Shown: in pieces, positions 1 through 64,000 of the stretch | Layout of the letters: each line of letters begins with the position of its first letter | Position numbering within the stretch: position 1 is the first letter of the stretch | Assembly (NCBI GenBank): GCA_023150875.1 | Contig: JAKLKC010000008.1 | Coordinates: 62,001-126,000, forward strand | Source: Myxococcota bacterium | Lineage (GTDB): Bacteria > Myxococcota_A > UBA796 > UBA9615 > JAKLKC01 | Direction: 5' to 3' | DNA length: 64,000 nt | Program-made: the position numbers and the translations under genes | The notes under the pieces: model-generated | What the model was told of the DNA's origin: nothing | What the model saw: the letters and a program-made list of their open reading frames with translations, nothing else | Database searches by the model: none

Positions 1-1
1 C

Positions 2-973
2 GGCCGCATGGGCAACCACTGGGGCATGGGGATCCTGGCCAACGACGGGAACTGCGACCGGTGCGACTTCGGGGACACCGTCGACCGGGTCCAGGTCCGG
101 GGCCGGGTCGGCCCCGCCCAGCTCTCCCTGGCGTACCAGACCCACGCCGAGGGCCTGACCAACGTCGACGACGACGTGCAATCCCTCTTGTTCACGGGCG
201 GTTACGCCTCGGAGCTCCACGGCGTCGGCGCCTACGTCGAGTACCGCACCAAGCCCAGCGAGTCCTTCCGGGGTCTCTACGCCGACGTCTGGGGGCGCGC
301 CCGCCTCGGCCCCCTTCGCCTGGAGATCGAGGCCGCCCTGGTCTACGGGAAGTGGGCCGGGAGCCCGATCCCCGTGGACGGGGAGACCGGCGAGCCCCTG
401 GCCCCCCTCTCGGTGGAGGACCTGACGATCCTCTCCAGCGGCGGCGCCCTCAGGGCGGACCTCTCCATGTCCCCAATCGCCGCCGGGCTGGAGGTGGGTT
501 ACGCCACCGGTGACTCGGACCTCACCGACACCGAGGTCCACACCTTCAGCTTCGACCGGGACCATGACATCGCCCTCCTCCTCTTCCAGGAGCCCCTCCC
601 CTCCCTGCTGACTCCCGACTCCTTCGACGAGCAGGACCGGCAGGTCGCCGCCGAGATCGACCCCGACGCCGTGGTGACGGGGACGGCGGTGAGCAACGCC
701 TTCTACGTCACCCCCTACTTCGCTTACGACATCCGCGAGAACCTCACGGCGAAGGTCCAGCTCGCGGCGGCCTGGGCGCTGGTCCGGAACGAGCGGCTCA
801 CCGGCGAGAAGAGCTTCTACGGCGTGGAGATCGGCGCCGACGTCTCCTGGCGTCTCTTCGAGAACTTCGAGCTGGGGGGACGGGCCGCCTTCCTGTTCCC
901 CGGGGACGCCTTCGACGACGCACACCGCGCCTTCACGTTCGGCGGCGAGGCCCGCGCCATCGTGCGCTTCTAG
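2..973 (+). CDS. Outer-membrane beta-barrel protein, 5' end cut by window
   Basis: The reading frame is open to the window edge, so the N-terminus, including any signal peptide, is missing. The visible 323 residues alternate short hydrophobic, aromatic-rich strands with turns and acidic loops. The chain ends in a terminal Phe (AIVRF), the usual C-terminal signature of a Gram-negative outer-membrane barrel recognised by BamA. It begins with an aromatic stretch (MGNHWGMGILANDG) that looks like a first or second strand of a large porin-like barrel. The substrate is unknown. dapF follows after 16 bases, so the two may be co-transcribed, but no functional link is evident. It could be a porin, a transporter or a structural barrel. 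Confidence 0.6.
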   Translation, partial: GRMGNHWGMGILANDGNCDRCDFGDTVDRVQVRGRVGPAQLSLAYQTHAEGLTNVDDDVQSLLFTGGYASELHGVGAYVEYRTKPSESFRGLYADVWGRARLGPLRLEIEAALVYGKWAGSPIPVDGETGEPLAPLSVEDLTILSSGGALRADLSMSPIAAGLEVGYATGDSDLTDTEVHTFSFDRDHDIALLLFQEPLPSLLTPDSFDEQDRQVAAEIDPDAVVTGTAVSNAFYVTPYFAYDIRENLTAKVQLAAAWALVRNERLTGEKSFYGVEIGADVSWRLFENFELGGRAAFLFPGDAFDDAHRAFTFGGEARAIVRF

Positions 974-989
974 GATCGGGGGGCCGGGG

Positions 990-1874
990 GTGGAGGCGGG
1001 GGGCAGCTCCGGGCGGCGAGGGGGGCGCTACGCCGGCGTCGCCTTCACGAAGGTCCACGGGGCCGAGAACGACTTCGTCCTCGTCGACACCCGCCGCGGC
1101 GCGCCCACCGACCTCTCCGACTTCGCACGCGCCGTCTGCCCCCGGCGGACCGGCGTGGGGGCCGACGGGGTGCTGCTGGTGGAGGAGGCCCCGGGGTACG
1201 ACGCCCGCATGCGGGTGTTCAACGCCGACGGCAGCGAACCGGAGATGTGCGGCAACGGCGTGCGGTGCGTGGCCGCGTTCCTGGTGCGGAGCGGGTGGGC
1301 GACGGGGCCGACGGTGCGGGTGCTGACGGGGGCAGGCGAGGTCGCCTGCGAGGTCCTCTCCGGCGACGAAGTGGAGGCGGTCCTCGCCGTCCCCGGGTTC
1401 GCGGGGGCGAACCTGCCCGAGGGCGGGAGTCCGGACCGGCCCGCGGCGCTGCGCTTCGTCGGCCCGGGGGGCGAGGGAAGGATCGGGCTGTGCCTGTCCA
1501 TGGGGAACCCCCACTGCGTGGTGGCCCTCGGCGAGGGCGAGGCGGTGGACTCGGCTCCCCTCGACGCCATCGCCCGGGCCGTGGACGCCGCGGGCGCCTT
1601 CCCCGAGGGGGTGAACGTGGAGCTCTGCGAGCGGGTCGGCGCCCGGGAGCTCCGGGTGCGGGTGCGGGAGAGGGGGGTGGGCGAGACCCGGGCCTGCGGC
1701 ACCGGGGCGTCCGCGGCGGCGGTGGCCCTGCTCCCCCCCGGCGAGCCCGCGATCGTCCACCTGCCGGGCGGCGCGCTCCGGGTGGAGTGGCGGGGGCCGG
1801 GGAGCCCCGTGCGGATGCGGGGACCGGTGCGCGCCGTCTTCGAAGGGGTCCTGGCGCCGACCGGAGGGGCGTGA
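990..1874 (+). CDS. dapF: Diaminopimelate epimerase
   Basis: Interconverts LL- and meso-diaminopimelate in the lysine and peptidoglycan precursor pathway, in the cytoplasm and without a cofactor. Both active-site cysteine motifs are present: MCGNGVRC with Cys87 and RACGTGAS with Cys236. The usual N-terminal HGAENDFV segment is also there. At 294 residues the length is slightly above the family norm because of about 15 extra N-terminal residues. The GTG start at 990 is the only reasonable upstream start, so a short extension is likely real. dapA and dapB follow on the same strand, which supports an operon. Confidence 0.95.
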   Translation: MEAGGSSGRRGGRYAGVAFTKVHGAENDFVLVDTRRGAPTDLSDFARAVCPRRTGVGADGVLLVEEAPGYDARMRVFNADGSEPEMCGNGVRCVAAFLVRSGWATGPTVRVLTGAGEVACEVLSGDEVEAVLAVPGFAGANLPEGGSPDRPAALRFVGPGGEGRIGLCLSMGNPHCVVALGEGEAVDSAPLDAIARAVDAAGAFPEGVNVELCERVGARELRVRVRERGVGETRACGTGASAAAVALLPPGEPAIVHLPGGALRVEWRGPGSPVRMRGPVRAVFEGVLAPTGGA

Positions 1875-1961
1875 CGGGACCGGACACGAACCACCCCCCG
1901 GGGCGGACGCCGCGGGGTGCACGGCGGGGCCCGGGGCCACCGCCGGGCGGAGAGAGGGTCG

Positions 1962-2855
1962 ATGCGCTTCTACGGAGTCATGACCGCGCTCGTCACGCCG
2001 TTCCGCGGCGAGGACGTCGACGTCGACGGGCTGGAGCGGCTGATCGAGGCCCAGATCGAGGCGGGGATCGACGGCCTCGTCGTCAACGGCACCACCGGGG
2101 AGTCGCCGACCCTGAGCGACGCCGAGCAGAGGAGGGTCGTGGAACGGGCGGTGCGCCGCTCGGCGGGACGGGTGCCGGTGGTCGCCGGGGTGGGCACCAA
2201 CAGCACCGCCACCACCGTCGCCCGGGCCCGGGTGGCCCGGGAGGCGGGAGCCGACGGCCTGCTGGTGGTCAACCCCTACTACAACAAGCCGGGGCAGGCA
2301 GGGCAGATCGCCCACTTCCAGGCCGTCGCCGAGGCGGTGCCGCTGCCGATCTGCCTCTACAACATCCCCGGCCGCACCGCCGCCGGGCTCACCGCCGAGT
2401 CCATCGCCGAGCTCTCGAAGGTCCCGAACGTCATGGCGGTGAAGGAGGCCACCTCCGATCTGCGCCTCGCCGCCGAGGTCGTCCGCTCCTGCGGCGAGGC
2501 GTTCGAGGTCCTCTCGGGGGACGACTTCACCTTCCTGCCCCTGCTCGCCGTGGGGGGCAGCGGCGTGATCTCCGCCGCGACCAACCTGGTGCCCGGGCGC
2601 TTCGTGAAGCTGTGGCGGGCGTTCCGGGAGGGGGACCTGGCCACCGCCCGGGACGAGCACCTGGCCCTCCTGCCCCTGCTGGGCGCCCTCTACGCCGAGT
2701 CCAACCCCGTCCCGGTCAAGACCGCCTGCGCGTGGGCGGGCCTGATCCCGTCCCCCGACCTGCGCCTGCCCCTCGTGCCCCCCTCGGAGGCGACGGAGGC
2801 GCGGCTGCGGCGCGAGATGAAGGCCCTGGGGCTGCGCGTCGGATCGGGCCGATGA
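1962..2855 (+). CDS. dapA: 4-hydroxy-tetrahydrodipicolinate synthase
   Basis: Condenses pyruvate and aspartate semialdehyde, the first committed step of the diaminopimelate branch. The 297-residue TIM barrel has all hallmark motifs: NGTTGESPTLS near the N-terminus, YYNKP at about 106-110, LYNIPGRT with Tyr133, and MAVKEAT with the Schiff-base Lys161. These positions match the classical E. coli numbering, which supports the ATG at 1962 over an in-frame upstream ATG at 1917. A purine-rich GGAGAGAGG ribosome site precedes it. The stop overlaps the dapB start (ATGA), indicating translational coupling. Confidence 0.97.
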   Translation: MRFYGVMTALVTPFRGEDVDVDGLERLIEAQIEAGIDGLVVNGTTGESPTLSDAEQRRVVERAVRRSAGRVPVVAGVGTNSTATTVARARVAREAGADGLLVVNPYYNKPGQAGQIAHFQAVAEAVPLPICLYNIPGRTAAGLTAESIAELSKVPNVMAVKEATSDLRLAAEVVRSCGEAFEVLSGDDFTFLPLLAVGGSGVISAATNLVPGRFVKLWRAFREGDLATARDEHLALLPLLGALYAESNPVPVKTACAWAGLIPSPDLRLPLVPPSEATEARLRREMKALGLRVGSGR

Positions 2856-3616
2856 GCCGGGGCGACCCGCCGGCGGTCCGCGTCGCCGTCCACGGAGCCG
2901 GGGGCCGCATGGGGGGGCGGCTGGTCCGCCTGATCGGCGAGGATCCGGGCCTGGTCCTGGCGGGTGGCCTGGGGAGGGGCGACGACCTCCCCGCGGCCCT
3001 CCGGGGGGCGGACGTGGTGGTGGACTTCAGCAGCCCCGATGGCACGGCGCGTGTGTGCGAGGCAGCACAGGGCTTGCGGATCCCAGCGGTGGTGGGCACG
3101 ACGGGGCTGGACCCGAGGGGGCGGGCGGCGGTGGAGGCCCTGGCGGCCAGGGCGCCGGTGGTGCTCGCCCCCAACACCAGCGCCGGCGTCCACGTCCTGC
3201 TCCGCCTGGCCGCCCTGGCGGCCCGCCTCTTGGGGGAGGGCTACGATGCCGAGATCGTGGAGGTCCACCATCGGGGCAAGGCCGACGCCCCCTCGGGCAC
3301 GGCGCTGTTGCTGGCCCGGGCCCTGGCGGAGGCGGCGGGGGGGAGCCTGGAGGACCGGGCCGTCTGCCACCGGGAGGGGCGGACGGGGCCCCGCCCGCCG
3401 GGGAGCGTGGGCGTCCAGGCCCTCCGGGGAGGCGACGTCGTGGGGGAGCACACGGTCCTGCTGCTGGGGGACGGGGAGCGCCTGGAGCTGACCCACCGCT
3501 GCACCGATCGGGACGTCTTCGCCCGGGGCGCCCTGCGGGCGGCCCGGTGGGTCGCGGAGCCCGGGAGGCCGCCGGGCCTCTACGGGATGGAGGACGTGCT
3601 GGGCCCGCGGGCCTGA
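2852..3616 (+). CDS. dapB: 4-hydroxy-tetrahydrodipicolinate reductase
   Basis: Reduces the DapA product to tetrahydrodipicolinate with NAD(P)H. The 254-residue protein starts with the dinucleotide-binding motif HGAGGRMGG (residues about 10-18) and carries the catalytic and substrate-binding signature EVHHRGKADAPSGTA in the middle. DFSSP and GTTGL, typical of the Rossmann half, are also present. The ATG overlaps the dapA stop by four bases. With dapF and dapA this makes a three-gene lysine/peptidoglycan operon. Confidence 0.96.
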   Translation: MSRGDPPAVRVAVHGAGGRMGGRLVRLIGEDPGLVLAGGLGRGDDLPAALRGADVVVDFSSPDGTARVCEAAQGLRIPAVVGTTGLDPRGRAAVEALAARAPVVLAPNTSAGVHVLLRLAALAARLLGEGYDAEIVEVHHRGKADAPSGTALLLARALAEAAGGSLEDRAVCHREGRTGPRPPGSVGVQALRGGDVVGEHTVLLLGDGERLELTHRCTDRDVFARGALRAARWVAEPGRPPGLYGMEDVLGPRA

Positions 3617-3641
3617 GCCCGGAGCCCGAGGGGAGCGCCTG

Positions 3642-3672
3642 GGGCGGGGATCGGCGCGGCGGTGCCCCGCCC
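3642..3672 (+). terminator. Possible hairpin downstream of dapB
   Basis: An 8-bp perfect inverted repeat, GGGCGGGG (3642-3649) and CCCCGCCC (3665-3672), with a 15-base loop lies 25 bases after the dapB stop. There is no T-run after it. It could end the dap operon or be a chance feature of GC-rich spacer DNA. Confidence 0.3.
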
Positions 3673-3837
3673 GATCGCTCCCTGGATCCCCGGGGGAGGG
3701 CACTCGGGACGCGGCCATCGCCGCCACCGCGGCCGACGCGGCCGGACCGTGCACCGGGCGCGGCGCGAGCCGGGGTTATCCTGTAACCGCGCACCGCCCG
3801 GGGAGCTCGACGCGCCCGCGGGCGGCGCGGGTGGTCC

Positions 3838-4563
3838 GTGAACGCCTGTCCCTCCACCGCCCTCCTGGCCCGGCTCCTGGCGGAGCACGGGGACGAGATC
3901 CCGCTGGACCTCGGCGCCGCGGCCGTCGCCGCGGCCGAGCAGCCCGGGGTGGACCCCGCCGGGGTGCTCGCCGCGCTGGACGAGGTGGCGGCGGGACTGC
4001 GGATCCCCAAGGGGGCGTCGGTGTTCGAGGCGGTGGCCCGGCTGAACCACCACCTCTTCCTCGAGAGGGGCTTCCACGGCGACCGGGACGAGTACGACGC
4101 CCCCGAGAACTCCTTCCTGGACCGGGTGATCGAGAGGAGGCGGGGGCTGCCCATCCTGCTCTCGATCCTGTACGTCGAGGTGGGGAGGAGGGCCGGCTTC
4201 GCCCTGCACGGGGTCGGCTTCCCAGGCCACTTCGTGGCGGCGCCCACCCACGCCCGCCCCCCCTTCTTCGTCGACCCGTTCCACGGCGGCCGGATCCAGC
4301 GGCCCGAGGCCCTGCTGGCCCGGCTCGCCGAGATGACCGGCGATCCCCTCCCCAAGGGGACCACCTGGCACCCGGTCCTGGACCCCGTTCACGGCCGCCA
4401 GGTGCTCATCCGGGTGTTCCACAACCTGAAGGCGGCCTACCTCCGGCGGGGGCGCCTGGAGGACGCCCTCCGGGCCGTCGACCGCCTGGTCCTCCTCGAT
4501 CCGGAGGCCGAGAGCCCACGGCGGGCCCGGGCGGCACTGCTCCAGCGCCTCGGCCGGGGATGA
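3838..4563 (+). CDS. SirB1/transglutaminase-like family protein
   Basis: A 241-residue protein of the SirB1 type: a transglutaminase-like core followed by a short TPR-like tail. Family signatures visible are LNHHLFLERGFHGD, ENSFLDRVIERRRGLPI, LSILYVEV and GVGFPGHFV. The C-terminus (AYLRRGRLEDALRAVDRLV) reads as one TPR unit. The catalytic Cys of true transglutaminases is not evident, so enzymatic activity is doubtful; the family's biochemical role is not well defined. Translation probably begins at GTG 3838, after a 221-base spacer following dapB. Confidence 0.8.
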   Translation: MNACPSTALLARLLAEHGDEIPLDLGAAAVAAAEQPGVDPAGVLAALDEVAAGLRIPKGASVFEAVARLNHHLFLERGFHGDRDEYDAPENSFLDRVIERRRGLPILLSILYVEVGRRAGFALHGVGFPGHFVAAPTHARPPFFVDPFHGGRIQRPEALLARLAEMTGDPLPKGTTWHPVLDPVHGRQVLIRVFHNLKAAYLRRGRLEDALRAVDRLVLLDPEAESPRRARAALLQRLGRG

Positions 4564-4572
4564 CCCGGAGTC

Positions 4573-6291
4573 CTACCCTGCGTCGCCGAGGGTGACCAGC
4601 GCTGCGCGGGCGCGGGCGCGCCTCTCCTCTCCGTCGGCGGTGCCGGGATCGAGCTCCAGGGCCCGCTGGAAGCAACGCCCCGCCAGCCGCGCGTCCCCCT
4701 TGAAGAGCGCCATGTCCCCCTGCTTGGCGAAGAGGTCCGCCGCCATCTCCCGCTGATCGGCCCCTATCCTCTCGTTCCGGTGCTTCCGCCTCCCGTCGGC
4801 GGAGATCAGGGTGGCCCGGACCTCCGCGAGGCGTGCACGGGCCAGCTCCAGGACCTCCCGCTGCTCGGCCCCCAGCTCGGCGGCGGCCCGACCCGAGGCG
4901 AGGGCCGAGTCCAGCCTCGCCACCGCCGCCTCGACCTCGTCCCCGAGGGAGCTCCAGTGCACCCCAAGGAACTGGAAGTGGTCCCGGGACTTCAGCCCGT
5001 CGGAGCAGCGGAGGAGGGCGCGGTTCAGCCGCAGCTTGTCCCGCATGTCTCCCTCGGAGTCGGTGAACTCGGAGATCCCCAGGTCCGCCAGGGAGAGCAT
5101 CAGCTCGACCGCCTGGCGATCGGCCAGGTCGCGCCTCTGGAGCAGCTCCCTCACCCGGAACCCCGCGGGGAGGTACCGATCGGTGAAGCGCCGCTCGGGC
5201 ATGGGAAGGGGGAGCTGGGCCAGGAGGGCCTCGGAGCCGGGTCGCGGGAGCCACCGGAGCTCCAGGCGGGCGTCCTTCTCGCGCCCGAGGCGGTCCTCGT
5301 CCATCGCCGCCCAGCGGCTCCGCGCGGCGTCCAGCAGGGCCGCGCCCACGCTGGCGGGGGTGTCGGGCAGGAGGCGCGCGACCTCGGGGACGGGATAGAA
5401 GGCGTACCGCCCGAAGTTCGAGCCCAGGAGGTAGCGGGTGATCCGGGTGGCCGCCTCGCGCCGCACCCGGTCCAGGTCCGGAGCGGAGAGGCCGGCGAGC
5501 CGGACGAGGGCCTGGCCCTCGGGCTCCCCCGCGAGGCGCGCCAGCTCCTCCGTCCTCTCGGCGACCGCCGCGGGGACCAGGCCCATGGTGACCGCCACGT
5601 GGACCAGCCCCTCGGAGCGGGCGGGGGGCTGGCGCAGGAAGCGCACCGGCAGGCCATCGACGAAGTAGGCCCAGCGCCTCTCGTGGAGCCCGTCGATGAC
5701 CAGCACCCCCGTGTCCCGGGACCGCGCCCTCTCCAGGAGCAGGGTCCGCCAGCCCTTCTCGCCGAAGTCGCCGGCGTCGCTGGAGGCGGCGGGGATGGCC
5801 GCCCCCCCGTCCGGGGCCGGCGCCGCCCTGCCGGTCAGGCCCACCGGCGCAAGGCGGGGAGCGGGCGGCGGGGGCGCGGACTGCCGGAGGGGCGCGGGTG
5901 AGGGGCGCGCCGTCTCGACGATGGAGCCGACGAAGGTCTCCAGCGAGGGATCCTCCTCGTCCCGAAGGGCCTGCCCGCGATGCATCCCTGACGCCGGGAC
6001 CGGTTCCACCGCGCGGGACCCCGGCGCGGGGACCGAGCGGAGGGCGGCGATCACGTCGGGGGGGGCCCCGTACACCGCGTACGTGGACCAGGAGGGACCC
6101 GCCAGGGCGAGGGTCGCGGCGAGCTCGGCCACCCGACCGGCCCAGGGGATCCCCAGGTCGACGACGACGTCGGTGAGGAGGGGGAGTTCGGGGCGGAAGC
6201 CCAGGGTGAGCCGGCCGCGGGGCAGCTCGTCCGCCAGGGCGAGGGCGCTGGGCGCGTCGCCGACGGTCCAGGGGACGTGGGGCGTGGTCAC
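4573..6291 (-). CDS. DUF4388-like, J-like and TPR multidomain protein
   Basis: A 572-residue cytoplasmic protein. After an N-terminal region of uncertain fold comes a Pro/Ala-rich linker. Next is a DUF4388/PATAN-like segment (GVLVIDGLHERRWAYFVDG, then VAVTMGLVPAA). A J-domain-like helix pair follows (DHFQFLGVHWSSLGDEVEAA), then a TPR near the C-terminus (GDMALFKGDARLAGRCFQRA). The J-like segment lacks an HPD tripeptide, so DnaK stimulation is unlikely. The GTG start at 6291 was chosen because a longer frame would run into the upstream response-regulator gene, whose stop lies 16 bases away. The tight spacing implies a two-gene operon, so this may be an effector or adaptor of that regulator. 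Proteins of this architecture are common in myxobacteria-like genomes (from memory). Confidence 0.6.
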   Translation of the reverse strand: MTTPHVPWTVGDAPSALALADELPRGRLTLGFRPELPLLTDVVVDLGIPWAGRVAELAATLALAGPSWSTYAVYGAPPDVIAALRSVPAPGSRAVEPVPASGMHRGQALRDEEDPSLETFVGSIVETARPSPAPLRQSAPPPPAPRLAPVGLTGRAAPAPDGGAAIPAASSDAGDFGEKGWRTLLLERARSRDTGVLVIDGLHERRWAYFVDGLPVRFLRQPPARSEGLVHVAVTMGLVPAAVAERTEELARLAGEPEGQALVRLAGLSAPDLDRVRREAATRITRYLLGSNFGRYAFYPVPEVARLLPDTPASVGAALLDAARSRWAAMDEDRLGREKDARLELRWLPRPGSEALLAQLPLPMPERRFTDRYLPAGFRVRELLQRRDLADRQAVELMLSLADLGISEFTDSEGDMRDKLRLNRALLRCSDGLKSRDHFQFLGVHWSSLGDEVEAAVARLDSALASGRAAAELGAEQREVLELARARLAEVRATLISADGRRKHRNERIGADQREMAADLFAKQGDMALFKGDARLAGRCFQRALELDPGTADGEERRARARAALVTLGDAG

Positions 6292-6307
6292 CGTGCCTCC
6301 ACCGGGG

Positions 6308-7171
6308 TCATCCGCGGCCCCGCGCCGGGGCGAGGGCCCGGACGGCCAGCAGGGCCCAGGCGAGGCGGGACGCGCCCGGGACGATCTCGGGGGGCAGGTG
6401 GGAGAGGGCCGAGTCGAGGCGCGGCACCTGGCCCAGGAGGGCCTCGACGCCCTGCAGGTCCGCGGGCAGCGGGAAGGCCGCTGCCCAGTCCAGGTAGCGG
6501 GCGGTCGGCGCGCAGGGCACGTCGAAGAAGGGACCGAGGCTGTGCCACACCGCGCCATCGGGCACGGCCAGGACCGCCTCCCACAGCGCCGTCGCCGCCG
6601 CGATGTCTCCGGGGCCGGCAGCGATGGCGTGGTCGGCGGCGCGCTTCACCCGGGCGACGAGGTCGCCGGGGCTCGGCGGGGGGCGGGCCGGGCCCGGCTC
6701 GGGAGCGGGCTCGGGACGCGGCGCGTCACCCGTGGCTCCCGAAGCGGGCGGTGGCGCCCCGATCCGCGCGAGGGACCGCCGGGCGGCTTCCAGCAGGGCC
6801 GCCGGGGCGACGGGCTTGGGGAGGAACTCCCCGACGCCGAGGCCGCCGAAGAGATCGGCGATGGGCTCGAAGTGGTCGTAGAACCCGCTCACCAGCAGGA
6901 CGGGGACCGCCGGGCCACCCCGGGACGCCTCGTCCACCCTCACCCGCCGGAGGACTTCCAGCCCGTTTCCCCGGGGGAGGCAGACGTCCAGGACCAGCAG
7001 CGCCGGGGCTCCGGCGGCGATGGCGGCGAGGGCCTGGGCCCCGTCCCCGGCGGAGCGGACGGGCAAGCCCGTCGCCCCCAGCACGCCCGCGAAGGCGGCG
7101 GCCAGATCGGGATCGTCCTCGACCACGAGGATCCCCATTCCCCTCGCTCCCGAGTCGTCGGCCCCGCCCAT
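6308..7171 (-). CDS. Response regulator with uncharacterised C-terminal domain
   Basis: Residues 12-125 form a receiver domain. The acidic pocket is EDD (18-20), the phospho-acceptor is Asp62 (VLDVCLP), the switch hydroxyl is Ser95 (LLVSGF) and the conserved Lys is Lys119 (FLPKPV). A Pro-rich linker follows, then about 130 residues with no recognisable DNA-binding or enzymatic motif. Output is therefore probably through protein contacts. The start at 7171 is preceded by a good GAGAGGG ribosome site; a second Met (residue 12) is possible. No histidine kinase is adjacent. The gene is divergent from the acyl-CoA dehydrogenase, with 183 bases between the two starts. Confidence 0.85.
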   Translation of the reverse strand: MGGADDSGARGMGILVVEDDPDLAAAFAGVLGATGLPVRSAGDGAQALAAIAAGAPALLVLDVCLPRGNGLEVLRRVRVDEASRGGPAVPVLLVSGFYDHFEPIADLFGGLGVGEFLPKPVAPAALLEAARRSLARIGAPPPASGATGDAPRPEPAPEPGPARPPPSPGDLVARVKRAADHAIAAGPGDIAAATALWEAVLAVPDGAVWHSLGPFFDVPCAPTARYLDWAAAFPLPADLQGVEALLGQVPRLDSALSHLPPEIVPGASRLAWALLAVRALAPARGRG

Positions 7172-7354
7172 GAGCCACCCTCTCTTCCCCGGCCGCCCGG
7201 CGCACGCCTTGTAGCCGATCGTCACGGGGCTGTCATGAAAATCTCCCGGGAAGTTCCAGGCCCCGGGCGCTTTCCCCCGGGGCGGGAGGCGGCGATACTT
7301 CCGGCGTCGGGAGGCGCGCGCTGAGCACCGCACCCCCGGCCGAGAGGACGCGCC

Positions 7355-9022
7355 ATGGCCTTCCTTCAGGATCCCCCCCGCCTCGGAAACGGCTGGGACG
7401 ACGACCCGCTCCTGCGGGAGTACGTGTCCCGGGCCCTCCCCCCCGAGGTGGGTGGCGCCATCGAGCCCGAGCTGCGGGAGCTGGGGGAGCTGGCGGGCGG
7501 CCCCCTCTTCGAGCTCCAGCTCCAGGACCTGAAGAACGATCCGGAGCTGATCTCCTGGGATCCGTGGGGCCAGCGGGTGGACGAGGTCCGGATCTCGCCC
7601 CTGTGGCGACAGGCCGAACGCCTGGCGGCGGAGAAGGGCCTGGTGGCCGCCGCCTACGAGGGGACCTACGGGCGCCACGCCCGGGTCCACCAGTTCCTGC
7701 TCAACTACATGGTGCAGGCGTCCCTGGACGTGTACTCCTGCCCCCTGGCCATGACCGACGGGGCCGCCCGCACCCTCCTGGACCTGGGCAACCGCGCTCT
7801 GATCGAGAGGGCCCTCCCCCGCCTCGCCTCCCGGGACCCCCGGACCGCCTGGACCAGCGGCCAGTGGATGACCGAGCACATCGGGGGCTCGGACGTCGGC
7901 CTCAGCGAGACCGTTGCCCGACGGGGCGACGACGGGTCCTGGCGCCTTTACGGCCGCAAGTGGTTCACGTCGGCGGTCACCGCGCCCATGGCCCTGACCC
8001 TCGCCCGCCCCGAGGGCAACGGCCCGGGCGGGCGGGGCCTGGCTCTGTTCTACGTCCAGGCCCGGGACGAGGGGGGCCGCCTCCAGGACATCCGGGTGGA
8101 CCGCCTGAAGGACAAGCTCGGCACCCGCAAGGTGCCGACGGCGGAGCTGGAGCTGCTGGGGACCCTCGCCGAGCCGGTGGCCGGCCTGTCGGACGGGGTG
8201 CGGAACATCACGTCCATGCTCAACGTCACCCGCACCTGGAACGGCGGCGGCGCGGTGTGGGGGATGCGGAGGGCCCTGGCGCTGGCCAAGGACTACGCCA
8301 CCCGGCGGGTGCAGTTCGGGGCGCCCCTGTCCCGCAAGCCCCTCCACGTCGACACCCTGGCGGGGCTCCAGGCGGAGTTCGAAGGGGCGTTCCTGCTGTG
8401 GTTCCGGGCCGTGGAGCTGATGGGGCGGAGGGAGGCGGGGGAGATCGGCGACGCCGACCGCGCGCTCCTGCGCCTGATCACGCCGGTGGTGAAGCTGACC
8501 ACCGCGAAGCAGGCGGTGGCCGTCACCTCGGAGGTGCTGGAGTGCTTCGGGGGCGCCGGCTACGTCGAGGACACCGGCCTGCCCCTGCTGATGCGGGACG
8601 CCCAGGTCCTCCCCATCTGGGAGGGGACCACCAACGTGCTCAGCCTGGACACCCTCCGGGCGCTGCGGAAGGGGGAGTCCCTGGCCGCCTGGCTCGGCGA
8701 GGTGGAGGCCCGGGTCGCCGCGGCGGCGGGGGTGCCGGAGCTGAGGACCCCGGGGGAGGCCGCGGTGCGCGCGGCGCGCCGGGCCGCGGCGTGGCTCTCC
8801 GAGGCGGGCGCCGACGAGGGGGCGCTGGAGGCGGGCGCCCGCCGCTTCGCCCTGACCCTGGGCCGATCCATGGAGCTCGCCCTGCTGGTCGACCACGCCG
8901 CGTGGTGCCACGCCCACAGCCGCGGCCCCCGCGCCGCCGCCGCCGCCCGCCGCCTCGCCGCCCACGGCGTGGACGAGATCGGTGTTTTCTCTCGTGATGA
9001 CGCGGACTTGCTGGGTGCCTGA
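7355..9022 (+). CDS. AidB-type acyl-CoA dehydrogenase
   Basis: A 555-residue FAD-dependent acyl-CoA dehydrogenase, longer than the usual 380 residues and matching the AidB/long-type subfamily. Signatures are WTSGQWMTEHIGGSDVG at about residues 166-182 (flavin contact), KWFTSAVTAP, and FGGAGYVEDTGLPLLMRD with IWEGTTNV at about 398-425. The acidic residues of YVEDT lie where the catalytic glutamate sits in this branch. It probably oxidises an acyl-CoA thioester. AidB itself binds DNA and has weak isovaleryl-CoA activity, so the substrate cannot be named. The gene stands alone with no ETF or hydratase beside it. Confidence 0.88.
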   Translation: MAFLQDPPRLGNGWDDDPLLREYVSRALPPEVGGAIEPELRELGELAGGPLFELQLQDLKNDPELISWDPWGQRVDEVRISPLWRQAERLAAEKGLVAAAYEGTYGRHARVHQFLLNYMVQASLDVYSCPLAMTDGAARTLLDLGNRALIERALPRLASRDPRTAWTSGQWMTEHIGGSDVGLSETVARRGDDGSWRLYGRKWFTSAVTAPMALTLARPEGNGPGGRGLALFYVQARDEGGRLQDIRVDRLKDKLGTRKVPTAELELLGTLAEPVAGLSDGVRNITSMLNVTRTWNGGGAVWGMRRALALAKDYATRRVQFGAPLSRKPLHVDTLAGLQAEFEGAFLLWFRAVELMGRREAGEIGDADRALLRLITPVVKLTTAKQAVAVTSEVLECFGGAGYVEDTGLPLLMRDAQVLPIWEGTTNVLSLDTLRALRKGESLAAWLGEVEARVAAAAGVPELRTPGEAAVRAARRAAAWLSEAGADEGALEAGARRFALTLGRSMELALLVDHAAWCHAHSRGPRAAAAARRLAAHGVDEIGVFSRDDADLLGA

Positions 9023-9040
9023 CCGGGGCCGTCGGGGCGG

Positions 9041-12000
9041 CTACAGGCCGTCTGCCCGGACCTTGGCCTTGCGCTCCTGGCGGAACAGCCCCTCGTAGGC
9101 GGCGTTGTTCTGCTGGACCAGGTCGAGCAGTTCGCCGGCGACCGGCTGGTCCTCGAAGTCGATGGCCTGGGCCGGCGACCGGGCGACGTCGCTGCCCCGT
9201 TGGGAGGCGTAGCGGTCCCCGGCGCGTGCCAGCACCATGGACGCGCCCCCCGCGAGATGCACGGCACCCAGGGGATCGGTGCGGGACGCCGAGGATCCGC
9301 CGTCGTCGAAGCTCCACACCAGGGCGTCCCGGACCGGCCGGCCCGCACCGTCCGAGAGCTGGATCAGCAGGTCCCCGGACGATCCCGGCCGGGTCGAGAC
9401 CTCCAGGTCGGAGCGCACCAGCACGGCGCGGTGGGTGGTGGCGCCGATCCCCACCGTGAGCAGGTAGGCTCCATCCCCGAGGGCCGGCAGGGGCACGTCC
9501 CCCCTCGCGTCCACCGCCACCTCCCCCAGGGCCGCGGGCCGCAGACCGTCCACCCGCACCGCCTCGGGGTCGAGGGAGCCGCCGTCCCGCAGGAAGAGGC
9601 TCTCCAGGGCGATCCGGTAGGCCGTCAGCGCCACCTTCGAGCCCGGGCGGAGCGCCCCGGGCAGGACCGCCGGCTCCCCGGGCCTCAGCACCCGGAAGGG
9701 CTCGACCTCCAGCGCGTCCCTCTCCAGCCACGCGATCCGGGCGTCCGCGTCGCCGTGGCCGCCCGCCCGGCGATAGTGCTCCAGGGCCCGGCGCCGGTCC
9801 CCCTCGGCCTCGTACACGCGGCCCAGCTCCAGCGCCACCGCGGCGGCCCCCTCCCCCTTGGGATCGGCCCGGAGCAGCACGGCGCGGGCCTCCCCCGCCC
9901 TCCCCCGGGCGAATCGGGCCCGGGCGTCGGCGAGGGCCAGGCGCCACGCAACTTCGGCGTCCCGGAAGGCGGTGGCCAGGGGACCGGCGAGGGCCTGCTG
10001 CCTCCCGGCGTCCCCGAGCTGGCGCAGCGTGTCCATCAGCAGCACCGCCGCCTCGGGGCTCGCGGTCGCCTTGGGGTGGACCAGCAGGAACCGGGCGAGC
10101 TCCGCGGCCGAGGTGTGCCGCAGCGACGACCTCGTAAGGCCGAGGCGGTCCCCGTCCCCGGACGCCCTCCCCAAGAGCATCGAAGGCACGAGGTAGCGGG
10201 CCTCCACCACCGTGGGGACCTCGGGGTAGCGTCGCATCAGCTCCCGGAGGAGCTTGAGGGCGGTGAGGGTCAGCCCCCCCTCCTGGACCTCCCGCACGGC
10301 GGCCAGCTCCTCGCGGAAGCGGGCGTCCAGCACCACCCGGGCCGCCGCCACCGCCCGGGCGGGTTCCCCCGCGGCGGCGTAAGCGCGGGCGACGGCCGCC
10401 GCGAGGGCCAGGTCCAGGTCCGCGTCCGGCGACCGCTCCCGGTGGGCCTCGAACGCGGCCACCAGCGCCCGGGGATCGTCTCCCCGGCGGGCCTCTTCCA
10501 ACAGCGCGGCGCTCGCCGCCGCCACCGCCCTGGGCGAGATCCAGTCCGCCGCCAGCAACTCGGCCAGCAAGGGGCGTCCCCCCGGGAGGCCCGCCTGGGC
10601 CAGGGCGATCCCCAGCTCCAACCTCTCGTCGGGGCTCATGGGGTCCTGGGGGTCTCCCGGGCGCGCCGCCTCCACCTCCAGCGCCGCCCGCCCCGACGCC
10701 CGCACCTCGCCGCCGGGTCCGTGCCAGGACGCCGCCAGCGTGACCGCCCCCTCGGCCACGGCCCGCACCGAGCACTCCACGTCCCGGGGGATCGGGGACG
10801 GCGACAGGTCGATCCACCTCGTCGCCGCCTCGACGCCCCCTCCGTCGGGGCAACCCAGCCGCCCGGGGAGCGACGACTCCGGGACCGTCACCGCCACCGG
10901 GAAGGTCCGGCCCAGGGGGACGCGGTCGACGGCGTCGAGCTCGGCGGCCCCGCCCGTCTTGGACGCCGCCCTCCGTCCCCTCGGGAACGTCTCGCCCCGG
11001 AAGCTGGCCAGCGGGGGCCCCACCCTCAGGGGGAGGACCGCTGAGCCCTCCACCCTTTCCACCGGCCGCACCGCGGCGCCCGGGATCAGCGCCAGGGCCT
11101 GGAGGCACAGGGCCCGCTCGTCGGGGGCGGCGGCCTCGTCCCGCGCCACCGCCCACAGGGCCGGGGCGTGGTCCCTGGACAGCTCCCCCGCCACCACCGC
11201 CCGGGCCGCCACCACGGGCACGTCGTCCCCGGCCAGGACCTCCCGCGCCTCCTCGGGCTGCCCGCCCACCCACAGCGCCAGGGCGGCCCGGGATCGCACC
11301 CACGGTTCCACCTTCTCCTCCCTCAGCAGGCGCCGAGCCGCCGCCACCGCCCTCTCGGGCTGGCCGGGGGCGGCCTCCAGCGCCGCCATCGCCCTCTCCA
11401 CGTGCCGCACGTCGGGCAGCCCCTCCAGCCTCCGGAGGGCCGCGGCGGCGTCAGGGCTGACGGCGTGGCCGAGCCGAGCCGCCACCGCCGCCCCCGCTCC
11501 CCGCCCCGCGGCGTGGGCCAGGGCGGCGCGCAGGGACGGGGTGGCGCCGGCGTCCCCGGCCGCGACCAGGCCGGCGAGGGCCTGGCGCCGGGCATCCACG
11601 GGCAGCCCGGAGGCGACGGCGCGCAGGACCGCCAGGGTACCGTCCCAGGAGGACGGCACCGCGGGCACGGGCTCCGAGGGCCGCGGGGACGGGGGCGCGC
11701 CCTCCACCGCCAGCACCGCCTCCCCCGTGTGCCAACGACCGTCGGGGGTCAGGGCCACCGCCTCCACCGAGACCTCGGTGACCCACGGGGGCGCCGTGAA
11801 GGGGAGCTCCCCGGGCCGCGCCGCTCCAAAGAACGCGAGGGCGCGGGGGTCGTGCCCCGGACGGAGCCCGGCGAGCCCCACGTCCCGGGCCATGCCGCCC
11901 CCTCCCCTCCCCGATCCCCGGGTGCCCAGGCCTCCGAAGCCGCTCCCGCCCGCGCTTCCCGACCCGACCATGCCCATGGCGCTCTCCTCCGCCGCGGCGC

Positions 12001-15000
12001 GGTCCCAGTCCAGCATCTCGGGCTCCCGCTGCTCCGCCAGGCGCTCCTCCTCGGCCAGGAGCGCGGCGGCGATGGTCTCGCCGCTCACCTCGGGGTATAC
12101 CCAGGCGGACTGGGCGAGGCCCGGCAGCGCCCGGCGGACCAGCCGGACGGCGTGGGCCCAGGAGGGGGCCGCGCCGTCGGAGGCGTCCCGGACGAACACC
12201 CAAAGCCGGCTGCCCTCCGGCATCCCGGCTCCGACGGCGAGGGGGCGGGACTCCCCCCTGCGGGGCGCCCCGGCGAGGGCCAGGACCCGCTCCGGGGCCC
12301 CGGGGGCAGAGATCGCCAGGTCCGGCGCCCCGGCGAGGACCGAGTGGCCGTCGACGGCCCCCTCCTCGGCGGAGCGGGGCGGCCCCTCCCCCGGACGCAG
12401 CACCCCCGCGGCGCGGATCCCCGCGGATCCGGACTCCGCCCACAGGGTGGGCTCGGCGCCGCTCCACCGGCCATCGGCGCCCAGCTTCCCGCCCGCCGCC
12501 ACCGCCCTCACCGTGCGGCGTTGGCTCTCGGCGCCGTCACACCAGGCCGAGACCGCCCACTCCCCCTCCCTGGGGAGCGCCAGCGGCTCGCCGCCCACCC
12601 AGATCTGGTTGCCCGAAGCCGGCAGCACCGCCCGGAGCCAGCAGCCCTCGGGGGCCGCCGCGATCCGCTCGTCCACGGCCGCCACGGGCGGGACCCGGGG
12701 AGGCGCGGGGGGATCCCCGGCCTGGACCCGCACCTCCGCCGACACCATCGGGGCCCCGCCGATCCTCGCCTCCACCGCCACGCGGTCCCCGGGCGCAGCG
12801 GCGGCGAGGTCCACGGGGACCCGCACGACGCCGCCCTCGATGACCTCCTCCACCACCGTCTCCGACCAGGGCGTGGTGACCCTCACCCAGGCCGACCGGC
12901 CATCGGGGGAGGCAGGCAGGGTGGGGTGGACCTCGACCCCCAGGGATCCCGCCAGCCGGGGCCGCGCCGGCAGGAACGACACCGCCACCCCGGGGCCGGG
13001 GCCCTCGGGGGCGACGCCCAGGGGGAGGGAGGCCACCTCGCGTCCCGCCCTCTCGGCGGCGACTCGTCCGCCGCCCTGGAGCCAGATCTCGGCGGTGGCC
13101 GATCCCGAGGCGAGCGCCACCTCTGCGGAGTCCAGGGCCTCGCCGCCCCGGGTGTAGGAGCGGATGGTCACCCTGCCCCCACCCGCGCCCGCGTCGGTGG
13201 CGACGAAGACCTGCACCCGGCCCGGTCCCCCCTCCGCCGGTGCCTCGCGGTCGTGGGGGACGAGCCGCGTCACCTCCGCCTCCTCCGGCGAGACCGGCCC
13301 GGCCGGCAGGGTGGCGAAACCCAGCCCCCTCCCGCTCCGGGCCATGACGGTCAGCGAGCCCTCGAGCCCCTTACCCCGGGCGACCCCCGCCGGGTCCGCC
13401 TTCAGCGCCCGCACCGCGCCGGTTCCGTCCCGCACGTTCACCTGGGCCCCGCCCACCGCATCGCTCCCCCGGAAGGCGGCGACGGCCACCTCCCCTCCCC
13501 GCCGGACCGCCTCGACCCGCAGGGGCTCCGGGGGGACGAGGGCGGTAGCCCTCAGGTCCCCGGCCCGCACGGTCAGGGCCACCAGTGCGGCCCCACCCCG
13601 GGGAGCGATCCGGACCCTCGCCAGCTTCCCCTCCGGAACGGGGACCTCCCACTCGGCGTCGGGCTCCACCAGGAAGGCGTCCAGGGCGACGTCCAGGGGG
13701 TTGCCCTCCGCGGCACGGAGCAGGGTCTCGGGATCGACGGCGTGCTGCGCCACCCGAAGGACCTTCGTCCCCGTCGCCAGGGCGAGCACCCCCCCGTCCC
13801 GGACGGTGAGGCGCAGTCCGGGGGACTCCTCGCGGGCTTCCCGGAGCGCGGACGCCTCGGAGGACCGCGCGTGGGGGCACGTCGACAGGAACCGCTCCAC
13901 GGCGTCGGGCTCCGCCCCCACCGCGACCAGGGCCTCCGCCAGGGGATCGCACCACGGCCCCCCGACGGGGAACCGACCCGCCAGGTCCAGCACCGCCCCC
14001 GCCCAGCGGCGGGCCCCCGCCTCGTCCGCCGGCACCGGACCCAGCGCCAGGAAGGTCAGCTCGGGGTCGCCGGCTCCGTCGGGCTCCGCGAGCGCCCGCT
14101 CCGCCGCACGGACCCGCGCCTCCCCCTCGGGGGCCGCCCGCACCCCCGCCAGCAGCGCCTCCTCCGCCGCCCTCCTCGCCGCCTCGCCCCGGGCCGAGGC
14201 CCCCTCGCCCTCGGCGACCTTCCGCCACCGCGCCCGGGCCTCCCCGGGGCCGGTGGCGCAGGTCGCCCACGCCTCCATCGCTTCCCCCCCGAGCCGGGGG
14301 TGGCCACCCATGGCCAGCAGGGCCGGCGACGCCAGCGCGGGATCGGTCCCGGAAAGCGACTTCGCGAAGTCCAGGCGGAACCGGGCGATCTCCAGGTCCT
14401 CGGGGAACCGCTCCCCCACGACCCGGGACAGCCGGAGCCGGAGCGGGGCGGGGACGTCCAGCGCCACCGCGGCCCGGACCGCCGACAGGGCCTCGTCCCG
14501 GGGAGCCCCCTCCGCGACCGGCGAGAGCAGCGCCAGGGCCCGGGCCGGGGCCGCCGCGCCGAGGTGGAGGCCGACGACCCGTCGGGCGGCGAGGTCGCCG
14601 CCGTCCGCGGACAGGCGCGTGCGGGCCGCGGCGTAGGCGATGGCGGACGGGATCTCCCCCGTGACCCCGAACAGGGCGTCCTCGGCGGCCCGGCGCAGCT
14701 CCGGGGACGTCTCCAGCCCCAGGACCGCCTCCAGCAGGCGGGCCGCGTCGGCGGGGTCCCGCGTCCGGCGCTCGGTGGCCCAGTCGATGAGCATCCGCCC
14801 GAGGGCCTCCCGGTGCTCCCCCGAGAGGGCGCGGTCCATCTCGCCCAGGGACAGGGCCGCGGCCTCCCCGGCTCCCCCGGTGGCCAGCAGCAGGTCCACC
14901 CTCCCCCACGCGCTGGCGGGGTCGTCGCCCCCCAGCAGGCGCCGGGCGGTGGCGTGGTCGCCGGCCCGCAGCGCCACCCGCCCCGCCACCCACCGGAGCA

Positions 15001-15169
15001 GGGGATCGTCGCTGGCCCCGCCCTCCAGCAGCCGCACCGCGGCGGCGGGGCGACCGGACAGGGCCTCCCTCAGCGCCTGCTCCTCCAGGGAAGGAGCCGA
15101 GGCGGCGGGCGCCGCGAAGGCGAGGAAGGGGACGAGGGCGATCAGGGAGGCGGGCAGTCGTCGGCGCAT
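9041..15169 (-). CDS. Giant secreted TPR/alpha-2-macroglobulin-like protein
   Basis: A 2042-residue exported protein. The ATG at 15169 gives a clean signal peptide (MRRR, a hydrophobic core, AASA cleavage site); a start further upstream would mask it. Residues about 26-450 are Ala-rich helical repeats of TPR/solenoid type. Beta-rich domains with macroglobulin-like character follow (FVATDAGAGGGRVTIRSY; VRVPVDLAAAAPGDRV). Near the middle is a segment resembling the region before the thioester domain of bacterial A2M proteins (PPWVTEVSVEAVALTPDGRW), then more helical repeats and two beta domains at the C-terminus. No CxEQ thioester motif is visible, so covalent protease trapping is unlikely. The family call is tentative; the size, export and domain alternation are clear. 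It converges with the acyl-CoA dehydrogenase gene. Confidence 0.55.
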   Translation of the reverse strand: MRRRLPASLIALVPFLAFAAPAASAPSLEEQALREALSGRPAAAVRLLEGGASDDPLLRWVAGRVALRAGDHATARRLLGGDDPASAWGRVDLLLATGGAGEAAALSLGEMDRALSGEHREALGRMLIDWATERRTRDPADAARLLEAVLGLETSPELRRAAEDALFGVTGEIPSAIAYAAARTRLSADGGDLAARRVVGLHLGAAAPARALALLSPVAEGAPRDEALSAVRAAVALDVPAPLRLRLSRVVGERFPEDLEIARFRLDFAKSLSGTDPALASPALLAMGGHPRLGGEAMEAWATCATGPGEARARWRKVAEGEGASARGEAARRAAEEALLAGVRAAPEGEARVRAAERALAEPDGAGDPELTFLALGPVPADEAGARRWAGAVLDLAGRFPVGGPWCDPLAEALVAVGAEPDAVERFLSTCPHARSSEASALREAREESPGLRLTVRDGGVLALATGTKVLRVAQHAVDPETLLRAAEGNPLDVALDAFLVEPDAEWEVPVPEGKLARVRIAPRGGAALVALTVRAGDLRATALVPPEPLRVEAVRRGGEVAVAAFRGSDAVGGAQVNVRDGTGAVRALKADPAGVARGKGLEGSLTVMARSGRGLGFATLPAGPVSPEEAEVTRLVPHDREAPAEGGPGRVQVFVATDAGAGGGRVTIRSYTRGGEALDSAEVALASGSATAEIWLQGGGRVAAERAGREVASLPLGVAPEGPGPGVAVSFLPARPRLAGSLGVEVHPTLPASPDGRSAWVRVTTPWSETVVEEVIEGGVVRVPVDLAAAAPGDRVAVEARIGGAPMVSAEVRVQAGDPPAPPRVPPVAAVDERIAAAPEGCWLRAVLPASGNQIWVGGEPLALPREGEWAVSAWCDGAESQRRTVRAVAAGGKLGADGRWSGAEPTLWAESGSAGIRAAGVLRPGEGPPRSAEEGAVDGHSVLAGAPDLAISAPGAPERVLALAGAPRRGESRPLAVGAGMPEGSRLWVFVRDASDGAAPSWAHAVRLVRRALPGLAQSAWVYPEVSGETIAAALLAEEERLAEQREPEMLDWDRAAAEESAMGMVGSGSAGGSGFGGLGTRGSGRGGGGMARDVGLAGLRPGHDPRALAFFGAARPGELPFTAPPWVTEVSVEAVALTPDGRWHTGEAVLAVEGAPPSPRPSEPVPAVPSSWDGTLAVLRAVASGLPVDARRQALAGLVAAGDAGATPSLRAALAHAAGRGAGAAVAARLGHAVSPDAAAALRRLEGLPDVRHVERAMAALEAAPGQPERAVAAARRLLREEKVEPWVRSRAALALWVGGQPEEAREVLAGDDVPVVAARAVVAGELSRDHAPALWAVARDEAAAPDERALCLQALALIPGAAVRPVERVEGSAVLPLRVGPPLASFRGETFPRGRRAASKTGGAAELDAVDRVPLGRTFPVAVTVPESSLPGRLGCPDGGGVEAATRWIDLSPSPIPRDVECSVRAVAEGAVTLAASWHGPGGEVRASGRAALEVEAARPGDPQDPMSPDERLELGIALAQAGLPGGRPLLAELLAADWISPRAVAAASAALLEEARRGDDPRALVAAFEAHRERSPDADLDLALAAAVARAYAAAGEPARAVAAARVVLDARFREELAAVREVQEGGLTLTALKLLRELMRRYPEVPTVVEARYLVPSMLLGRASGDGDRLGLTRSSLRHTSAAELARFLLVHPKATASPEAAVLLMDTLRQLGDAGRQQALAGPLATAFRDAEVAWRLALADARARFARGRAGEARAVLLRADPKGEGAAAVALELGRVYEAEGDRRRALEHYRRAGGHGDADARIAWLERDALEVEPFRVLRPGEPAVLPGALRPGSKVALTAYRIALESLFLRDGGSLDPEAVRVDGLRPAALGEVAVDARGDVPLPALGDGAYLLTVGIGATTHRAVLVRSDLEVSTRPGSSGDLLIQLSDGAGRPVRDALVWSFDDGGSSASRTDPLGAVHLAGGASMVLARAGDRYASQRGSDVARSPAQAIDFEDQPVAGELLDLVQQNNAAYEGLFRQERKAKVRADGL

Positions 15170-15245
15170 GGGGCAGCTCCAGGCCGCAGTATGACCGCCG
15201 GGCCTCGCCGGATGTTCCCGCATGCCTCAAGACTTGTATTTGGAC

Positions 15246-15274
15246 TTGCGAGGAAGACCAGATTCAGGTACTTC
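15246..15274 (+). promoter_or_regulatory. Candidate promoter of the DUF4143 ATPase gene
   Basis: TTGCGA (15246-15251) and TACTTC (15269-15274) are separated by 17 bases in a stretch less GC-rich than its surroundings. The expected transcription start falls about on the ATG at 15282, which would give a leaderless mRNA. The assignment is by eye only. Confidence 0.35.
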
Positions 15275-15281
15275 TGCACTC

Positions 15282-16652
15282 ATGGACGGAACCAAATCCC
15301 CGGGATCGACGCACCCCAGCGACCTGACCCTCGAGAAGCTCATCGCGGAGCAGCAGGAGCGCCCCCTGCCCGAGGTCCTCCCCCGGGAGGTACGCCTGCC
15401 GCGGATCCCGGGGAAGGCGTGCGCGCTCGTCGGGATGAGGCGGAGCGGCAAGACCTACCGCCTGTTCGGCGAGATGCGGAGGCTGCTCGAAGAGGGCGTG
15501 CCACGCTCCCGCCTGCTGTACCTGAACCTCGAGGACGACCGGCTCGGGACCGCGGACCTGGAGACCCTCGACCACGCGCTGGAGGTCTTCTATCGACGCG
15601 ATCCCGCCGCGCGCATCGAAGGCGCCTGGGTGTTCCTGGACGAGGTCCAGGTGGTCCCCGGCTGGGAGCGGTTCGCGCGCCGGCTCCTCGACACCGAGAC
15701 CCTCCACCTCTTCGTCTCGGGATCCTCGGCTCGCCAGCTCTCCACCGAGGTGTCCACCGCGTTCCGAGGTCGGAGCATCGCCGTCGAGGTCCTCCCCTAC
15801 AGCGTGCGCGAGGCGGCGGCGGAGCTCGGAGTCGCGTGGGACCGCGAGCCGTGGCCCCCTGGGGCCGCGACCCGGGCGAGGCTGGACGCCTTCATCGCCG
15901 ACTACCTGGTCCGGGGGGGGTTCCCGGCGGTCCACGCGCTGCACCCCTACGACCGCGTCCAGGTTCTCCAGGAGTACGTCGACCTCGTGGTGCTGAGGGA
16001 CGTGGCCGAGAGGCACACGGCGACGAACATCCCCGTGCTCCGGGAGCTGGTGGCGGCCCTCTTCTCGGCGAACGCCGGCGGGTTCAGCGTGAGCCGGCTC
16101 CACGGGGCCCTCGTCTCCCAGGGCTGGAAGGTGGGAAAGGCCACGTTACTGGCCTACCTCTCGCACGTCGTGGACGCCTTCCTGTTCTTCCTGGTGCCGC
16201 TCCGCACCCGCTCGGCAAGGCAGCGGGCGGTGAACCCGCGCAAGGTCTACGCCATCGACCCCGGGCTCGCCGCGGCGATGTACCGCTCGGGTGCGGTGAA
16301 TCGCGGCGCCCAGCTCGAGAACGCCGTCTACCTCGACCTCCGGCGGCGTTACGGGCGCCTCTCCGACGGCGCCATCTCCTGGGTCAGGACGGCGTCCGGC
16401 AACGAGGTGGACTTTGCCGTCGACGACCCGGTGGCGGGCGGGCCGCCCACGCTGATCCAGGTCTGCGAGCAGGTGGACGACCCCGCGACGCGGCGCCGCG
16501 AGCTGGGTGCGCTCGTGGAGGCGATGGCGGAGCTCGGCTCCCCGGACGGCGTCGTGGTGACCCTGACCCGGGAGGACCGCGTCGAGACCGACGCCGGCAC
16601 GATCCGGATCCTGCCGGCACGGGAGTGGTTCTTCGGCGGGGCCCGTGTCTGA
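15282..16652 (+). CDS. AAA ATPase with DUF4143 C-terminal domain
   Basis: A 456-residue P-loop ATPase. A Walker A-like motif (GMRRSGKTY) comes early, followed by an acidic Walker B (WVFLDEVQ) and a sensor-like SGSSARQL. The C-terminal half is DUF4143 with nuclease-like residues (NEVDFAV, IQVCEQ) resembling the PD-(D/E)xK-type C-terminus described for this family. Start 15282 was chosen because the N-terminal LEKLIAEQQERPLP is the usual beginning of the family and a candidate promoter lies just before it; an in-frame ATG at 15222 is the alternative. The family is widespread, patchy and often mobile, and its function is poorly understood. It has no operon partner here. Confidence 0.85.
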   Translation: MDGTKSPGSTHPSDLTLEKLIAEQQERPLPEVLPREVRLPRIPGKACALVGMRRSGKTYRLFGEMRRLLEEGVPRSRLLYLNLEDDRLGTADLETLDHALEVFYRRDPAARIEGAWVFLDEVQVVPGWERFARRLLDTETLHLFVSGSSARQLSTEVSTAFRGRSIAVEVLPYSVREAAAELGVAWDREPWPPGAATRARLDAFIADYLVRGGFPAVHALHPYDRVQVLQEYVDLVVLRDVAERHTATNIPVLRELVAALFSANAGGFSVSRLHGALVSQGWKVGKATLLAYLSHVVDAFLFFLVPLRTRSARQRAVNPRKVYAIDPGLAAAMYRSGAVNRGAQLENAVYLDLRRRYGRLSDGAISWVRTASGNEVDFAVDDPVAGGPPTLIQVCEQVDDPATRRRELGALVEAMAELGSPDGVVVTLTREDRVETDAGTIRILPAREWFFGGARV

Positions 16653-16680
16653 CCGAGCCCCGAGGGCGCACGCCCCTCCC

Positions 16681-17790
16681 CTACCGCCCCTCCTCGGCCT
16701 CCTGCCGCTCCGCCTCCTCGATGACGTGGGCCAGGGGGTTGGCGCCCACGGCGGCCTCCCACTCCATGGTCACCGTGCCCGGGCCCTCCAGGGAGGGGAT
16801 CTCGGTGGAGTCGATGGCGGGGCGGCTGCCGGAGTCCACGGGGGTGATCGCGGGGGCGCTGGGGAGGGAGTCCAGCCCCTTGCGCTTGCGCTGGGCCTTG
16901 CCGTGGCGGCCGCGGACCCGGCCCACGGGCTCGCCGGGATCCCCCGCCCAGCGGGTGCCCGCGGCCACGTGGGCGTAGGAGGGGACGTAGGTCCGGGGGT
17001 CCAGGGCGGCGCCGTCCTCGATCACCGCCCCCATGCCGATGTGGCAGCGGGGGCCGATGAGCACGTCGGCGCCGATCCGGGCGTCGGGGGCGATGTCCAC
17101 CAGCGCCCCCACCTTGGTCCGGGCGCCGATCCGCACTCCCGGGCCGACGTTGGTGTGGGCGCCGACGTTCGCGCCCTCCCCCACCTCGATGGGGGCCGCC
17201 ATCATCCGGTCCCCCACCGAGAGGTGGGCCGACAGGTAGGTGCCCTCCCCCAGGAAGGAGCCCCGCCCCATGGTCACCAGGCCCGGCGAGATCACCTTCG
17301 CCGCCGGCGAGATGTGGGTGGTCCAGTGCAGGCGCATCCCCATCGCCCGGAAGTAAAGGTAGCGGGTGACGGTGAGGAGCTGGACGTGCTGGCGCAGCGG
17401 CGGCACCAGGTAGGAGTCCAGCCCCCACCGGGCCAGGAACGCCGCGAACTCGCGGCCCTGGAATACCGGCTTGAGGCCCGGGGTCTCCCGGGGCAGCAGC
17501 GCCGCCGCCACGGCGATGGCGCCGATCACCCCCAGCAGGAAGAGGAGCCAGGCCACGGGCATGGCGAAGGCGAACAGGACCGGTCCCCCCACCCGCCACG
17601 CCTGGCTCAACAGCAGCGCGGGCGCCACCCCGGCGACCCCGTACACCCAGATCGCCCCCAAGACCCAAGCCACGTCGAACAGGAGGATCTGCCCCTCGGT
17701 GCCGCTCCGCTGGGCGGAGGGGCGCGGTGCGGTGCGCTCGTCACCGCCTTGCCGCGTCGCCTCGCTCCTCGACTCGCCGGGATCCAGCAC
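16681..17790 (-). CDS. Membrane-anchored LbH (hexapeptide-repeat) protein, last gene of the ketosynthase operon
   Basis: About 369 residues. Two predicted transmembrane helices at roughly 36-60 and 69-97 are followed from about 155 to 290 by a left-handed beta-helix of imperfect hexapeptides (VGEGANVGAHTNVGPGVRIG). The tail is basic and low in complexity. This fold is typical of acyl- and acetyltransferases, and the architecture resembles C-terminal parts of NRPS-like Pls/PosA proteins (inference). The GTG at 17790 has an ACGGAG ribosome site 6 bases upstream; the longer frame would overlap the ACP gene. As the 3' gene of the ketosynthase operon it may transfer the finished acyl chain at the membrane. 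The catalytic residues are not clear. Confidence 0.65.
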   Translation of the reverse strand: MLDPGESRSEATRQGGDERTAPRPSAQRSGTEGQILLFDVAWVLGAIWVYGVAGVAPALLLSQAWRVGGPVLFAFAMPVAWLLFLLGVIGAIAVAAALLPRETPGLKPVFQGREFAAFLARWGLDSYLVPPLRQHVQLLTVTRYLYFRAMGMRLHWTTHISPAAKVISPGLVTMGRGSFLGEGTYLSAHLSVGDRMMAAPIEVGEGANVGAHTNVGPGVRIGARTKVGALVDIAPDARIGADVLIGPRCHIGMGAVIEDGAALDPRTYVPSYAHVAAGTRWAGDPGEPVGRVRGRHGKAQRKRKGLDSLPSAPAITPVDSGSRPAIDSTEIPSLEGPGTVTMEWEAAVGANPLAHVIEEAERQEAEEGR

Positions 17791-17837
17791 CCGAGGCTCC
17801 GTTTCCGTTCCACGCCCCCGGGGACGGGGGGGGGAGG

Positions 17838-18251
17838 TCAGGCCGTCACCGCACTCTTCTCGCCCACCAGGCGCACGCACAGGTTGAAGAACGTCTCGAC
17901 GGTGAAGAGGTAGGGGATCTCCCGCACCGTCATGCCTTCCTTGAACCTCTCGTCGGGGATCTCCGGCATCGCCTCCCGCAGCCGGGCCAGGCCCACGGCG
18001 GTCAGGACGCCGTCCACCTCGAAGGGCTCATCCCCCGCGCTCTCCGCGGCCCGGGCCTGGATGTCCCCCCGGGGGATCTTGATGCCCAGGTCCTGCTCCA
18101 GGCGGAACGCGATGTCGAGGAAGTCCAGGGACTCCGCACCGAGGTCCTCGATGAGGGTGTCCTCCAGGTGGACCTCCTCCTCGTCGAGGCCCAGCGCCTC
18201 GGCGATGTTCTGCACCACGACCTCGTAGATCTTCCGGCGCTCGGCGTCCAT
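17838..18251 (-). CDS. Acyl carrier protein with C-terminal extension
   Basis: A 137-residue acyl carrier protein. The phosphopantetheine attachment site is the Ser of LIEDLGAESLDFLDIAF, in the normal ACP position. Helices 1 and 2 are standard and acidic. Typical ACPs are 75-90 residues; here about 55 extra residues follow (GVLTAVGLARLREAMPEI, then IPYLFTVETFF), suggesting a docking or dimerisation element. The ATG at 18251 has an AGAGGA ribosome site. Its position downstream of four ketosynthase genes makes it the likely chain carrier of the cluster. An extra phosphopantetheinyl transferase gene is not present nearby. Confidence 0.92.
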   Translation of the reverse strand: MDAERRKIYEVVVQNIAEALGLDEEEVHLEDTLIEDLGAESLDFLDIAFRLEQDLGIKIPRGDIQARAAESAGDEPFEVDGVLTAVGLARLREAMPEIPDERFKEGMTVREIPYLFTVETFFNLCVRLVGEKSAVTA

Positions 18252-18295
18252 CACGGCAGTCCTCTTTGGATTCAATGGGTTATGCCCCCCGAAGG

Positions 18296-20305
18296 TCAGC
18301 GTTCCCCCGCGATGCGCCCGATCACCCGCACGGCGTCGGCGACCGCCTCGAAGATGGAGCGGGGACGGTCGGCGTCGCCGATCGCCACCACCGTACCCGA
18401 GAATCCCTCCAGCGAGGCGGGATCGGGCCCCACCGGCTCCCGCCCGATGGCGGCCACCAGGGCGGTGGCCCCCATGACGCGCGCCTCGCCGTCCCGGCCC
18501 CACTGGACCACCACGTCCGCCCCCTCCACCCGGACGTCCCGCACCTGGGTCAGGATCCGCACGCCGCCATCGCGCAGCGCGCGCTCCATGTGGAAGCGCA
18601 CCGGGGGGTTCAGGTCCGTGGCCACCTTGCGCTTCTTCTCCAGCACCGTCACCGAGCAGCCCAGGGCCGCCAGGTGATGGGCCACCTCGCAGCCCCCTGC
18701 CCCTCCCCCCAGCACCACCGGCCGCGGCCCCACCGCGTCGGGCTCGCGCATCGCCCGGTCGGCGTCCACCACCGGCAGCGCCCCGGTGTCCAGGGAGGCG
18801 GGCAGGCGAGGCCGGGAGCCCGTGGCCAGCACCAGCGCGTCGGGCGAGACCTCGGCCAGCAGCGCCGCGTCCAGGGCCCGGGCGGCGAGGACCCGCACGG
18901 GGCGGGCGCGGACCTCGGCCACCAGGTAGTCCCGGTACCAGCCGACGGGCTCCTTGTGGGGGGGCAGGGCCGCGATGTCGAGCTGCCCTCCGAGCTCCCC
19001 CCGCGCCTCGGCGAGGGTCACGTCGAAGCCCGCGTCCGCCGCCGCCGCCGCCGCGCTCAGCCCCGCGGGGCCGGCCCCGGCGACGAGGATCCGCCGCCCT
19101 CGTCCGGGGAGGGCCGAGGAGGCCGCCCACCTCCGCCGCCCCTCGGCGCCGACCTCGGGGTTGACGGTGCACTCCAGGTTCCCTCCGGAGATCGAGGCGA
19201 TGCAGCGGTTGCAGGCGAGGCAGGGGCGAATGGGCAGGCCGAGCCGTGCCTTCCGGGGCAGGTGGGGATCGGCGATGGTCGCCCTCCCCATGGCCACCAG
19301 GTCGGCGTGCCCCCTCGCCACCGCCGCCGCCGCCGCCTCGGGGCGATGGATCCGCCCCACGGCGATCACCGGCACCCCCAGCGCCCCCCGCAGCCGCGCC
19401 GCCAGGGGCTCGAACACTCCCTCGGGCAGGAAGTACGAGGGCATGTTCCAGAACATCGACTCGTAGTTGCAGGCGGAGACGTGGAGCAGGTCGACCCCCG
19501 CCTCCACCAGGTGCCGCCCGATCTCCACCGCCTCCCCGGGCTCGATCCCCCCCTCCACCTTCTCGTCGGCGGAGATCCGGGCGATCACCATGCGCTCCCC
19601 GCCCAGGGCCTCCCGCACCGCCCGCACGACCTCCGCGGGGAAGCGGGCGCGACCGGCGACGGAGCCGCCGTACTCGTCCTCCCGCACGTTGGAGTAGGGG
19701 GAGAGGAAGCCGCACAGCAGGTAGCCGTGGGCCATGTGCAGCTCGACCCCGTCGGCCCCGGCCTCCGCCGCCCGCCGGGCCGCGGCGCCGAACGCGGCGA
19801 CGAGATCGGCGATCTCCGCCCGGGACAGGGCCCGGGGGATCTCCTTCATCACCGGGCAGGGGATGGCCGAGGGGGCGACGGGCTGGCCGCCGGCGTAGTC
19901 GCTCAGGGTCTGGCGCCCCGCGTGGCTGAGCTGGACGACGATCCGCCCCCCCGCGGCGTGGACGGCGTCCACCAGCTCCCGGAAGCCCCCGGTGAGCCCG
20001 TCGTGGTCCAGGCGGAGCATCCGGTCCGTGACCATGCCCGAGGGGTGGACCGAGGTGTTCTCGACGGTGACGTAGCCGGCCTCGCCCCGGGCCCTCTCGA
20101 CGTAGTAGTCGACGAGCCGGGGGGTGACCCCGCCGTCCCGGCCGGCGAGGTTGGTCTCCATGGCCGGGACCACCACCCGGTTGGGCAGCGTCACCCCCCG
20201 CACCGTCAGCGGTCGGAACAGCGCCTCGAGGTCCTGCCCCCGGGCGTAGGTCCGGGGAGCCAGCACGGCCTCCGGGACCGCCACCGTCGGGGGGGCAAGG
20301 CTCAA
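18296..20305 (-). CDS. Old-Yellow-Enzyme/2,4-dienoyl-CoA-reductase-type flavo-iron-sulfur oxidoreductase
   Basis: A 669-residue protein with FadH-like architecture. The FMN TIM barrel (residues about 20-360) contains HMAHGYLLCGFLSPYSN and the usual DEYGGS. A [4Fe-4S] cysteine cluster follows (CLACNRC and then ECTVNPE). The C-terminal part has FAD and NAD(P)H Rossmann motifs (VAGAGPAGLSAA and LGGGAGGCEVAHHL). The TTG at 20305 overlaps the KS1 stop (TTGA) and has GGAGG 7 bases upstream, so it is preferred over an in-frame GTG at 20284 without a ribosome site. In this operon it probably reduces an enoyl or dienoyl thioester, acting as the enoyl-reductase step or a tailoring step; the substrate is inferred. 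Confidence 0.88.
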   Translation of the reverse strand: MSLAPPTVAVPEAVLAPRTYARGQDLEALFRPLTVRGVTLPNRVVVPAMETNLAGRDGGVTPRLVDYYVERARGEAGYVTVENTSVHPSGMVTDRMLRLDHDGLTGGFRELVDAVHAAGGRIVVQLSHAGRQTLSDYAGGQPVAPSAIPCPVMKEIPRALSRAEIADLVAAFGAAARRAAEAGADGVELHMAHGYLLCGFLSPYSNVREDEYGGSVAGRARFPAEVVRAVREALGGERMVIARISADEKVEGGIEPGEAVEIGRHLVEAGVDLLHVSACNYESMFWNMPSYFLPEGVFEPLAARLRGALGVPVIAVGRIHRPEAAAAAVARGHADLVAMGRATIADPHLPRKARLGLPIRPCLACNRCIASISGGNLECTVNPEVGAEGRRRWAASSALPGRGRRILVAGAGPAGLSAAAAAADAGFDVTLAEARGELGGQLDIAALPPHKEPVGWYRDYLVAEVRARPVRVLAARALDAALLAEVSPDALVLATGSRPRLPASLDTGALPVVDADRAMREPDAVGPRPVVLGGGAGGCEVAHHLAALGCSVTVLEKKRKVATDLNPPVRFHMERALRDGGVRILTQVRDVRVEGADVVVQWGRDGEARVMGATALVAAIGREPVGPDPASLEGFSGTVVAIGDADRPRSIFEAVADAVRVIGRIAGER

Positions 20306-21504
20306 GGGGCGGCCTCCAGGAGGGTGACGGCGATCTCCCCGGTGTCCGAGGCCGCCGCCACCAGGGCGCGGCGGTGGCGACCCTCCGCCAGGACCGGGAG
20401 GGCCAGGGCCAGGGCGAAGGCTCCCCCGGCGGCGCCGCCGTCCCCCAGCACCCCCGCGGGGGCGAGGAGGTCCACCCCGGGGTGCAGCAGCTCGGGCAGG
20501 ACGCCGAAGACCGCGGCCTCGGCGGGATCCCCGGACGCGGAGACCAGCGCGACGCCCACGTCGTCCCCCCGCAGGCCCGCCTCGTCCAGGGCCCGGCCCA
20601 CCGCCCGGGCCAGGGCCTCCCGCCCCAGGTCGACGGGCAGGGGCTCCCCCAGGCCGGCGGGGGCGCAGGCGTCGGCACAGGCGAGCACCCTGGCCCTCAC
20701 CCTCGCCCCCCTCCCCCGGGCTCGCTCCTCGGGCTCCACCACTACGAAGGCCGCCCCCTCGCCGGGCACGATCCCGAGGGCGCCGGGCCCGAGGGGGCCA
20801 CACTCCCCCCACGGGGGCTCGGCGGCGGGGTGGAGGCGCCCCAGCAGGTGCAGGCCGACGAGCTTCTCCATGTAGAGCTGGGTGTCGTGGCCCCCGGCCA
20901 GGAGGGCGTCGGCGCCGCCGTCCCGCAGCGCCCACTGGGCCTCGGCGAGGGCCTGGATCCCCCCCGCCCTGCCGTTGCCGATGTTGTCGTTGGGGCCCCG
21001 CAGGCCGTAGCCCTGGGCCACCAGCGCCAGCACGTTGTTGGTCAGCCCCTTCACCAGCCACAGGGGGTTGATGGTGGGGACCCCCTCGCGGCCGAAGCGG
21101 ACCAGGTCCAGCCTCCCGTCGGCCTCGGCGTCCCGCAGCGCGGGAAGGAACTCGTTGTCCTCGTCCACCGTCAGGGCGGCGCCGGTGAACATGCCCCGGC
21201 GCAGGTCGGGCAGATCCCCCCAGACCGCCTGCTCGCCGCCGGCGTCCGCCACGGCGAGGCGTGCCGCGCCGACCCCGAAGCGCACGGGCCAGCTCATCAC
21301 CTTCAGCATCTTGCGGTGAAAGGCGTGGTCGCCGGGCTTGAACCCGGCCGCCACCTCGCCGCCGTAGGCGATGGGGGTCCACGGCTCGCGGGTGCGCTCC
21401 AGGGGGCGGATCCCCGTCTCGCCCCGGCGCCACCGCCCCCACACCTCCTCGGGGGAGAGGCCCAGGGCGGAGACCATCCCGGCTCCCGTGAGCACCGCCC
21501 TCAT
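20302..21504 (-). CDS. Beta-ketoacyl-synthase homologue lacking catalytic residues (KS1, CLF-like)
   Basis: A 400-residue thiolase-fold protein with KS landmarks (LTGAGMVSALG at the start, LLAGGHDTQ, PGEGAAFVVVE), but the active site is gone. By alignment to KS2 the nucleophile Cys is replaced by Arg179 (GNGRAGGIQAL), and both catalytic His motifs and the conserved Lys are missing. It cannot condense on its own. It resembles a chain-length-factor-type partner that would dimerise with an active KS (inference). ATGA overlap with KS2 upstream and TTGA overlap with the reductase downstream imply tight stoichiometry. Confidence 0.85.
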   Translation of the reverse strand: MRAVLTGAGMVSALGLSPEEVWGRWRRGETGIRPLERTREPWTPIAYGGEVAAGFKPGDHAFHRKMLKVMSWPVRFGVGAARLAVADAGGEQAVWGDLPDLRRGMFTGAALTVDEDNEFLPALRDAEADGRLDLVRFGREGVPTINPLWLVKGLTNNVLALVAQGYGLRGPNDNIGNGRAGGIQALAEAQWALRDGGADALLAGGHDTQLYMEKLVGLHLLGRLHPAAEPPWGECGPLGPGALGIVPGEGAAFVVVEPEERARGRGARVRARVLACADACAPAGLGEPLPVDLGREALARAVGRALDEAGLRGDDVGVALVSASGDPAEAAVFGVLPELLHPGVDLLAPAGVLGDGGAAGGAFALALALPVLAEGRHRRALVAAASDTGEIAVTLLEAAP

Positions 21505-22811
21505 GCCGGGCCCTCCCAGCGGCGGAACACCAGGGAGGCGTTCTGGCCGCCGAAGCCGAAGGAGTTGCTGACGGCGTACTCGAAGGACGCCGGCCGCCCC
21601 ACGAGGGGCACGTAGTCCAGGTCGCACTCGGGATCGGGATCGCGCAGGTTCAGGGTGGGGGGCAGCACCTGGTGGCGCAGGGCCTGGACCACCGCCACCC
21701 CCTCCACGGCCCCGGCGGCGGCGACGGCGTGGCCGATCATCGACTTGGTGCTGCTCACCGGCGGGGCCCTGCCGGGGCCGCCGAACACCGCGCGGATCGC
21801 CTCGGTCTCGTGGGCGTCGTTGAGGGGGGTGGCGGTGCCGTGGGCGTTGATGTAGCCCACCGCCTCGGGGGGGAGGCCCGCGTCCCGCAGCGCCGAGCGC
21901 ATCGCCCGGGCCGCGCCCGCCCCGTGGGGAGCCGGGGCGGTGACCCGGAAGGCGTCCAGGGAGGACCCGTACCCCACGATCTCCGCCAGGGGGCGAGCCC
22001 CCCGGGCGAGGGCCAGGTCCAGGGGCTCCAGCACGAACATCGCCGCCCCTTCGCCGATCACGAAGCCGTCCCGAGTGCGGTCGAAGGGGCGGGACACCGC
22101 CTCGGGGGGGCGATCGGTGGTGGTGGAGAGGGCGCCGAGCAGGGCGAAGGAGAGCACGCCGAACGGGTGGATCATGGACTCGAAGCCGCCGCAGACGGCG
22201 AGGTCGATCTCCCCCTCCCGCAGGTCGTGGAAGGCGTGCCCGATGGCCTGGGCGGCGGCGGCGCAGGCGCCGTGGTTGGTCAGGACCGGCCCCGCGGCCC
22301 CCGCCCTCCGGGCCACCAGGGCGGCGCAGAGATCGGTCATGTGCCGGTAAGCGAAGAGGCCGTCGTTCCGCGCCGCGGCCCTCCCCGCGGACCGGGGATC
22401 GTAGGCCCCCCGGCCGTCCAGGTGGGCCAGGAAGTCCTGCTCCGCCTCGGGGACCTCGGTGGAGGTCAGCCCCGTGGCGAGGTGGACCCCGCGCCGGGCC
22501 GGGGGGACGGACGAGGGAGCGGCGGCCCCGAAGGCGGAGGCGAGGGCGTCCCCGGCGGCGGCGAGCCCGAAGGCGGTCTTGCGGTCCAGCCCCCGCTCCA
22601 GGAAGGCGCCCAGCTCGCCGGGGAGGGCCGCCCCGGGGTCGAAGTCCCGCACCCGGGCGGCCACCTTCACCTCGAAGCCGGTGGTGTCGAAGGCGTCCAG
22701 GGCGCTCACCCCCGAACGGCCGGCGATCATGTCCCGGAACACCGCCTCGGGATCCCGCCCCAGGGGGCAGATCAGGCCCATGCCGGTGACGGCGACGCGG
22801 CGGGGGGTCAC
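21501..22811 (-). CDS. Beta-ketoacyl-ACP synthase, catalytically intact (KS2)
   Basis: A 436-residue FabF-type ketosynthase with a full catalytic set: Cys183 (NHGACAAAAQ), His324 (INAHGTATPLND), Lys356 and His361 (STKSMIGHAVAAAG). The C-terminal SNSFGFGGQNAS loop is canonical. It condenses acyl-ACP with malonyl-ACP. The GTG at 22811 overlaps the KS3 stop (GTGA). Flanked by two inactive homologues, it may form a KS/CLF-like heterodimer with either neighbour. Confidence 0.93.
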   Translation of the reverse strand: MTPRRVAVTGMGLICPLGRDPEAVFRDMIAGRSGVSALDAFDTTGFEVKVAARVRDFDPGAALPGELGAFLERGLDRKTAFGLAAAGDALASAFGAAAPSSVPPARRGVHLATGLTSTEVPEAEQDFLAHLDGRGAYDPRSAGRAAARNDGLFAYRHMTDLCAALVARRAGAAGPVLTNHGACAAAAQAIGHAFHDLREGEIDLAVCGGFESMIHPFGVLSFALLGALSTTTDRPPEAVSRPFDRTRDGFVIGEGAAMFVLEPLDLALARGARPLAEIVGYGSSLDAFRVTAPAPHGAGAARAMRSALRDAGLPPEAVGYINAHGTATPLNDAHETEAIRAVFGGPGRAPPVSSTKSMIGHAVAAAGAVEGVAVVQALRHQVLPPTLNLRDPDPECDLDYVPLVGRPASFEYAVSNSFGFGGQNASLVFRRWEGPA

Positions 22812-24043
22812 GGCGTGGCCTCCAGGCACACCGCCGCGGCGGCCCCCGAGGGATCCCCGGCCCACGCCAGGATCCGCGCCCCGCGGCCGGTGGAGAGGGC
22901 GACGGCCAGGCCCGCGTCCAGGGCCCCGGCGGCGCCGCCGCAGTGGCCGAGGCGGTGCTTCGTGAAGAGGCGTTCGGCCGAGGCCGGGAGTCCCAGGGCG
23001 CGGGCCGCCTCCTCCTCGGCGGCGTCCCCCCGGGGGGTGCCCCAGCCGTCGGCGACCCAGAGGTCCACGTCCCCGGGGTCCCAGCCGGCGCGGTGCAGGG
23101 CCCGTTCCGCGGCTCCGCCGTAGCCCTCGGGCCCCCCCGGAGCGCCGAAGTCCGCCGGTCCGTCTCCGGGGGCGGCGCCGCTCCCCCAGCCGGCGAGGCG
23201 GGCCAGGGCGCGGGCCCCCCGGGCCTCGGCGCGGGCGCGGCCCTCCAGCAGCAGGAAGGCGGCCCCCTCGCCGGGCACGGTGCCGTCCCGGCCCCGGTCG
23301 AAGGGACGGCAGGCGCCGGTGGAGGAGAGCAGGCCCCGGGTCCCCAGGTAGGACACGTCGAAGGGGTTGACCTGGGCGTCGGTGCCCCCGACGAGGGCGG
23401 CCTCGCAGGATCCCCGGAGAAGGGCCTTGGCCCCCTCCCCCACCGCGGCGAGGGCCGAGCCCCCCCACGGCCCCACCGACAGGTTCACCCCCCGGATCCC
23501 GTGGGTGATGGCGACGTGGGCCATCGCCATGTTGGGGAGCACCTTCAGGGCGTCGATGGGGTTCATGCGGTGGCGGCCGGACTCGAAGAGGCGCCGGAGG
23601 GACAGGGGCACCCGGCCCTCCCCCGGGGCGGGGGCGTCTCCCGCGGGGTCCTCGGCCCGGGAGCCGGCCATCATCCCGACGACGTCGTCCATCTCCGGGA
23701 CCTCGTAGCCGCAGGCGGCGAACAGGCCGCAGCCCTCCCCCTCGCCCGCCCCCACCGCGCCGGCCCCGGCCTGGGCGAGGGCGTCCCCGGCGGCGTGGAC
23801 GGCGAGGCGGGCGTTGCGGCTCATCAGCTTGATCGCCTTGCGATCCGCCAGGTGGCGGCGGGGCTCGAAGTCGGCGACCTCGGCGCCGTGGGTCCAGGGG
23901 AAGCCCGAGGCGTCGAAGGCGCGGATGGGGGCCACCGCCGAGCGCCCCTCCCTCCACCCGGCCAGGGTGGCCTCGCGCCCGGTGCCCAGGGGGGTGACGA
24001 GGCCGATCCCCGTCACCACCACGTCCGCCCGGGAGGGCCTCAC
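22808..24043 (-). CDS. Beta-ketoacyl-synthase homologue with altered active site (KS3, CLF-like)
   Basis: A 411-residue KS-fold protein. The nucleophilic Cys position is Gly194 (SVGPWGGSALAAVG), and the first catalytic His is Trp334 (ADGWGTPRGD). Lys362 and His367 of the second motif are kept (FTKHRLGHCGGAAG). PGEGAAFLLLE and VGGTDAQVNPF confirm the family. It cannot form an acyl-Cys intermediate. Like CLF proteins it may shape the chain cavity or decarboxylate malonyl-ACP (inference). GTGA overlaps link it to KS4 and KS2. Confidence 0.85.
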   Translation of the reverse strand: MRPSRADVVVTGIGLVTPLGTGREATLAGWREGRSAVAPIRAFDASGFPWTHGAEVADFEPRRHLADRKAIKLMSRNARLAVHAAGDALAQAGAGAVGAGEGEGCGLFAACGYEVPEMDDVVGMMAGSRAEDPAGDAPAPGEGRVPLSLRRLFESGRHRMNPIDALKVLPNMAMAHVAITHGIRGVNLSVGPWGGSALAAVGEGAKALLRGSCEAALVGGTDAQVNPFDVSYLGTRGLLSSTGACRPFDRGRDGTVPGEGAAFLLLEGRARAEARGARALARLAGWGSGAAPGDGPADFGAPGGPEGYGGAAERALHRAGWDPGDVDLWVADGWGTPRGDAAEEEAARALGLPASAERLFTKHRLGHCGGAAGALDAGLAVALSTGRGARILAWAGDPSGAAAAVCLEATP

Positions 24044-25311
24044 CGGTCCCACCGCGCCAGGGCGACGGTGGCGTTGGAGCCGCCGAAGCCCAGGGAGTTG
24101 CTGAGGGCGTAGCGGACCTCGGCCCGCCTCGCCGCGTGGGGGACGTAGTCGAGGTCGCAGCGGGGATCGGGCTTGTCGAGGTTCGCCGTGGGGGGGAGCA
24201 GGCCGTTCCGCAGGGCCAGGACGGTGAACGCCGCCTCCACCGCCCCCGCGGCGGCGACCAGGTGGCCGATCTGCCCCTTGTTCGAGGACACCGTCACCGC
24301 CCGGGCGTGCTCCCCCAGGGCGCGGTGGATCGCCAGGGTCTCCGACAGGTCGTTCATCACCGTGGAGGTGCCGTGGGCGTTGACGTAGCCCACCTCCGTC
24401 GCCGGGATCCCGGCGTCCTCCACGGCCCCCGCCATGGCCTCGAAGGCGCCGCCGCCGTCGGGGGGGGAGTCGGTGACGCGGTAGGCGTTGTTGGAGCTGC
24501 CGTAGCCCGCCAGCTCCGCCAGCACCCTCGCCCCCCGGGCCCGGGCGTGCTCCAGGCTCTCCACCACCAGGAAGCCCGCGCCCTCCCCCAGCACGAAGCC
24601 GTCCCGGTCGGCGTCGAAGGGGCGGCTGGCCCGCCGGGGATCGTCGTTGCGCTGGCTCAGGGCCCCCAGGAGGCTGAAGCCCATCACCATGAACGCCTCC
24701 ACCAGGGCGTCGCAGCCCCCGGCGATCACCACGTCGGCCTCGCCCCGCCGGACCAGGCGCAGGGCGATCCCCAGGGCCTGGGAGCCGCTGGTGCAGGCGG
24801 TGGAGGAGGTCCGGGAGGGCCCCCGGGCGCCGAACCTCCGGGCGATGGCCTGGGCGGGCACCGCCATCGCCAGGCGGGGGAACTCGTCCCTGCCGATCTC
24901 GGGGATCACCGGCAGCAGCGAGTCGGCGTGGCGGTGGCGGAAGTAGCGGTCGGCGACCTCCTCGAGCTGCTTGCGGGCGGCCTCGGCGCCTACGGAGACG
25001 CCGAGGCGGGAGGGGTCCGCGGGGGGCGAGGCGTCGAGGCCGGCGTCCCGCCACGCGGCGTCGGCGGCCACCAGGGCCATGCGGGTGCGGCGGTCGAAGC
25101 GGGCGAACTCCCCGGGGTCCATCCCCGGGGGGGCCTCCAGGGGGAAGTCCGCCTGGGCGGCGATCCCGGTGGCGAAGCCCGTGGCGTCGAAGCGGGTGAT
25201 GCGCCCCACGGCGATCTCCCCCGCGACCAGCCGGGCCCACGACGAGGCGAGGTCCGGCCCCAGGGGGGTGAAGGCCCCCATGCCGGTGACGACCGCCCGG
25301 GGAGGGGCCAT
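24040..25311 (-). CDS. Beta-ketoacyl-ACP synthase, catalytically intact (KS4)
   Basis: A 423-residue FabF-type enzyme with Cys173 (SSTACTSGSQALG), His313 (VNAHGTSTVMND), Lys345 and His350 (SSNKGQIGHLVAAAG), and a canonical SNSLGFGGSNA C-terminus. It is the first ketosynthase of the operon, right after the FabZ-like dehydratase, whose stop shares one base with its ATG (TGATG). It differs clearly from KS2 in the cap region (residues about 60-150), suggesting a different chain length or substrate. Confidence 0.93.
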   Translation of the reverse strand: MAPPRAVVTGMGAFTPLGPDLASSWARLVAGEIAVGRITRFDATGFATGIAAQADFPLEAPPGMDPGEFARFDRRTRMALVAADAAWRDAGLDASPPADPSRLGVSVGAEAARKQLEEVADRYFRHRHADSLLPVIPEIGRDEFPRLAMAVPAQAIARRFGARGPSRTSSTACTSGSQALGIALRLVRRGEADVVIAGGCDALVEAFMVMGFSLLGALSQRNDDPRRASRPFDADRDGFVLGEGAGFLVVESLEHARARGARVLAELAGYGSSNNAYRVTDSPPDGGGAFEAMAGAVEDAGIPATEVGYVNAHGTSTVMNDLSETLAIHRALGEHARAVTVSSNKGQIGHLVAAAGAVEAAFTVLALRNGLLPPTANLDKPDPRCDLDYVPHAARRAEVRYALSNSLGFGGSNATVALARWDR

Positions 25312-25817
25312 CAGGCGTCCCCGCCGGACGCCAGCCCGCCGTCCGGCATGGGCCAGCCCAGGCGGCGCAACTCCCGGCGCTCGAACTCCTCCAGCGAGAG
25401 GCCCGCCACCACGTCCGGCACCCCCTCGGGGTTGAACACGAAGACCAGGTCCATCTGGGCGCGGCGCTTGCCCCCGACCTCGATCCGCCCCTTCACCAGG
25501 GCGGACTCGGGGCGCAGGGAGTCCAGCTTCGCCACCAGGTCGATCCGCTCGCCGGGGCGGACGAAGGAGCGGAACTTGGTCTCCTTCACCATGGAGAGGA
25601 TCGGGAAGACCCACACCCCCGTCTGGCCGTACTGGGTGACCTCGATCAGCTTGCCGGCGAGCTGGGCGACCATCTCCACCAGCAGCACCCCCGGGACCAC
25701 CGGGAACCCCGGGAAGTGGTCCCCGAACAGGGGCAGGTCGGCGGAGAGCACGGTGTGCCCCCGGGCGGTGTCCCCGGGGAGGATCTCGTCGATGCGGTCC
25801 ACCAGCAGCCAGCGCAT
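25311..25817 (-). CDS. FabZ-like 3-hydroxyacyl-ACP dehydratase
   Basis: A 168-residue hot-dog-fold protein. The catalytic His34 (GDHFPGFPVVPG) and Glu48 (VEMVAQLAG) are spaced 14 residues apart as in FabZ. About 30 extra C-terminal residues follow the fold. It would dehydrate 3-hydroxyacyl-ACP to enoyl-ACP. No ketoreductase gene is present in the operon to supply that substrate, so a housekeeping FabG may serve, or the step is used differently. TGATG overlaps both neighbours. Confidence 0.9.
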   Translation of the reverse strand: MRWLLVDRIDEILPGDTARGHTVLSADLPLFGDHFPGFPVVPGVLLVEMVAQLAGKLIEVTQYGQTGVWVFPILSMVKETKFRSFVRPGERIDLVAKLDSLRPESALVKGRIEVGGKRRAQMDLVFVFNPEGVPDVVAGLSLEEFERRELRRLGWPMPDGGLASGGDA

Positions 25818-27106
25818 CAGGTCCTCGGCTCCTCGGCGGGGACCGCCTCGGGCGCTGAAGGGGTCGGCTCGGCGGGGCGGGGGTCCACCACCGTCGCGCC
25901 CCGAACCACCAGGGGCACCCCCGTGGGCAGGCCCTCGGGGAGCTTGTTGACCCACCCCTCCTCGGCGCCGGTCACGAAGTAGCCGTTGGGCACCTCGCGC
26001 CCCGGCGAGACGAACAGGCGGGTGCCCAGGGTCGCCCCGTGCCCCACCGCCGAGCCCAGGAAGTTCGTGCCGGAGTCCACCAGGCGCCCCTGGTGCCGGA
26101 CCTTCACGTCCCCGAAGAAGTTGATGTCCACGAGGCCGGCGAGGCTGGTGGTGGTCGCCCCCCTCCCGATCACCGAGACCTGGGTGAAGGGCATTCCCAC
26201 GAACGCGCCCGGGTAGACCACCGAGCAGAACACGAAGGCGCCCCGGGTCAGCCACGAGCCCGGCCCCATCACCGACAGGGCGATCTGGGAGTGGGCGGCC
26301 ACGGCGACCCCGTCCCCCAGCACGGCGCCCTGGACCACGGAGTAGGGCCCGATGTGGACCCCGTCGCCGATCCACGACGCCTCCACGATGGCGGTGCGGT
26401 GGATCTTGCACTTCTTCCCGATCCGGGAGAACACGCGGTTCCGGTTGCGGAAGGGGAAGGTGAGCAGGAACCAGAGCCCCCGCAGGACGAGGCTGAGCTT
26501 GCGCTCCTCGAACGCCTCCTGGAAGGTCCCGCCGATGGCGTCGAGGTTCACCCGCAGCAGGTGGATCCAGTGCCGGACGTGCATGGCGCGTCGGGTGGTC
26601 CCGGCGGCGAGGGTGCGGCGGTCCTTGTCGGCCCCGGCGCGGAAGCCCGCGGGGACCGGGACCTCGGTGACCTTCTCGCGGGGGTCCACCAGGCGGACGG
26701 GGAGCTCGCCGCGGCGGGCGAGGTCCGCCGCCGACGCCAGGTGCCACAGCTCGTAGGCCATGCCCTCGGCCTCCCCGTCCCGGGCGGGGACGAGGTCCTG
26801 CAAGGGGTGGGAGTTGGCGAGGTACTGGGAGGCCCGGATCCCCGCCCGCGCCGACGCGCCCGCCGCTGCCTTCAGGAAGTCCCGGAGGAGCTGACGGGTC
26901 ACGTAGAGGTCGTCCGGGAAGGCGAGGCAGGGGAACTGGTCCACGCGATCCCACGAGTCCACGCGCACCGGCTCGAAGCCCACCGCCCGCAGGGCGTCGT
27001 CCTGGTGACCGCACAGGGGGCGGTTGAGGACGAGCACGTCCTGGACGGCATCTCCGAACGGGGAGAGTCGAGATCCGGTGGCGACGATGTAGGCGCGGAG
27101 GGCCAC
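25817..27106 (-). CDS. LbH-domain protein with N-terminal nucleotidyltransferase-like segment, first gene of the operon
   Basis: About 429 residues. The N-terminus (YIVATGSRLSPFGDAVQ, then LVLNRPL) faintly resembles a sugar-nucleotidyltransferase fold without an intact pyrophosphorylase signature. A helical region follows (HWIHLLRVNLDAIGGTFQEA), then from about 230 a left-handed beta-helix of hexapeptides (GDGVHIGPYSVVQGAVLGDG). The GTG at 27106 was chosen for its GGAAG ribosome site 9 bases upstream; longer frames lack one. Together with the LbH protein at the operon's other end it gives the cluster two candidate transferases. Function unknown. Confidence 0.6.
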   Translation of the reverse strand: MALRAYIVATGSRLSPFGDAVQDVLVLNRPLCGHQDDALRAVGFEPVRVDSWDRVDQFPCLAFPDDLYVTRQLLRDFLKAAAGASARAGIRASQYLANSHPLQDLVPARDGEAEGMAYELWHLASAADLARRGELPVRLVDPREKVTEVPVPAGFRAGADKDRRTLAAGTTRRAMHVRHWIHLLRVNLDAIGGTFQEAFEERKLSLVLRGLWFLLTFPFRNRNRVFSRIGKKCKIHRTAIVEASWIGDGVHIGPYSVVQGAVLGDGVAVAAHSQIALSVMGPGSWLTRGAFVFCSVVYPGAFVGMPFTQVSVIGRGATTTSLAGLVDINFFGDVKVRHQGRLVDSGTNFLGSAVGHGATLGTRLFVSPGREVPNGYFVTGAEEGWVNKLPEGLPTGVPLVVRGATVVDPRPAEPTPSAPEAVPAEEPRT

Positions 27107-27206
27107 GGGCAAACGCTTCCGGCACCCCGCCGGCTGGGGGCGGGGCCTCTCCCCCGGTGTAGAAGAGGCCGGAATGGTATCACGCCGCGCCCCGGGACGG
27201 AACGTG

Positions 27207-27222
27207 GATTGACTCGTCAATC
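27207..27222. promoter_or_regulatory. Inverted repeat between the ketosynthase operon and the divergent membrane-protein gene
   Basis: GATTGAC and GTCAATC, perfect 7-bp arms with a 2-base centre, sit about 100 bases from both divergent starts (27106 minus, 27322 plus). The size and position fit a dimeric repressor or activator site. TTGAC within the arms could also be a -35 element on either strand, but no convincing -10 follows at 17 bases. Confidence 0.5.
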
Positions 27223-27321
27223 GGCATGTCCCCCGAACGCTGGCGGAACTGGGACCGCCGCGTTGACGGCGTGGCCCGCTCCGGTACGCTGGCCCCCCTG
27301 TCCCGAGAGGAACGGAGCCCC

Positions 27322-29196
27322 ATGCCCGCCGCCGCGCCCCCGCCCTCCCCGGCGACCACCCGCGACACCTCGCCCGGGTCCGCCGCGCCGAAGCCCCGGA
27401 AGCCCACCCTGGGCGAGAGCTGGCGTGCCCGGATCCTGACCCCCTTCCCGGGGGCGCGGCGGGAGGCGGCGAAGGTGGCGCTGATGCTCACCCTGCCCGC
27501 CCTCGGCTTCGGCCTGTTCGCCGACGACTACCTGCACGTCGCCGCGTTCGAGGGGGCCCTGCCCCGGGGCGTGCCGATCTGGGACCTGTTCGACTTCGCC
27601 CCGGGGGATCCGGCGGTGCTGGAGCCCACCGCCATCGACCGGGGGCCCTTCCCGTGGTGGACCCTGCCGGACCTGAAGCTCTCGTTCTTCCGCCCCCTTT
27701 CGAGCCTGCTGGCGGCGGCGGACCACGCCGTCTTCGGCCGCTTCCCCCCCGCGTGGCACGCCCACTCGCTGCTCTGGTTCGTGGGCGTGGTCCTGGCCTG
27801 GGGGACGCTGCTGCGGCGGGTGATGCCGACGGCGGTGGGGGCGCTGGCGCTGATGCTGTTCGCCATCGACGACTCCCACTGGATGCCCGCGGCGTGGTGG
27901 GCGAACCGGAACGCGGTGATCAGCGCCCTGTTCGGGGTGCTGGCCCTGCACGCCCACCTGCGCTGGCGCGAGGACGGCTGGCGGCCGGGGCTGCCCCTGT
28001 CGGCCCTGGCCTGGGTGCCGGCGCTGCTCGCCGGGGAGGCGGGCCTGTCGGCGATGGCCTACGTGCTGGCCTACGAGGTCGTCGCCGGGCCGGGCCGGCC
28101 CCTGGCGAGGGCGGCGGCGGTCCTGCCCACGGCGCTCCTGGGCGCCGGCTACCTGGTCGCCTACAAGGCCCTGGGCTACGGCGCCCGCCTCTCGGGCAGC
28201 TACATCGACCCCATCTCGGAGCCCGGCGCCTACCTCGCCGCCCTGGCGGTGCGGCTGCCGGTGTTCGTGGAGGGGCTGTACGGGGGGATCCCCGCGGACC
28301 TGTGGCTGTTCGCGCCGTTCATGCGCCCGGCGCTGTTCGTCCTGGGCCTGGTGTTCGGGTGGATGATCTGGCGGCTCCTGCGCTGGGCCCTGCCGGAGCT
28401 GAGCCCCGAGGAGCGCCGGGCGGTGACCTGGCTGGGCCTGGGCTCGACCCTGTCGCTGCTGCCCCTGGCGGCGACCTTCCCCACCAGCCGGCTCCTCCTG
28501 ATCCCATCGTTCGGGGGGATGGCGGTGGTGGCGGCGGTCCTGCACCGCTGGTTCGCCTCGTGGGAGGCGCGGGCCCCGGAGCCGGGGGAGGGCCTGCGGC
28601 GCTTCCTGTGCGGTGGCATGGTGCGGATCCACACGGTCTACGCCCCCTTCCTGCTGTGGGGGCTGATCGTGGCGGTGGGGGCGGCGACGGCGACGGGGAC
28701 CGAGAAGTACCTGGGCGCCGACTTCGACGACCAGGGGATCGGCGAGAGGCGGGTGGCCCTGGTGGCCTCCCCGGACCCCATGGCGGCCCTCTACCCGGTG
28801 ATGGTCCGCCAGCTCAACGGCCACGCCGCGCCCAAGGCGTGGTGGCCCCTCAGCTTCGTGCCCCGGGACCACCGCCTGAGCCGCGTGGACGAGCGGACCT
28901 TCGACCTGGAGGTCCTGGGGGGCCAGATGATGGAGACCGAGTTCGAGGTCCTCTTCCGCCACCCGGACCACCCCCTGGCGGTTGGGGATCGCTTCGAGCT
29001 GGACGGCATGGGGGCCGAGGTCCTGCGGATCCGGGAGCACGGCCCCGACCTCGTGCGCTTCCGCTTCGACCGGCCGCTGGAGGACCCCTCCCTCCTCTTC
29101 CTCACCTGGCAGGAGGGGGAGCTGCGGGAGGTGGAGATGCCGAAGGTGGGGGAGAGCGTGGTGATCGGCCACGGGCAGATCACCTTCCTGGGGTGA
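27322..29196 (+). CDS. Polytopic membrane protein, GT-C glycosyltransferase-like
   Basis: A 624-residue protein with a disordered Pro/Ala-rich N-terminus and about 9-11 predicted transmembrane helices, then a soluble C-terminal domain of about 140 residues. The first outside loop carries Asp68-Asp69 (GLFADDYLHV), the position and character of the acidic motif of GT-C lipid-linked sugar transferases; WWANRNAVISALFG is another conserved-looking loop. The ATG at 27322 has a GGAG ribosome site; a start at 27226 would place an implausible tail upstream. It is divergent from the ketosynthase operon and shares its upstream region. GT-C assignment is an inference from topology and the DD motif. Confidence 0.55.
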   Translation: MPAAAPPPSPATTRDTSPGSAAPKPRKPTLGESWRARILTPFPGARREAAKVALMLTLPALGFGLFADDYLHVAAFEGALPRGVPIWDLFDFAPGDPAVLEPTAIDRGPFPWWTLPDLKLSFFRPLSSLLAAADHAVFGRFPPAWHAHSLLWFVGVVLAWGTLLRRVMPTAVGALALMLFAIDDSHWMPAAWWANRNAVISALFGVLALHAHLRWREDGWRPGLPLSALAWVPALLAGEAGLSAMAYVLAYEVVAGPGRPLARAAAVLPTALLGAGYLVAYKALGYGARLSGSYIDPISEPGAYLAALAVRLPVFVEGLYGGIPADLWLFAPFMRPALFVLGLVFGWMIWRLLRWALPELSPEERRAVTWLGLGSTLSLLPLAATFPTSRLLLIPSFGGMAVVAAVLHRWFASWEARAPEPGEGLRRFLCGGMVRIHTVYAPFLLWGLIVAVGAATATGTEKYLGADFDDQGIGERRVALVASPDPMAALYPVMVRQLNGHAAPKAWWPLSFVPRDHRLSRVDERTFDLEVLGGQMMETEFEVLFRHPDHPLAVGDRFELDGMGAEVLRIREHGPDLVRFRFDRPLEDPSLLFLTWQEGELREVEMPKVGESVVIGHGQITFLG

Positions 29197-29300
29197 GGAG
29201 GTGCGGGCGGACCGGGATCCGTCCTCGTCCGGAGCGCGCTGCGCGGCCCCGATTTCCGTGCCCATGCCCGTGCACGTGCCCGTCCCCGATCATCTGTGTT

Positions 29301-29340
29301 CTCTGCGTCTCTGCGTCTCTGCGTCTCTGCGTCTCTGCGT
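29301..29340. repeat. Tandem repeat, five perfect copies of CTCTGCGT
   Basis: Forty bases are exactly five CTCTGCGT units. The last units plus TCA (29309-29343) match the reverse complement of 29496-29530 at about 28 of 35 positions. Repeats of this kind occur in many unrelated environmental genomes (from memory), where they yield spurious Arg/Glu/Thr-rich translations. Confidence 0.9.
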
Positions 29341-29495
29341 TCATTCCCATCCGTCCCGTCCCCGCCCCCACGCGTCGTCCTCGCCTCCCTCCCCTTCCCC
29401 AGGGGGCGTCCTCCGCGGAAGGAGGACATCGACGCCGGGTCGCTCGTCATGGCGCAGGGCGAGAACGGGTGGCGGTGGGGATAGCGGGGCTGGGG

Positions 29496-29530
29496 TCAAC
29501 GCGGAGGCGCGGAGGCACAGAGGCGCAGAG
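29496..29530. repeat. Inverted, diverged counterpart of the CTCTGCGT repeat
   Basis: On the minus strand this segment reads as degenerate CTCTGCGC/CTCCGCGC units and is the imperfect complement of 29309-29343. The two arms could fold into a long stem with a loop of about 150 bases. Confidence 0.7.
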
Positions 29531-29739
29531 CGGGGGTGGGGCGTGAACGAGAACGAGATCGGTAGGATGGTGGTGGATGCGGCGAGCAAGCTCTCACGTA
29601 CCTCACCGGTCCGGGACCAGGCCCCGGCCCCGCTCGCCGTTCGCGCGGCTGCGCACGCCGGACGGCGAGCGGGGCCCCCCTGTGTCCCGGTCACCCCGAA
29701 GGGCGGGGAACGACGGCCGAGGGACCCAGGGTCCGAGGG

Positions 29740-31527
29740 TCAAGGGATGGACCGCGAGAGGCGAAGGCCGAGGGTGTCGCCCCCGCCGGAGGGCTCCCCA
29801 AAGCCCCGATTGGCCACGCGCGTCCCCGCCGGCCCATCGTCCCACGCACCTCCGCGGCCGACGCGGTCGGCGCCGACTCCGGGTCCAGCGGGGTCGGTGA
29901 CGACGCCCGTCGGGTAGGCGCCGTACCGGTCCCAGCACCACTCCCACACGCTGCCCGTCATGTCGTACAGGCCCCAAGGGTTCGGGAGCTTCTGCCGCAC
30001 CGGCGCCAGCCCCAAGGCGCCGCCCCGGCCGGGGAACACCTCCACCGTCACCCAGCCGTTCCTCTCGCACATCTCCGCCGTCGCCACCTGGGCGAACCCG
30101 GTCACTTGTGCCAAATCGTCGGTGCCCGCCCACCGCCACGGCGTGCCCGCCCGCGCCGCGTACTCCCACTCCGCTTCGGTGGGTAGCCGATACCCGTCCC
30201 GCGAGCGGTCCCACGTGACTTCCTCGCCCTCGATCGCGTAGGCCGGCGCCAGCCCGTGCAGCTCCGACAGGCGGTTGGCGAAACGGACGGCGTCCCACCA
30301 GCTCAAGGAGTGGATCGGGAGGTCGTCCCCCACCCCCCAATCCCGGCCTGGATCCCGCTCCTCTCCGCCCAGGATCTCCCGCCGGGTCTCGACGGGGTTC
30401 TCCCCGGTCACCGCCCTCCACAGCCCCTGCGTCACCGGCGCCTCCCCCAGCCAGTACGCCCGGGTCAGGGTGACCCGGTGCTGGTCCTCATCCTCGTCGC
30501 GCCCCGGCTCGGTGGGCGGGGAGCCCATCAGGAATGAGCCCGGCTCGATGCGGACCATCGGGTACGGTGGGTGTCGCGGGCGCGGCCTCCGGGGTTCCCA
30601 CGCCCCCGCCGCCTCGAAGGGCTCCAGCGCGTCGGACAGGGCGCGACAAGAGGGGTAGCGGTCCTCCGGCCGGCGAGCCAGCCCCCGGGCCATCGCCCCC
30701 ACCACATGGGCCGGGGGCACGCGGCCGCCGGCGAGCCGCCCCAGCCCGGGCGCGTCCTCCCGGGTCTTCCTCGTCAGGTAGGCGACGTAGCTCCCGAGGT
30801 CCTGGAAGCCCCCCGGGGGGAGCGGGAACGGGAACCGCCCCGTCAGGAGCATGTGGAGCACCACCGCCGCCCCGTACACGTCGGCACGGGCGTCCAGGGC
30901 ATCGCCGCCGAGCACCTCCGGCGCCATGTACGGCGGGGTGCCGGGGGGAAGGCCCGGGGTCAGGGAGGGATCGTCGAGGACCCGCGAGATCCCGAAGTCC
31001 ACCACCTTCACCTGGTCGGGGGCGCCGCCGTGGTCCCGGGACAGGATGAACACGTTCTCCGGCTTGATGTCCCGGTGGAGGACCTTCTTCCGATGCGCCG
31101 CCTCCAGCCCCTCCAGCACCTGGCGGACGATCCGGACGGCCCGATCCGGGGGGATCGGCCACTCCTCCTGGATCACGCCGGAGAGGGGCGCGCCGTCCAG
31201 GAACTCCATCACCATGAAGGGGCCGTAGCCTCGGCTCTCCCCCACGTCGGTCACCTGGACGACCCGAGCGTGATGGATGAGGGCCGCCGCCCGGGCCTCG
31301 GTGAGGAACCTCCTCACGTTGTCGGGCCTGCCCAGCACGTGGGGCAGCAACAGCTTCAGCGCCATCCGCCGGCCCCCCAGCCGGGAGTCCTTCACCTCCC
31401 CGACCCAGCCGAAACCACCCTGCCCGAGCCCGCGGACCACCTCGTAGCGATCCCCCACCCTCGTCCCGGCGGGAGGCGGGAACGGCGCGGGGTCCACGGT
31501 ACCCGGGGGCACGAGGGTGTCGTTCAT
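29740..31527 (-). CDS. Ser/Thr protein kinase fused to a formylglycine-generating-enzyme-like domain
   Basis: About 595 residues. The N-terminal Hanks kinase (residues about 28-300) is intact: glycine loop GLGQGGFGWV, Lys58, HRDIKPENV with Asp153, DFG with Asp177, and PPYMAPEV. The C-terminal domain (about 322-595) belongs to the FGE-sulfatase/SUMF1 fold: MVRIEPGSFLMGSP, GYRLPTEAEWEYAARAG, NPWGLYDMTGSVWEWCWD and GRGGAWDDG. The usual paired cysteines of true FGE are not obvious, so the domain may be a ligand or protein-binding module. No transmembrane helix is seen, so it is probably cytoplasmic. The start is uncertain between ATG 31527 and TTG 31557; neither has an ideal ribosome site. It lies upstream of the TA and RiPP-like loci. 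Confidence 0.88.
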   Translation of the reverse strand: MNDTLVPPGTVDPAPFPPPAGTRVGDRYEVVRGLGQGGFGWVGEVKDSRLGGRRMALKLLLPHVLGRPDNVRRFLTEARAAALIHHARVVQVTDVGESRGYGPFMVMEFLDGAPLSGVIQEEWPIPPDRAVRIVRQVLEGLEAAHRKKVLHRDIKPENVFILSRDHGGAPDQVKVVDFGISRVLDDPSLTPGLPPGTPPYMAPEVLGGDALDARADVYGAAVVLHMLLTGRFPFPLPPGGFQDLGSYVAYLTRKTREDAPGLGRLAGGRVPPAHVVGAMARGLARRPEDRYPSCRALSDALEPFEAAGAWEPRRPRPRHPPYPMVRIEPGSFLMGSPPTEPGRDEDEDQHRVTLTRAYWLGEAPVTQGLWRAVTGENPVETRREILGGEERDPGRDWGVGDDLPIHSLSWWDAVRFANRLSELHGLAPAYAIEGEEVTWDRSRDGYRLPTEAEWEYAARAGTPWRWAGTDDLAQVTGFAQVATAEMCERNGWVTVEVFPGRGGALGLAPVRQKLPNPWGLYDMTGSVWEWCWDRYGAYPTGVVTDPAGPGVGADRVGRGGAWDDGPAGTRVANRGFGEPSGGGDTLGLRLSRSIP

Positions 31528-31697
31528 CGGGGGCGACGGACTCCTGGGCGCGGTCAACCTGCCGCGGCCAGTCTACCCCGAGGCCAGGATCCGGGGGAGA
31601 AACCCGGGCCGGATCCGGGTGGTGGAGGTCGGCCCACCGGCGGCTGGCCCCTTCCTCAAGGTGCCGCCCTCCGCCGACACTCGCTGAGAGCCCCGGT

Positions 31698-31726
31698 TTG
31701 CGCTGGAGACCATACCTGACTACTCT
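31698..31726 (+). promoter_or_regulatory. Candidate promoter of the Phd/PIN pair
   Basis: TTGCGC (31698-31703) and TACTCT (31721-31726) are 17 bases apart. The predicted transcription start coincides with ATG 31733, and no ribosome site precedes either ATG, so the mRNA may be leaderless. Assigned by eye. Confidence 0.4.
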
Positions 31727-31732
31727 ATGGTC

Positions 31733-31993
31733 ATGAAAACCGTCGGTATCGCGGAACTCAAGGCCCATCTCAGCGAACACCTCCAGGCCGTCCGGCGGGG
31801 CGAGACCCTCACCGTGCTCGACCGGCGGGAGCCCATAGCCCGCATCGTGCCCCTCCACGAGACGGCCGGTGGCCTCGTGGTCCGGCCCCCTCGGGGTGCG
31901 CTCCACGACATCCCCCTCCCGGGGCCGACGCGGAGCGGCCGGGACGCGGACGTGGTGGACGACCTGATGGCGGAGCGGCGGGAGCGGCTTTGA
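31733..31993 (+). CDS. Phd/YefM-type antitoxin
   Basis: An 86-residue antitoxin. The N-terminus (MKTVGIAELKAHLSEHLQAV) is the classic Phd/YefM DNA-binding segment, followed by GETLTVLDRREPIARIVPL. The C-terminus is charged and probably binds the toxin. It precedes a PIN-domain toxin with a TTGA overlap. Such antitoxins usually repress their own promoter. ATG 31727 (two residues longer) is an alternative start. Confidence 0.9.
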   Translation: MKTVGIAELKAHLSEHLQAVRRGETLTVLDRREPIARIVPLHETAGGLVVRPPRGALHDIPLPGPTRSGRDADVVDDLMAERRERL

Positions 31994-32403
31994 TCGCCTA
32001 CGTCGACTCGTCGGTCCTGCTGCGGGTGGTCCTGGGGCAACCGGACCGACTCCCCTCCTGGGGCGAGATCGAGTTGGCGGTGACGAGCGGCGTCACCGAA
32101 GTGGAGTGCCTACGAACCCTGGATCGGCGCTGCCGCCAGGGCCTCCTGGCGGAGGAGGAGGTCCCGGAGCGGCGGGGGCTGGTGATCCGTCTGCTCGAGA
32201 GGATGGAACGGGTCGAAGTCGCGCCCGCCATCCTCCGGCGTGCCGCCGACCCGTTCCCCGTGGCGCTCGGCACGCTGGACGCCATCCACCTGGCGACCGC
32301 GTCCCTGTGGGGGACCGCCCGAGGCGAGATGCCGGTCATGGCGACCCACGACGTCCAGCTCGCGGCGGCCGCCCGATCCCTCGGGATCGTCACTGTCGGC
32401 TGA
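31990..32403 (+). CDS. PIN-domain toxin (VapC-like)
   Basis: A 137-residue PIN ribonuclease-type toxin. Acidic active-site residues are visible: Asp of YVDSSVLL, Glu of TEVECLR, Asp of TLDAIHLATA and Asp of ATHDVQL. The TTG start overlaps the antitoxin stop. Such toxins cut RNA and are neutralised by the antitoxin. It converges with the CCG-type LanC gene. Confidence 0.9.
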   Translation: MIAYVDSSVLLRVVLGQPDRLPSWGEIELAVTSGVTEVECLRTLDRRCRQGLLAEEEVPERRGLVIRLLERMERVEVAPAILRRAADPFPVALGTLDAIHLATASLWGTARGEMPVMATHDVQLAAAARSLGIVTVG

Positions 32404-32494
32404 CGTGGCGCTGGCGGGAGTGGGAGAGAGCGTGGCGACGGGCCCCGGAAAGATCACCCTCCGCGGGTGGGCGGCCGGTTGGCCGGATCCCTCC

Positions 32495-33685
32495 TCAGGC
32501 CGGGAAGGGGTCGAGCCGAAACAAGGGTGCCCAGGAGCCGGGCAACCCCAAGAACTCGCTCACGGCGAGAGCCAGACCGGGGAACCCGCGCTGGAGGGTG
32601 CTGGGGAGGGCCAGGCCCTCGTCGTTCCGGGGCAGCCACTCGGGGAGGTCGCCTGCGGCGTGGTGCAACGCCGCCCGGGCCGCCCCGCGAAGCGTCGCGT
32701 CCCCCGTGAGCTGCCATAGGCGTCCGTACATCAACGCCCGTCCCGCGGATCCACAGCAGAGCGTGGGATCGGCGGCAGCCGCGGCCGGAAGTTCGGTCCC
32801 TCTTGCCGCCGCACGGCACGCCACACGCCGGGCCAGGTCCAGGAGGGCGACGTCCCCGAGGGCCACCGCCGCCTGTGCCAGCCCCCACGCCACCCCAGGC
32901 CCCCCGTGGCACCAGCCCGAGAAGGGGGCCGCCTCCAGGCGTCCGTCGGGGGCCACGCTCGCCGGGATCCCGTCGCCCGTCTCGCCTTTCAGGGGAGAGG
33001 CGGCCTGGGCCACGACCCCGGCGACCCAGCCCGCGGCCTCCTCGATCGCCTCCCCACCCCCCAGGCCCGCGTGCCGCGCCCGCGCCAGCAGGCTCAGTGA
33101 GGCCGCGGCGCCCCGGGCGTGGCCGAGGTATGCCCGGCCGTCGGGGCCGACCCACCTCGGAGGCACGGCGGCCCCCGACGCCCGGGCGGCGCAGATCCGG
33201 ACGGCGCGCGTCGCCAACGCGGCGGGCCCAGGGGACGAGGGACTCTCCTCGTGCCGGTGGATTGCGTAGAGCGCCCTCCCGATCCAGTCCGGCACGGTGC
33301 CCGGCCGTGCCTCCTCGCTCGCGAGGTCCTCGGCCAGGCAGCCATCGGCGACGGCCGCGAGGTCCATGCCTACCCCGCCGGGCGCGATACCGCGGGCGAT
33401 CCAGCTCACACCAAAGATGCCGCCGAGCCACGTCCTGCGCAGCGGGTTCCCCGCGGTCAGGGCACGGCACCCGATCTCCAGCAGACGGTGAGCCCGGTCG
33501 GACGCCCACCGCCCACCGAGGGCGCCCAGGCGAGACGCCAGGAGCGCCGCCTCGAACGCCACGTGGGACGCTGGAGATCCCCCCTCGATCCCGTCCAGGT
33601 ACCCTGTGGCCAGCCCCTCGATCTGGCTCAGTAGGGCACGGCGCTCGCGAGGGCGGAGAAGGTCGGTCAACGAGTTGTCGGTCAT
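32495..33685 (-). CDS. Stand-alone LanC-like cyclase with a CCG (three-Cys) zinc site
   Basis: A 396-residue alpha/alpha-barrel protein of the lanthionine synthetase C family. The motifs appear in order: YLGHARGAA with His189 (equivalent of AHGxxG), FSGWCHGGPG with Cys259, TLCCGSAGRA with Cys310-Cys311, and LQRGFPGLALAV near the end. In ordinary LanC the third motif is CHG; here His is replaced by Cys, giving the CCG pattern known from ProcM-type cyclases with a three-thiolate zinc. It would add Cys thiols to dehydroamino acids, or perform another thiol-ene addition. It is divergent from the precursor-peptide gene, with about 200 bases between the starts. No fused dehydratase or kinase domain is present. 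Confidence 0.85.
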   Translation of the reverse strand: MTDNSLTDLLRPRERRALLSQIEGLATGYLDGIEGGSPASHVAFEAALLASRLGALGGRWASDRAHRLLEIGCRALTAGNPLRRTWLGGIFGVSWIARGIAPGGVGMDLAAVADGCLAEDLASEEARPGTVPDWIGRALYAIHRHEESPSSPGPAALATRAVRICAARASGAAVPPRWVGPDGRAYLGHARGAAASLSLLARARHAGLGGGEAIEEAAGWVAGVVAQAASPLKGETGDGIPASVAPDGRLEAAPFSGWCHGGPGVAWGLAQAAVALGDVALLDLARRVACRAAARGTELPAAAAADPTLCCGSAGRALMYGRLWQLTGDATLRGAARAALHHAAGDLPEWLPRNDEGLALPSTLQRGFPGLALAVSEFLGLPGSWAPLFRLDPFPA

Positions 33686-33886
33686 CAGGCGGCTCCGGTT
33701 TCCCTTCGCGGCGCCCCCAGCGGCCCCGGGGAGAGGATGCCCCACGGGGCGCAGGGCAAGCCGGGTCCCGGGCCCGGATCGATATCGGCACGAAATCTCG
33801 AGGGGACGGTGGAACGGCGTATGGATGGATCGGCTCGATGGAACGGATCCCCCGGTCCATGCGACAGCCGGCAAAGGGAGACTGCG

Positions 33887-34075
33887 ATGAAGAAGGTCAC
33901 CAGCGAGCGGAACGAGGTCGCCACCCAGACCACGCCGAGGATGCCTCGGATCCAGCGGGAGTCGATCCGCGTGCTGACCGAGGAGAGGCTCGCCGACGCC
34001 AAGGGTGGGGCGTTCATCAACGTGCAGGGCGGCTGCTGCGGGAGCGCCTACATCAGCTCCGGCAGCAGGTTCTGA
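33887..34075 (+). CDS. Candidate RiPP precursor peptide with GG leader and CysCys core
   Basis: A 62-residue peptide. The charged leader (residues 1-41) ends in VLTEERLADAKGG, a double-glycine-type processing site as in many lanthipeptide and Bacteroidetes-type leaders. The 21-residue core starts AFINVQGG and contains Cys50-Cys51, then Ser53, Ser57, Ser58 and Ser60, with no Thr. ATG 33887 has GGGAG 6 bases upstream; an in-frame upstream ATG at 33737 lacks one and adds an Arg/Gly-rich tail. A LanC-like gene lies on either side. It is the presumed substrate of both cyclases; no homology search was possible. Confidence 0.75.
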   Translation: MKKVTSERNEVATQTTPRMPRIQRESIRVLTEERLADAKGGAFINVQGGCCGSAYISSGSRF

Positions 34076-34166
34076 CGCCGGGTCGACCGCCCGCCACCCC
34101 ACCAGGAGCCGCGTCGGGGTGGCGGGCTCCCGGGTGGCGGATGCGTTGGAGAGGGACCTCGATGTG

Positions 34167-35279
34167 ATGTGGTCGCGGGTCTCGGCGAAGGCGTGGCCCC
34201 CCCCTGAGGCGGCGGAACAGGCGGCCTACGCGGCGGGAGATCACGCCCTTGCCGCCGTGGTGGATTGGTCCGCCGCGGAGCGGCATCCCCACGTCCGGGG
34301 CCGCCTCGAGGAGGCGACCGCCGCCCTCGGGGAAGAGCCGGCGGACTTGTCCATGGCCCCGGGCGGGCTGCTGCGCTACGGCTGGGCGACCGCCTACCTG
34401 GCGCGCCGGGGAGTCGTCCCCGCGGCGCCGCTCCTGGACGAGATCGACGAAGCAGTCCTGGATGTCGCGACCCGATACGGAGCGTCCCTCGGCTCCGATG
34501 ACCTCGTGGACATGGGGACGTACCTGAGGGAACGCCTCCCCGCACCCACTGCCGCCCGCGCCCTCGACGTGGTGCTAGAGGGGATCGAGCGCGCGGCGAT
34601 CCCCCTGGGGAGGGGCCTCGGGTGGCCGTCCCTGCGGAACCCCCTCGCCGACGAGGCGGGCGCCGATCCGGGCGCGACGGTCCTCGATGCGGGCCTCGCC
34701 CACGGGTTTCCTCGGGTGACGGCGCTGCTGGTCGGACTGTGCGACGAGGGGATCCCGGTAGACGCCCTCCTCCACTCATCGACTACCGGCATGTCGGACC
34801 TCGCCGCCACCGGTGCGCCCGCTCCCTTCTACCAGGACCGGGGGCGGGGGCCGGAGCCGATTCGCCCCGCCCGCATCGCCGACGGGTGGTGCCACGGCGC
34901 GCTGGGCTTCGGACTCACCCTCTTGAGGGGATCTCGAGCCCTGGGGCGGGAGGACGACGCGGAGCGGGCGATCGAGCTGCTCCGCGGTTGGGTTTCGGCG
35001 GCTCGCGAGCCGGAAGACGATCCATTCGCCTCGATCGGCCTTTGCCATGGGGCCGCGGGGCGCGCCCAGATCCTGGCACGGGTGGCGGCCCTATGCGACG
35101 ACCGCTGCTTCGCGTCGGAGGCCCAACGCTGGAGGAGAGTGCTCGCCGACAGGCTCGCAGCGGGCCGCAGGGATCGCGACGGGGGTTCCTTCTATCAGGG
35201 CATCCCGGGCGCGGCCCTGGCGCTCGCGACGGCGGCGGGTGCGGACCCGTCCTGGGACCGGCTGCTCCTGCTCTCTTGA
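34167..35279 (+). CDS. Stand-alone LanC-like cyclase with canonical zinc site
   Basis: A 370-residue LanC-family protein with a complete motif set: GLAHGFPRV with His179, DGWCHGALG with Cys242, IGLCHGAAG with Cys293-His294, and the C-terminal FYQGIPGAALALA. This is the Cys/Cys-His zinc site of NisC-type cyclases. It lies 91 bases after the precursor gene on the same strand, so it is probably co-transcribed. ATG 34167 is chosen; GTG 34164 and GTG 34134 are alternatives, and a GGAGAGG ribosome site sits 8-11 bases upstream. It is only distantly similar to the CCG-type protein, with different motif spacing. No LanB-type dehydratase is adjacent. Confidence 0.85.
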   Translation: MWSRVSAKAWPPPEAAEQAAYAAGDHALAAVVDWSAAERHPHVRGRLEEATAALGEEPADLSMAPGGLLRYGWATAYLARRGVVPAAPLLDEIDEAVLDVATRYGASLGSDDLVDMGTYLRERLPAPTAARALDVVLEGIERAAIPLGRGLGWPSLRNPLADEAGADPGATVLDAGLAHGFPRVTALLVGLCDEGIPVDALLHSSTTGMSDLAATGAPAPFYQDRGRGPEPIRPARIADGWCHGALGFGLTLLRGSRALGREDDAERAIELLRGWVSAAREPEDDPFASIGLCHGAAGRAQILARVAALCDDRCFASEAQRWRRVLADRLAAGRRDRDGGSFYQGIPGAALALATAAGADPSWDRLLLLS

Positions 35280-35372
35280 AGAGTGTCAGCGGCCATGCCC
35301 GCGCGGGAGATCCCGGCGGCCGACCGCCGCACCCCGATCTCCGGGGGCTGGTCGTGCTAGAACCTGTCCACC

Positions 35373-36545
35373 ATGTCCTCCTCCCCCGAGTCCCCCGGCG
35401 ATCCCGAGGCGGTCCGCGACGCGGTGTGCGCGTTGCTGGACGAGGGCAACGCCCGGCTCGCCGGTGGGCAGGGGGACGCCGCCGCGGCGGCCTTCGGCCG
35501 GGCCCGGGACCTGGAGCCCGGGAGCCCCTTCCCCTGGCTGGGCCTGGGGCACGCCGCCCTGATGGCGGGGGACGGGGCCGCCGCTCTCGCCGCCTTCGAG
35601 GCCGCCCTGGAGAGGGACGGGGGCCAGGCGGACGGCCACTGCGGGCGGGCCGACTCCCTGGTGGCGCTGGGCCGCTGCGAGGAGGCGGCCCGGGGCTATC
35701 TCGATGCCCTGCGCCACGGGCCGGCCCGGGTGACCGCGTGGCGGGGTCGGGGGCGAGCCCTCCACCGGATGGGCCACCACACCGAGGCCATCGCCTGCTT
35801 CGAGATGGCGGTCTTCCTGGACCCCTCGGACCCCTGGGTCTACGAGAGCCGGGGGCTGTGCTACCTGGACGCGGGGCACCCGCGGCAGGCCCTGGCCTCT
35901 TTCGACAAGGCACTGGGCCGGCGGGACGCCCTGCCCTGGTCCTGGCAGGGGCGGGGCGACGCCCTGCTGCGGCTCGACCGGCCCGCCGAGGCCATCACCG
36001 CCTACGAGCGCGCCGCCGCCCTGCTGCCCGGCACCCCCTGGCCCTGGATGGGCCGGGGCCGCGCCCTCGCCGCCCTCGGCCAGCCCGAGCTCGCCGAGCA
36101 GGCGTTCCGGCGGGCGTCGGCGGAGGGCGGGCCCTTCCCGCAGGGGGACGTGTCCGCCGGGGCCAGCGCCCTGGACCGCGGGAGGCCGGAGGCCGCCCTC
36201 GCGGACCTGGACCGCGCCGTGGGGGCGGGCGAAGGGGGTGACTGGTGCCACACCCTGCGCGCCCGCGCCCTCCTGGCCCTGGACCGCCGGGGCGAGGCGG
36301 CGGAGGCCCTCGCCCGGGCGGTGGACGCCAACCCCCGCAACGCCGACGCCCACCACGACCTCGGCCTCCTCCTCCGGGAGCGGGGGGACGAGGCCGGCGC
36401 CCGCCGCTGCTTCCGGGCGGCCCTGGCCACCATGCCCGAACACACCGGCGCCCGGGAGGCCCTGGGGGAGGCGGGGGGGGAGGAACGCCAGGACGAGGTG
36501 CCGCCCGGTCGGCCTCGGGCGCGGAAGCGAACCCGGGCATCGTAG
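35373..36545 (+). CDS. Tetratricopeptide repeat protein
   Basis: A 390-residue protein made almost wholly of about ten TPR units (for example AWRGRGRALHRMGHHTEAIA and ALPWSWQGRGDALLRLDRPA), with a short basic tail. There is no signal peptide, so it is probably cytoplasmic. It follows the canonical LanC by about 93 bases on the same strand and could be co-transcribed. A scaffold role for the RiPP-like locus is possible but unsupported. Confidence 0.85.
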   Translation: MSSSPESPGDPEAVRDAVCALLDEGNARLAGGQGDAAAAAFGRARDLEPGSPFPWLGLGHAALMAGDGAAALAAFEAALERDGGQADGHCGRADSLVALGRCEEAARGYLDALRHGPARVTAWRGRGRALHRMGHHTEAIACFEMAVFLDPSDPWVYESRGLCYLDAGHPRQALASFDKALGRRDALPWSWQGRGDALLRLDRPAEAITAYERAAALLPGTPWPWMGRGRALAALGQPELAEQAFRRASAEGGPFPQGDVSAGASALDRGRPEAALADLDRAVGAGEGGDWCHTLRARALLALDRRGEAAEALARAVDANPRNADAHHDLGLLLRERGDEAGARRCFRAALATMPEHTGAREALGEAGGEERQDEVPPGRPRARKRTRAS

Positions 36546-37048
36546 TCGCCCCGTCGGGAACCCGTCACCGAGCCCGAGACACCCGGGAGATCTCCTTCTC
36601 GACCTTTCGGTCCGCGCCCTTGGGCGTCCACGGCGGCCCGATCCGTGCCTGCTCGGTTGCCGCCTACAGCTCCGGGCCTCCCCTCATCCTCCCTCCGCGT
36701 TCTCCGCCGGCCCTGGACGGGCCACCCTGCGCCTCTGCGGGCGAGCCAAGGACGGCGAGCCGATCACGACCATCGCCCGCCGTCACGAACCGTCTTTCAT
36801 GCCCGACGGGACGGTTCTCGAGCTGGATCCGAACCGCCGGAATCGAAGACCGGGGGGTGGCGCTCCTGGCACCTGGTACTTCCACCCCCGAGGTTGGGGA
36901 GCGCGGCAGGGGGACTTCCCGTTCCTCGACGGGGCGGCGCGGAGGTACCCAGCTCCCGGTTCCGGTACGACTTGCAAACTCCGCCGGGCCTGCACATGCT
37001 CAATAGCACATAGTCCACATATACCGCCCCACGGCGAAGAGGTTGCCC
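36546..37048. other. 503-base gene-free stretch before the first VapBC pair
   Basis: Contains the first copy of the 63-bp direct repeat (36809-36871). Before the antitoxin gene is a more AT-rich stretch (36970-37025) with a TTGCAA hexamer at 36972 but no good -10 at 17 bases. No believable gene is present. Confidence 0.7.
36809..36871. repeat. 63-bp direct repeat, copy 1
   Basis: Matches 37793-37855 (offset 984 bases) with about three mismatches. The shared block runs from GGACG to CTCCTGGCA and includes GCCGGAATCGAAGACCGG. It ends 177 bases before the VapB-like start. Confidence 0.9.
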
Positions 37049-37273
37049 GTGCCTCAGCTCCACCTCTACGTTCCGGACGACGTCGCCGCCGCGGTGCGCC
37101 AGCGGGCCGACGCGCTGGGAGTGAGCGTCTCGAAGTACCTCGCGAGCCTGGTCGAGCGGGAACTGGGGCCTGGCTGGCCGTCCACTTTCTTCGATGACGT
37201 GGTCGGCCGATGGCAGGGACCGCCCCTCGAGCGGCCTCCCCAGCTCCCCCTCGAAGACCGGGAAGCCCTGTAG
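37049..37273 (+). CDS. RHH-type antitoxin of VapBC pair A
   Basis: A 74-residue ribbon-helix-helix-like protein: beta-strand PQLHLYVPDDVA, then AVRQRADALGVSVSKYLASLVE, with an acidic, Pro-rich toxin-binding tail. GTG 37049 has AAGAGG 6 bases upstream and is preferred over TTG 37043. The toxin gene begins on the base after its stop codon. Confidence 0.85.
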   Translation: MPQLHLYVPDDVAAAVRQRADALGVSVSKYLASLVERELGPGWPSTFFDDVVGRWQGPPLERPPQLPLEDREAL

Positions 37274-37681
37274 GTGTTCCTGCTCGACACCAACGCCTGC
37301 ATCCGGGTACTTAACGGATCGTCTCCCATCCTCGTCGACCAGCTCCGCGGGCGAGAGCCGCGGGGCGTCCGGCTGTGCTCCGTCGTCAAGGCCGAGCTGT
37401 ACTACGGGGCCCGCCGGAGCCAGCGCGTCTCGGAGAACCTCGTCCTCCTCGGCCGCTTCTTCACGCCGTTCCTGTGCCTTCCGTTCGACGACGCCTGTGC
37501 AGAGCACTACGGGCTCCTCCGTGCCGAGCTCGCTGATCGCGGATCTCCCATCGGCCCGAACGACCTGATGATCGCCGCCACCGCCCTGGCCCACGACCTC
37601 ACCCTCGTCACCCACGACGTGCGCGAGTTCTCCCGCGTCCCCGGCCTCCGCTTGGTGGACTGGGAGGTGGAGCCGGCGTAG
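37274..37681 (+). CDS. VapC-type PIN toxin, pair A
   Basis: A 135-residue PIN-domain ribonuclease toxin: MFLLDTNACI with the first Asp, SVVKAELYYGA with Glu, GPNDLMIAA with Asp, and LVTHDVREF with the last Asp. This is the classic VapC layout. It starts at GTG immediately after the antitoxin stop. Confidence 0.95.
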   Translation: MFLLDTNACIRVLNGSSPILVDQLRGREPRGVRLCSVVKAELYYGARRSQRVSENLVLLGRFFTPFLCLPFDDACAEHYGLLRAELADRGSPIGPNDLMIAATALAHDLTLVTHDVREFSRVPGLRLVDWEVEPA

Positions 37682-37792
37682 GGCGGCAGAGGGGTGGAGG
37701 AGGCTCGCGGATCCCGGCCGTGCTGGACCAGGCCGGAACGCCGAAGGCTTGCCACGCGGGCGGACCTTCGGACCGAGAGGGTGACCCTAACA

Positions 37793-37855
37793 GGACGATC
37801 CTCGAGCTGGATCCGCACCGCCGGAATCGAAGACCGGGGGGTGGCGCTCCTGGCA
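37793..37855. repeat. 63-bp direct repeat, copy 2
   Basis: Near-identical to 36809-36871. It ends 5 bases before the candidate promoter of VapBC pair B. The two copies bracket pair A, so recombination between them would delete that pair. Confidence 0.9.
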
Positions 37856-37859
37856 ACCG

Positions 37860-37888
37860 TTGCGGCGGGCGGGCGACGCAACTAGAAT
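37860..37888 (+). promoter_or_regulatory. Candidate promoter of VapBC pair B
   Basis: TTGCGG (37860-37865), a 17-base spacer and TAGAAT (37883-37888): the best sigma-70-like match seen in the window. Transcription would start near 37895, downstream of an in-frame ATG at 37887, which supports the GTG start at 37917. Confidence 0.6.
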
Positions 37889-37916
37889 GGAACCGTATTG
37901 CAACCCGGAGCATGAC

Positions 37917-38198
37917 GTGGCGTCTCTCACCCTCAAGGACCTCCCGGATGACCTCCTGGAGCGACTGCGGCGGGCGGCTCGGCGGGACCGTCGAAGCCTG
38001 GCCCAGCAGGTGCTCTACCTGATCGAGGGGGGTCTGGCCGCGGGCGAGCGTTCGGAGGGCACCGCCTCGAGCGAGGCCGAGGAGCAGGTCGCCCGGTGGC
38101 GCGAACTCGCCGGGCGCTGGACCTCCGATCAGTCGTTCGATGATGAGGTCGACCGCATCCGGGCCGCGCGGACCGAGGGCCGGTCCGTCACCCTATGA
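37917..38198 (+). CDS. RHH-type antitoxin of VapBC pair B
   Basis: A 93-residue protein. The ribbon-helix-helix segment is VASLTLKDLPDDLLERLRRA, then RRDRRSLAQQVLYLIEGG, followed by an acidic linker and a toxin-binding tail. GTG 37917 has CGGAG 6 bases upstream. The stop overlaps the toxin ATG by four bases. Confidence 0.9.
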   Translation: MASLTLKDLPDDLLERLRRAARRDRRSLAQQVLYLIEGGLAAGERSEGTASSEAEEQVARWRELAGRWTSDQSFDDEVDRIRAARTEGRSVTL

Positions 38199-38587
38199 AG
38201 ATCCTGGACACCGACACCTGTGTCGCCATCCTGCGCGGGCGCGGCCACGTGATCGACCGGCGGGCGATGGAGCCGGGCACGGTGGCAACGACTTGGATGA
38301 CTGCGGCGGAGCTGTACTTCGGAGCGGCGAAGTCTGCCGCGCCCGAGCACAATCGCCTCCTGGTCGATGCGTTCCTCGCGACCCTCCCCGTGCTGGAGCC
38401 CGACCCGACCGCCGCGAGGTTGTTCGGCGAAGCCAAGGCATTCCTGCAACGGCGAGGGACTCCCCTCGCCGACGCCGACCTCATCATCGCCGCGATCGCC
38501 GTGGCACGCGGGGCGGCGGTGGTCACGGGGAACCACCGACACCTTGCCCGGGTTCCCGGCGTGGTCGTGGAGGACTGGCTCCGATAG
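38195..38587 (+). CDS. VapC-type PIN toxin, pair B
   Basis: A 130-residue PIN-domain toxin: MKILDTDTCVAIL, TAAELYFGA, LADADLIIAAIA and VVTGNHRHLARVPG. The first three acidic positions are present; the fourth is replaced within GNHRH, as in many FitB/VapC relatives. It is coupled to its antitoxin by ATGA. Confidence 0.93.
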   Translation: MKILDTDTCVAILRGRGHVIDRRAMEPGTVATTWMTAAELYFGAAKSAAPEHNRLLVDAFLATLPVLEPDPTAARLFGEAKAFLQRRGTPLADADLIIAAIAVARGAAVVTGNHRHLARVPGVVVEDWLR

Positions 38588-38735
38588 GAGGAAGGCCGGT
38601 GGCGGCTCCCGGCGCGTGGGCAGCGGCCTGTACGCCGCCGCCGCCGCTCCGGCCCCCTCATGAGGGATCGCACCCGCTTTGGGAGCCATCCCAGGGGTTT
38701 CGGACCCCCTCCCCCTCGGCGCAGAACGCACGGGG

Positions 38736-38762
38736 GCCCGCTCCCCCTACAGAGGAGCGGGC
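38736..38762. terminator. Hairpin between VapBC pair B and the tRNA-like remnant
   Basis: A perfect 9-bp stem GCCCGCTCC (38736-38744) and GGAGCGGGC (38754-38762) with a 9-base loop, followed on the plus strand by TTT. It could terminate the toxin transcript. On the minus strand it sits just beyond the tRNA-like 3' end, where a tRNA terminator is expected. Confidence 0.5.
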
Positions 38763-38771
38763 TTTCATAAG

Positions 38772-38798
38772 TGGTGAGCCCAAGGGGACTCAAACCCA
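38772..38798 (-). pseudogene. tRNA 3'-end remnant (T-loop, acceptor strand and CCA)
   Basis: On the minus strand the segment contains GGTTTGAGTCCCC (T-arm-like), then TTGGGCTC A CCA, which reads as the 3' half of a tRNA with encoded CCA. No matching 5' acceptor (expected GAGCCCA), D-arm or anticodon arm occurs in the preceding 70 bases. It is therefore not an intact tRNA gene. A 3' tRNA fragment of this kind is the usual att footprint of an integrated element. Confidence 0.45.
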
Positions 38799-38844
38799 CC
38801 CGCTCCGGTCCACCCCACGGGGAGAGAGATCGGCCCGCCCCCCC

Positions 38845-40287
38845 TCAGTCCCGGGCCACCGGCAGCGCCGTGCCCGGTGGGGGGCCGTCCGGGAGCGGGG
38901 TCCCCGGCAGGCAGGGGGGAGGGGTGCCCTCGTCGTCCACGCGGATGGGGTGAAGGCGCAGCACCCTCCCCCGGCCGCCGAGGCCGCGGCCCAGGACCAG
39001 GGCATTGTCCGCCGCCCAGCAGGGGGTGGACAGGGGCTCCGCGGCGGCGTGGGTCCAGGACTCGCCACCCTGGAGGTCGGCGACCCACAGGCGGTCGGCC
39101 CCCGCCGCCAGGACCCGGGGGAGGGTGGGGTGGAACACGATGGGGACCGAACCCACGGCCCGGGTCCGCACCCGCAGCGGCGGGGAGCACACCTCGGTGG
39201 GTCCCGCGGCGGGGCCCGCGCAGATCTCGACGCGGTCGTCGAAGAAGCGGTCCAGCCAGCCCTCGGGCGAGGGAAGCAGCTCCACCTCGGGGAGGCGCCG
39301 CGCCACCGCCACCCACCGGCTGCCCGGGGAGATCCCCACCGAGAGGGCCTGGCGACCGAGGTCCACCTCGCGCCCGCCCCCCTCCAGCCAGGCGTGGGGG
39401 GCGCCGTCCCGGGTGGAGAGGGCCACCAGGGCCCGCGTCCCCGAGTCCGGGTCAAGGGCGACCTCCACCGGCGGGCTCCAGGCCGCCCGGGGCTGGGAGA
39501 TCGCCCAGGCGCCGCTGACGAGGGCCCCCAGCAGCGCGGACGCCGCCGTCGCGCCGAGGGCCAGCAGCAAGGCCGGGCTGCCGGCCCGGGCCGGCCCCGG
39601 GGGGCGGCGCGCCCACACCGCCCAGGCCAGGGACGCCGCCACCCCCGACGCCGCCGCCGGCGGGCCCCACAGGGCCGACACCTGCCCCAGCAGGGTCAGG
39701 TTGAAGTGGAGGCCCCACAGGACGTGGGGCCCCACCAGCGCGGCACCGAGGCAGGCGAGGGCGACCGCCACCCCCCTCCCTCCCAGGGGGCCGGCGAAGC
39801 GCAGCAGGAGGGACACCGCGGCGCCGAAGGTCACACTGGCCACCATGGCCGACGCCAGGGCGACGTCCCGGGTGGTGGTGTCCTCGGGGTCCTCGGGCAC
39901 GCCGGTGGCGGCCACCCGGTCGACGAGGGCCGCGGCCCCCGCGAAGGCGAAGAGGCGCAGCGCCGTCCCCGCTCCCACGGCCGCCCACTGGCGGCGGCGC
40001 TCGGCGGGGTCCTCGGGGACCGGGTGGGGCGGGGACTGGAGGGAGATCAGCGGCGTGGCGACCATGTTGGTCGAGAGCAGCGCCGCCGCCGCGGTGCACA
40101 GGGGGCGCACCGCCACCCGGGCGTCCCACCAGGGGTGGGGGCTCCCCCCGAGGGAGAGGAGTCCCGCCGCCGACAGCCACACCACCGGGGGCGCCGCCGC
40201 CCACGCCCAGACGGGCAGCGCGAAGTCGGGCCTGGCCCGGGGCGCGGCCGGAGCCGGGGCGGGCGCGGTCTCCTCGTCGGCGGTCAC
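38845..40287 (-). CDS. Membrane protein with C-terminal beta-rich domain, unknown function
   Basis: A 480-residue protein with a Pro/Ala-rich N-terminus and about six to seven predicted transmembrane helices up to residue about 270. The C-terminal domain (about 210 residues) has short Val-rich strands (VVALSTRDGAPHAWLEGGG; RLWVADLQGGESW) that look like propeller blades. No known family was recognised. The GTG at 40287 overlaps the acetate-kinase fusion stop (GTGA), so the two are translationally coupled. Confidence 0.7.
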   Translation of the reverse strand: MTADEETAPAPAPAAPRARPDFALPVWAWAAAPPVVWLSAAGLLSLGGSPHPWWDARVAVRPLCTAAAALLSTNMVATPLISLQSPPHPVPEDPAERRRQWAAVGAGTALRLFAFAGAAALVDRVAATGVPEDPEDTTTRDVALASAMVASVTFGAAVSLLLRFAGPLGGRGVAVALACLGAALVGPHVLWGLHFNLTLLGQVSALWGPPAAASGVAASLAWAVWARRPPGPARAGSPALLLALGATAASALLGALVSGAWAISQPRAAWSPPVEVALDPDSGTRALVALSTRDGAPHAWLEGGGREVDLGRQALSVGISPGSRWVAVARRLPEVELLPSPEGWLDRFFDDRVEICAGPAAGPTEVCSPPLRVRTRAVGSVPIVFHPTLPRVLAAGADRLWVADLQGGESWTHAAAEPLSTPCWAADNALVLGRGLGGRGRVLRLHPIRVDDEGTPPPCLPGTPLPDGPPPGTALPVARD

Positions 40288-42134
40288 CCGGGGATCTTCT
40301 CCCCGAGCCTCGGGGGGGTCAACGCCTCCGCCGGATCGTACCGGGTCTGGCGGCGCACCAGCCTCCCGTGGCGCCCGCTGGGAGCGAGGCTGCCCGCGGT
40401 CCCCGGGACCAGCTCCGCGGCGTTCGCCTCGTCGGTGTCCACGTGCATCTCCAGCACGAAGTCCGGGCTCACCCGCACCAGGACGTCGCCGAACACCAGG
40501 TCCCGGCCCTCGCTCTCCACGGCGACCTCGACGACGTCCCGGTCGGCGACGCCGAGGCGCGCCGCGTCCCCGGGGGCCATGTGGACGTGGCGGCGGGCGC
40601 AGATCACCCCCTCCCGCAGCACGAGGCGGCCCGCGGGGCCCTCCAGGGCGATCCCCGGGCTGTTGGCCACGTCGCCGCTGTCCCGCACCGGCGCGTCCAG
40701 GCCCAGGTGGAACTCGTCGGTGCGGGAGATCTCCACCTGGCAGGCCCGGCGGGTGGGCCCGAGCACCCGCACCCCCTCGATGCTCCGCCGGGGGCCGACC
40801 AGGGTGACCTTCTCTTCGGAGGCGAACTGGCCGGGCTGGCTGATGGGCTTGTGGACCGTCAGGGTGTGCCCAGCGCCGAAGAGGGCCTCGACGGCCTCCT
40901 GGGTCAGGTGGACGTGGCGTGCCGACACGGCGATGGGGATCCGCCCCGCCTCCACCCGGTCCCGCCGGCCGGCGGCGCGGACCGCCTCCTCGGCGATGGC
41001 CCTCTCCTCGTCGGTCTTTACCACGAGGATCCGGACCCGGGAGTGGGGCTCGGAGACCAGGACGACGGGGCGCTCGGGGGTCACGCGGGCGTCGCGGTTG
41101 GCGTCCTCGTCCAGGCGGGCCCCCAGGAACTCCAGGCGCTGGGCCACCTGGTGGCGCACCCGGGCGCTGTTCTCGCCGATCCCGGCGGTGAACACCAGCG
41201 CGTCCATGCCCCCCATGACGGCGGCGTAGGCGCCGACGTACTTGCGGATCCGGTGGGCCGACACCGACAGGGCGAGACGGCAGCGATCGTCGCCCGCGGC
41301 GGCCCTCTCCTCGATGTCCCGCAGGTCGTTCCCGATCCCCGAGAGCCCGGCCAGGCCGCTCTCGCGGTTCAGCAGGTCGTCGAGGCCGTCCAGGTCGAGC
41401 CCCTCGGCGCGGGCGAGGGCGAGGAGGGCGCCGGGGTCCACGTCCCCTCCCCGGGTCCCCATCACCAGCCCCTCCAGGGGGGTGAGGCCCATGCTGGTCT
41501 CCACCGAGCGGCCGTACTCGACGGCGGCGGCGCTGCACCCGTTGCCCAGGTGGAGGGTCACCAGCCGCAGGTCCCGCAGGTCCTCCCCCAGCCACTCCGC
41601 CGCCCGGCGGGCGACGAAGGCGTGGCTGGTGCCGTGGAAGCCGAAGCGGCGGATCCCGTGCCGCTCCGCCCGCTCCAGGGGAAGGGCGTAGGTGCGGGCG
41701 CGCCGGGGCAGGGTGGCGTGGAACGCGGTGTCGAAGACGGCGACGTGGGGCACGTCCGGCAGCAGCGCCCGGGCCGCCCGGATCCCCGCGAGGTTGGCGG
41801 GGTTGTGCAGGGGCGCGAGGGGTGCCAGGGCCTCGATGGCCGCCTCCACGGCCGCGTCCACGAGCACCGGCGCGGAGAAGCGCTCGCCTCCGTGCACCAC
41901 CCTGTGCCCGACCGCCACCGGCCGGGACGCCTCCACGAGCCTCGGCAGCACCGCCCGCAGCGCCGCGGCGTGGTCGGGGAGGTCCGCGGCGGCGCCCTCC
42001 TCGCCGCCCCAGAGCACACGGGCGGCGGCGCCGATCCGCTCCACCCGGGCCCCCGCCGCCCGGGCCCCGCTCCCGGGGTCCACCAGGTCCACCCGCAGGC
42101 TGGAGCTTCCGGCGTTGACGACGAGGACGTGCAT
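40284..42134 (-). CDS. Acetate kinase-PduL phosphotransacylase fusion
   Basis: A 616-residue bifunctional enzyme. Residues 1 to about 390 are acetate kinase: NAGSSSLR, HRVVHGGE, FDTAFH, FGFHGTSH, HLGNGCS, MGTRGGDVDPG and TAGIGENS are all present. Residues about 398-600 are a PduL phosphotransacylase: SARHVHL at about 401-407 and ARRHVHM at about 510-516 supply the metal-binding histidines. Together the parts convert acetyl- or propionyl-CoA plus phosphate to the acyl-phosphate and then to acetate or propionate plus ATP. There is no microcompartment-targeting peptide and no shell gene nearby, so it is probably cytosolic. AckA and PduL are usually separate genes. Confidence 0.95.
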   Translation of the reverse strand: MHVLVVNAGSSSLRVDLVDPGSGARAAGARVERIGAAARVLWGGEEGAAADLPDHAAALRAVLPRLVEASRPVAVGHRVVHGGERFSAPVLVDAAVEAAIEALAPLAPLHNPANLAGIRAARALLPDVPHVAVFDTAFHATLPRRARTYALPLERAERHGIRRFGFHGTSHAFVARRAAEWLGEDLRDLRLVTLHLGNGCSAAAVEYGRSVETSMGLTPLEGLVMGTRGGDVDPGALLALARAEGLDLDGLDDLLNRESGLAGLSGIGNDLRDIEERAAAGDDRCRLALSVSAHRIRKYVGAYAAVMGGMDALVFTAGIGENSARVRHQVAQRLEFLGARLDEDANRDARVTPERPVVLVSEPHSRVRILVVKTDEERAIAEEAVRAAGRRDRVEAGRIPIAVSARHVHLTQEAVEALFGAGHTLTVHKPISQPGQFASEEKVTLVGPRRSIEGVRVLGPTRRACQVEISRTDEFHLGLDAPVRDSGDVANSPGIALEGPAGRLVLREGVICARRHVHMAPGDAARLGVADRDVVEVAVESEGRDLVFGDVLVRVSPDFVLEMHVDTDEANAAELVPGTAGSLAPSGRHGRLVRRQTRYDPAEALTPPRLGEKIPG

Positions 42135-42231
42135 GGGGGCTCCGGCGGAAGCGGGACGGGAGGGCGGGCGGAGCCGCTCCGGCTCCGCGGCGGGGCCACC
42201 ATCTTGCCGCAGTTCGGCGTCGCCTGCTCGC

Positions 42232-43383
42232 TCAGGCCGCCGGGGCCCCCCCCTGGGGCGGGGCGTCCACGCCGAGGCGCTGGCGGATCCGGAACTCGAC
42301 GGTGCGGCGGGTCAGCTCCCACAGCATCTCGGGATCCGGCCCACCGGCGAAGGCCGCCAGGGGGATCTGGAAGCCCCCCTTGTGCTTTCGCCCGCCGCCG
42401 TATGGCCCGCCGGCGGGGTCGTTGCCGAACGCCTCCTTCAGCCAGGCGCCTGGGTCCACGGTGGGGCTGCTGGTGCGGAACGAGCCGTCGATGAAGGTGC
42501 CCGACACGATCCCGAACACCAGCGTGGTGTCGATGCCCTCCCGCCTCAACAGGAAGTCGGCGGCGAGGCCGATCCCGTCCCGGTCCTCGGTGCGGACGTA
42601 GCCCACGCCGGCGTAGGCGAAGGTCCCCTCGATCCGCACCGCCGCGAGGGCCCGCCGGATGATGTCCATGGCGGCGGCGCTCACCGCCTGGTCGCTCAGC
42701 ATCCCCAGGAGGTCCGGGTCCACCAGCGGCGCGAGGTCCGCCATCGCCAGCAGGTCCTCCCGGGAGGCGGTGAGGAGGTCGTCGGTGTCGGTGCGGATCC
42801 CGTAGGCCAGGGCGGTGGCGAGGCGCCGGCTCTCGTCCTCGTCCTCCCGGAGCGGCGCGGGGCCGGCGGCGAGGAGGCGGGCATAGAGCGTCGAGGCCGC
42901 CCCCACCGACTCGTCGATCCAAGCGAAGCGGGCGTCGACCTTGGACGAGGCGCGGTGGTGGTCCACGACGCTGACGCAGGGGGGCGCCCGGGTGCGGGTC
43001 AGCAGGGGCAGAGCGCTGGCGTCCACCATGCACAGCCCCTCGAAGTCCTCGACGCCCCGGGGGTCCGACAGGCGCGAGATGGGCACCTCGAGGGCCTTCA
43101 CCATCGCCCGGTTCTCGGGGCGGCTGATGGCGTCGAAGTGGACGATCTCGCAGGAGGTCCCGGCGGCGCGGGCGAGCCGCTGGTGGGCCCAGGCGCAGGC
43201 GAGGGAGTCGGGATCGGGGAAGCCGCGGATCACCACCGCCAGCCGGCGCCCCCGGTACCCGGACAGGACCTCCAGCAGCTCCCGGGCCCGGGCGGCGTCG
43301 GAGGCGGGGGCGGCGGGAGCCTCGCGCCCCTCGTCCCCCTGGCCCCCGCCGCCGGCTGGGCGACCCTCCTCGGACGTCGACAT
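42232..43383 (-). CDS. DHH-family phosphoesterase
   Basis: A 383-residue DHH/DHHA1 protein. FPDPDSLACAWA and VSVVDHHRAS supply the metal ligands of the DHH domain, and GGGRKHKGGFQIP is the DHHA1 substrate-binding loop. This resembles NrnA/RecJ-like phosphoesterases acting on oligoribonucleotides or cyclic dinucleotide products; which one is not resolved. The N-terminal 35 residues are low in complexity. It lies between the NTase pair and the acetate kinase fusion. Confidence 0.85.
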   Translation of the reverse strand: MSTSEEGRPAGGGGQGDEGREAPAAPASDAARARELLEVLSGYRGRRLAVVIRGFPDPDSLACAWAHQRLARAAGTSCEIVHFDAISRPENRAMVKALEVPISRLSDPRGVEDFEGLCMVDASALPLLTRTRAPPCVSVVDHHRASSKVDARFAWIDESVGAASTLYARLLAAGPAPLREDEDESRRLATALAYGIRTDTDDLLTASREDLLAMADLAPLVDPDLLGMLSDQAVSAAAMDIIRRALAAVRIEGTFAYAGVGYVRTEDRDGIGLAADFLLRREGIDTTLVFGIVSGTFIDGSFRTSSPTVDPGAWLKEAFGNDPAGGPYGGGRKHKGGFQIPLAAFAGGPDPEMLWELTRRTVEFRIRQRLGVDAPPQGGAPAA

Positions 43384-43445
43384 CGCTCCCCCACCGCCGG
43401 AAACGGAGCGGCGCCGCGGAACATGCGCGGGGAACCGCGTCCCGG

Positions 43446-43997
43446 CTACCCCCCCTCGACCAGGGCGAACAGATCGGGACGCGGCCCGACGGCTCCCAGC
43501 AGCTCCCTCTCCAGGCGCTCCCGGGTCACCACGAGGTGCCCGGACGCCAGCGCCCGGTAGGGGGGCGGGACGGCGGGGACCACCGCGAGCAGCCGGGGCG
43601 GGCCCGCCCAGGGGCGGACCAGGACCGGATCGGGCCAGGGGGAGGCGTCCACGAGGCCGGCCTCGGCGAGGGAGTCGATGACCGTCCGGGACTCCACGTA
43701 GGCGTGCACGTCCCCCCCCGCCAGCAGCCCCCGGCCCAGCGAGATCCGGGCGGCGGTGTCCAGGGCCAGGATCGCCCTGCCCCGCAGGGCCTCGACCACC
43801 GCCTCGGCCGGCGCGACCAGGCGGCGGACGTCCAGCTTCCCCTGGAGGGTGAACACCGCCGGCACCACCCGGGCCATGCGCTCCCACAGGGGACCCGCCT
43901 GCTCCCGCAGGAGGCGCCGACGCCGCCTCGCCGCCTCCCCCCGCCGCACCTGGGCGAGTCGTGCCTCGGCGGTGAGGGGGGAGCGGACCTCAGGCAC
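43446..43997 (-). CDS. Small protein partner of the adjacent nucleotidyltransferase
   Basis: A 183-residue protein with a basic N-terminal helix (RRGEAARRRRRLLREQAG), a helical middle, and a C-terminal segment (LVVTRERLERELLGAVGPRP) that looks like a small binding domain. No family is recognised with certainty. Its start overlaps the end of the NTase gene by 8 bases. The arrangement suggests a toxin-antitoxin or DNA-repair style pair, but no known antitoxin signature was found. Confidence 0.5.
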   Translation of the reverse strand: MPEVRSPLTAEARLAQVRRGEAARRRRRLLREQAGPLWERMARVVPAVFTLQGKLDVRRLVAPAEAVVEALRGRAILALDTAARISLGRGLLAGGDVHAYVESRTVIDSLAEAGLVDASPWPDPVLVRPWAGPPRLLAVVPAVPPPYRALASGHLVVTRERLERELLGAVGPRPDLFALVEGG

Positions 43998-44712
43998 GCC
44001 GCCCCCGCAGCGCTCGCTCCAACTCCGCGTAGCCGGCCTCCACCCGGGGGGAGACGTCCGCGTAGCCCTCCGCCCCCGAGTCCGCGAACGCGGGATCCCG
44101 CGCGAGGTACAGGAACGCCGCCTGGGCCGAGGCCCGCGCGTCCTCGATCCGCTCCTCGTCGAAGGCGCCGAGGAGGGAGGCCAACGCCGGAGCGAAGCCC
44201 GGATCGCCCCGATGCTCGTCGATCACCAGGAGCGCCTGGATCTTGTCCTTGGCCCCCTTCGAGTCCCGCTCCGTCAGGAGCTTGCTGGCGGCGAACCCCG
44301 CGGGAGAGAGGGTGCGGAAGACGCCGCCGAGGCTCTGAGTGGCCTCTGGGGCGGCAAGGAGCCGGGAGAGGTCGCGGAACTCCAGCACCCGCAAGGGCCC
44401 GGGGGTCGAGACCCGATCGGGGCCCACCCCGTCCGACCGCCCCAGGAGGTCGAAGGCGGTGCCGTCGGAGCCAATGAAGGTGGCGGTCCCGGGGGGATGG
44501 GACCAGCCCAGGGCCGCGAGCGCCCGGACGATCTCGCCGCCCCGGTCCTCCACGACCCGCGTGGGGACCGCGACGTCGACGTCCTCGGTCAGGGCGGGCA
44601 CCCGCGTGGGGAACCCGAAGAGGGCCGAAGAGCCCACCAGGAGGGCGTCGGTCCCGATGGGCGTCTGCCCCAGGGCGGCCAGCACCCGCATCGCGGCGTC
44701 GCGGTCTGTCAC
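43990..44712 (-). CDS. Nucleotidyltransferase-fold protein
   Basis: A 240-residue protein with the minimal nucleotidyltransferase motif: GSSALFG, then TEDVDVAVP (the GS...DxD pattern). Helical C-terminal residues follow. This resembles AbiEii/MNT-type or other small NTases. It starts at GTG 44712 and is divergent from the exoribonuclease gene. It precedes and overlaps the 183-residue gene. The substrate and function are not shown by the sequence. Confidence 0.65.
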   Translation of the reverse strand: MTDRDAAMRVLAALGQTPIGTDALLVGSSALFGFPTRVPALTEDVDVAVPTRVVEDRGGEIVRALAALGWSHPPGTATFIGSDGTAFDLLGRSDGVGPDRVSTPGPLRVLEFRDLSRLLAAPEATQSLGGVFRTLSPAGFAASKLLTERDSKGAKDKIQALLVIDEHRGDPGFAPALASLLGAFDEERIEDARASAQAAFLYLARDPAFADSGAEGYADVSPRVEAGYAELERALRGRRA

Positions 44713-44830
44713 CCGCGGATTCTAGTGGGCCCGCCCGGGGGAGGCCAGGGGAGGCCGCTCGACCTCCCCCCGCGACCGCCGGACGGCGCCGCATTGCGGC
44801 CCGCGGTCCCGGTGGTTACCATCGCGCGCC

Positions 44831-46846
44831 ATGCCAGCCGACGCCCCCGCCCGTTACGAGATCGCCCTGGTGCGCGAGCAAGGCGCCCTCAGTCCCATCG
44901 CCATCACCGGCGGGGAGGGGGACCGGGTCCACGCCGTCAGCCGGACCGGCAAGCGGCTCCGCCTGACCCCGGACCGCATCCTGTGGCCCACCGGTCGGAG
45001 CCTGCCCGCCGGGGAGGAGGCGAAGGTGGCCGAGGCGCTGCGCCGGTTCGACGCCGCCCAGGACGCCCGCGCCGCCGAGGTCGACCTCGCCGGGCTCTGG
45101 GAGGTCCTGGCGGGGGAGGTCGCCACCGTCCCCATCGAGGAGCTGGCCCCCCTGTGGCGCCCCGGAGCGGACGCCGAGGAGGCGGGGGTGCTGCTGCGCG
45201 CCGTGGTGAACGACGGCCTGCGCTTCCGCCTCGCGGGGACGGTCATCGAGGTCCGCACCCCCCAGCAGGTCCAGGAGTCCCTGGCCCGCCGGGAGGCGGC
45301 CCAGCGCGAAGAGGCGTTGCGTCGCTCCCTGGTGGACTGGATGCGGGAGGGGGGCCACGAGCCTCCCCCCGAGGGCGCCGCGTCCCACCTGCAGGCGCTG
45401 AAGGACCTCGCCGCCGCGCAGATGATGCCGGGCCACGGCGATCCCGGCGCCGACCTGATGCAGGACGCGGGCTTCGAGCCCAGCCCCCGGGCCGCCTTCC
45501 AGCTCCTGGTCGACCGGGGGGTGTTCAGCCCCGACGAGAACCTCTACCTGCACCGCTACGGACTGCTCCGCCCCGTCCCCCGGGCCGCCCGGGAGCAGGC
45601 CGACGCGGTCCCCCCGCTCCCCTCGCCGTGGCCCGGCGGGCGTCTCGACCTGCGGCACCTGCCCCTCCTGTCCATCGACGACGTCGAGACGACGGAGATC
45701 GACGACGCCCTCAGCGTCGAGGTGCTCCCCGACGGGGGCCATCGCGTGGGGGTCCACATCGCCGACCCCGGCGCGTTCGTCGAGGACGACAGCCCCCTCG
45801 ACCGGGACGCCCACAAGCGGGCCACCACGGTCTACCTGCCCGAGCGGCGGATCCCCATGTTCCCGGACCGGCTCGGCAGCGGTCCCTTCAGCCTGGTGGC
45901 GGGGCAGGACCGCCCGGCGATGTCGTTCCTGCTCACCCTCTCCCCGGAAGGCCGCCTCGCCTCCTTCGATCTCGCCCGGTCCGCCGTGCGGGTGGCCCGC
46001 CGCCTGGACTACGGCGGGGTGGACGACGCCTTCGGCGCGGACCCGGAGCTGGACCTCCTGCGGGAGCTGGCGGACGGCCTGCGGGAGGCCCGCCGCGCCG
46101 CCGGGGCGCTGATGACCCAGCTCCCCGAGGTCTCGGTGAAGGTGGACGCCGAGGGGCGGATCCACCTCAAGCGGTTCCCCTCCCGCTCCCCCTCCCGGGA
46201 GATGGTGGCGGAGTGGATGGTGTGGGCCAACCACGCCGTCGCCCAGTGGGCGTGGCAGAGGCGGGTTCCCATGCCCTACCGGCACCAGGACCCGCCGGAC
46301 CCGCCCATCCCCGCCGACCTGGACCCCACGGACTACGTCCAGGTGCTGCTGAACACCCGAAAGCTGGGCAAGACCGTCGTGGACCGGGTGCCCCGCCGCC
46401 ACTACGGCCTGGGGATCGAGGGGTACGTCCAGGTCACCTCCCCCATCCGCCGCTACCTGGACCTGGCCGCCCAGCGCCAGCTCGCCGCCGCCCTGGAGGG
46501 CCGTCCGCCTCCCCTGGACGACGCCGGGCTTCGGGAGCTGGCCCGACACGTGGAGACCCACACCTCCCGGGCCGCCATCGCCGAGGCCGGCAGCCGGGAG
46601 TACTTCGTGCTCAAGTACCTCGGCGGCCACGCCGGCGCGACCCTGCGCGCCTTCGTCCTGGAGGACCAGGGGGACCGCTACCGCGTCTACTTCCCCGACT
46701 ACGCCCTCCGCGTCCCCTACCGCGCCCGTCGGCGCCTTTCGGTCGGAGACGAGATCTGGCTGCGGGTCGAGGGCAGCGAGCCCCGGGCCGGCCGCCTCCG
46801 CCTCAAGGAGGTCGACCGGCCCACGGACCCCGAACCGGCGCCCTGA
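44831..46846 (+). CDS. RNase II/R-family 3'-5' exoribonuclease
   Basis: A 671-residue RNB-family enzyme. The RNB catalytic block (DVETTEIDDALSVE, then VGVHIADPGAFV) carries the metal-binding aspartates; YLPERRIPMFP and VTSPIRRYLDL are further family signatures. The C-terminus has an S1-like region (YRVYFPDYALRVP). The N-terminal 250 residues are unlike the usual cold-shock domains. It degrades single-stranded RNA in the cytoplasm. Confidence 0.93.
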   Translation: MPADAPARYEIALVREQGALSPIAITGGEGDRVHAVSRTGKRLRLTPDRILWPTGRSLPAGEEAKVAEALRRFDAAQDARAAEVDLAGLWEVLAGEVATVPIEELAPLWRPGADAEEAGVLLRAVVNDGLRFRLAGTVIEVRTPQQVQESLARREAAQREEALRRSLVDWMREGGHEPPPEGAASHLQALKDLAAAQMMPGHGDPGADLMQDAGFEPSPRAAFQLLVDRGVFSPDENLYLHRYGLLRPVPRAAREQADAVPPLPSPWPGGRLDLRHLPLLSIDDVETTEIDDALSVEVLPDGGHRVGVHIADPGAFVEDDSPLDRDAHKRATTVYLPERRIPMFPDRLGSGPFSLVAGQDRPAMSFLLTLSPEGRLASFDLARSAVRVARRLDYGGVDDAFGADPELDLLRELADGLREARRAAGALMTQLPEVSVKVDAEGRIHLKRFPSRSPSREMVAEWMVWANHAVAQWAWQRRVPMPYRHQDPPDPPIPADLDPTDYVQVLLNTRKLGKTVVDRVPRRHYGLGIEGYVQVTSPIRRYLDLAAQRQLAAALEGRPPPLDDAGLRELARHVETHTSRAAIAEAGSREYFVLKYLGGHAGATLRAFVLEDQGDRYRVYFPDYALRVPYRARRRLSVGDEIWLRVEGSEPRAGRLRLKEVDRPTDPEPAP

Positions 46847-46859
46847 CCGGGAGGCGCGC

Positions 46860-49034
46860 TCAGGTCCCCTGGACGATGAGCAGCACCGTCTGGGAGGCGA
46901 CGGCGGTGCCGCCCGCCAGCAGCCGCGCGGTGAGGACGAAGACCTGGTCCTCGTTGGAGGCGGGCGCGGCCGCGGCGGAGAGGGTGAAGTCGGTCTCCAC
47001 GGTCGCCCCGGCGGGCACGGCGGCATGGACCTCGGGGTCGATGAGGGAGATCAGGCCGAAGGCGTCGCCGGCCACCTCGGCGGTCACGTCCACGGTGGCG
47101 TATCCGGGGTCGAGGGCCAGCAGCGCCTCCATGAGCGCCGCCACGGCGGCGAGGCCCGTGCCCTCGATGACCAGCGGATCGTCGATGCCGTCGCCGTCCA
47201 GGTCAGCCACCGCGCCGGTGGCGAGGGCCACCCCCTCCGCCACCGCGGCGAAGGCCCCTCCGTAGCCGACGTCCACGCCCACGACCTTCGCCCCGACGGC
47301 GGCGGCCGCCGCCAGGGCGTCGGAGGAGGAGGCGGGCTCGGAGCAGGCGGGGGGGACGTCGTCCCCGGCGTCGGAGTCCCGGGGCTCGGCGTCGCTCACC
47401 CAGACCACCACCGGCACCCGGTCGGCCCGAAGTCCCACCCCACCCCCGGCCCCCGTGCCGGGCACCGCGGGATCGTGGACGCCCGCCGCCGTCCCCCCGA
47501 AGGCATCGGAGGCGTCGGCCAGGAAGGGCGGGACGTCGTCGGCGGCGTCCAGGCTCCCGTCGCAGTCCAGGTCGTACCCCCGCCCCGCCAGCGCCTGGTA
47601 GAGCCCCTCGAAGCCGGCCTCGGGCCCGTCGGCGCCTCCGCCCGCGGCGAGGTCGTACAGGGCATCCCCGACGAGCGCGACGTCGGTGGTCATCTGCTGG
47701 CGGAGCTCGAAGGGCCGGTCCCCCGCGGAGCCCATGGACATGTAGTGGTAGTCCCGGAACGACGCCACGGAGAATGCCATGTCCGGCGCGTCGGCGAGCA
47801 GCGTCGACGCCATGACACCGAAGCCGGTGGCGAGGGAGTCGATCCCCGCCCCCATGGAGCACGTCGTGTCGACCAGGAAGAGGACGTCGGCGGGAGTCGC
47901 GTCCGCTCGGGTGTACGAGAGCGAGAACCCCGCCTCGTCCCCCGTGGCGAGGTCGTAGTAGAGGATCGCGGCGTCGGGGGCGCTGCCCGCGTCCGCGGGA
48001 TCGGATCCCGCCTCCAGCTCCGCCAGGTCCGTGTACCCGTCGCCGTCGGCGTCGCGGGCGGTCCGCCCCGGATCGACGCCGTCCGCCACGCCGTCGTCGT
48101 CGGAGTCCAGGTCCAGGAAGTCGGGGACGGCGTCCCCGTCCGTGTCCACGTCCCCCTCGGTGGCGTCGCCCCAGCCGTCCTCGTCGGAGTCGAAGTCCAC
48201 GTAGTTCGCGTCCCCGTCGCCGTCGGCGTCGGCGGCCCCCTCCGTGGCGTCGGGGATCCCGTCGCCGTCGGAATCGAAGTCCTCGAAGTTCCCGAAACCG
48301 TCGCCATCGACGTCGAAGACCCGCTCCACCTCGTCGGGGATCCCGTCCCCGTCGGAGTCCATGTCCAGGTAGTTCCTCACACCGTCGCCGTCGACGTCGG
48401 CGGAGCCCTCGGCGGCATCGGCGAGGCCGTCCCCGTCGGACTCCAGGTCCTGGAAGTCGGGGGTGCCGTCGCCGTCGCTGTCCACGGGCGGAGTCCACAT
48501 GTCCCCGTCGCCGGCCTCGATGGAGTCGGAGATGCCGTCGCCGTCGGAGTCCAGGTCCAGGAAGTCCTGTACCCCGTCCCAGTCCGTGTCCCCCTCCCCC
48601 TCGTCCACGTCCGTGATCCCGTCGCCGTCGGAGTCGTCGGGCCACGGCTCGGTCGTATCGTCGTCGCCGGTCGTGTCGTCGTCGCCGGTCGTGTCGTCGT
48701 CGCCGGTCGTGTCGTCGTCGCCAGTCGTGTCGTCGTCGGCGGCGGTGTCGTCGTCGGCGGAGTCGTCGTCGGCGGTGTCGTCGTCCGCGGTCGTGTCGTC
48801 GTCGGCGGTGTCGTCGTCCGCGGTCGTGTCGTCGTCGGCGGTGTCGTCGTCGGCCGTCGTGTCGTCGTCGGCGGTGTCGTCGTCGGCCGTCGTGTCGTCG
48901 TCGGTGACGTCGTCGTCCGCCGCGTCGTCGTCCCCGGTCGCGTCGTCGTCGTCCGGGTCCTCGCCGGAGGGCTGGCACGCGGGCAGCAGGAGCGCGAGGA
49001 AGATCGGGAGGGCGCGGTGGATGGACGCTCGCAT
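46860..49034 (-). CDS. Lipoprotein with Asp/Thr linker, thrombospondin type 3 repeats and a vWA domain
   Basis: A 724-residue exported lipoprotein. The ATG at 49034 gives a signal peptide with a lipobox (LLLPAC). Next comes an acidic low-complexity linker of about 110 residues (repeats of DDDTTADDDT and DDDTTGDD). Then a run of DSDGDGI/DVDGDG-type calcium-binding thrombospondin type 3 repeats fills about residues 135-350. The C-terminal half is a vWA domain whose MIDAS reads VDTTCS rather than the usual DxSxS, with WVSDAEP. It probably sits on the outer membrane as a calcium-stabilised adhesive or matrix protein. The linker looks like a codon-level expansion. Confidence 0.9.
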   Translation of the reverse strand: MRASIHRALPIFLALLLPACQPSGEDPDDDDATGDDDAADDDVTDDDTTADDDTADDDTTADDDTADDDTTADDDTADDDTTADDDTADDDSADDDTAADDDTTGDDDTTGDDDTTGDDDTTGDDDTTEPWPDDSDGDGITDVDEGEGDTDWDGVQDFLDLDSDGDGISDSIEAGDGDMWTPPVDSDGDGTPDFQDLESDGDGLADAAEGSADVDGDGVRNYLDMDSDGDGIPDEVERVFDVDGDGFGNFEDFDSDGDGIPDATEGAADADGDGDANYVDFDSDEDGWGDATEGDVDTDGDAVPDFLDLDSDDDGVADGVDPGRTARDADGDGYTDLAELEAGSDPADAGSAPDAAILYYDLATGDEAGFSLSYTRADATPADVLFLVDTTCSMGAGIDSLATGFGVMASTLLADAPDMAFSVASFRDYHYMSMGSAGDRPFELRQQMTTDVALVGDALYDLAAGGGADGPEAGFEGLYQALAGRGYDLDCDGSLDAADDVPPFLADASDAFGGTAAGVHDPAVPGTGAGGGVGLRADRVPVVVWVSDAEPRDSDAGDDVPPACSEPASSSDALAAAAAVGAKVVGVDVGYGGAFAAVAEGVALATGAVADLDGDGIDDPLVIEGTGLAAVAALMEALLALDPGYATVDVTAEVAGDAFGLISLIDPEVHAAVPAGATVETDFTLSAAAAPASNEDQVFVLTARLLAGGTAVASQTVLLIVQGT
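48650..48955 (-). repeat. Low-complexity acidic codon repeat inside the vWA lipoprotein gene
   Basis: On the minus strand, GACGAC-containing units of 12-24 bases are repeated many times with small changes, encoding the DDD(T/A/S)(T/A)-type linker. Copy number is probably variable and prone to slippage. Confidence 0.85.
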
Positions 49035-49206
49035 GGGCGACCTCGTGGCGTGACCGGTCGGGGCGCCTCGCGGAGCGCGCTCCCCCGGCCACGCCGCTCG
49101 GGACGGGGTACCCCGGTAGGGTGCCCCAGCGCGAAGCACCTTTCAAGCGCGCCCCCGCATCCGTTCCCCGGCGCGCGCCCGTCCCGCCCGGCGCGATCCG
49201 CGCGCG

Positions 49207-49905
49207 TCAGCCCCCGTCCCCCGACTCCCCGAGCACCCGCTGGAACCAGGCCGCCATGCTGGCGAAGTCACCGAGTCCCGGCATGTCGGCGTTGCAGCGG
49301 TACAGGATCGCCAGGAACGAGAAGACCGCCAGGTCCGCCGCGGTGCGCTCGTCGCCCAGCAGGTAGAGGTGCACGGCGGGGCCCTCCGCAAGGCCCTCGG
49401 TCCCGCGGTACCACTCCGCGACCGCCTCGTCGGGGGTCCTGCCCTTCATCAGGGGCGCGACCTGCCGGCGAAGCATCCGCTCGGCGCCGAGGCGCCAACC
49501 GATCCTCTCCACGGCGCCGAGGGGGGCGGCGTTCGCCGTGCTCTCCAGGAACCGCGCCAGGGCCCGGGGCTCCCGCAGGAGCTGCCCCCACATCATCGGC
49601 GGGCCATGCTCGTCCGCCCAGCTCTCGACCTCCTCCACCCGCACCCGCGCGGCCCGGTCCTCGGGGTAGAGCCGGCTCCCCGGAGCGATCTCGTCGAGCC
49701 GCCTGAGGATCCTCCCGGTCCCCTCCACCACCTCGCCGTCCACTGTCAGCACCGGCACCGCCCGGGTCCGGGCGAACGCGATCTCGGCCCGCCGCACCGG
49801 ATGCACCTCGACGGCCCGGTACGGCAACTCCTTCCAGCGCAGCGCCGCGTCGACCCGGGCGCAGAAGGGGCTCATCAGGAAGCGATAGTGGACGATCTCC
49901 GGCAC
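49207..49905 (-). CDS. Glutathione S-transferase-family protein
   Basis: A 232-residue GST-like protein. The N-terminal thioredoxin fold carries the SPFCARVDAAL motif, with the Cys at the position of the reactive residue. VPVLTVDG and the usual cis-Pro (AVPVLTV) follow, then a helical C-terminal domain. The GTG at 49905 starts with PEIVHYRFLMSPF. It is divergent from the FMN-reductase gene, with 167 bases between the starts. Confidence 0.8.
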   Translation of the reverse strand: MPEIVHYRFLMSPFCARVDAALRWKELPYRAVEVHPVRRAEIAFARTRAVPVLTVDGEVVEGTGRILRRLDEIAPGSRLYPEDRAARVRVEEVESWADEHGPPMMWGQLLREPRALARFLESTANAAPLGAVERIGWRLGAERMLRRQVAPLMKGRTPDEAVAEWYRGTEGLAEGPAVHLYLLGDERTAADLAVFSFLAILYRCNADMPGLGDFASMAAWFQRVLGESGDGG

Positions 49906-50072
49906 CCGTCACCCCCGCCGGCCCCGGGACCCGCACCGGCGCCCGGGAGCGTACACCATCGCCGCACCCGTGCCAGGGCGGCCCCCCTGAGCGTCCCCCG
50001 GTGTCGGGCTATCGTGGACGTGCGCGGGCGCCATGCCTGGAGATCCCCGGGTGCCCCGTGGGAGGACTGGAC

Positions 50073-50627
50073 GTGAAGATCCTCGCCTTCGCCGCTTCCC
50101 TCCGGCGCGACTCCCTCAACCGACGCCTGCTGGACCTCGCCGTCGGGATCGCCCGGGACGGAGGCGCCGTCGTGGACGTCGCCCACTTCCGGGAGTTCGA
50201 CATGCCCCTCTACGACGAGGACGTGAAGGACGTCGCGTTCCCCCCCGGGGCCGACGAGATGCGCCGCCGGGTCGAGGCCGCCGACGGCCTGATGATCGCC
50301 TCGCCGGAGTACAACTACTCCGTGCCCGGGACGCTCAAGAACGCCGTGGACTGGCTGAGTCGCTATCGCCCGCGGCAGCCCTTCGCCGGCAAGACCGGCG
50401 TGCTGCTGTCGGCCTCCCCTTCCGCCGTGGGCGGGATCCGGGGCCTCTGGGCCCTGCGGGTCCCCCTGGAGGGCCTGAGCGTGACCCTCCACCCGGACAT
50501 GTTCGCCCTCGCCCTGGCGGACCGCGCGTTCGGGGAGGACGGGCGCCTCGCCGACGCCTCTCTCCAGTCCCGCCTGGAGCGGCTGGTCGCGAACTACCTC
50601 CGCATGGGCGAGAGGCTCCGGGGGTGA
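50073..50627 (+). CDS. NAD(P)H-dependent FMN reductase
   Basis: A 184-residue flavodoxin-fold protein with FAASLRRDSLNRRL at the N-terminus (phosphate-binding loop) and SPEYNYSVPGTLKNAVDWL, the family signature. GTG 50073 has GGAGGA 6 bases upstream and is chosen over an upstream frame. It reduces FMN or quinones and azo compounds with NAD(P)H; the substrate is unknown. Confidence 0.92.
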   Translation: MKILAFAASLRRDSLNRRLLDLAVGIARDGGAVVDVAHFREFDMPLYDEDVKDVAFPPGADEMRRRVEAADGLMIASPEYNYSVPGTLKNAVDWLSRYRPRQPFAGKTGVLLSASPSAVGGIRGLWALRVPLEGLSVTLHPDMFALALADRAFGEDGRLADASLQSRLERLVANYLRMGERLRG

Positions 50628-50634
50628 CCGGGGC

Positions 50635-51456
50635 TCACCCCATCCCCCCCGCGAGCATCCAGACCCCCGCCGCCACGCCGATCCCCGCCACCGCCCGCCG
50701 GACCGCCGGCTGGGACACCCGCTGCGCCATCCGCGCCCCGGCGTAGCCGCCGACGACCGACGCCACCGACATGGTCAAGGCCACCGGCCAGTCCACGATC
50801 CCGCTGGCGGCGAAGGTAGCGGTGGCGACCGCGTTCATGCACAGCCCACCCCAGTTCTTGAGGCCGTTCATCCGGTGGATGTGGGTCTGCCCCATCAGCC
50901 CCAGGATGGCGAGCATCAGGATCCCTACGCCCGCGCCGAAGAACCCGCCGTACACCCCCACCAGGAGCTGGGCGGCCAGGTAGCGCACCGGCGGTGCCGC
51001 GGCGGGATCGGCCGCGCCCTTCCGGGGCCCCTCCCCGCTCCGGGACCGGATCCACCTCGTCACGGGACCCTGGAGGGCGAACAGTCCCGTCGCCCCCAGG
51101 ACCAGCCAGGGGGCGGCGTCGGCGAACCGCTCCCCCCCCGCGGCCAGCAGCAGCAGGGCGCCCGCGAGCCCGCCCACCAGGCTGGGCGCGGCGAACCCCA
51201 CCACCCAGCGCCGGGCCCCGACGAGGGCCTCCCGGTAGCCCCAGAAGCTCGCCACCGCCCCCGGCCACAGCGCGACCGTGCTGGTGGCGTTGGCGACCAG
51301 GGGCGGGATCCCCAGGGCGATCAGGGCCGGGAAGGTCAGCAGCGTCCCGCCTCCGGCGATGGAGTTCATCGCCCCCCCTCCCGCCGCCGCCAGGGCGACC
51401 CCGGCGAGGCGGAACACGGTTCCAGCGTCGAGGGCCGCGGTCGGCAAGGCGCTCAC
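50635..51456 (-). CDS. TauE/SafE-family membrane transporter
   Basis: A 273-residue protein with about eight transmembrane helices and the TauE/SafE signatures NSIAGGGTLLTFPAL near the N-terminus and GGFFGAGVGILMLAIL in the second half. It probably exports an organic or sulfur anion such as sulfite or sulfoacetate. The GTG at 51456 overlaps the Sua5 stop (GTGA), an unusual coupling of transporter and tRNA-modification genes. Confidence 0.9.
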   Translation of the reverse strand: MSALPTAALDAGTVFRLAGVALAAAGGGAMNSIAGGGTLLTFPALIALGIPPLVANATSTVALWPGAVASFWGYREALVGARRWVVGFAAPSLVGGLAGALLLLAAGGERFADAAPWLVLGATGLFALQGPVTRWIRSRSGEGPRKGAADPAAAPPVRYLAAQLLVGVYGGFFGAGVGILMLAILGLMGQTHIHRMNGLKNWGGLCMNAVATATFAASGIVDWPVALTMSVASVVGGYAGARMAQRVSQPAVRRAVAGIGVAAGVWMLAGGMG

Positions 51457-52436
51457 CCCTCCCGCGGGGCCGCGGCGCGGCGCAGGCGGTCGAGGATCGC
51501 CCTGCCCAGCCCCTCCCCGGGGATGGGGACGACGGCGATGGTGTGGGCGCCGGTGGCGTCCAGCTCCCTCAGGTGCGCGAAGAGGTGGGCCGCCGCCTCC
51601 CGGAGGTCCCCGGCGGGGCTGAGGTTCCGCACCCGCGGCCCCTCCCGGGGATCGGGGCCGAAGGTCAGCAGGGCCTCGCCCTCCCCCACCTCGCCCGCGT
51701 CGAGGCGGACCCGGGCCCGGGGGGCGTAGTGGCTGCCGATCTGGCCGGGGGAGCGGGGACGGGAGGGATCCGGGCCTCCCCGGTCGACGGGGCCGATCCG
51801 CTCCTCGAGGGCCTCCACCACCACCGCCCCCGGGCGCAGCAGGACCGGACGGGACGACGTCAGGTCGAGGACGGTGCTCTCCAGGCCCACCTCGCAGCCT
51901 CCCCCCTCCAGCACCAGGGGCACCCGGCCCCCGAGGTCGTCGAGGACGTGCCGGGCGGTGGTGGGGCTCACCCGCCCCGACCGGTTGGCGCTGGGGGCGG
52001 CGACGGGGCGGCCGGCGGCGGCGAGGAGGCGCCGGGCGACGGTGTGGCGGGGCACCCGGACCCCGACGGTCTCCAGTCCGGCGCAGACCAGGTCCGAGAT
52101 CCCCGCGTCGGGCCGGCGGGGAAGCACCAGCGTCAGCGGGCCGGGCCAGAAGGCCGCGGCGAGCTCCCGGGCCCGCCCGTCGAAGGACGCCACCCGCTCG
52201 GCGGCAGCGGCGTCGGGGACGTGCACGATGAGGGGGTTGAAGGACGGCCTCCCCTTGGCGGCGTAGATCCCCGCCACCGCCACCCCGTCGGTCGCGTCCG
52301 CCCCCAGGCCGTAGACCGTCTCGGTGGGGAAGGCGACCAGGAGCCCCGCCCGGAGCGCCGCCGCGGCCCGCCGGATCCCGTCCTCGTCGGGTTCCAGCAC
52401 CTCGGTCCTGCCCTGGGCGGCGTCTCGGTCGGTCAT
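51453..52436 (-). CDS. L-threonylcarbamoyladenylate synthase (Sua5/YciO/YrdC family)
   Basis: A 327-residue two-domain Sua5 protein. The YrdC domain has FPTETVYGLGADA, AKGRPSFNPLIVHV and PSANRSGRVSPT, the nucleotide and Thr-binding motifs. The C-terminal Sua5 domain (residues about 200-327) follows SHYAPRARV. It makes threonylcarbamoyl-AMP for the t6A37 modification of ANN-decoding tRNAs. The TauE-like gene is translationally coupled downstream. Confidence 0.93.
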   Translation of the reverse strand: MTDRDAAQGRTEVLEPDEDGIRRAAAALRAGLLVAFPTETVYGLGADATDGVAVAGIYAAKGRPSFNPLIVHVPDAAAAERVASFDGRARELAAAFWPGPLTLVLPRRPDAGISDLVCAGLETVGVRVPRHTVARRLLAAAGRPVAAPSANRSGRVSPTTARHVLDDLGGRVPLVLEGGGCEVGLESTVLDLTSSRPVLLRPGAVVVEALEERIGPVDRGGPDPSRPRSPGQIGSHYAPRARVRLDAGEVGEGEALLTFGPDPREGPRVRNLSPAGDLREAAAHLFAHLRELDATGAHTIAVVPIPGEGLGRAILDRLRRAAAPREG

Positions 52437-52779
52437 GGCGAGCGAACCATAGACACCTCCTTGGGGCGGCGTCCACATCCCCCTCCCCCTGCCCATGCCC
52501 GTGCCCGTGCCCGTGCCCGTGCCCGTGCCCGTGCCCCTGCCCGTGCCCCTGCTCGTGCCCCTGCCCCGCTCCCGGAGGATCTTCAAGGAGTTCGCGGTCC
52601 ACGTCTTGCCCTGGGCGGCCGGCCCCATCACTATGCGTCCCATCCGGCCGGACCATCGAGGGCGGGGGCCCCCGGGGCTCCCCGGCACCGGCCCTGCACC
52701 GGCCCCGCCGGGCGGGCACCCCGGCCGGGCCGGTCTCTCGTACCGGACGACGGGTCGCCCCGAACCAGGAGGTGGAGCG
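52437..52779. other. 343-base gene-free stretch with a hexanucleotide repeat
   Basis: Contains the CCCGTG repeat (52491-52566). Nothing else recognisable is present until the AGGAGGTGGAGCG ribosome site of the DUF1292 gene. Confidence 0.7.
52491..52566. repeat. Hexanucleotide tandem repeat (GCCCGT units)
   Basis: About twelve six-base units, mostly GCCCGT with GCCCAT, GCCCCT and GCTCGT variants. A shorter GCCCATGCCCGTGC-like patch occurs at about 29260-29285. Confidence 0.9.
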
Positions 52780-53109
52780 ATGGCGGACCAGCACGACCAC
52801 GAGCACGGCCACGAGGACGACGAGGGGGAGGACGTCGTCATCCTCGAGGACGACGAAGGCAACGAGCACGAGTTCACCGTCGAGCACGTCCTCCGGGTCG
52901 GCGATCACGACTACGTCATCCTGGTCCCCGTCGACCCCGACGCCGCGGGCGAGGAGGGCATGATCCTCCGGGTCGAGACCACGGACGACGGCGAGTCCAC
53001 CCTCGTCGACATCGAGGACGAGGCGGAGTTCAACCGCGTCGCCGAGGCCTGGGAGAAGCTCCAGGAGGAGGAGGGGGACGACGAGGACGACGAGGACGAC
53101 GAGGAGTAG
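52780..53109 (+). CDS. DUF1292-family small acidic protein
   Basis: A 109-residue protein. The DUF1292 core (DVVILEDDEGNEHEFTVEHV, then DYVILVPVD) is bracketed by a His/Asp/Glu-rich head (DQHDHEHGHEDDE) and an Asp/Glu-only tail. An exceptionally strong AGGAGGTGGAGCG ribosome site precedes the ATG. Its function is unknown in the family; the His/Asp stretch could bind metal. Confidence 0.9.
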   Translation: MADQHDHEHGHEDDEGEDVVILEDDEGNEHEFTVEHVLRVGDHDYVILVPVDPDAAGEEGMILRVETTDDGESTLVDIEDEAEFNRVAEAWEKLQEEEGDDEDDEDDEE

Positions 53110-53508
53110 GCGCGGGCTTCCCGCCTCCTGGCTCTCCTCCTCGCGGCTCCCTCGGGGGCGCCCTCCCCCGTGGATGGGGATCGACTCCTCCCGGCCGAGC
53201 CCCACCACCGGACTTCCGGTCGCCCCGCATACCCCTCTCCCCGCTCCAGGCGGCCGCCCGGCCACGGTCCGCCCCCAGGCCCGCTGCCGGCGCGGATCGC
53301 CGGGACCCTCCCTCCCCCACCGGACATCCGGCAGCCGATACCGTAGCAGCCATCGGCACATCGGCGCTTGCCGGCCGCCGCTCCACTCCGCTACCGTGGG
53401 GGTGCGGCGCGGTAGAGAGCGCCGCTCCGGTCGGGTGAGCGGCGCGCCCTGAGGGGCCGCGCCGCGACCGTCCAACCCCCCGGCCGGCCCCCTACCCAAG
53501 GAGATCCC
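53110..53508. other. 399-base gene-free stretch upstream of the beta-helix gene
   Basis: No gene is visible. A 9-bp perfect inverted repeat, GCGCCGCTC (53419-53427) and GAGCGGCGC (53437-53445), lies about 65 bases before the next start, with no T-run. It could be a 5' UTR hairpin. An AAGGAGA ribosome site precedes the ATG at 53509. Confidence 0.6.
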
Positions 53509-55116
53509 ATGACCGTGGAGCGGTGCACCCGTGCGCCTGGGGCGGCCGTCCGCCCGGGCACCCCCTCCCCTCTCCCGCCGGCCCTCGCCCCCGGGCTCCC
53601 CGTCGCCGCCGCCGCCGCCCTGGCCGTCCTCCTCGCTCCCGGAGGCGCCGCCGCCGCCGACCTCCGGGTGGGCCCCTCGGAGGCTTACACGGACCTGGAC
53701 GACGCCCTGGCGGCGGCCTCCTCGGGGGACCGGATCCTCGTCACCCCCGGCACCTACACCGGCGACTACCGGGTGACCCGCAAGGTGGAGATCGTCGGCG
53801 TGGGGCGGGGCCGGGTGGTCCTCCAGGGCGCGGGGGGCACGGTGCTGGAGCTGACCTCGGGGGCGAGCGGATCCGTCGTTCGGCGGCTGACCGTCCAGGG
53901 GGGGAACGGCCGGCACGGCGGCGGGATCTCCGCCTCGGGGGGATCCTTCCACTTCGAGAAGGTGGTGGTGAAGGACTCCTACGCCAGCGCCAGCGGGGGC
54001 GGCCTGTACTGCGGGTCGGCGGACTGCACGGTGGTGGACTCCACGTTCAAGAAGAACGCGGCGGACGGCGACGGCGGGGGCCTGGCGGCCTCCGGCGGCA
54101 CCCTGACGGTGGAGCGGAGCCGCTTCCTGGCCAACACCACCCTCGGCCGCGGCGGCGGGCTCTTCGGCCACCAGGCGACGGTCCTGGTGGACGACTCCGA
54201 CCTGGTGGACAACGTCAACGACGGGGTCGCCCCCTACGGCGGCGGCGGCGGCGCCTCGTTCAACTCCTGCCCCTGGGTCTCGTTCACCCGGAACCTCGTG
54301 CGGGGGAACCTGGCCAGCGTCATGGGGGGCGGCGTGGCCATGCTCGCCTCCTCCGGCGAGCTGATCGGCAACCTGGTGGAGGACAACGAGGCCACCCTGA
54401 ACATGGGGGGCCTGGGCCTCCAGGCGGGCGACTACGACGTGATCGGCAACGTGGTGCGCTGGAACCGCTGCAGCGTCGCCGCGGGCGGGATCGACTTCCT
54501 CTACACCACCGGCGGCGTGATGCGGAACAACGTGGTCTACGGCAACGAGGCCGGCCAGACGGCGGGGGGGATCCTGATCGAGGACGGGATCGGCGACGTC
54601 TACAACAACGTCGTGGCCTACAACACCTCGGTCTACGGCGGCGGCGGGATCCTGCTGGGCCGCGGGAGCGTCGGCGAGGTCGCCTGGAACACCGTGTACG
54701 GCAACGACTCCGGCGGCATGACCACGGACGGGATCGGCTCCATCGAGGGCTCCGACACCCGCTTCCGGAACAACGTCTCGGTGTTCAACGTCGACTCCGG
54801 CTTCGGCGCCGAGGGCTCCCGGACGGTGGACGTCGCCTGGAACGACGCCTACGGCAACGGCTCGGGGGTCTTCGACTACGCCGGCGACGCCGACCTGGAG
54901 GGGGCGTCGGGCAACCTCTCGGTGGACCCGCTGCTGAGCCTCGCCGGGACCGGGGACGTCGCCGACGACGACCCCCGGCCCGGCGCCGGCAGCCCCGTCG
55001 TGGACGCCGGGGACCCCTCCTTCACCGATCCCGACGGCACCCGCTGCGACATGGGGGCCTTCGGAGGCCCCCACGGCGCCTCGTGGTCCGATCTGCCGGT
55101 GGACTTCGGCTGGTAG
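53509..55116 (+). CDS. Secreted right-handed parallel beta-helix protein
   Basis: A 535-residue exported protein. A 30-residue lead precedes a hydrophobic segment (VAAAAALAVLLAPGGAAAAD), so the signal peptide is long. The body is a parallel beta-helix of Gly/Asn-rich repeats (RRLTVQGGNGRHGGGISASG; NNVVYGNEAGQTAGGILIED), ending with the usual PLLSLAGTGDVADDDPRPGA and VVDAGDPSF closing motif. Such proteins bind or cleave polysaccharide or act as surface structures. No catalytic residue is clear. AAGGAG sits 7 bases upstream of the ATG. Confidence 0.88.
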   Translation: MTVERCTRAPGAAVRPGTPSPLPPALAPGLPVAAAAALAVLLAPGGAAAADLRVGPSEAYTDLDDALAAASSGDRILVTPGTYTGDYRVTRKVEIVGVGRGRVVLQGAGGTVLELTSGASGSVVRRLTVQGGNGRHGGGISASGGSFHFEKVVVKDSYASASGGGLYCGSADCTVVDSTFKKNAADGDGGGLAASGGTLTVERSRFLANTTLGRGGGLFGHQATVLVDDSDLVDNVNDGVAPYGGGGGASFNSCPWVSFTRNLVRGNLASVMGGGVAMLASSGELIGNLVEDNEATLNMGGLGLQAGDYDVIGNVVRWNRCSVAAGGIDFLYTTGGVMRNNVVYGNEAGQTAGGILIEDGIGDVYNNVVAYNTSVYGGGGILLGRGSVGEVAWNTVYGNDSGGMTTDGIGSIEGSDTRFRNNVSVFNVDSGFGAEGSRTVDVAWNDAYGNGSGVFDYAGDADLEGASGNLSVDPLLSLAGTGDVADDDPRPGAGSPVVDAGDPSFTDPDGTRCDMGAFGGPHGASWSDLPVDFGW

Positions 55117-55125
55117 GGAAGGCCG

Positions 55126-57300
55126 CTACTCCGCCGCCGCGGGCCAGAAGACCACCCGGGCCAGCTCCACGTCCGGGGCCCGGAGCTCGTTCACCTTCAG
55201 TCCGTAGTCCGACAGGGAGTACAGGGCGTCGTCGACGACGATCCCCCGGCGCATCCAGGCGTACCAGGACTCGGCGCAGCCGTCCTCCGCCGGCTCGTCA
55301 CCGCCGTCGTCCGGCGGCGGATCGGCCTCGTCGTCGGGCTCGCCCTCGTCTCCGCCGCCCTCGCCGCCGCCCTCGTCCTCACCCACCTCGCCCTCTTCGC
55401 CCTCCACCACGACGCCGTCGTCTCCGTAGTACCCGCCGTACAGGCACTCCGACTCGGCCACGATGTCGGTGTGGTCGATCCGCCCCAGCTCCGTGAGCCC
55501 CGCCTCCAGGTCCACGTCCAGCACCAGCAGCCCGCTGAAGCCGGTCCCGTAGCCCATGTCGTCGTAGGTCCAGGTGTACACCGGCACGGTGAGCACGCCG
55601 TCGTGGAAGGTGAAGGCGTGGTGGTCCCACAGGGCCTCGGAGTAGGACCAGTCGTCGCTCTCGATGGCGTAGCGGGCCGCCAGGGTGGGGTTGGCGAAGT
55701 CGCTCACGTCGAACAGGCTGACGGCGAAGCCGGTGATCTGCCCGTCCTCGGTGCCGTCCATGCCCACCGCCAGCACGTGGCTCTCGCCCACGGGGTGGAG
55801 GTAGGAAGAGTAGCCCGGCACTTCCAACTCCCCCACCACGCGGGGGGAGGTGGGGTTGGAGAGGTCCAGGGTGAAGAGGGGGTCGATCTGCTCGAAGGTG
55901 ACCAGGTAGCCCCGCTCTCCCATGAACCGGGCGGAGTAGATCTGCTCGCCGGGGGCGATCCCCCGGACCTCGCCGATGGTGGCCAGCTCGCCCGCGGACT
56001 CCCTCAGCACGAAGACGTTGCTCCCCGGCTCGGCGTCGTCCCCATCGTCCTCCCACCAACTCCAGTCGGTGGTGGCGACCCGCAGGTCCCCCGCGTGCTC
56101 CCCCATGGAGAACTGGTTCAGCAGCCAGCCCGGCACCGCCCCCGAGGCGGCGTACACGGTGGCGTCCCCGTCCAGGTCGAACTTGTGGACCCGGGACTCC
56201 AGCTCGGCGTCGCCCCAGCCCCACCACCAGGACCATGAGCTCTGGGCGACGTAGAGGCTCTCCTGGGAGGCGTACACCGTCCAACCGTCGGCCATGACGC
56301 CGGTGGCGGTCACCGCCGATCCGGCATCCCCGGCGTCCAGGTCCAGGTGGACCACCGCCAGGACCGAGGGGACGGCCTGCTCCTCGGGGTGATACAGGTC
56401 GGCGCACGAGAGCAGCGCCGCGGGCTCGGCGGGCTCGCCGGGGACCCGGTCGACGACCTGGGGGACGAGCTGCTCCTCGCTCAGGGCGTCTACGGCCTCC
56501 TGGACGAGGGGCCGCACCAGGGCGCGGGCCTCCTCCCGGACGGCCTCCTGCTCCTCCTCCGTCGCCTCCCAGTCATACTCCGGCCAGGCGAGATCCCCGT
56601 TCCAGAGGACGTCCCACAGGGCGTAGGGCAGCTCGCCGTAGGTGGTGACCACGGTGTAGACGTCCCCGCCGATGGAGCGGGCCGAGGCGTACCACCCCTC
56701 CAGGTCCACGGTGCGCAGCGCCACGGGGGCGGTGCGGTCCGACACGTCCACGACGGTCAGACGGGTCCCGTACCCGTAGGCCCAGTCCTCGCCCACCCCC
56801 TCCTCGGCCAGGTCGTACACGTAGGAGTATACGAGGGCGCGATCCCCCCGGAGGAAGAGGGCGTAGGGGTTCCCCTCCAGCTCCAGGGACGCCACCTTCG
56901 CGGTGTCCTCGGCGGGCCAGGACCGCACGATGGTGAGCTCCCCCCTCTGGGCGACGTAGATGAACTCGCCGTCGGTCTTGACCACGTCGGGCTCGTCGAC
57001 CCCCGCCTCCTGGACGTTGGTCTCGGACCAGCTCGTGGGCCCGTCTCCCCCGCCACCGTCGTCCGCGGGATCCCCTTCGGCGTCGTCCTCCACCGGCCCC
57101 CAGTAGCCCCCGTACATCGACTGGACCAGCATCTCGACCCAGGACGCGGCCACGTAGGAGCGCAGGTCGTCGCAGTCCGAGAACCGCTCCAGCATGGCGC
57201 GGGCCTGGAGGGTCGGGGGGTCCTGCGGGGTGGCACAACCCGTCCCGAGGGCGAGGGCCAGGACCGCGGGGGAGAGGGCGGCGGTGTACCGGGATCTCAT
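55126..57300 (-). CDS. Secreted lipoprotein, PF09826-type beta-propeller
   Basis: A 724-residue lipoprotein. The ATG at 57300 gives a signal peptide with a lipobox (LGTGC). The signature ETNVQEAGVDEPDVVKTDG, followed by FIYVAQRGELTI, is the hallmark of the PF09826 beta-propeller family. Repeated YxxxTF/LYVAQSS strands form propeller blades. A low-complexity Glu/Asp/Gly-rich insert lies near the C-terminus (residues about 645-690). It is probably a surface or periplasmic binding protein. Family function is unknown. Confidence 0.92.
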   Translation of the reverse strand: MRSRYTAALSPAVLALALGTGCATPQDPPTLQARAMLERFSDCDDLRSYVAASWVEMLVQSMYGGYWGPVEDDAEGDPADDGGGGDGPTSWSETNVQEAGVDEPDVVKTDGEFIYVAQRGELTIVRSWPAEDTAKVASLELEGNPYALFLRGDRALVYSYVYDLAEEGVGEDWAYGYGTRLTVVDVSDRTAPVALRTVDLEGWYASARSIGGDVYTVVTTYGELPYALWDVLWNGDLAWPEYDWEATEEEQEAVREEARALVRPLVQEAVDALSEEQLVPQVVDRVPGEPAEPAALLSCADLYHPEEQAVPSVLAVVHLDLDAGDAGSAVTATGVMADGWTVYASQESLYVAQSSWSWWWGWGDAELESRVHKFDLDGDATVYAASGAVPGWLLNQFSMGEHAGDLRVATTDWSWWEDDGDDAEPGSNVFVLRESAGELATIGEVRGIAPGEQIYSARFMGERGYLVTFEQIDPLFTLDLSNPTSPRVVGELEVPGYSSYLHPVGESHVLAVGMDGTEDGQITGFAVSLFDVSDFANPTLAARYAIESDDWSYSEALWDHHAFTFHDGVLTVPVYTWTYDDMGYGTGFSGLLVLDVDLEAGLTELGRIDHTDIVAESECLYGGYYGDDGVVVEGEEGEVGEDEGGGEGGGDEGEPDDEADPPPDDGGDEPAEDGCAESWYAWMRRGIVVDDALYSLSDYGLKVNELRAPDVELARVVFWPAAAE

Positions 57301-57739
57301 GGGGGGACCTCCAGGACGCGGCGGCGGGGGGCCACCGGACCGGATCTGAAGGAAGCGGTCGGCCTCTTCGCACGGCCCGCACCAGCAGGTCGGGCACATC
57401 CGTGCCCGACTGGCGCTGGTGGGGAGAAGCGGTCATCCGGATCTCGCTCCGGCATGATCGCGGCCGTCCCCGGGGGCAGAACGCCGCGAAGGGAGGAGGA
57501 AAGCGCGCGGAAGCCGACGGTGCTGAGGGCGGGCCGGACGGGCTGCCTGGAGTGGCATGTGTCCGGTGGCTCCATGCCGAGGCCTACCCGGTACGTGCCG
57601 TGGCACGGGATCCGGAGCGGCACCGTGCCGTGCGGAAGTCCTGGGTGGTGAAGGGGGAGGCGACGGATTCCGCCACTCTGTGGGATGGGAAGCGCAACCT
57701 TCGGCGGTGGTCGACCGCTCCATCACTCGCCGACCAGGG
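57301..57739. other. 439-base gene-free stretch
   Basis: No start with a ribosome site and no known family in any frame. The 162-codon open frame that crosses it lacks a ribosome site and has no protein-like composition. No repeat or hairpin stands out. Confidence 0.6.
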
Positions 57740-60700
57740 CTACCCGCCCCACCTTGACGCCCTCCTGTTCACCACTTTTCGTCTTCTCCGACGCGGTCCC
57801 CTCCGAACCGCCGGACCTTCATCCCGCCGGAGGACGATGGCCGCCTTCGCGCGTGGGGCCCCCCGCAACCCCCTGGTCTCCAGGACATAGACCGCGCCGG
57901 GCTCCAGCCCACGGACCGTCAAGGCGGTCCCCGCGCCTTCCCGAGTATCGGCGCCCTCCGCCATCAGCACCCCGTCGGCGGTCAGGAGCCGCATCACGGC
58001 GGGCATGACGAGGCTCGCCGCGAGGGCGCCGTCGGGACCGGATCGGACGGCGTGGCGCGTCCGCACCCCCAGCCCGTCCGGCGTCGGATCGGGCAGGGTG
58101 ATTCGGGTGCCGAGCACATGCACCTCCTGGTCGGAGAGTTCCATCGAGCCGACGTGCTCGGTCACCTCGAAGAAGCCGCGGATGAGGTCGCACTCCCGGC
58201 GGTCGTAGCGCACGGCGCCGCGCCAGCGAACGTCCAGGGTGTACAGGTGTCGGCGTCCGTCGGGGGACCGGACGTGGACGGGGACGGTCGGGCCGGTGAG
58301 TTTCGCCGTTGGGACGCTCAGGGTGGAGACCTCCGCCGCAGGCCACCCTTCGACCTCGAGGAGCGCGCCAGGAGCCTCGATGGTGAGGGTCGCCGGCTGA
58401 TCGTAGGGGCAGGCCAGGCTGACGAGCAGGGGCTCCTTCGTCGTATGCGGCTCCTTGGGAACCTCGATCCGGTAGCGGTCTACATCCTCCACCGTGTGGA
58501 ACCAAGCCTCTGGAAACGTGTGCTCCCGAATCGGGTAGGTGTGACCGAGGTGGGCCTCGCCGACGCTCTCCTCGGCGGTGGGCGCCAGCAGGTCGAACAC
58601 CCTGCCCGCGCGATCTTCGTCCTCCCCCCAGTCGGGGGGCAGTGTCGCCCACCGGTACCTCACCGTCGCCGAGTAGTGCCATGCGCCCGGGGGAAGCGCC
58701 CCGCGGGTGAACTCCCAGACGTGCCGGAACGATCCCCGCACCCCTCCGGAGACGACGCCGTTGATGGAGACGCCGCCGACCTGCCAGGGCTCAGGCATGG
58801 AGGCCACCACGGCGGGGGTCCAGGGCTGGCCGCCGTTCAGCGTCAGGCTGACCTCGGCGAAGTCGTCGAAGCTCAGCTCGATCCCCTCGCTGTCCTCGCC
58901 CAACACCTCCACGGTTCGCCCGCTGGGATCCGCGTAGGTCAAGGGGCCGACCACGAAGTGCCGGTCGGGCAAGAGCCAGCTCCCCTCGCCCTCGATGGGT
59001 ACCTGGATCGACTCGGAGACCAGCGGGCAGGCGCTGGGCGACGCGAAAGACGGACCGCAGCTCGGCTCGTCCCCGAGGTCGGAGAGCAGGGCGTCGGGTG
59101 CCACCGCCTTTAGGAAGGGGTAAGGCAGCACCGACCAGTGGAGGTCGAAGCGGAGGTGTCCGCCGTCGCTCCCGCTTCGGTCGAAGACCAGGGGATCCGC
59201 GGACGGGGTGACCGCGGTGGCCGCGCTCGCGCTCGCGGAGAGGCTCAGGGCCTCCACGCCGTCCCCTTCGGTCTCATAGTCGATCAGGTCCCACGCGGTG
59301 GCGTAGATGTACCCCGGCCAGTTCAGCGGATTGGCGAGGTCCGAAAACTCCCGATCAGGGAGTGCCACTTGCTGATAGCCGGAGGTCGCCACCGAGGTGA
59401 GGTCGTCGTACCGATCTTCCGGATACCAGGGGATCCAGCGGTTCAGGTGGACCACGGCGGGGTTGGAGAGTCCGGGGTCGCCCGAGAGGATCCCAGAGGT
59501 CATCTGGAGCAGCTCCCCCATGACGAGATCCCGCGTGGACTGCCCCCACACCAGCCAGGTCCAATGACCGCCCGCGCCGACCGTCGACAGCCAGGGCTCC
59601 ATCGACAAGTCGTCCTGGCGGATCGTCAATGTGTCGAAGGTGAACACCCGCCCGTCCCCCAGCGAAGGAGCCGAGCTCGGATCCGGCGCCTTCTCGGCCA
59701 GCTCCACGAGGTTCCCCGCCACGATCCGAAGCCGCTCGTTCCCCCTCCAGGTGCCGGGCGGGACGGTGTAGCTGAACTGGAGGACGTCGTCGTGCAGCGT
59801 GGCGTCCACCTTCCCCAGCTCTCCCACCATCCCTTCGGAGAGGGGGTCCGTTTCGCGCTCCTCGACGACGTAGTATGGCAGCCGCGCCTTCCCCGAAGCG
59901 CCCCCGTGGTCCGGCACGGGGATGTCGAAACGGAACGTGAAGCCCTCGGGGAAGTCGTAGCTGAACCCCCCGGGATCGGAGTTGAAGTGCAGATCGACCT
60001 CGGTGACCGGGGAGAGGTGATCGGTGCCCGGCGTCTGCCGCCAGCCGGGCCGGTCACGCACCAGGAGGACCACGGGGTGCAGCTCGGTCTTCGCCGAGTG
60101 CCCGCAGTCGAAGATCCAGCGACCGTAGACCGTGAGGTGATCGCCCTCGAAGGGCCAGGCCGACGGCGGCACCTCGCCCGACTCGGTCTCGATGGGCATG
60201 GTGTTGGCGCCGGAGAGTAGCAGCCATTCGTAGCCAGGCGCGGGCAGGAAAGGCATGTCCAGGTCGTGGGTCTCGTGCATCCACTCGGAGTCGAGAGTAG
60301 ACACCTTCACCTCCTGGACCCACCCCTCCCCGCGGGTCAGTTCGACGTCGGGATCCACCTTCGGCCACTTGGCTTCCACGTCATACATGAGGGGCAGGCA
60401 CGCGGAGTCGGCGACGGACCCGTCGCAGAGAGTCCCGTCGATGGTACACGCGGCGTTGGCCTGCGCCAGGGTGGGCGAGCTCTTGGAGGCGTAGTGGGTG
60501 ACCCCCGCCGTGTCGTCGGCATCGCGGCCGACGTGCTCAGTCGGGGGCGGCTCGGATCCAAGGACCACCGCGTGGGTGCTGGATCGCGGATCGTCCTTCG
60601 CCGCCGCGGGCCAGGCTTCCACCCTCTTGCTGCCGTCTTCACCGACGATGTCCAGCCGGACCGAGAGCCGGGGGTCGCGAGGTTCCTGCTCCCATCCGGG

Positions 60701-61930
60701 AACCGGGACACGCGCCTCCATCGACCAGGCACGCCCTTCGACGGGCCCCATGTCGTCCTGCAGCCGCCATCGCTGCGCCGAGACCACCGCGACCTTGGGG
60801 TCGCCGCCGGGGCGCCCCTCCTTCCGGCGAGCCTGCGCCAGGCCGTTGACCTCGATGTAGATCGCCTCCTCCTTCCCGTCGGCGATGGTCAGGGCCACTG
60901 TCGACCGGGCCCTGTCTCCGAGGAGGGGTCCGGCGCAGAGCAACACATCGGGACCGTCACGCCGGAGGCGGAGCAGGGGGCTGTCCTTCCCGCCCAACGG
61001 AACCCGCGTCCCGAGGGGATACTCCGCCGCGGTACAGGCCCCGTCCACCTTCCCCGGCGCTCCCCCGCCGTAGAGCACACCCGACCATGGCGCGGCGGCG
61101 GGCCGGGAGGGCACGGGCACCGGCGTGGCCGCCGGGAGCGGGGCGGGGGAGTGACGCCCGGGCGTCTCAGCGGCACCCCTGGGCTGCCCGCCCAGCACCC
61201 GGGTGGTCGCGCGCACCGAGCCCGGCACCGGCCACGACCCGAGCAGCGCGGCCGCCACGCTGGGCTCCTCGTTCATGGTCGCGAGCACCTCCCGCCGGCC
61301 GAGCGCCTCCGACCACCATCGCACGCCGGCGACGAGGCCGTCGAAGCCGCCCCGTTCCTCCGTGGAGCCCAGCAGGAGGCGGGGCGAGCCCTCCGCCCGG
61401 GCCGGGGTCGCGGGGGGAGCCGATCCAGCGTGGGCCGGTGGGCCCGGCTCGGCAGAAGCTCCCGAGGAGGGGTGGCGGCGCTGCCCCAGCCCGCCATCCA
61501 CCTCGCCATCCACGTAGACCAGCACCCGATCGGGTGCCTCGGCGACCACAGCCACGTGGTGCCAGCCGTCGTCCCAGCGCCGGATGCCCCGGACCTGGGC
61601 GCCGCTCGCGGTCCGCAGCCTCAGCGTCCCGCAGAGCCCGAGGCTCCAGCCTCCCGGTCCCTCGAGATCCAGCATAGGGCCGCATGCGCCGGACACGGCG
61701 CGGACCCACGCCTCGACCGTCGAGGGTGCGGACTCCGGAGGCGTCCTCCTTGGCAGGAGTGCCAGGTGGGCACCGGGCTCCAGGCGCACCGAGTGGGCCT
61801 CCGCCCGGCCCCACCTCGTCCCCGACGCGCCCGGCACAGCGCTCCCCAGGTGGGGAACCCCCACTCCGCACAGCGCCGACGACAGCACCAGCAGACCGAT
61901 GGACAGCGACTCTCGCGACACGCCCCGCAT
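57740..61930 (-). CDS. 1396-residue secreted protein with an N-terminal LamG-like domain
   Basis: A signal peptide (MRGVSRESLSIGLLVLSSAL) is followed by a LamG/concanavalin-like domain at about residues 50-230 (WVRAVSGACGPMLDLEGPGG; WDDGWHHVAVVAEAPDRVLV). A Pro-rich linker leads to a CBM9/DOMON-like segment at about 290-450 (VDGACTAAEYPLG; EEAIYIEVNGLAQA). The remaining 900 residues have no recognised domain but are clearly beta-rich, with a basic tail (RRGPRRRRRK). ATG 61930 has GGGAGGT 7 bases upstream. It is probably a large surface or secreted glycan-binding protein. Confidence 0.7.
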   Translation of the reverse strand: MRGVSRESLSIGLLVLSSALCGVGVPHLGSAVPGASGTRWGRAEAHSVRLEPGAHLALLPRRTPPESAPSTVEAWVRAVSGACGPMLDLEGPGGWSLGLCGTLRLRTASGAQVRGIRRWDDGWHHVAVVAEAPDRVLVYVDGEVDGGLGQRRHPSSGASAEPGPPAHAGSAPPATPARAEGSPRLLLGSTEERGGFDGLVAGVRWWSEALGRREVLATMNEEPSVAAALLGSWPVPGSVRATTRVLGGQPRGAAETPGRHSPAPLPAATPVPVPSRPAAAPWSGVLYGGGAPGKVDGACTAAEYPLGTRVPLGGKDSPLLRLRRDGPDVLLCAGPLLGDRARSTVALTIADGKEEAIYIEVNGLAQARRKEGRPGGDPKVAVVSAQRWRLQDDMGPVEGRAWSMEARVPVPGWEQEPRDPRLSVRLDIVGEDGSKRVEAWPAAAKDDPRSSTHAVVLGSEPPPTEHVGRDADDTAGVTHYASKSSPTLAQANAACTIDGTLCDGSVADSACLPLMYDVEAKWPKVDPDVELTRGEGWVQEVKVSTLDSEWMHETHDLDMPFLPAPGYEWLLLSGANTMPIETESGEVPPSAWPFEGDHLTVYGRWIFDCGHSAKTELHPVVLLVRDRPGWRQTPGTDHLSPVTEVDLHFNSDPGGFSYDFPEGFTFRFDIPVPDHGGASGKARLPYYVVEERETDPLSEGMVGELGKVDATLHDDVLQFSYTVPPGTWRGNERLRIVAGNLVELAEKAPDPSSAPSLGDGRVFTFDTLTIRQDDLSMEPWLSTVGAGGHWTWLVWGQSTRDLVMGELLQMTSGILSGDPGLSNPAVVHLNRWIPWYPEDRYDDLTSVATSGYQQVALPDREFSDLANPLNWPGYIYATAWDLIDYETEGDGVEALSLSASASAATAVTPSADPLVFDRSGSDGGHLRFDLHWSVLPYPFLKAVAPDALLSDLGDEPSCGPSFASPSACPLVSESIQVPIEGEGSWLLPDRHFVVGPLTYADPSGRTVEVLGEDSEGIELSFDDFAEVSLTLNGGQPWTPAVVASMPEPWQVGGVSINGVVSGGVRGSFRHVWEFTRGALPPGAWHYSATVRYRWATLPPDWGEDEDRAGRVFDLLAPTAEESVGEAHLGHTYPIREHTFPEAWFHTVEDVDRYRIEVPKEPHTTKEPLLVSLACPYDQPATLTIEAPGALLEVEGWPAAEVSTLSVPTAKLTGPTVPVHVRSPDGRRHLYTLDVRWRGAVRYDRRECDLIRGFFEVTEHVGSMELSDQEVHVLGTRITLPDPTPDGLGVRTRHAVRSGPDGALAASLVMPAVMRLLTADGVLMAEGADTREGAGTALTVRGLEPGAVYVLETRGLRGAPRAKAAIVLRRDEGPAVRRGPRRRRRKVVNRRASRWGG

Positions 61931-62252
61931 GAGTGACACCTCCCGCGGGGGGTATGTACCACCTGAGCGATCCCCCCGTGAAGTGGCCCCAAGGCACCCT
62001 TTACCCGTCGCGCCCGGCCGGCAGAGTCCGGGCGGAGCGGCGAGCCTGCCCGGGGCCACCTCACCGCCCCCCAACCGCCGCACTCGGGGATCGCGGTCCC
62101 ATCCAAGAACCAGTTCCTCGGCGAGGGGCCAGCGTTCAGCCCACGCCCGCCGACTCGTCGGACCCTCCGCCGTCCCGAGCCTCGGTGCGGCTCATGGCTC
62201 CGGCGACAAGGGATGCCTCGGCACCGGGCCCCACGCCGCCCTCCATCGTCCC
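61931..62252. other. 322-base gene-free stretch between the ABC permease and LamG genes
   Basis: No gene or clear hairpin is visible; it must carry the promoter of the LamG gene. It separates the two permeases at the window end from the LamG gene. Confidence 0.6.
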
Positions 62253-63413
62253 CTACACCACTCGCTTCCTGAACCGCATCGACGCCACCACCAGGATCCC
62301 CATCCCCATGACCGCCAGGATGACGAGCTGGGGCCACAGGTCCGCCGCTCCCGCGCCGCGCAGGAGGTTTCCCCTCACGATCTCGATGTACCATCGGAGG
62401 GGGTTGAGCCAGGTCACGGGCTGGAGCCAGTCAGGCATGGAGTGGATGGGAGTCATGTTGCCGCTCAGCAGCACCGCCGGCAGGATGAACAGGAAGCCGC
62501 CCATGAACGCCTGCTGCTGGCTCGTGCTCGCCGTCGAGATGAACAGGCCGATCCCGAGGGTGCTCATCAGGTAGAGGGCCGTCGCGCCGAACAGGAAGGT
62601 CAGGTCCCCGCGGATGGGCATCTCGAAGACCCACGCCCCCACCGTCACCGCCAGGGCCACGTCCAGGAGACCGACCACCACGTAGGGGGCGAGCTTGCCC
62701 ACCATCAGCACCGCCGGGCGGATGGGCGTCACCAGCACCTGCTCCAGCGTGCCCATCTCCCGCTCCCGGGCCAGGCCCATGGCGGTGACGATGGTGGTGA
62801 TCATCAAGACCAGCATCGCCGCGATCCCCGGCACCATGTAGACCGCGGTGATGAGGCGCGGGTTGTAGGCGATCCGCGGCTCCATCCGGACCCCCGGCAC
62901 CCGCGTCGTCGTCCCCAGGGCCGCGTCCCGGATCCGAAGGCGCTCCAGGGCCAGGTCCAGGGCCACCTCGCCGAAGTAGCGGCTCACCGCCCCCGCCGCC
63001 ACCCCCGCCCGGGTGGGATCGGTGCCGTCCATGACCACCTGGAGCTGGGCGGGGCGGCCCCGGGCGAGGTCCCGGGACAGCCCCCGGGGGATGATGATGG
63101 CCGCCTTGGCGACGTCGGCCTCCACCATCCGCTCCGCCTCCCCCTCGTCCCCCGCCCGGGCGACCTCCGTCAGGGTGCCGTCCGCCAGCAGGCCCGCGAC
63201 GTAGCGCCGGCTTGCCGCGGAGTCGTCCCGGTCCACCACCACCGTCGGGACGTCGTCCACCTCGAAGTTCACCGCGTACGAGAACACGATGAGCTGGACC
63301 AGCGGCATGACCAGGAGCAGGAACATCACCCGCTTGTCGCGGACCGTCTGTCGCACCTCCTTCACCATCACCGCGACGAGCTGGATCCAGAGCATCCGGG
63401 TGTCCATGGTCAC
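62253..63413 (-). CDS. ABC-2-type transporter permease (YhhJ/YbhR-like)
   Basis: A 386-residue membrane permease: an N-terminal transmembrane helix (LLLVMPLVQLIVFSYAVNF), a long outside loop of about 150 residues, then about five helices, with the ABC-2 signature REREMGTLEQVLVTPIRP. GTG 63413 has GGGAG 5 bases upstream; ATG 63407 is the alternative. It follows a second permease of the same family. The ATPase and membrane-fusion genes are presumably beyond the window end. Such pairs export drugs, lipids or other hydrophobic substrates. Confidence 0.93.
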   Translation of the reverse strand: MTMDTRMLWIQLVAVMVKEVRQTVRDKRVMFLLLVMPLVQLIVFSYAVNFEVDDVPTVVVDRDDSAASRRYVAGLLADGTLTEVARAGDEGEAERMVEADVAKAAIIIPRGLSRDLARGRPAQLQVVMDGTDPTRAGVAAGAVSRYFGEVALDLALERLRIRDAALGTTTRVPGVRMEPRIAYNPRLITAVYMVPGIAAMLVLMITTIVTAMGLAREREMGTLEQVLVTPIRPAVLMVGKLAPYVVVGLLDVALAVTVGAWVFEMPIRGDLTFLFGATALYLMSTLGIGLFISTASTSQQQAFMGGFLFILPAVLLSGNMTPIHSMPDWLQPVTWLNPLRWYIEIVRGNLLRGAGAADLWPQLVILAVMGMGILVVASMRFRKRVV

Positions 63414-63429
63414 TTGCTCTCCCGGCGCA

Positions 63430-64000
63430 TCACGCGAGCCGCCGCTGGAATCGAACCGTGGACACCACCACCACCAGGGCCGCGAACCCCGACAGCGCCA
63501 GCAGGTCGGGCCAGATCTCGGCGATCCCGTTGCCCTTCAGCAGGATCCCCCGCAGGGCGTGGACGAAGTAGCGGGCGGGGATCGCCGCCGACACCGTCCG
63601 CAGCGGGAGGGGCATGTTCTCGATGGGGAACAGGAACCCCGAGAGGAGCATCGAGGGGAGCATGGAGCTCATCATCGCCCCCTGGGTCGCCACCATCTGG
63701 TTGCGGGTGACCACGGACACCAGGAGGCCCTGTCCCAGCATCCCCAGCATGAACAGCACCGCGACGACGCCGAGCAGGAAGAGGCTGCCCCGCATGGGGA
63801 CATCGAAGACCCACGCCCCCATGGCCAGCACCAGAAGCACCTGGAGGCATCCGAGACCCAGGTAGGGCAGCAGCTTCCCGACCACGATCTCCAGGCGCCC
63901 CACCGGGGTGGCGAAGAGCTGCTCCATGGAGCCCCGCTCCCACTCCCGGGCCACCGTCAGGGCCGTGAGCAGCACCGAGACCATGGCCAGCACGTAGGCC
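63430..64000 (-). CDS. ABC-2-type transporter permease, 5' end cut by window
   Basis: The C-terminal 190 residues of an ABC-2 permease, with the same signature (REWERGSMEQLFATPVGR) and five helices. The frame is open to the window edge. It stops 16 bases before the second permease, as in YbhS-YbhR-type pairs. The cytoplasmic ATPase gene is expected upstream, outside the window. Confidence 0.93.
   Translation of the reverse strand, partial: AYVLAMVSVLLTALTVAREWERGSMEQLFATPVGRLEIVVGKLLPYLGLGCLQVLLVLAMGAWVFDVPMRGSLFLLGVVAVLFMLGMLGQGLLVSVVTRNQMVATQGAMMSSMLPSMLLSGFLFPIENMPLPLRTVSAAIPARYFVHALRGILLKGNGIAEIWPDLLALSGFAALVVVVSTVRFQRRLA

Follow-up and report, generated by a model that had tools for sequence, protein, structure and literature searches.

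A palindrome between a multi-ketosynthase operon and a divergent membrane-protein gene of a Myxococcota bacterium: a probable operator of a FadR-like TetR-family regulator of acyl-CoA catabolism

The closest described counterparts of the regulatory system discussed here are the FadR proteins of Bacillus. An unlinked TetR-family protein of the host genome, referred to here as TetR1, has its closest solved structures among the Bacillus FadRs (PDB 1vi0, 3whb/3whc and 5gp9/5gpa, by sequence), and the two systems share acyl-CoA degradation targets, predicted ones in the case of TetR1, and a dyad with a TGA/TCA core. The half-site of Bacillus subtilis FadR is TGAATGA and that of the TetR1 type is GATTGAC. 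The best NCBIfam match of TetR1 is the Bacillus FadR model (NF053878), but its score of 84.5 bits falls far below the curated cut-off of 200, so that TetR1 is not a FadR of the Bacillus type by this measure and its ligand is uncertain; a second regulator in the same genome, TetR2, is much closer to FadR. Two other TetR-type systems can be likened to TetR1. The Thermus thermophilus FadR regulates fatty acid degradation from a palindromic site, although that site, TTRNACYNRGTNYAA, is a different 15-bp pseudopalindrome (PMC5597230), and the Sulfolobus acidocaldarius repressor FadRSa controls lipase and beta-oxidation genes through a 16-bp dyad motif, whereas it has four genomic sites and represses one 30-kb cluster (PMC6449355). 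A precedent for lineage-specific shifts of fatty acid regulons is provided by the PsrA, FadP and FabR regulons of Proteobacteria: that study describes a shift of the PsrA regulon to biosynthesis genes in Ralstonia and Burkholderia and the gain of the polyunsaturated-fatty-acid synthase operon by FabR in six Shewanella species, although the regulators and the lineages differ from ours (PMC5343134).

The window, i.e. the whole 64,000-nucleotide stretch of DNA analysed here, contains the palindrome GATTGACTCGTCAATC (GATTGAC-TC-GTCAATC), whose arms are complementary at 7 of 7 positions around a 2-bp TC gap, as had been pointed out in an earlier note. It lies between a multi-ketosynthase (KS) operon and a divergent gene for a GT-C-like membrane protein (Table 1). 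Counted from GTG 27106 on the minus strand and ATG 27322 on the plus strand, it is located 100 bp from the start of the KS operon and 99 bp from that of the GT-C gene, which bears out the equidistance claimed before. Gene starts were taken from a purpose-written gene caller and from reading of the start regions; for the GT-C gene, the caller chose the in-frame ATG 27226, 3 bp from the palindrome, and we prefer ATG 27322 because of the ribosome site GAGGAACGGAG that precedes it (read by eye). The GT-C-like protein had no Pfam or NCBIfam match at E 0.001. The host encodes a second GT-C homologue (G000:C109:67201-68703, 37% identity), which runs off the contig end.

Table 1. Features of the palindrome region, the two FadR-type regulators and the other places in the host genome that match the palindrome with up to two mismatches
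Feature	Location	Strand	Description
Operator GATTGAC-TC-GTCAATC	27207..27222	.	predicted TetR1 (FadR-like) repressor site
GT-C-like membrane protein	27322..29196	+	624 aa from ATG 27322, divergent
Candidate GT-C promoter TTGACG-16-TACGCT	27263..27290	+	by eye; 40 bp beyond operator
Candidate extended -10 of KS operon, TGATACCAT	27174..27182	-	by eye
LbH1, first operon gene	25817..27106	-	left-handed beta-helix (hexapeptide), 429 aa, PF00132; GTG start
FabA/FabZ-like dehydratase	25311..25817	-	168 aa, PF07977
KSa	24040..25311	-	ketosynthase with Cys-His-His motifs
KSb	22808..24043	-	ketosynthase-like; lacks active-site Cys and first His, last GH kept (alignment)
KSc	21501..22811	-	ketosynthase with Cys-His-His motifs
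KSd	20302..21504	-	ketosynthase-like; lacks Cys and both His motifs (alignment)
Old-yellow-enzyme (OYE)/2,4-dienoyl-CoA-reductase-like	18296..20284	-	662 aa, PF00724 + PF07992
Acyl carrier protein	17838..18254	-	138 aa, PF00550
LbH2, second hexapeptide protein	16681..17790	-	369 aa, possible operon end
tetR1	G000:C103:64905-65528		TetR-family gene, unlinked to window
TetR2	G000:C103:121876-122532 = L221:2077-2733		FadR paralogue, near-canonical
Host site	L005		before acyl-CoA dehydrogenase
Host site	L007		before enoyl-CoA hydratase, then BKACE enzyme
Host site	L008		before TetR-family regulator
Host site	L009		before MFE2-like SDR/MaoC/SCP2 protein
Host site	L010 (C93)		response regulator neighbourhood; poor site, 9.5 bits
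Host site	L011		before thiolase
Host site	L012		before BadF/2-hydroxyacyl-CoA-dehydratase-activase-like protein
Host site	L013		before carboxyl transferase

The four ketosynthase-type genes of the operon look like two ketosynthase/chain-length-factor pairs (20302-25311), since KSa and KSc keep their motifs and KSb and KSd lack the active-site Cys. The core FabA-KSa-KSb-KSc-KSd-OYE is also found in the same-order genome G001, and a FabA-KSa-KSb end is found at a contig end of G004. Variants of the FabA-multi-KS operon are present in other classes of the phylum (L217-L220), where they carry further genes resembling, by eye, an acyltransferase and FabG. We considered a local regulator, but no transcription-regulator gene was seen by eye in 16681-31527, and the unlinked tetR1 has the same site. 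A Ser/Thr-kinase-like gene is located at 29740-31527, and small genes at 31727-32403 and 37274-38587 of the window resemble, by eye, antitoxin/PIN-domain toxin modules.

Judged merely as a 7-bp repeat, the palindrome is unremarkable, as perfect 7-bp inverted repeats number 16 in the window at a 2-bp gap and 209 when gaps of 0-12 are allowed. None of the other 15 at the 2-bp gap has four or more A/T in each arm or falls outside called genes. The exact sequence goes far beyond what chance would yield. None of 100 shuffles contained a perfect match to it at any gap of 0-12, and with up to three mismatches the pattern has a single match in the window, compared with a shuffle mean of 0.51. Scored with a matrix derived from 20 sites in other genomes, the window site reaches 27.9 bits; the runner-up in the window has 5.4, and the highest score in 20 Mb of simulated order-1 sequence was 20.9. 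These 20 sites had been retrieved with the window palindrome as bait, so that the matrix is not independent in sequence and the independent part of the evidence is the genes beside the sites.

One of those genes is tetR1 itself. Its product carries the TetR_N helix-turn-helix domain (PF00440, 58.9 bits against a cut-off of 24). Homologues with 47-53% identity are encoded in four same-order genomes (G001, G003, G005 and G006) and a fifth, G004, has a contig-end fragment (72% identity over 53 residues); in the rest of the 58 genomes searched, the best matches had no more than 38% identity, stretches of fewer than 90 residues aside. The palindrome is present upstream of tetR1, with no more than one mismatch, in all six of these genomes, i.e. 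the host and the five others. A pattern-free comparison of the 150 bp before tetR1 in the six genomes singled out the same site as the best conserved of 135 16-mers (summed mismatches 11, compared with a median of 28). A dimer-size palindrome conserved before the regulator's own gene is what is expected of a TetR-family operator, and the suggestion that the repeat is of dimer size and an operator finds support here and in the recurrence of the site before acyl-CoA genes. For tetR1-like genes in public genomes, we used the best 80 loci among 431 relatives and dropped two of these loci for short upstream sequence. Among these 78 of the best 80, sequences with up to one mismatch to GAYTGACNNGTCARTC occurred in 9 upstream regions (0 for the reversed pattern) and with up to two mismatches in 11 (3 for the reversed pattern), the site being absent in most of the 78. 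Four of the 11 are those of G001, G003, G005 and G006 and seven are new, including one from a Desulfarculaceae genome.

In the 6.92-Mb host genome, the palindrome was found at 9 places with up to two mismatches and at 84 with up to three, compared with 0 and 6, respectively, for a reversed control. Eight of the 9 are listed in Table 1 and the ninth is the window site itself. The six same-order genomes scanned had 49 places with up to two mismatches, compared with 10 for the reversed control, 7 of which fall in G002; this genome has two places, neither of them of the core type defined below, and its closest relative of TetR1 has 29% identity. No genome of the host's own family was among those compared. 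In the class as a whole, the palindrome occurs 9 times without mismatch in TetR1 genomes (in five of the six, G003 having none) and not once in the 65 other genomes, 52 of which were searched for TetR1; with up to one mismatch, the 71 class genomes contained 18 matches in the six TetR1 genomes and 25 in the 65 others.

We defined, after the sites had been seen, a core GAYTGA-N4-TCARTC, which is present at 27 of all 58 places (9 + 49) in the seven scanned genomes. Besides the window site, the core sites comprise six upstream of tetR1 and 20 upstream of acyl-CoA metabolism genes, two of the 20 lying before one and the same gene in L107. Their midpoints are in all 27 cases outside called genes, with the sites of L013 and L060 overlapping a gene end by 6-9 bp. 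The acyl-CoA metabolism genes code for acyl-CoA dehydrogenases, thiolases, enoyl-CoA hydratases/BKACE enzymes, carboxyltransferases and MFE2-like proteins, with one SCP2 and one dehydratase-activase-like protein represented singly. At several core sites, there is in addition a divergently transcribed gene for which a link to CoA is not evident. In its distance from the start, 100 bp, the window site exceeds 23 of the 26 others. Of the 31 non-core places, 15 are inside called genes and two (L011 and L102) precede acyl-CoA genes. Three places were left out of the core, namely the hybrid site GATTGAACAGTCATTC before the thiolase gene (L011), a FadE-like site in G005 (L102) and the response regulator place (L010), and GAATGA-type sites were set apart as those of TetR2. 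Given that 20 of the 26 core sites outside the window are followed by acyl-CoA genes, the TetR1 sites predict a FadR-type regulon of acyl-CoA degradation. At the level of sequence comparison, the site, its recurrence and its conserved link to tetR1 and acyl-CoA genes are shown; literature searches returned no paper on a GATTGAC-type TetR operator among the matches listed.

The second regulator scores 188.8 bits with the FadR model (cut-off 200). Genes of the electron transfer flavoprotein (ETF) come after tetR2 and the palindrome GAATGACGGTTCATTC, of the GAATGA-N4-TCATTC type, is upstream of it. Sites of the form GACTGA-N4-TCATTC are found before the gene of an ETF-ubiquinone oxidoreductase and before an SCP2/CoA-transferase pair; one more is the second site of the MFE2-like gene. 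Position 3 of the arm is A in at least one arm of the TetR2-type sites, a type defined by one autoregulatory and three related sites, whereas it is T in both arms of the window site and T or C in tetR1's own sites. The recognition-helix regions of TetR1 and TetR2 differ as well (AYGLVYHYF against ADGTIYLYF). Two FadR-type repressors that differ in half-site seem to operate in the host genome. At the MFE2-like gene the two types of site occur together, 78 bp apart (L009:4871-4886 and L009:4949-4964), which suggests joint control by both proteins.

The situation is different at the loci homologous to the two flanks of the window site, where genes of 29-38% identity were taken as homologues. The operator is absent at the KS operons of G001 and G004, both TetR1 genomes, and at four phylum-level KS operons (G240, G156, G296 and G217, the last with 121 bp of upstream sequence only), so that selection at the window locus finds no support from these six. 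No palindromes with up to three mismatches were found at 19 loci of LbH1 homologues, and 19 loci of GT-C homologues had no strong site near the gene start. Two matches with two mismatches at GT-C loci were rejected: that in L100 (13.7 bits) is downstream of the gene, and that in L089, the G003 homologue, is weak. Within the flanking sequence analysed at these loci, no GT-C homologue adjoins a KS-operon gene. The earlier note had proposed that one regulator functionally links the KS operon with the GT-C gene, and had named lack of conservation in related clusters as the observation that would speak against it. As far as the cluster is concerned, that is what we found, and the link itself finds no support: the probable regulator is encoded elsewhere in the genome and has numerous predicted targets, the site is missing from the homologous KS operons, and no GT-C homologue carries a strong one. 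The motif, on the other hand, is conserved elsewhere as an operator.

We consider it probable that the palindrome is the operator of TetR1 and that the KS operon is a lineage-specific member of an acyl-CoA-catabolism regulon; that 27207-27222 is a real operator with a nameable protein is very probable from the comparisons above. A palindrome arisen by chance, or a relic without function, would fit its lack of conservation at homologous KS or GT-C loci and the 16 perfect gap-2 repeats of the window, but it is hardly credible given that the exact sequence is absent from the 65 other class genomes, that the site lies outside called genes and that nothing in 20 simulated Mb scored as high as its 27.9 bits with the other-genome matrix. 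Binding by another regulator, such as the FadR paralogue TetR2, which nearly reaches the FadR cut-off, precedes ETF genes, has a palindrome of its own and has a predicted site next to that of TetR1 at the MFE2-like gene, appears improbable: at position 3, one or both arms of the TetR2-type sites have A (GAATGA), both arms of the window site have T, and the recognition-helix regions of the two proteins differ.

Which of the flanking genes TetR1 would control is less clear. Relative to the start site that follows from the hand-read -10 of the KS operon, the operator would lie between about -40 and -55 (approximately -47), a position compatible with either repression or activation; a -35 box within the palindrome was discarded for either flank, as no suitable -10 was seen by eye some 17 bp on. 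The consensus promoter scan reported neither the KS -10 nor the GT-C promoter candidate. Geometry does not decide, and metabolic logic favours the KS operon, which we modestly prefer as the only target; control of both flanks is the less likely arrangement, and it is unlikely that the operator serves the GT-C gene alone, in which case this gene, but not the KS operon, would be induced along with acyl-CoA catabolism. Exclusive control of the GT-C gene would agree with a site 99 bp from ATG 27322, or 3 bp from the in-frame ATG 27226, and with the weak palindrome TGCTGACACGTCAGTC that precedes a possible GTG start of the G003 homologue (L089) by a few bases. That palindrome, however, reaches 9.7 bits where the window site has 31.4, the homologues of G005 and G006, both TetR1 genomes, have none, ATG 27322 has the better ribosome site and, by eye, a plausible promoter of its own beyond the operator, and a tie of the GT-C protein to CoA metabolism is not evident. 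TetR1 might also activate the KS operon while repressing the degradation genes, as the operator immediately precedes the hand-read -35 region; at several other targets, by contrast, the site appears by eye to be at or downstream of a -10-like sequence. E. coli FadR, a GntR protein unrelated to TetR, activates unsaturated fatty acid synthesis and represses degradation. We regard activation as rather unlikely, since the promoter was read by eye and is unsupported by the consensus scan, and most TetR proteins repress.

In the mechanism that we favour, with TetR1 acting as a repressor and the KS operon as the main target of the window site, a TetR1 dimer would bind GATTGAC-N2-GTCAATC at its own gene and before acyl-CoA degradation genes and, by analogy with FadR, would let go on binding an acyl-CoA, so that its targets would switch on together during the breakdown of fatty or branched acids. 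In the host lineage, the site may have been gained before the operon for a FabA-like dehydratase, two KS/CLF-like pairs, a dienoyl-reductase-like enzyme and an acyl carrier protein, which would place that operon under a degradative acyl-CoA signal. As the other TetR1 sites precede tetR1 and genes of fat breakdown, a lipid-building set appears here under a fat-breakdown switch. That a repressor of acyl-CoA degradation distinct from canonical FadR captured a type-II KS/CLF operon in one lineage is an attractive possibility that we advance tentatively. If true, synthesis of a special lipid or polyene would be switched by the acyl-CoA signal of fatty acid breakdown, e.g. for recycling of acyl units, in a case of a degradative fatty acid regulon extending to a biosynthetic operon. 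The analysis turns an anonymous palindrome into a testable regulon, with a named predicted repressor gene, a consensus and, across six related genomes, another 26 core sites, and offers a first clue to when this phylum-recurrent ketosynthase operon is expressed in the host.

A perfect palindrome of the form GACTGAC-N2-GTCAGTC is also present in the host at L012:5011-5026, before a 1156-aa BadF/DUF2229 dehydratase-activase-like gene, and another TetR gene (L012:5943-6542) is located ∼ 0.9 kb from it.

What the first reader, a model, noticed from the sequence alone, without database searches (positions are those of the whole stretch)
32495..35279. Compact RiPP-like locus: one GG-leader precursor between two divergent stand-alone LanC-like cyclases
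A 62-residue peptide ending in a GG-leader and a CysCys core sits between two LanC-family genes, one on each strand. LanC-type enzymes install lanthionine thioethers, and a precursor with two dissimilar cyclases implies either two ring types or a division of labour. The flanking genes are unrelated. No lanthipeptide class known to me has this minimal layout (LanC-precursor-LanC, no dehydratase beside it).
Basis: partly seen in the sequence, partly recalled or inferred. Interest (0 to 1): 0.9.

Follow-up and report, generated by a model that had tools for sequence, protein, structure and literature searches.

The report
LanC pair flanking peptide, no dehydratase
A small peptide gene with a lanthipeptide-type leader sits between two ring-forming-enzyme (LanC) genes in a myxobacterial-phylum genome, but one of the two enzymes has lost its catalytic residues, the partner enzyme that normally prepares the peptide is missing from the whole assembly, and the peptide cannot form an ordinary ring, so this is either a stripped-down remnant of a known pathway or a variant working by steps not yet known.

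Summary
LanC1 (32495-33685, -), a 62-aa peptide (33887-34075, +) and LanC2 (about 34167-35279, +) are real; they are the only LanC genes in the 6.9-Mb, 98%-complete genome. The peptide has a class I lanthipeptide-type leader: best of 381 window ORFs, 1 of 20,000 shuffles as good. No LanB, LanM or HopA1 dehydratase was detected anywhere in the assembly; positive controls rang for LanB and HopA1. The interpretation needs correcting. LanC2 keeps the catalytic and zinc residues. LanC1 has lost Asp141, His212 and Arg280 (nisin-cyclase numbering) and has a Cys-Cys-Cys zinc triad, so it is probably not a second ordinary cyclase. Neither core Cys has an upstream Ser/Thr (32/32 comparison precursors do), so only reversed thioether rings are possible. 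The layout is not unprecedented: Paraliomyxa miuraensis has a divergent LanC pair around a class I-type precursor, with the same competent/degenerate split, but with LanB three genes away. LanB and LanC genes are also unlinked in other Myxococcota. Best reading: a reduced class I lanthipeptide-type locus, one competent LanC plus a LanC-derived partner, whose dehydratase is lost, unassembled or unrecognised. New variant of a known kind; moderate interest.

The parts
32495..33685 (-). LanC1, 396 aa: LanC-fold protein with a CCC zinc triad (C259, C310, C311); the column of the catalytic His is Arg191; Asp141 and Arg280 equivalents are Gly and Phe
   Evidence: PF05147; AF2/Foldseek match to MadC and NisC; alignment of 92 LanC rows
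33686..33886 (.). 201-bp divergent intergenic region between LanC1 and the precursor; presumably holds both promoters (no sigma-70 consensus found)
   Evidence: sequence; consensus scan negative
33875..33881 (+). Shine-Dalgarno-like AGGGAGA, 5 nt before the precursor ATG
   Evidence: sequence
33887..34075 (+). Precursor peptide gene, 62 aa
33887..34009 (+). Leader part (residues 1-41), class I lanthipeptide type, ends ...IRVLTEERLADAKGG
   Evidence: leader HMM built from relatives without the own genome, E 0.0036, best of 381 window ORFs; 1/20,000 shuffles
34010..34072 (+). Core AFINVQGGCCGSAYISSGSRF: two adjacent Cys (34034-34039), four Ser all downstream of them, no Thr
   Evidence: sequence; comparison with 32 other cores
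34148..34156 (+). GGAGAGGGA, likely ribosome site of LanC2
   Evidence: sequence
34167..35279 (+). LanC2, about 370 aa from ATG 34167 (GTG 34164 or GTG 34119 also possible): LanC with zinc triad C258/C309/H310 and catalytic His195 (numbering from GTG 34119)
   Evidence: PF05147; NisC match E 7.5e-7; AF2/Foldseek; active-site alignment

Best explanation
A reduced, divergent class I lanthipeptide-type RiPP locus. The precursor is co-directional with LanC2, a zinc-dependent LanC that should be able to bind the leader and activate a Cys thiolate. LanC1 is a LanC paralogue that has lost the proton-donating His and the Asp and Arg around it; it most likely works as a non-cyclising partner (leader binding or complex scaffold) or as a thiolate-binding CCC protein. 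Shown here: gene layout, folds, residue losses, leader type, and no detectable LanB/LanM/HopA1 in the assembly. Inferred: that LanC1 and LanC2 act together on this peptide; that Ser dehydration, if it happens, comes from an enzyme that was lost, lies in an assembly gap or is of a type not recognised; that any thioether must be a reversed ring (Cys attacking a downstream dehydroalanine); that the unlinked C39-peptidase exporter of the genome could remove the leader at Gly-Gly.
For: Only two LanC genes in the genome, both here. LanC fold for both. Class I-type leader. Closest sequence relatives are class I LanCs whose genomes carry LanB: G201, G300, G262, G130. Paraliomyxa miuraensis (L116) has the same plan, [degenerate LanC] <- -> [precursor]-[competent LanC], with LanB nearby. 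One degenerate LanC beside a competent one also occurs in L070, L082 and L108. LanB and LanC are encoded apart in two other Myxococcota, G379 and G384, so LanB need not be adjacent. The His lost in LanC1 is the active-site acid of LanC enzymes (PMC9934072). CCC triads with LanB are known but rare, 'B-CCC, 2' (PMC11251773). The genome has one unlinked C39 peptidase.
Against: No dehydratase detected in an assembly that is 98% complete. Neither core Cys has an upstream Ser/Thr, unlike all 32 comparison precursors. The leader is below the NCBIfam cut-off. No second copy of the trio was found, so the association of the three genes rests on one genome. LanC2 also lacks about 4 residues of a conserved helix segment (DLVD----MGTYL). 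The alignment places the LanC1 residues by sequence, not by an experimental structure.
Confidence: 0.5

Rival explanations
1. Ordinary class I lanthipeptide system with its LanB elsewhere in the chromosome, missing only because the assembly (180 contigs) has gaps.
For: LanB is unlinked to the LanCs in G379 and G384; 9 of 11 relatives whose genomes were searched (LanC present; in nine of them no LanB next to that LanC) have a LanB somewhere in the genome.
Against: No match over cut-off in a 97.99%-complete assembly, while the same search rang strongly in four relatives; the core has no Ser/Thr before its Cys; LanC1 lacks catalytic residues.
Confidence: 0.2
2. Decaying remnant: a class I cluster that lost LanB and exporter; both LanCs and the peptide are relics without a product.
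For: LanC1 has the second-longest branch in the LanC tree and lost D/H/R; no LanB, exporter or protease beside it; the locus lies among VapBC-type pairs, and the LanCs have GC3 of 0.86-0.87 against 0.92-0.98 for four other genes of the window.
Against: All three frames are intact; both zinc triads, the leader and coding-type codon-position GC profiles are kept; no LanB fragment in the 64-kb window.
Confidence: 0.18
3. A dehydratase-free use of LanC chemistry: the pair binds the Cys-Cys core and adds its thiols to an outside electrophile, or handles a metal or disulfide peptide, without lanthionine.
For: No known dehydratase detected; CysCys core without upstream Ser/Thr; two thiolate/zinc sites, one of them CCC.
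Against: No direct evidence; the leader is class I lanthipeptide type and the LanC relatives are class I enzymes.
Confidence: 0.08
4. The small ORF is not a precursor and lies between two LanC-like genes by chance.
For: Curated leader model below its cut-off; no conserved copy found elsewhere.
Against: 1 in 20,000 shuffles reaches its leader score, best of 381 window ORFs; SD site; GC3 0.95 with GC1/GC2 of 0.51/0.54.
Confidence: 0.04

Closest known systems
Paraliomyxa miuraensis SMH-27-4 LanC pair locus (NZ_JAOVZF010000151.1, L116)
   Same: Divergent LanC pair around a class I-type precursor (61 aa); precursor co-directional with the competent LanC (EHRCYCH), the other LanC degenerate (GDGCSCH)
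   Different: A full LanB lies three genes downstream of the degenerate LanC, with cupin/JmjC-like, arginase-like and radical-SAM-like genes (judged by eye); the competent and degenerate LanCs are not clear one-to-one orthologues of ours
Class I lanthipeptides (LanB + LanC; nisin, pinensin)
   Same: LanC fold, zinc triad and catalytic His of LanC2; class I-type leader
   Different: No LanB detected in the assembly; two LanCs, one degenerate; no normal-direction ring possible
LanB/LanC-unlinked Myxococcota (MGR_bin64 = G379; Myxococcales PRO3 = G384)
   Same: Divergent LanC pair (MGR_bin64) or single LanC without an adjacent LanB
   Different: A LanB exists on another contig, in G379 with precursors next to it; both LanCs of the MGR_bin64 pair are canonical
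LanC genes without a recognised dehydratase nearby (1392 'unclassified' in Walker et al. 2020, PMC7268733)
   Same: LanC gene(s) without LanB/LanM/kinase in the neighbourhood
   Different: That survey looked only seven genes either side; here the whole assembly was searched and a leader peptide found
Stand-alone LanC-like proteins of Bacteroidales (PMC10352776)
   Same: LanC without LanB in the genome
   Different: Those examined there lack the zinc motif and are probably not lanthionine cyclases; both proteins here keep a zinc triad

Membership tests
LanC / LANC_like (PF05147) | Profile match over the curated cut-off and LanC toroid fold | tested here: met
   38.2 and 46.1 bits against 23.2; Foldseek best hit MadC for both
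LanC / LANC_like (PF05147) | Zinc triad Cys-Cys-His (or Cys-Cys-Cys) | tested here: met
   LanC2 CCH; LanC1 CCC
Catalytic lanthionine cyclase | Active-site acid His (NisC His212) in LanC2 | tested here: met
   GLAHG motif aligned
Catalytic lanthionine cyclase | Active-site acid His (NisC His212) in LanC1 | tested here: not met
   Arg in that column (LGHARG); His in 89 of 92 rows
Class I lanthipeptide gene cluster | LanB dehydratase (PF04738, PF14028) | tested here: not met
   no match over cut-off in the genome; PF04738 positive in G262, G300, G130, G201; the PF14028 genome search had no positive control
Class I lanthipeptide gene cluster | Class I-type leader peptide | tested here: inconclusive
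   NCBIfam 12.2 bits, cut-off 22; own profile E 0.0036
Class I lanthipeptide gene cluster | Core with Ser/Thr upstream of Cys for normal-direction rings | tested here: not met
   0 of 2 Cys; 32 of 32 comparison precursors have at least one
Class I lanthipeptide gene cluster | Lanthionine in the product | not testable with these tools
   needs mass spectrometry
Class II lanthipeptide (LanM) | DUF4135 dehydratase (PF13575) | tested here: not met
   no match in the genome
Class III/IV lanthipeptide (LanKC/LanL) | LanC domain fused to kinase and lyase | tested here: not met
   both LanCs of the genome are stand-alone
Class V lanthipeptide | HopA1-like protein (PF17914) | tested here: not met
   none in the genome; control G354 positive

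The most novel reading that the evidence does not exclude
A minimal two-LanC system that modifies a CysCys peptide without any known dehydratase: a competent CCH LanC and a catalytically altered CCC LanC cooperate, either with an unrecognised dehydratase to make reversed thioether rings or by adding the Cys thiols to another electrophile.
Probability: 0.15. Interest if true: 0.8.

Novelty: new variant of a known kind. Interest (0 to 1): 0.48.

Why it matters
LanC genes without a recognised dehydratase nearby are common in surveys, but it is seldom known whether they do anything. Here the whole assembly was searched, a leader peptide was found, and a recurring pattern appeared: in five LanC pairs from different phyla (this one, Paraliomyxa, a Krumholzibacteriota MAG and two Bacteroidota) one LanC is competent and the other has lost catalytic or zinc residues. 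If LanC pseudo-enzymes have a job (leader binding, ring-direction control), this is a small system in which to test it; if dehydration is really absent, LanC chemistry is broader than lanthionine formation.

Tried and rejected
1) A close orthologue of LanC2 in 84,980 species genomes: none. 2) Orthologues in the order (7 genomes), class (71) and phylum (379): LanC is rare (29 of 379) and no second trio was found. 3) LanB remnants in the window by tblastn and a 29-sequence profile: none; the only good hits were the LanC half of a LanC-LanB fusion (L084) matching our LanCs. 4) Further precursor copies in the genome: only weak hits (E 0.19 or worse), the two best lying in frames with stops or of non-coding make-up. 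5) The weak LanB-N hit on C158 (13 bits) rejected: under cut-off, and weak hits of this kind rang even in E. coli. 6) Kinase-FGE protein (29740-31557) as dehydratase: a Hanks-type kinase with an FGE domain, no lyase; not supported. 7) RNA elements, sigma-70 promoters, terminators and an intercistronic hairpin: nothing above chance. 8) PHROG and PADLOC relatives of both LanCs and plasmid relatives of LanC1: none. 9) I first read the two LanCs of L070 as complementary halves; the full alignment showed one intact and one zinc-less. 10) My first leader profile included the own locus and was redone without it.

Full report
Observation. The finding's coordinates are right. LanC1 lies at 32495-33685 (-), a 62-residue peptide at 33887-34075 (+), LanC2 ends at 35279 (+). 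Both proteins pass the Pfam LANC_like cut-off, and their AlphaFold models match the class I cyclases MadC and NisC and eukaryotic LanCLs in the PDB. LanC2 more likely starts at ATG 34167 behind GGAGAGGGA than at GTG 34119. The genome (6.92 Mb, 180 contigs, 98% complete) has no other LanC. It belongs to the phylum of G300, whose 83,814-bp contig has the same length and LanC position as record JAGPCO010000014.1, a Kofleriaceae MAG; so the phylum is Myxococcota (inferred).

Is the peptide real? It has a Shine-Dalgarno-like site and a coding-type GC profile by codon position, 0.51/0.54/0.95. The curated leader model lant_leader_L1a matches only under its cut-off. A leader profile was therefore built by iteration from four seed leaders and the small ORFs of loci around relatives' LanC genes, own genome left out. 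It puts this peptide first among 381 window ORFs (11.9 bits, E 0.0036; the next has 1.4 bits), and only 1 of 20,000 shuffles scores as high. I take it as a genuine class I-type leader.

Dehydratases. No match over cut-off for LanB-N, LanB-C, LanM DUF4135 or HopA1 was found in the genome. The LanB-N search gave strong hits in the genomes of the nearest LanC relatives and HopA1 in G354; the LanB-C and DUF4135 searches had no positive control over the cut-off. No LanB fragment lies in the window. Genomic separation of LanB and LanC is not rare in this phylum: of 11 further genomes searched, nearly all chosen because a LanC lacked a LanB beside it, 9 have a LanB somewhere, and in G379 and G384 no LanC lies within the fetched stretch around the LanB, which in G379 has two precursors with it. 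So the missing LanB is notable but could be an assembly gap.

The two LanCs. In an alignment of 92 LanC sequences (column counts), the usual residues at NisC positions 141, 212, 280, 284, 285, 330, 331 are D H R C Y C H. LanC2 has D H R C H C H; His at 285 is seen in eight of the 92 rows, ours included, and in eukaryotic LanCLs (PMC9934072). LanC1 has G R F C H C C. The His, proposed acid of the reaction (PMC9934072), is kept in 89 of 92 rows; the exceptions are LanC1, an orphan Bacillota LanC (L068) and one Paraliomyxa LanC. LanC1 also has a Cys-Cys-Cys triad, a type recorded as rare with LanB (PMC11251773). LanC1 has the second-longest end branch in the tree.

Relatives with LanC pairs. Among 79 fetched loci, 10 carry two LanCs. 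In four of them one member is degenerate: L070 and L082 (zinc ligands lost), L108 (Cys284 to Val), L116 (Asp and His lost). The loci were selected by a LanC motif, so one member per locus is canonical at that motif by selection; the frequency is not an estimate. L116, Paraliomyxa miuraensis, is the best parallel: a precursor directly upstream of its competent LanC, the degenerate LanC divergent on the other side, and a LanB three genes on. Our locus is that arrangement without the LanB.

Core. After Lys-Gly-Gly the core is AFINVQGGCCGSAYISSGSRF. All four Ser follow both Cys. In all 32 comparison precursors at least one Cys has an upstream Ser/Thr. A normal-direction lanthionine is therefore impossible; only a reversed ring (known in cinnamycin-type peptides, from memory; C*[ST] motifs are called occasional in PMC11251773) or other chemistry remains. 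A second GG stands directly before CysCys.

Surroundings. VapBC-type pairs flank the locus at 31727-32403, 37043-37681 and 37860-38587. The LanC genes have GC3 of 0.86-0.87, near the VapBC genes (0.84-0.90) and below four other genes of the window (0.92-0.98), as in a recent arrival or relaxed genes. No exporter or protease was seen beside it; the genome has one unlinked C39 peptidase.

Verdict. Real, unusual, and best filed as working like a reduced class I lanthipeptide locus, without claiming membership: LanB and normal-direction core geometry were tested and not met.

Noticed in passing
L034 and L035 (G354:C43, G354:C41): Loci with a LanC plus a HopA1-like protein and an APH-type kinase in Myxococcota, class V-like enzymes with a LanC as third partner; L034 also has a GG-leader peptide with CSC core and an HlyD exporter gene downstream.
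   Followed up: partly
L070:6053-8436, L082:3614-4786 and 9290-10501: Bacteroidota class I clusters with two LanCs, one lacking zinc ligands; L082 also has three near-identical small precursors in a row.
   Followed up: partly
L068:2896-4155: Orphan LanC in a Bacillota MAG with the same Asp-to-Gly, His-to-Arg and Tyr-to-His changes as LanC1 (its highest-identity relative, 28-30%), between unrelated genes and with no LanB or leader peptide beside it.
   Followed up: partly
L074:8972-9193 and L075:3492-3671: Precursors next to LanC/LanB in Geodermatophilaceae with a clear class I leader but Asp/Lys- or His/Asp/Arg-rich cores with a single Cys near the end.
   Followed up: no
L084:9722-14344: LanC and LanB fused in one reading frame in a Phycisphaerales MAG.
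   Followed up: no
L116:7500-18714: Paraliomyxa LanC-pair cluster with a cupin/JmjC-like, an arginase-like and a B12-radical-SAM-like gene (by eye, not profile-searched) around LanB.
   Followed up: no
window 31727-32403, 37043-37681, 37860-38587: Three VapBC-type toxin-antitoxin pairs within 7 kb around the LanC locus.
   Followed up: partly
window 20302-27220: Two ketoacyl synthases and hexapeptide-repeat proteins, possibly a small fatty-acid or polyene-type cluster.
   Followed up: no
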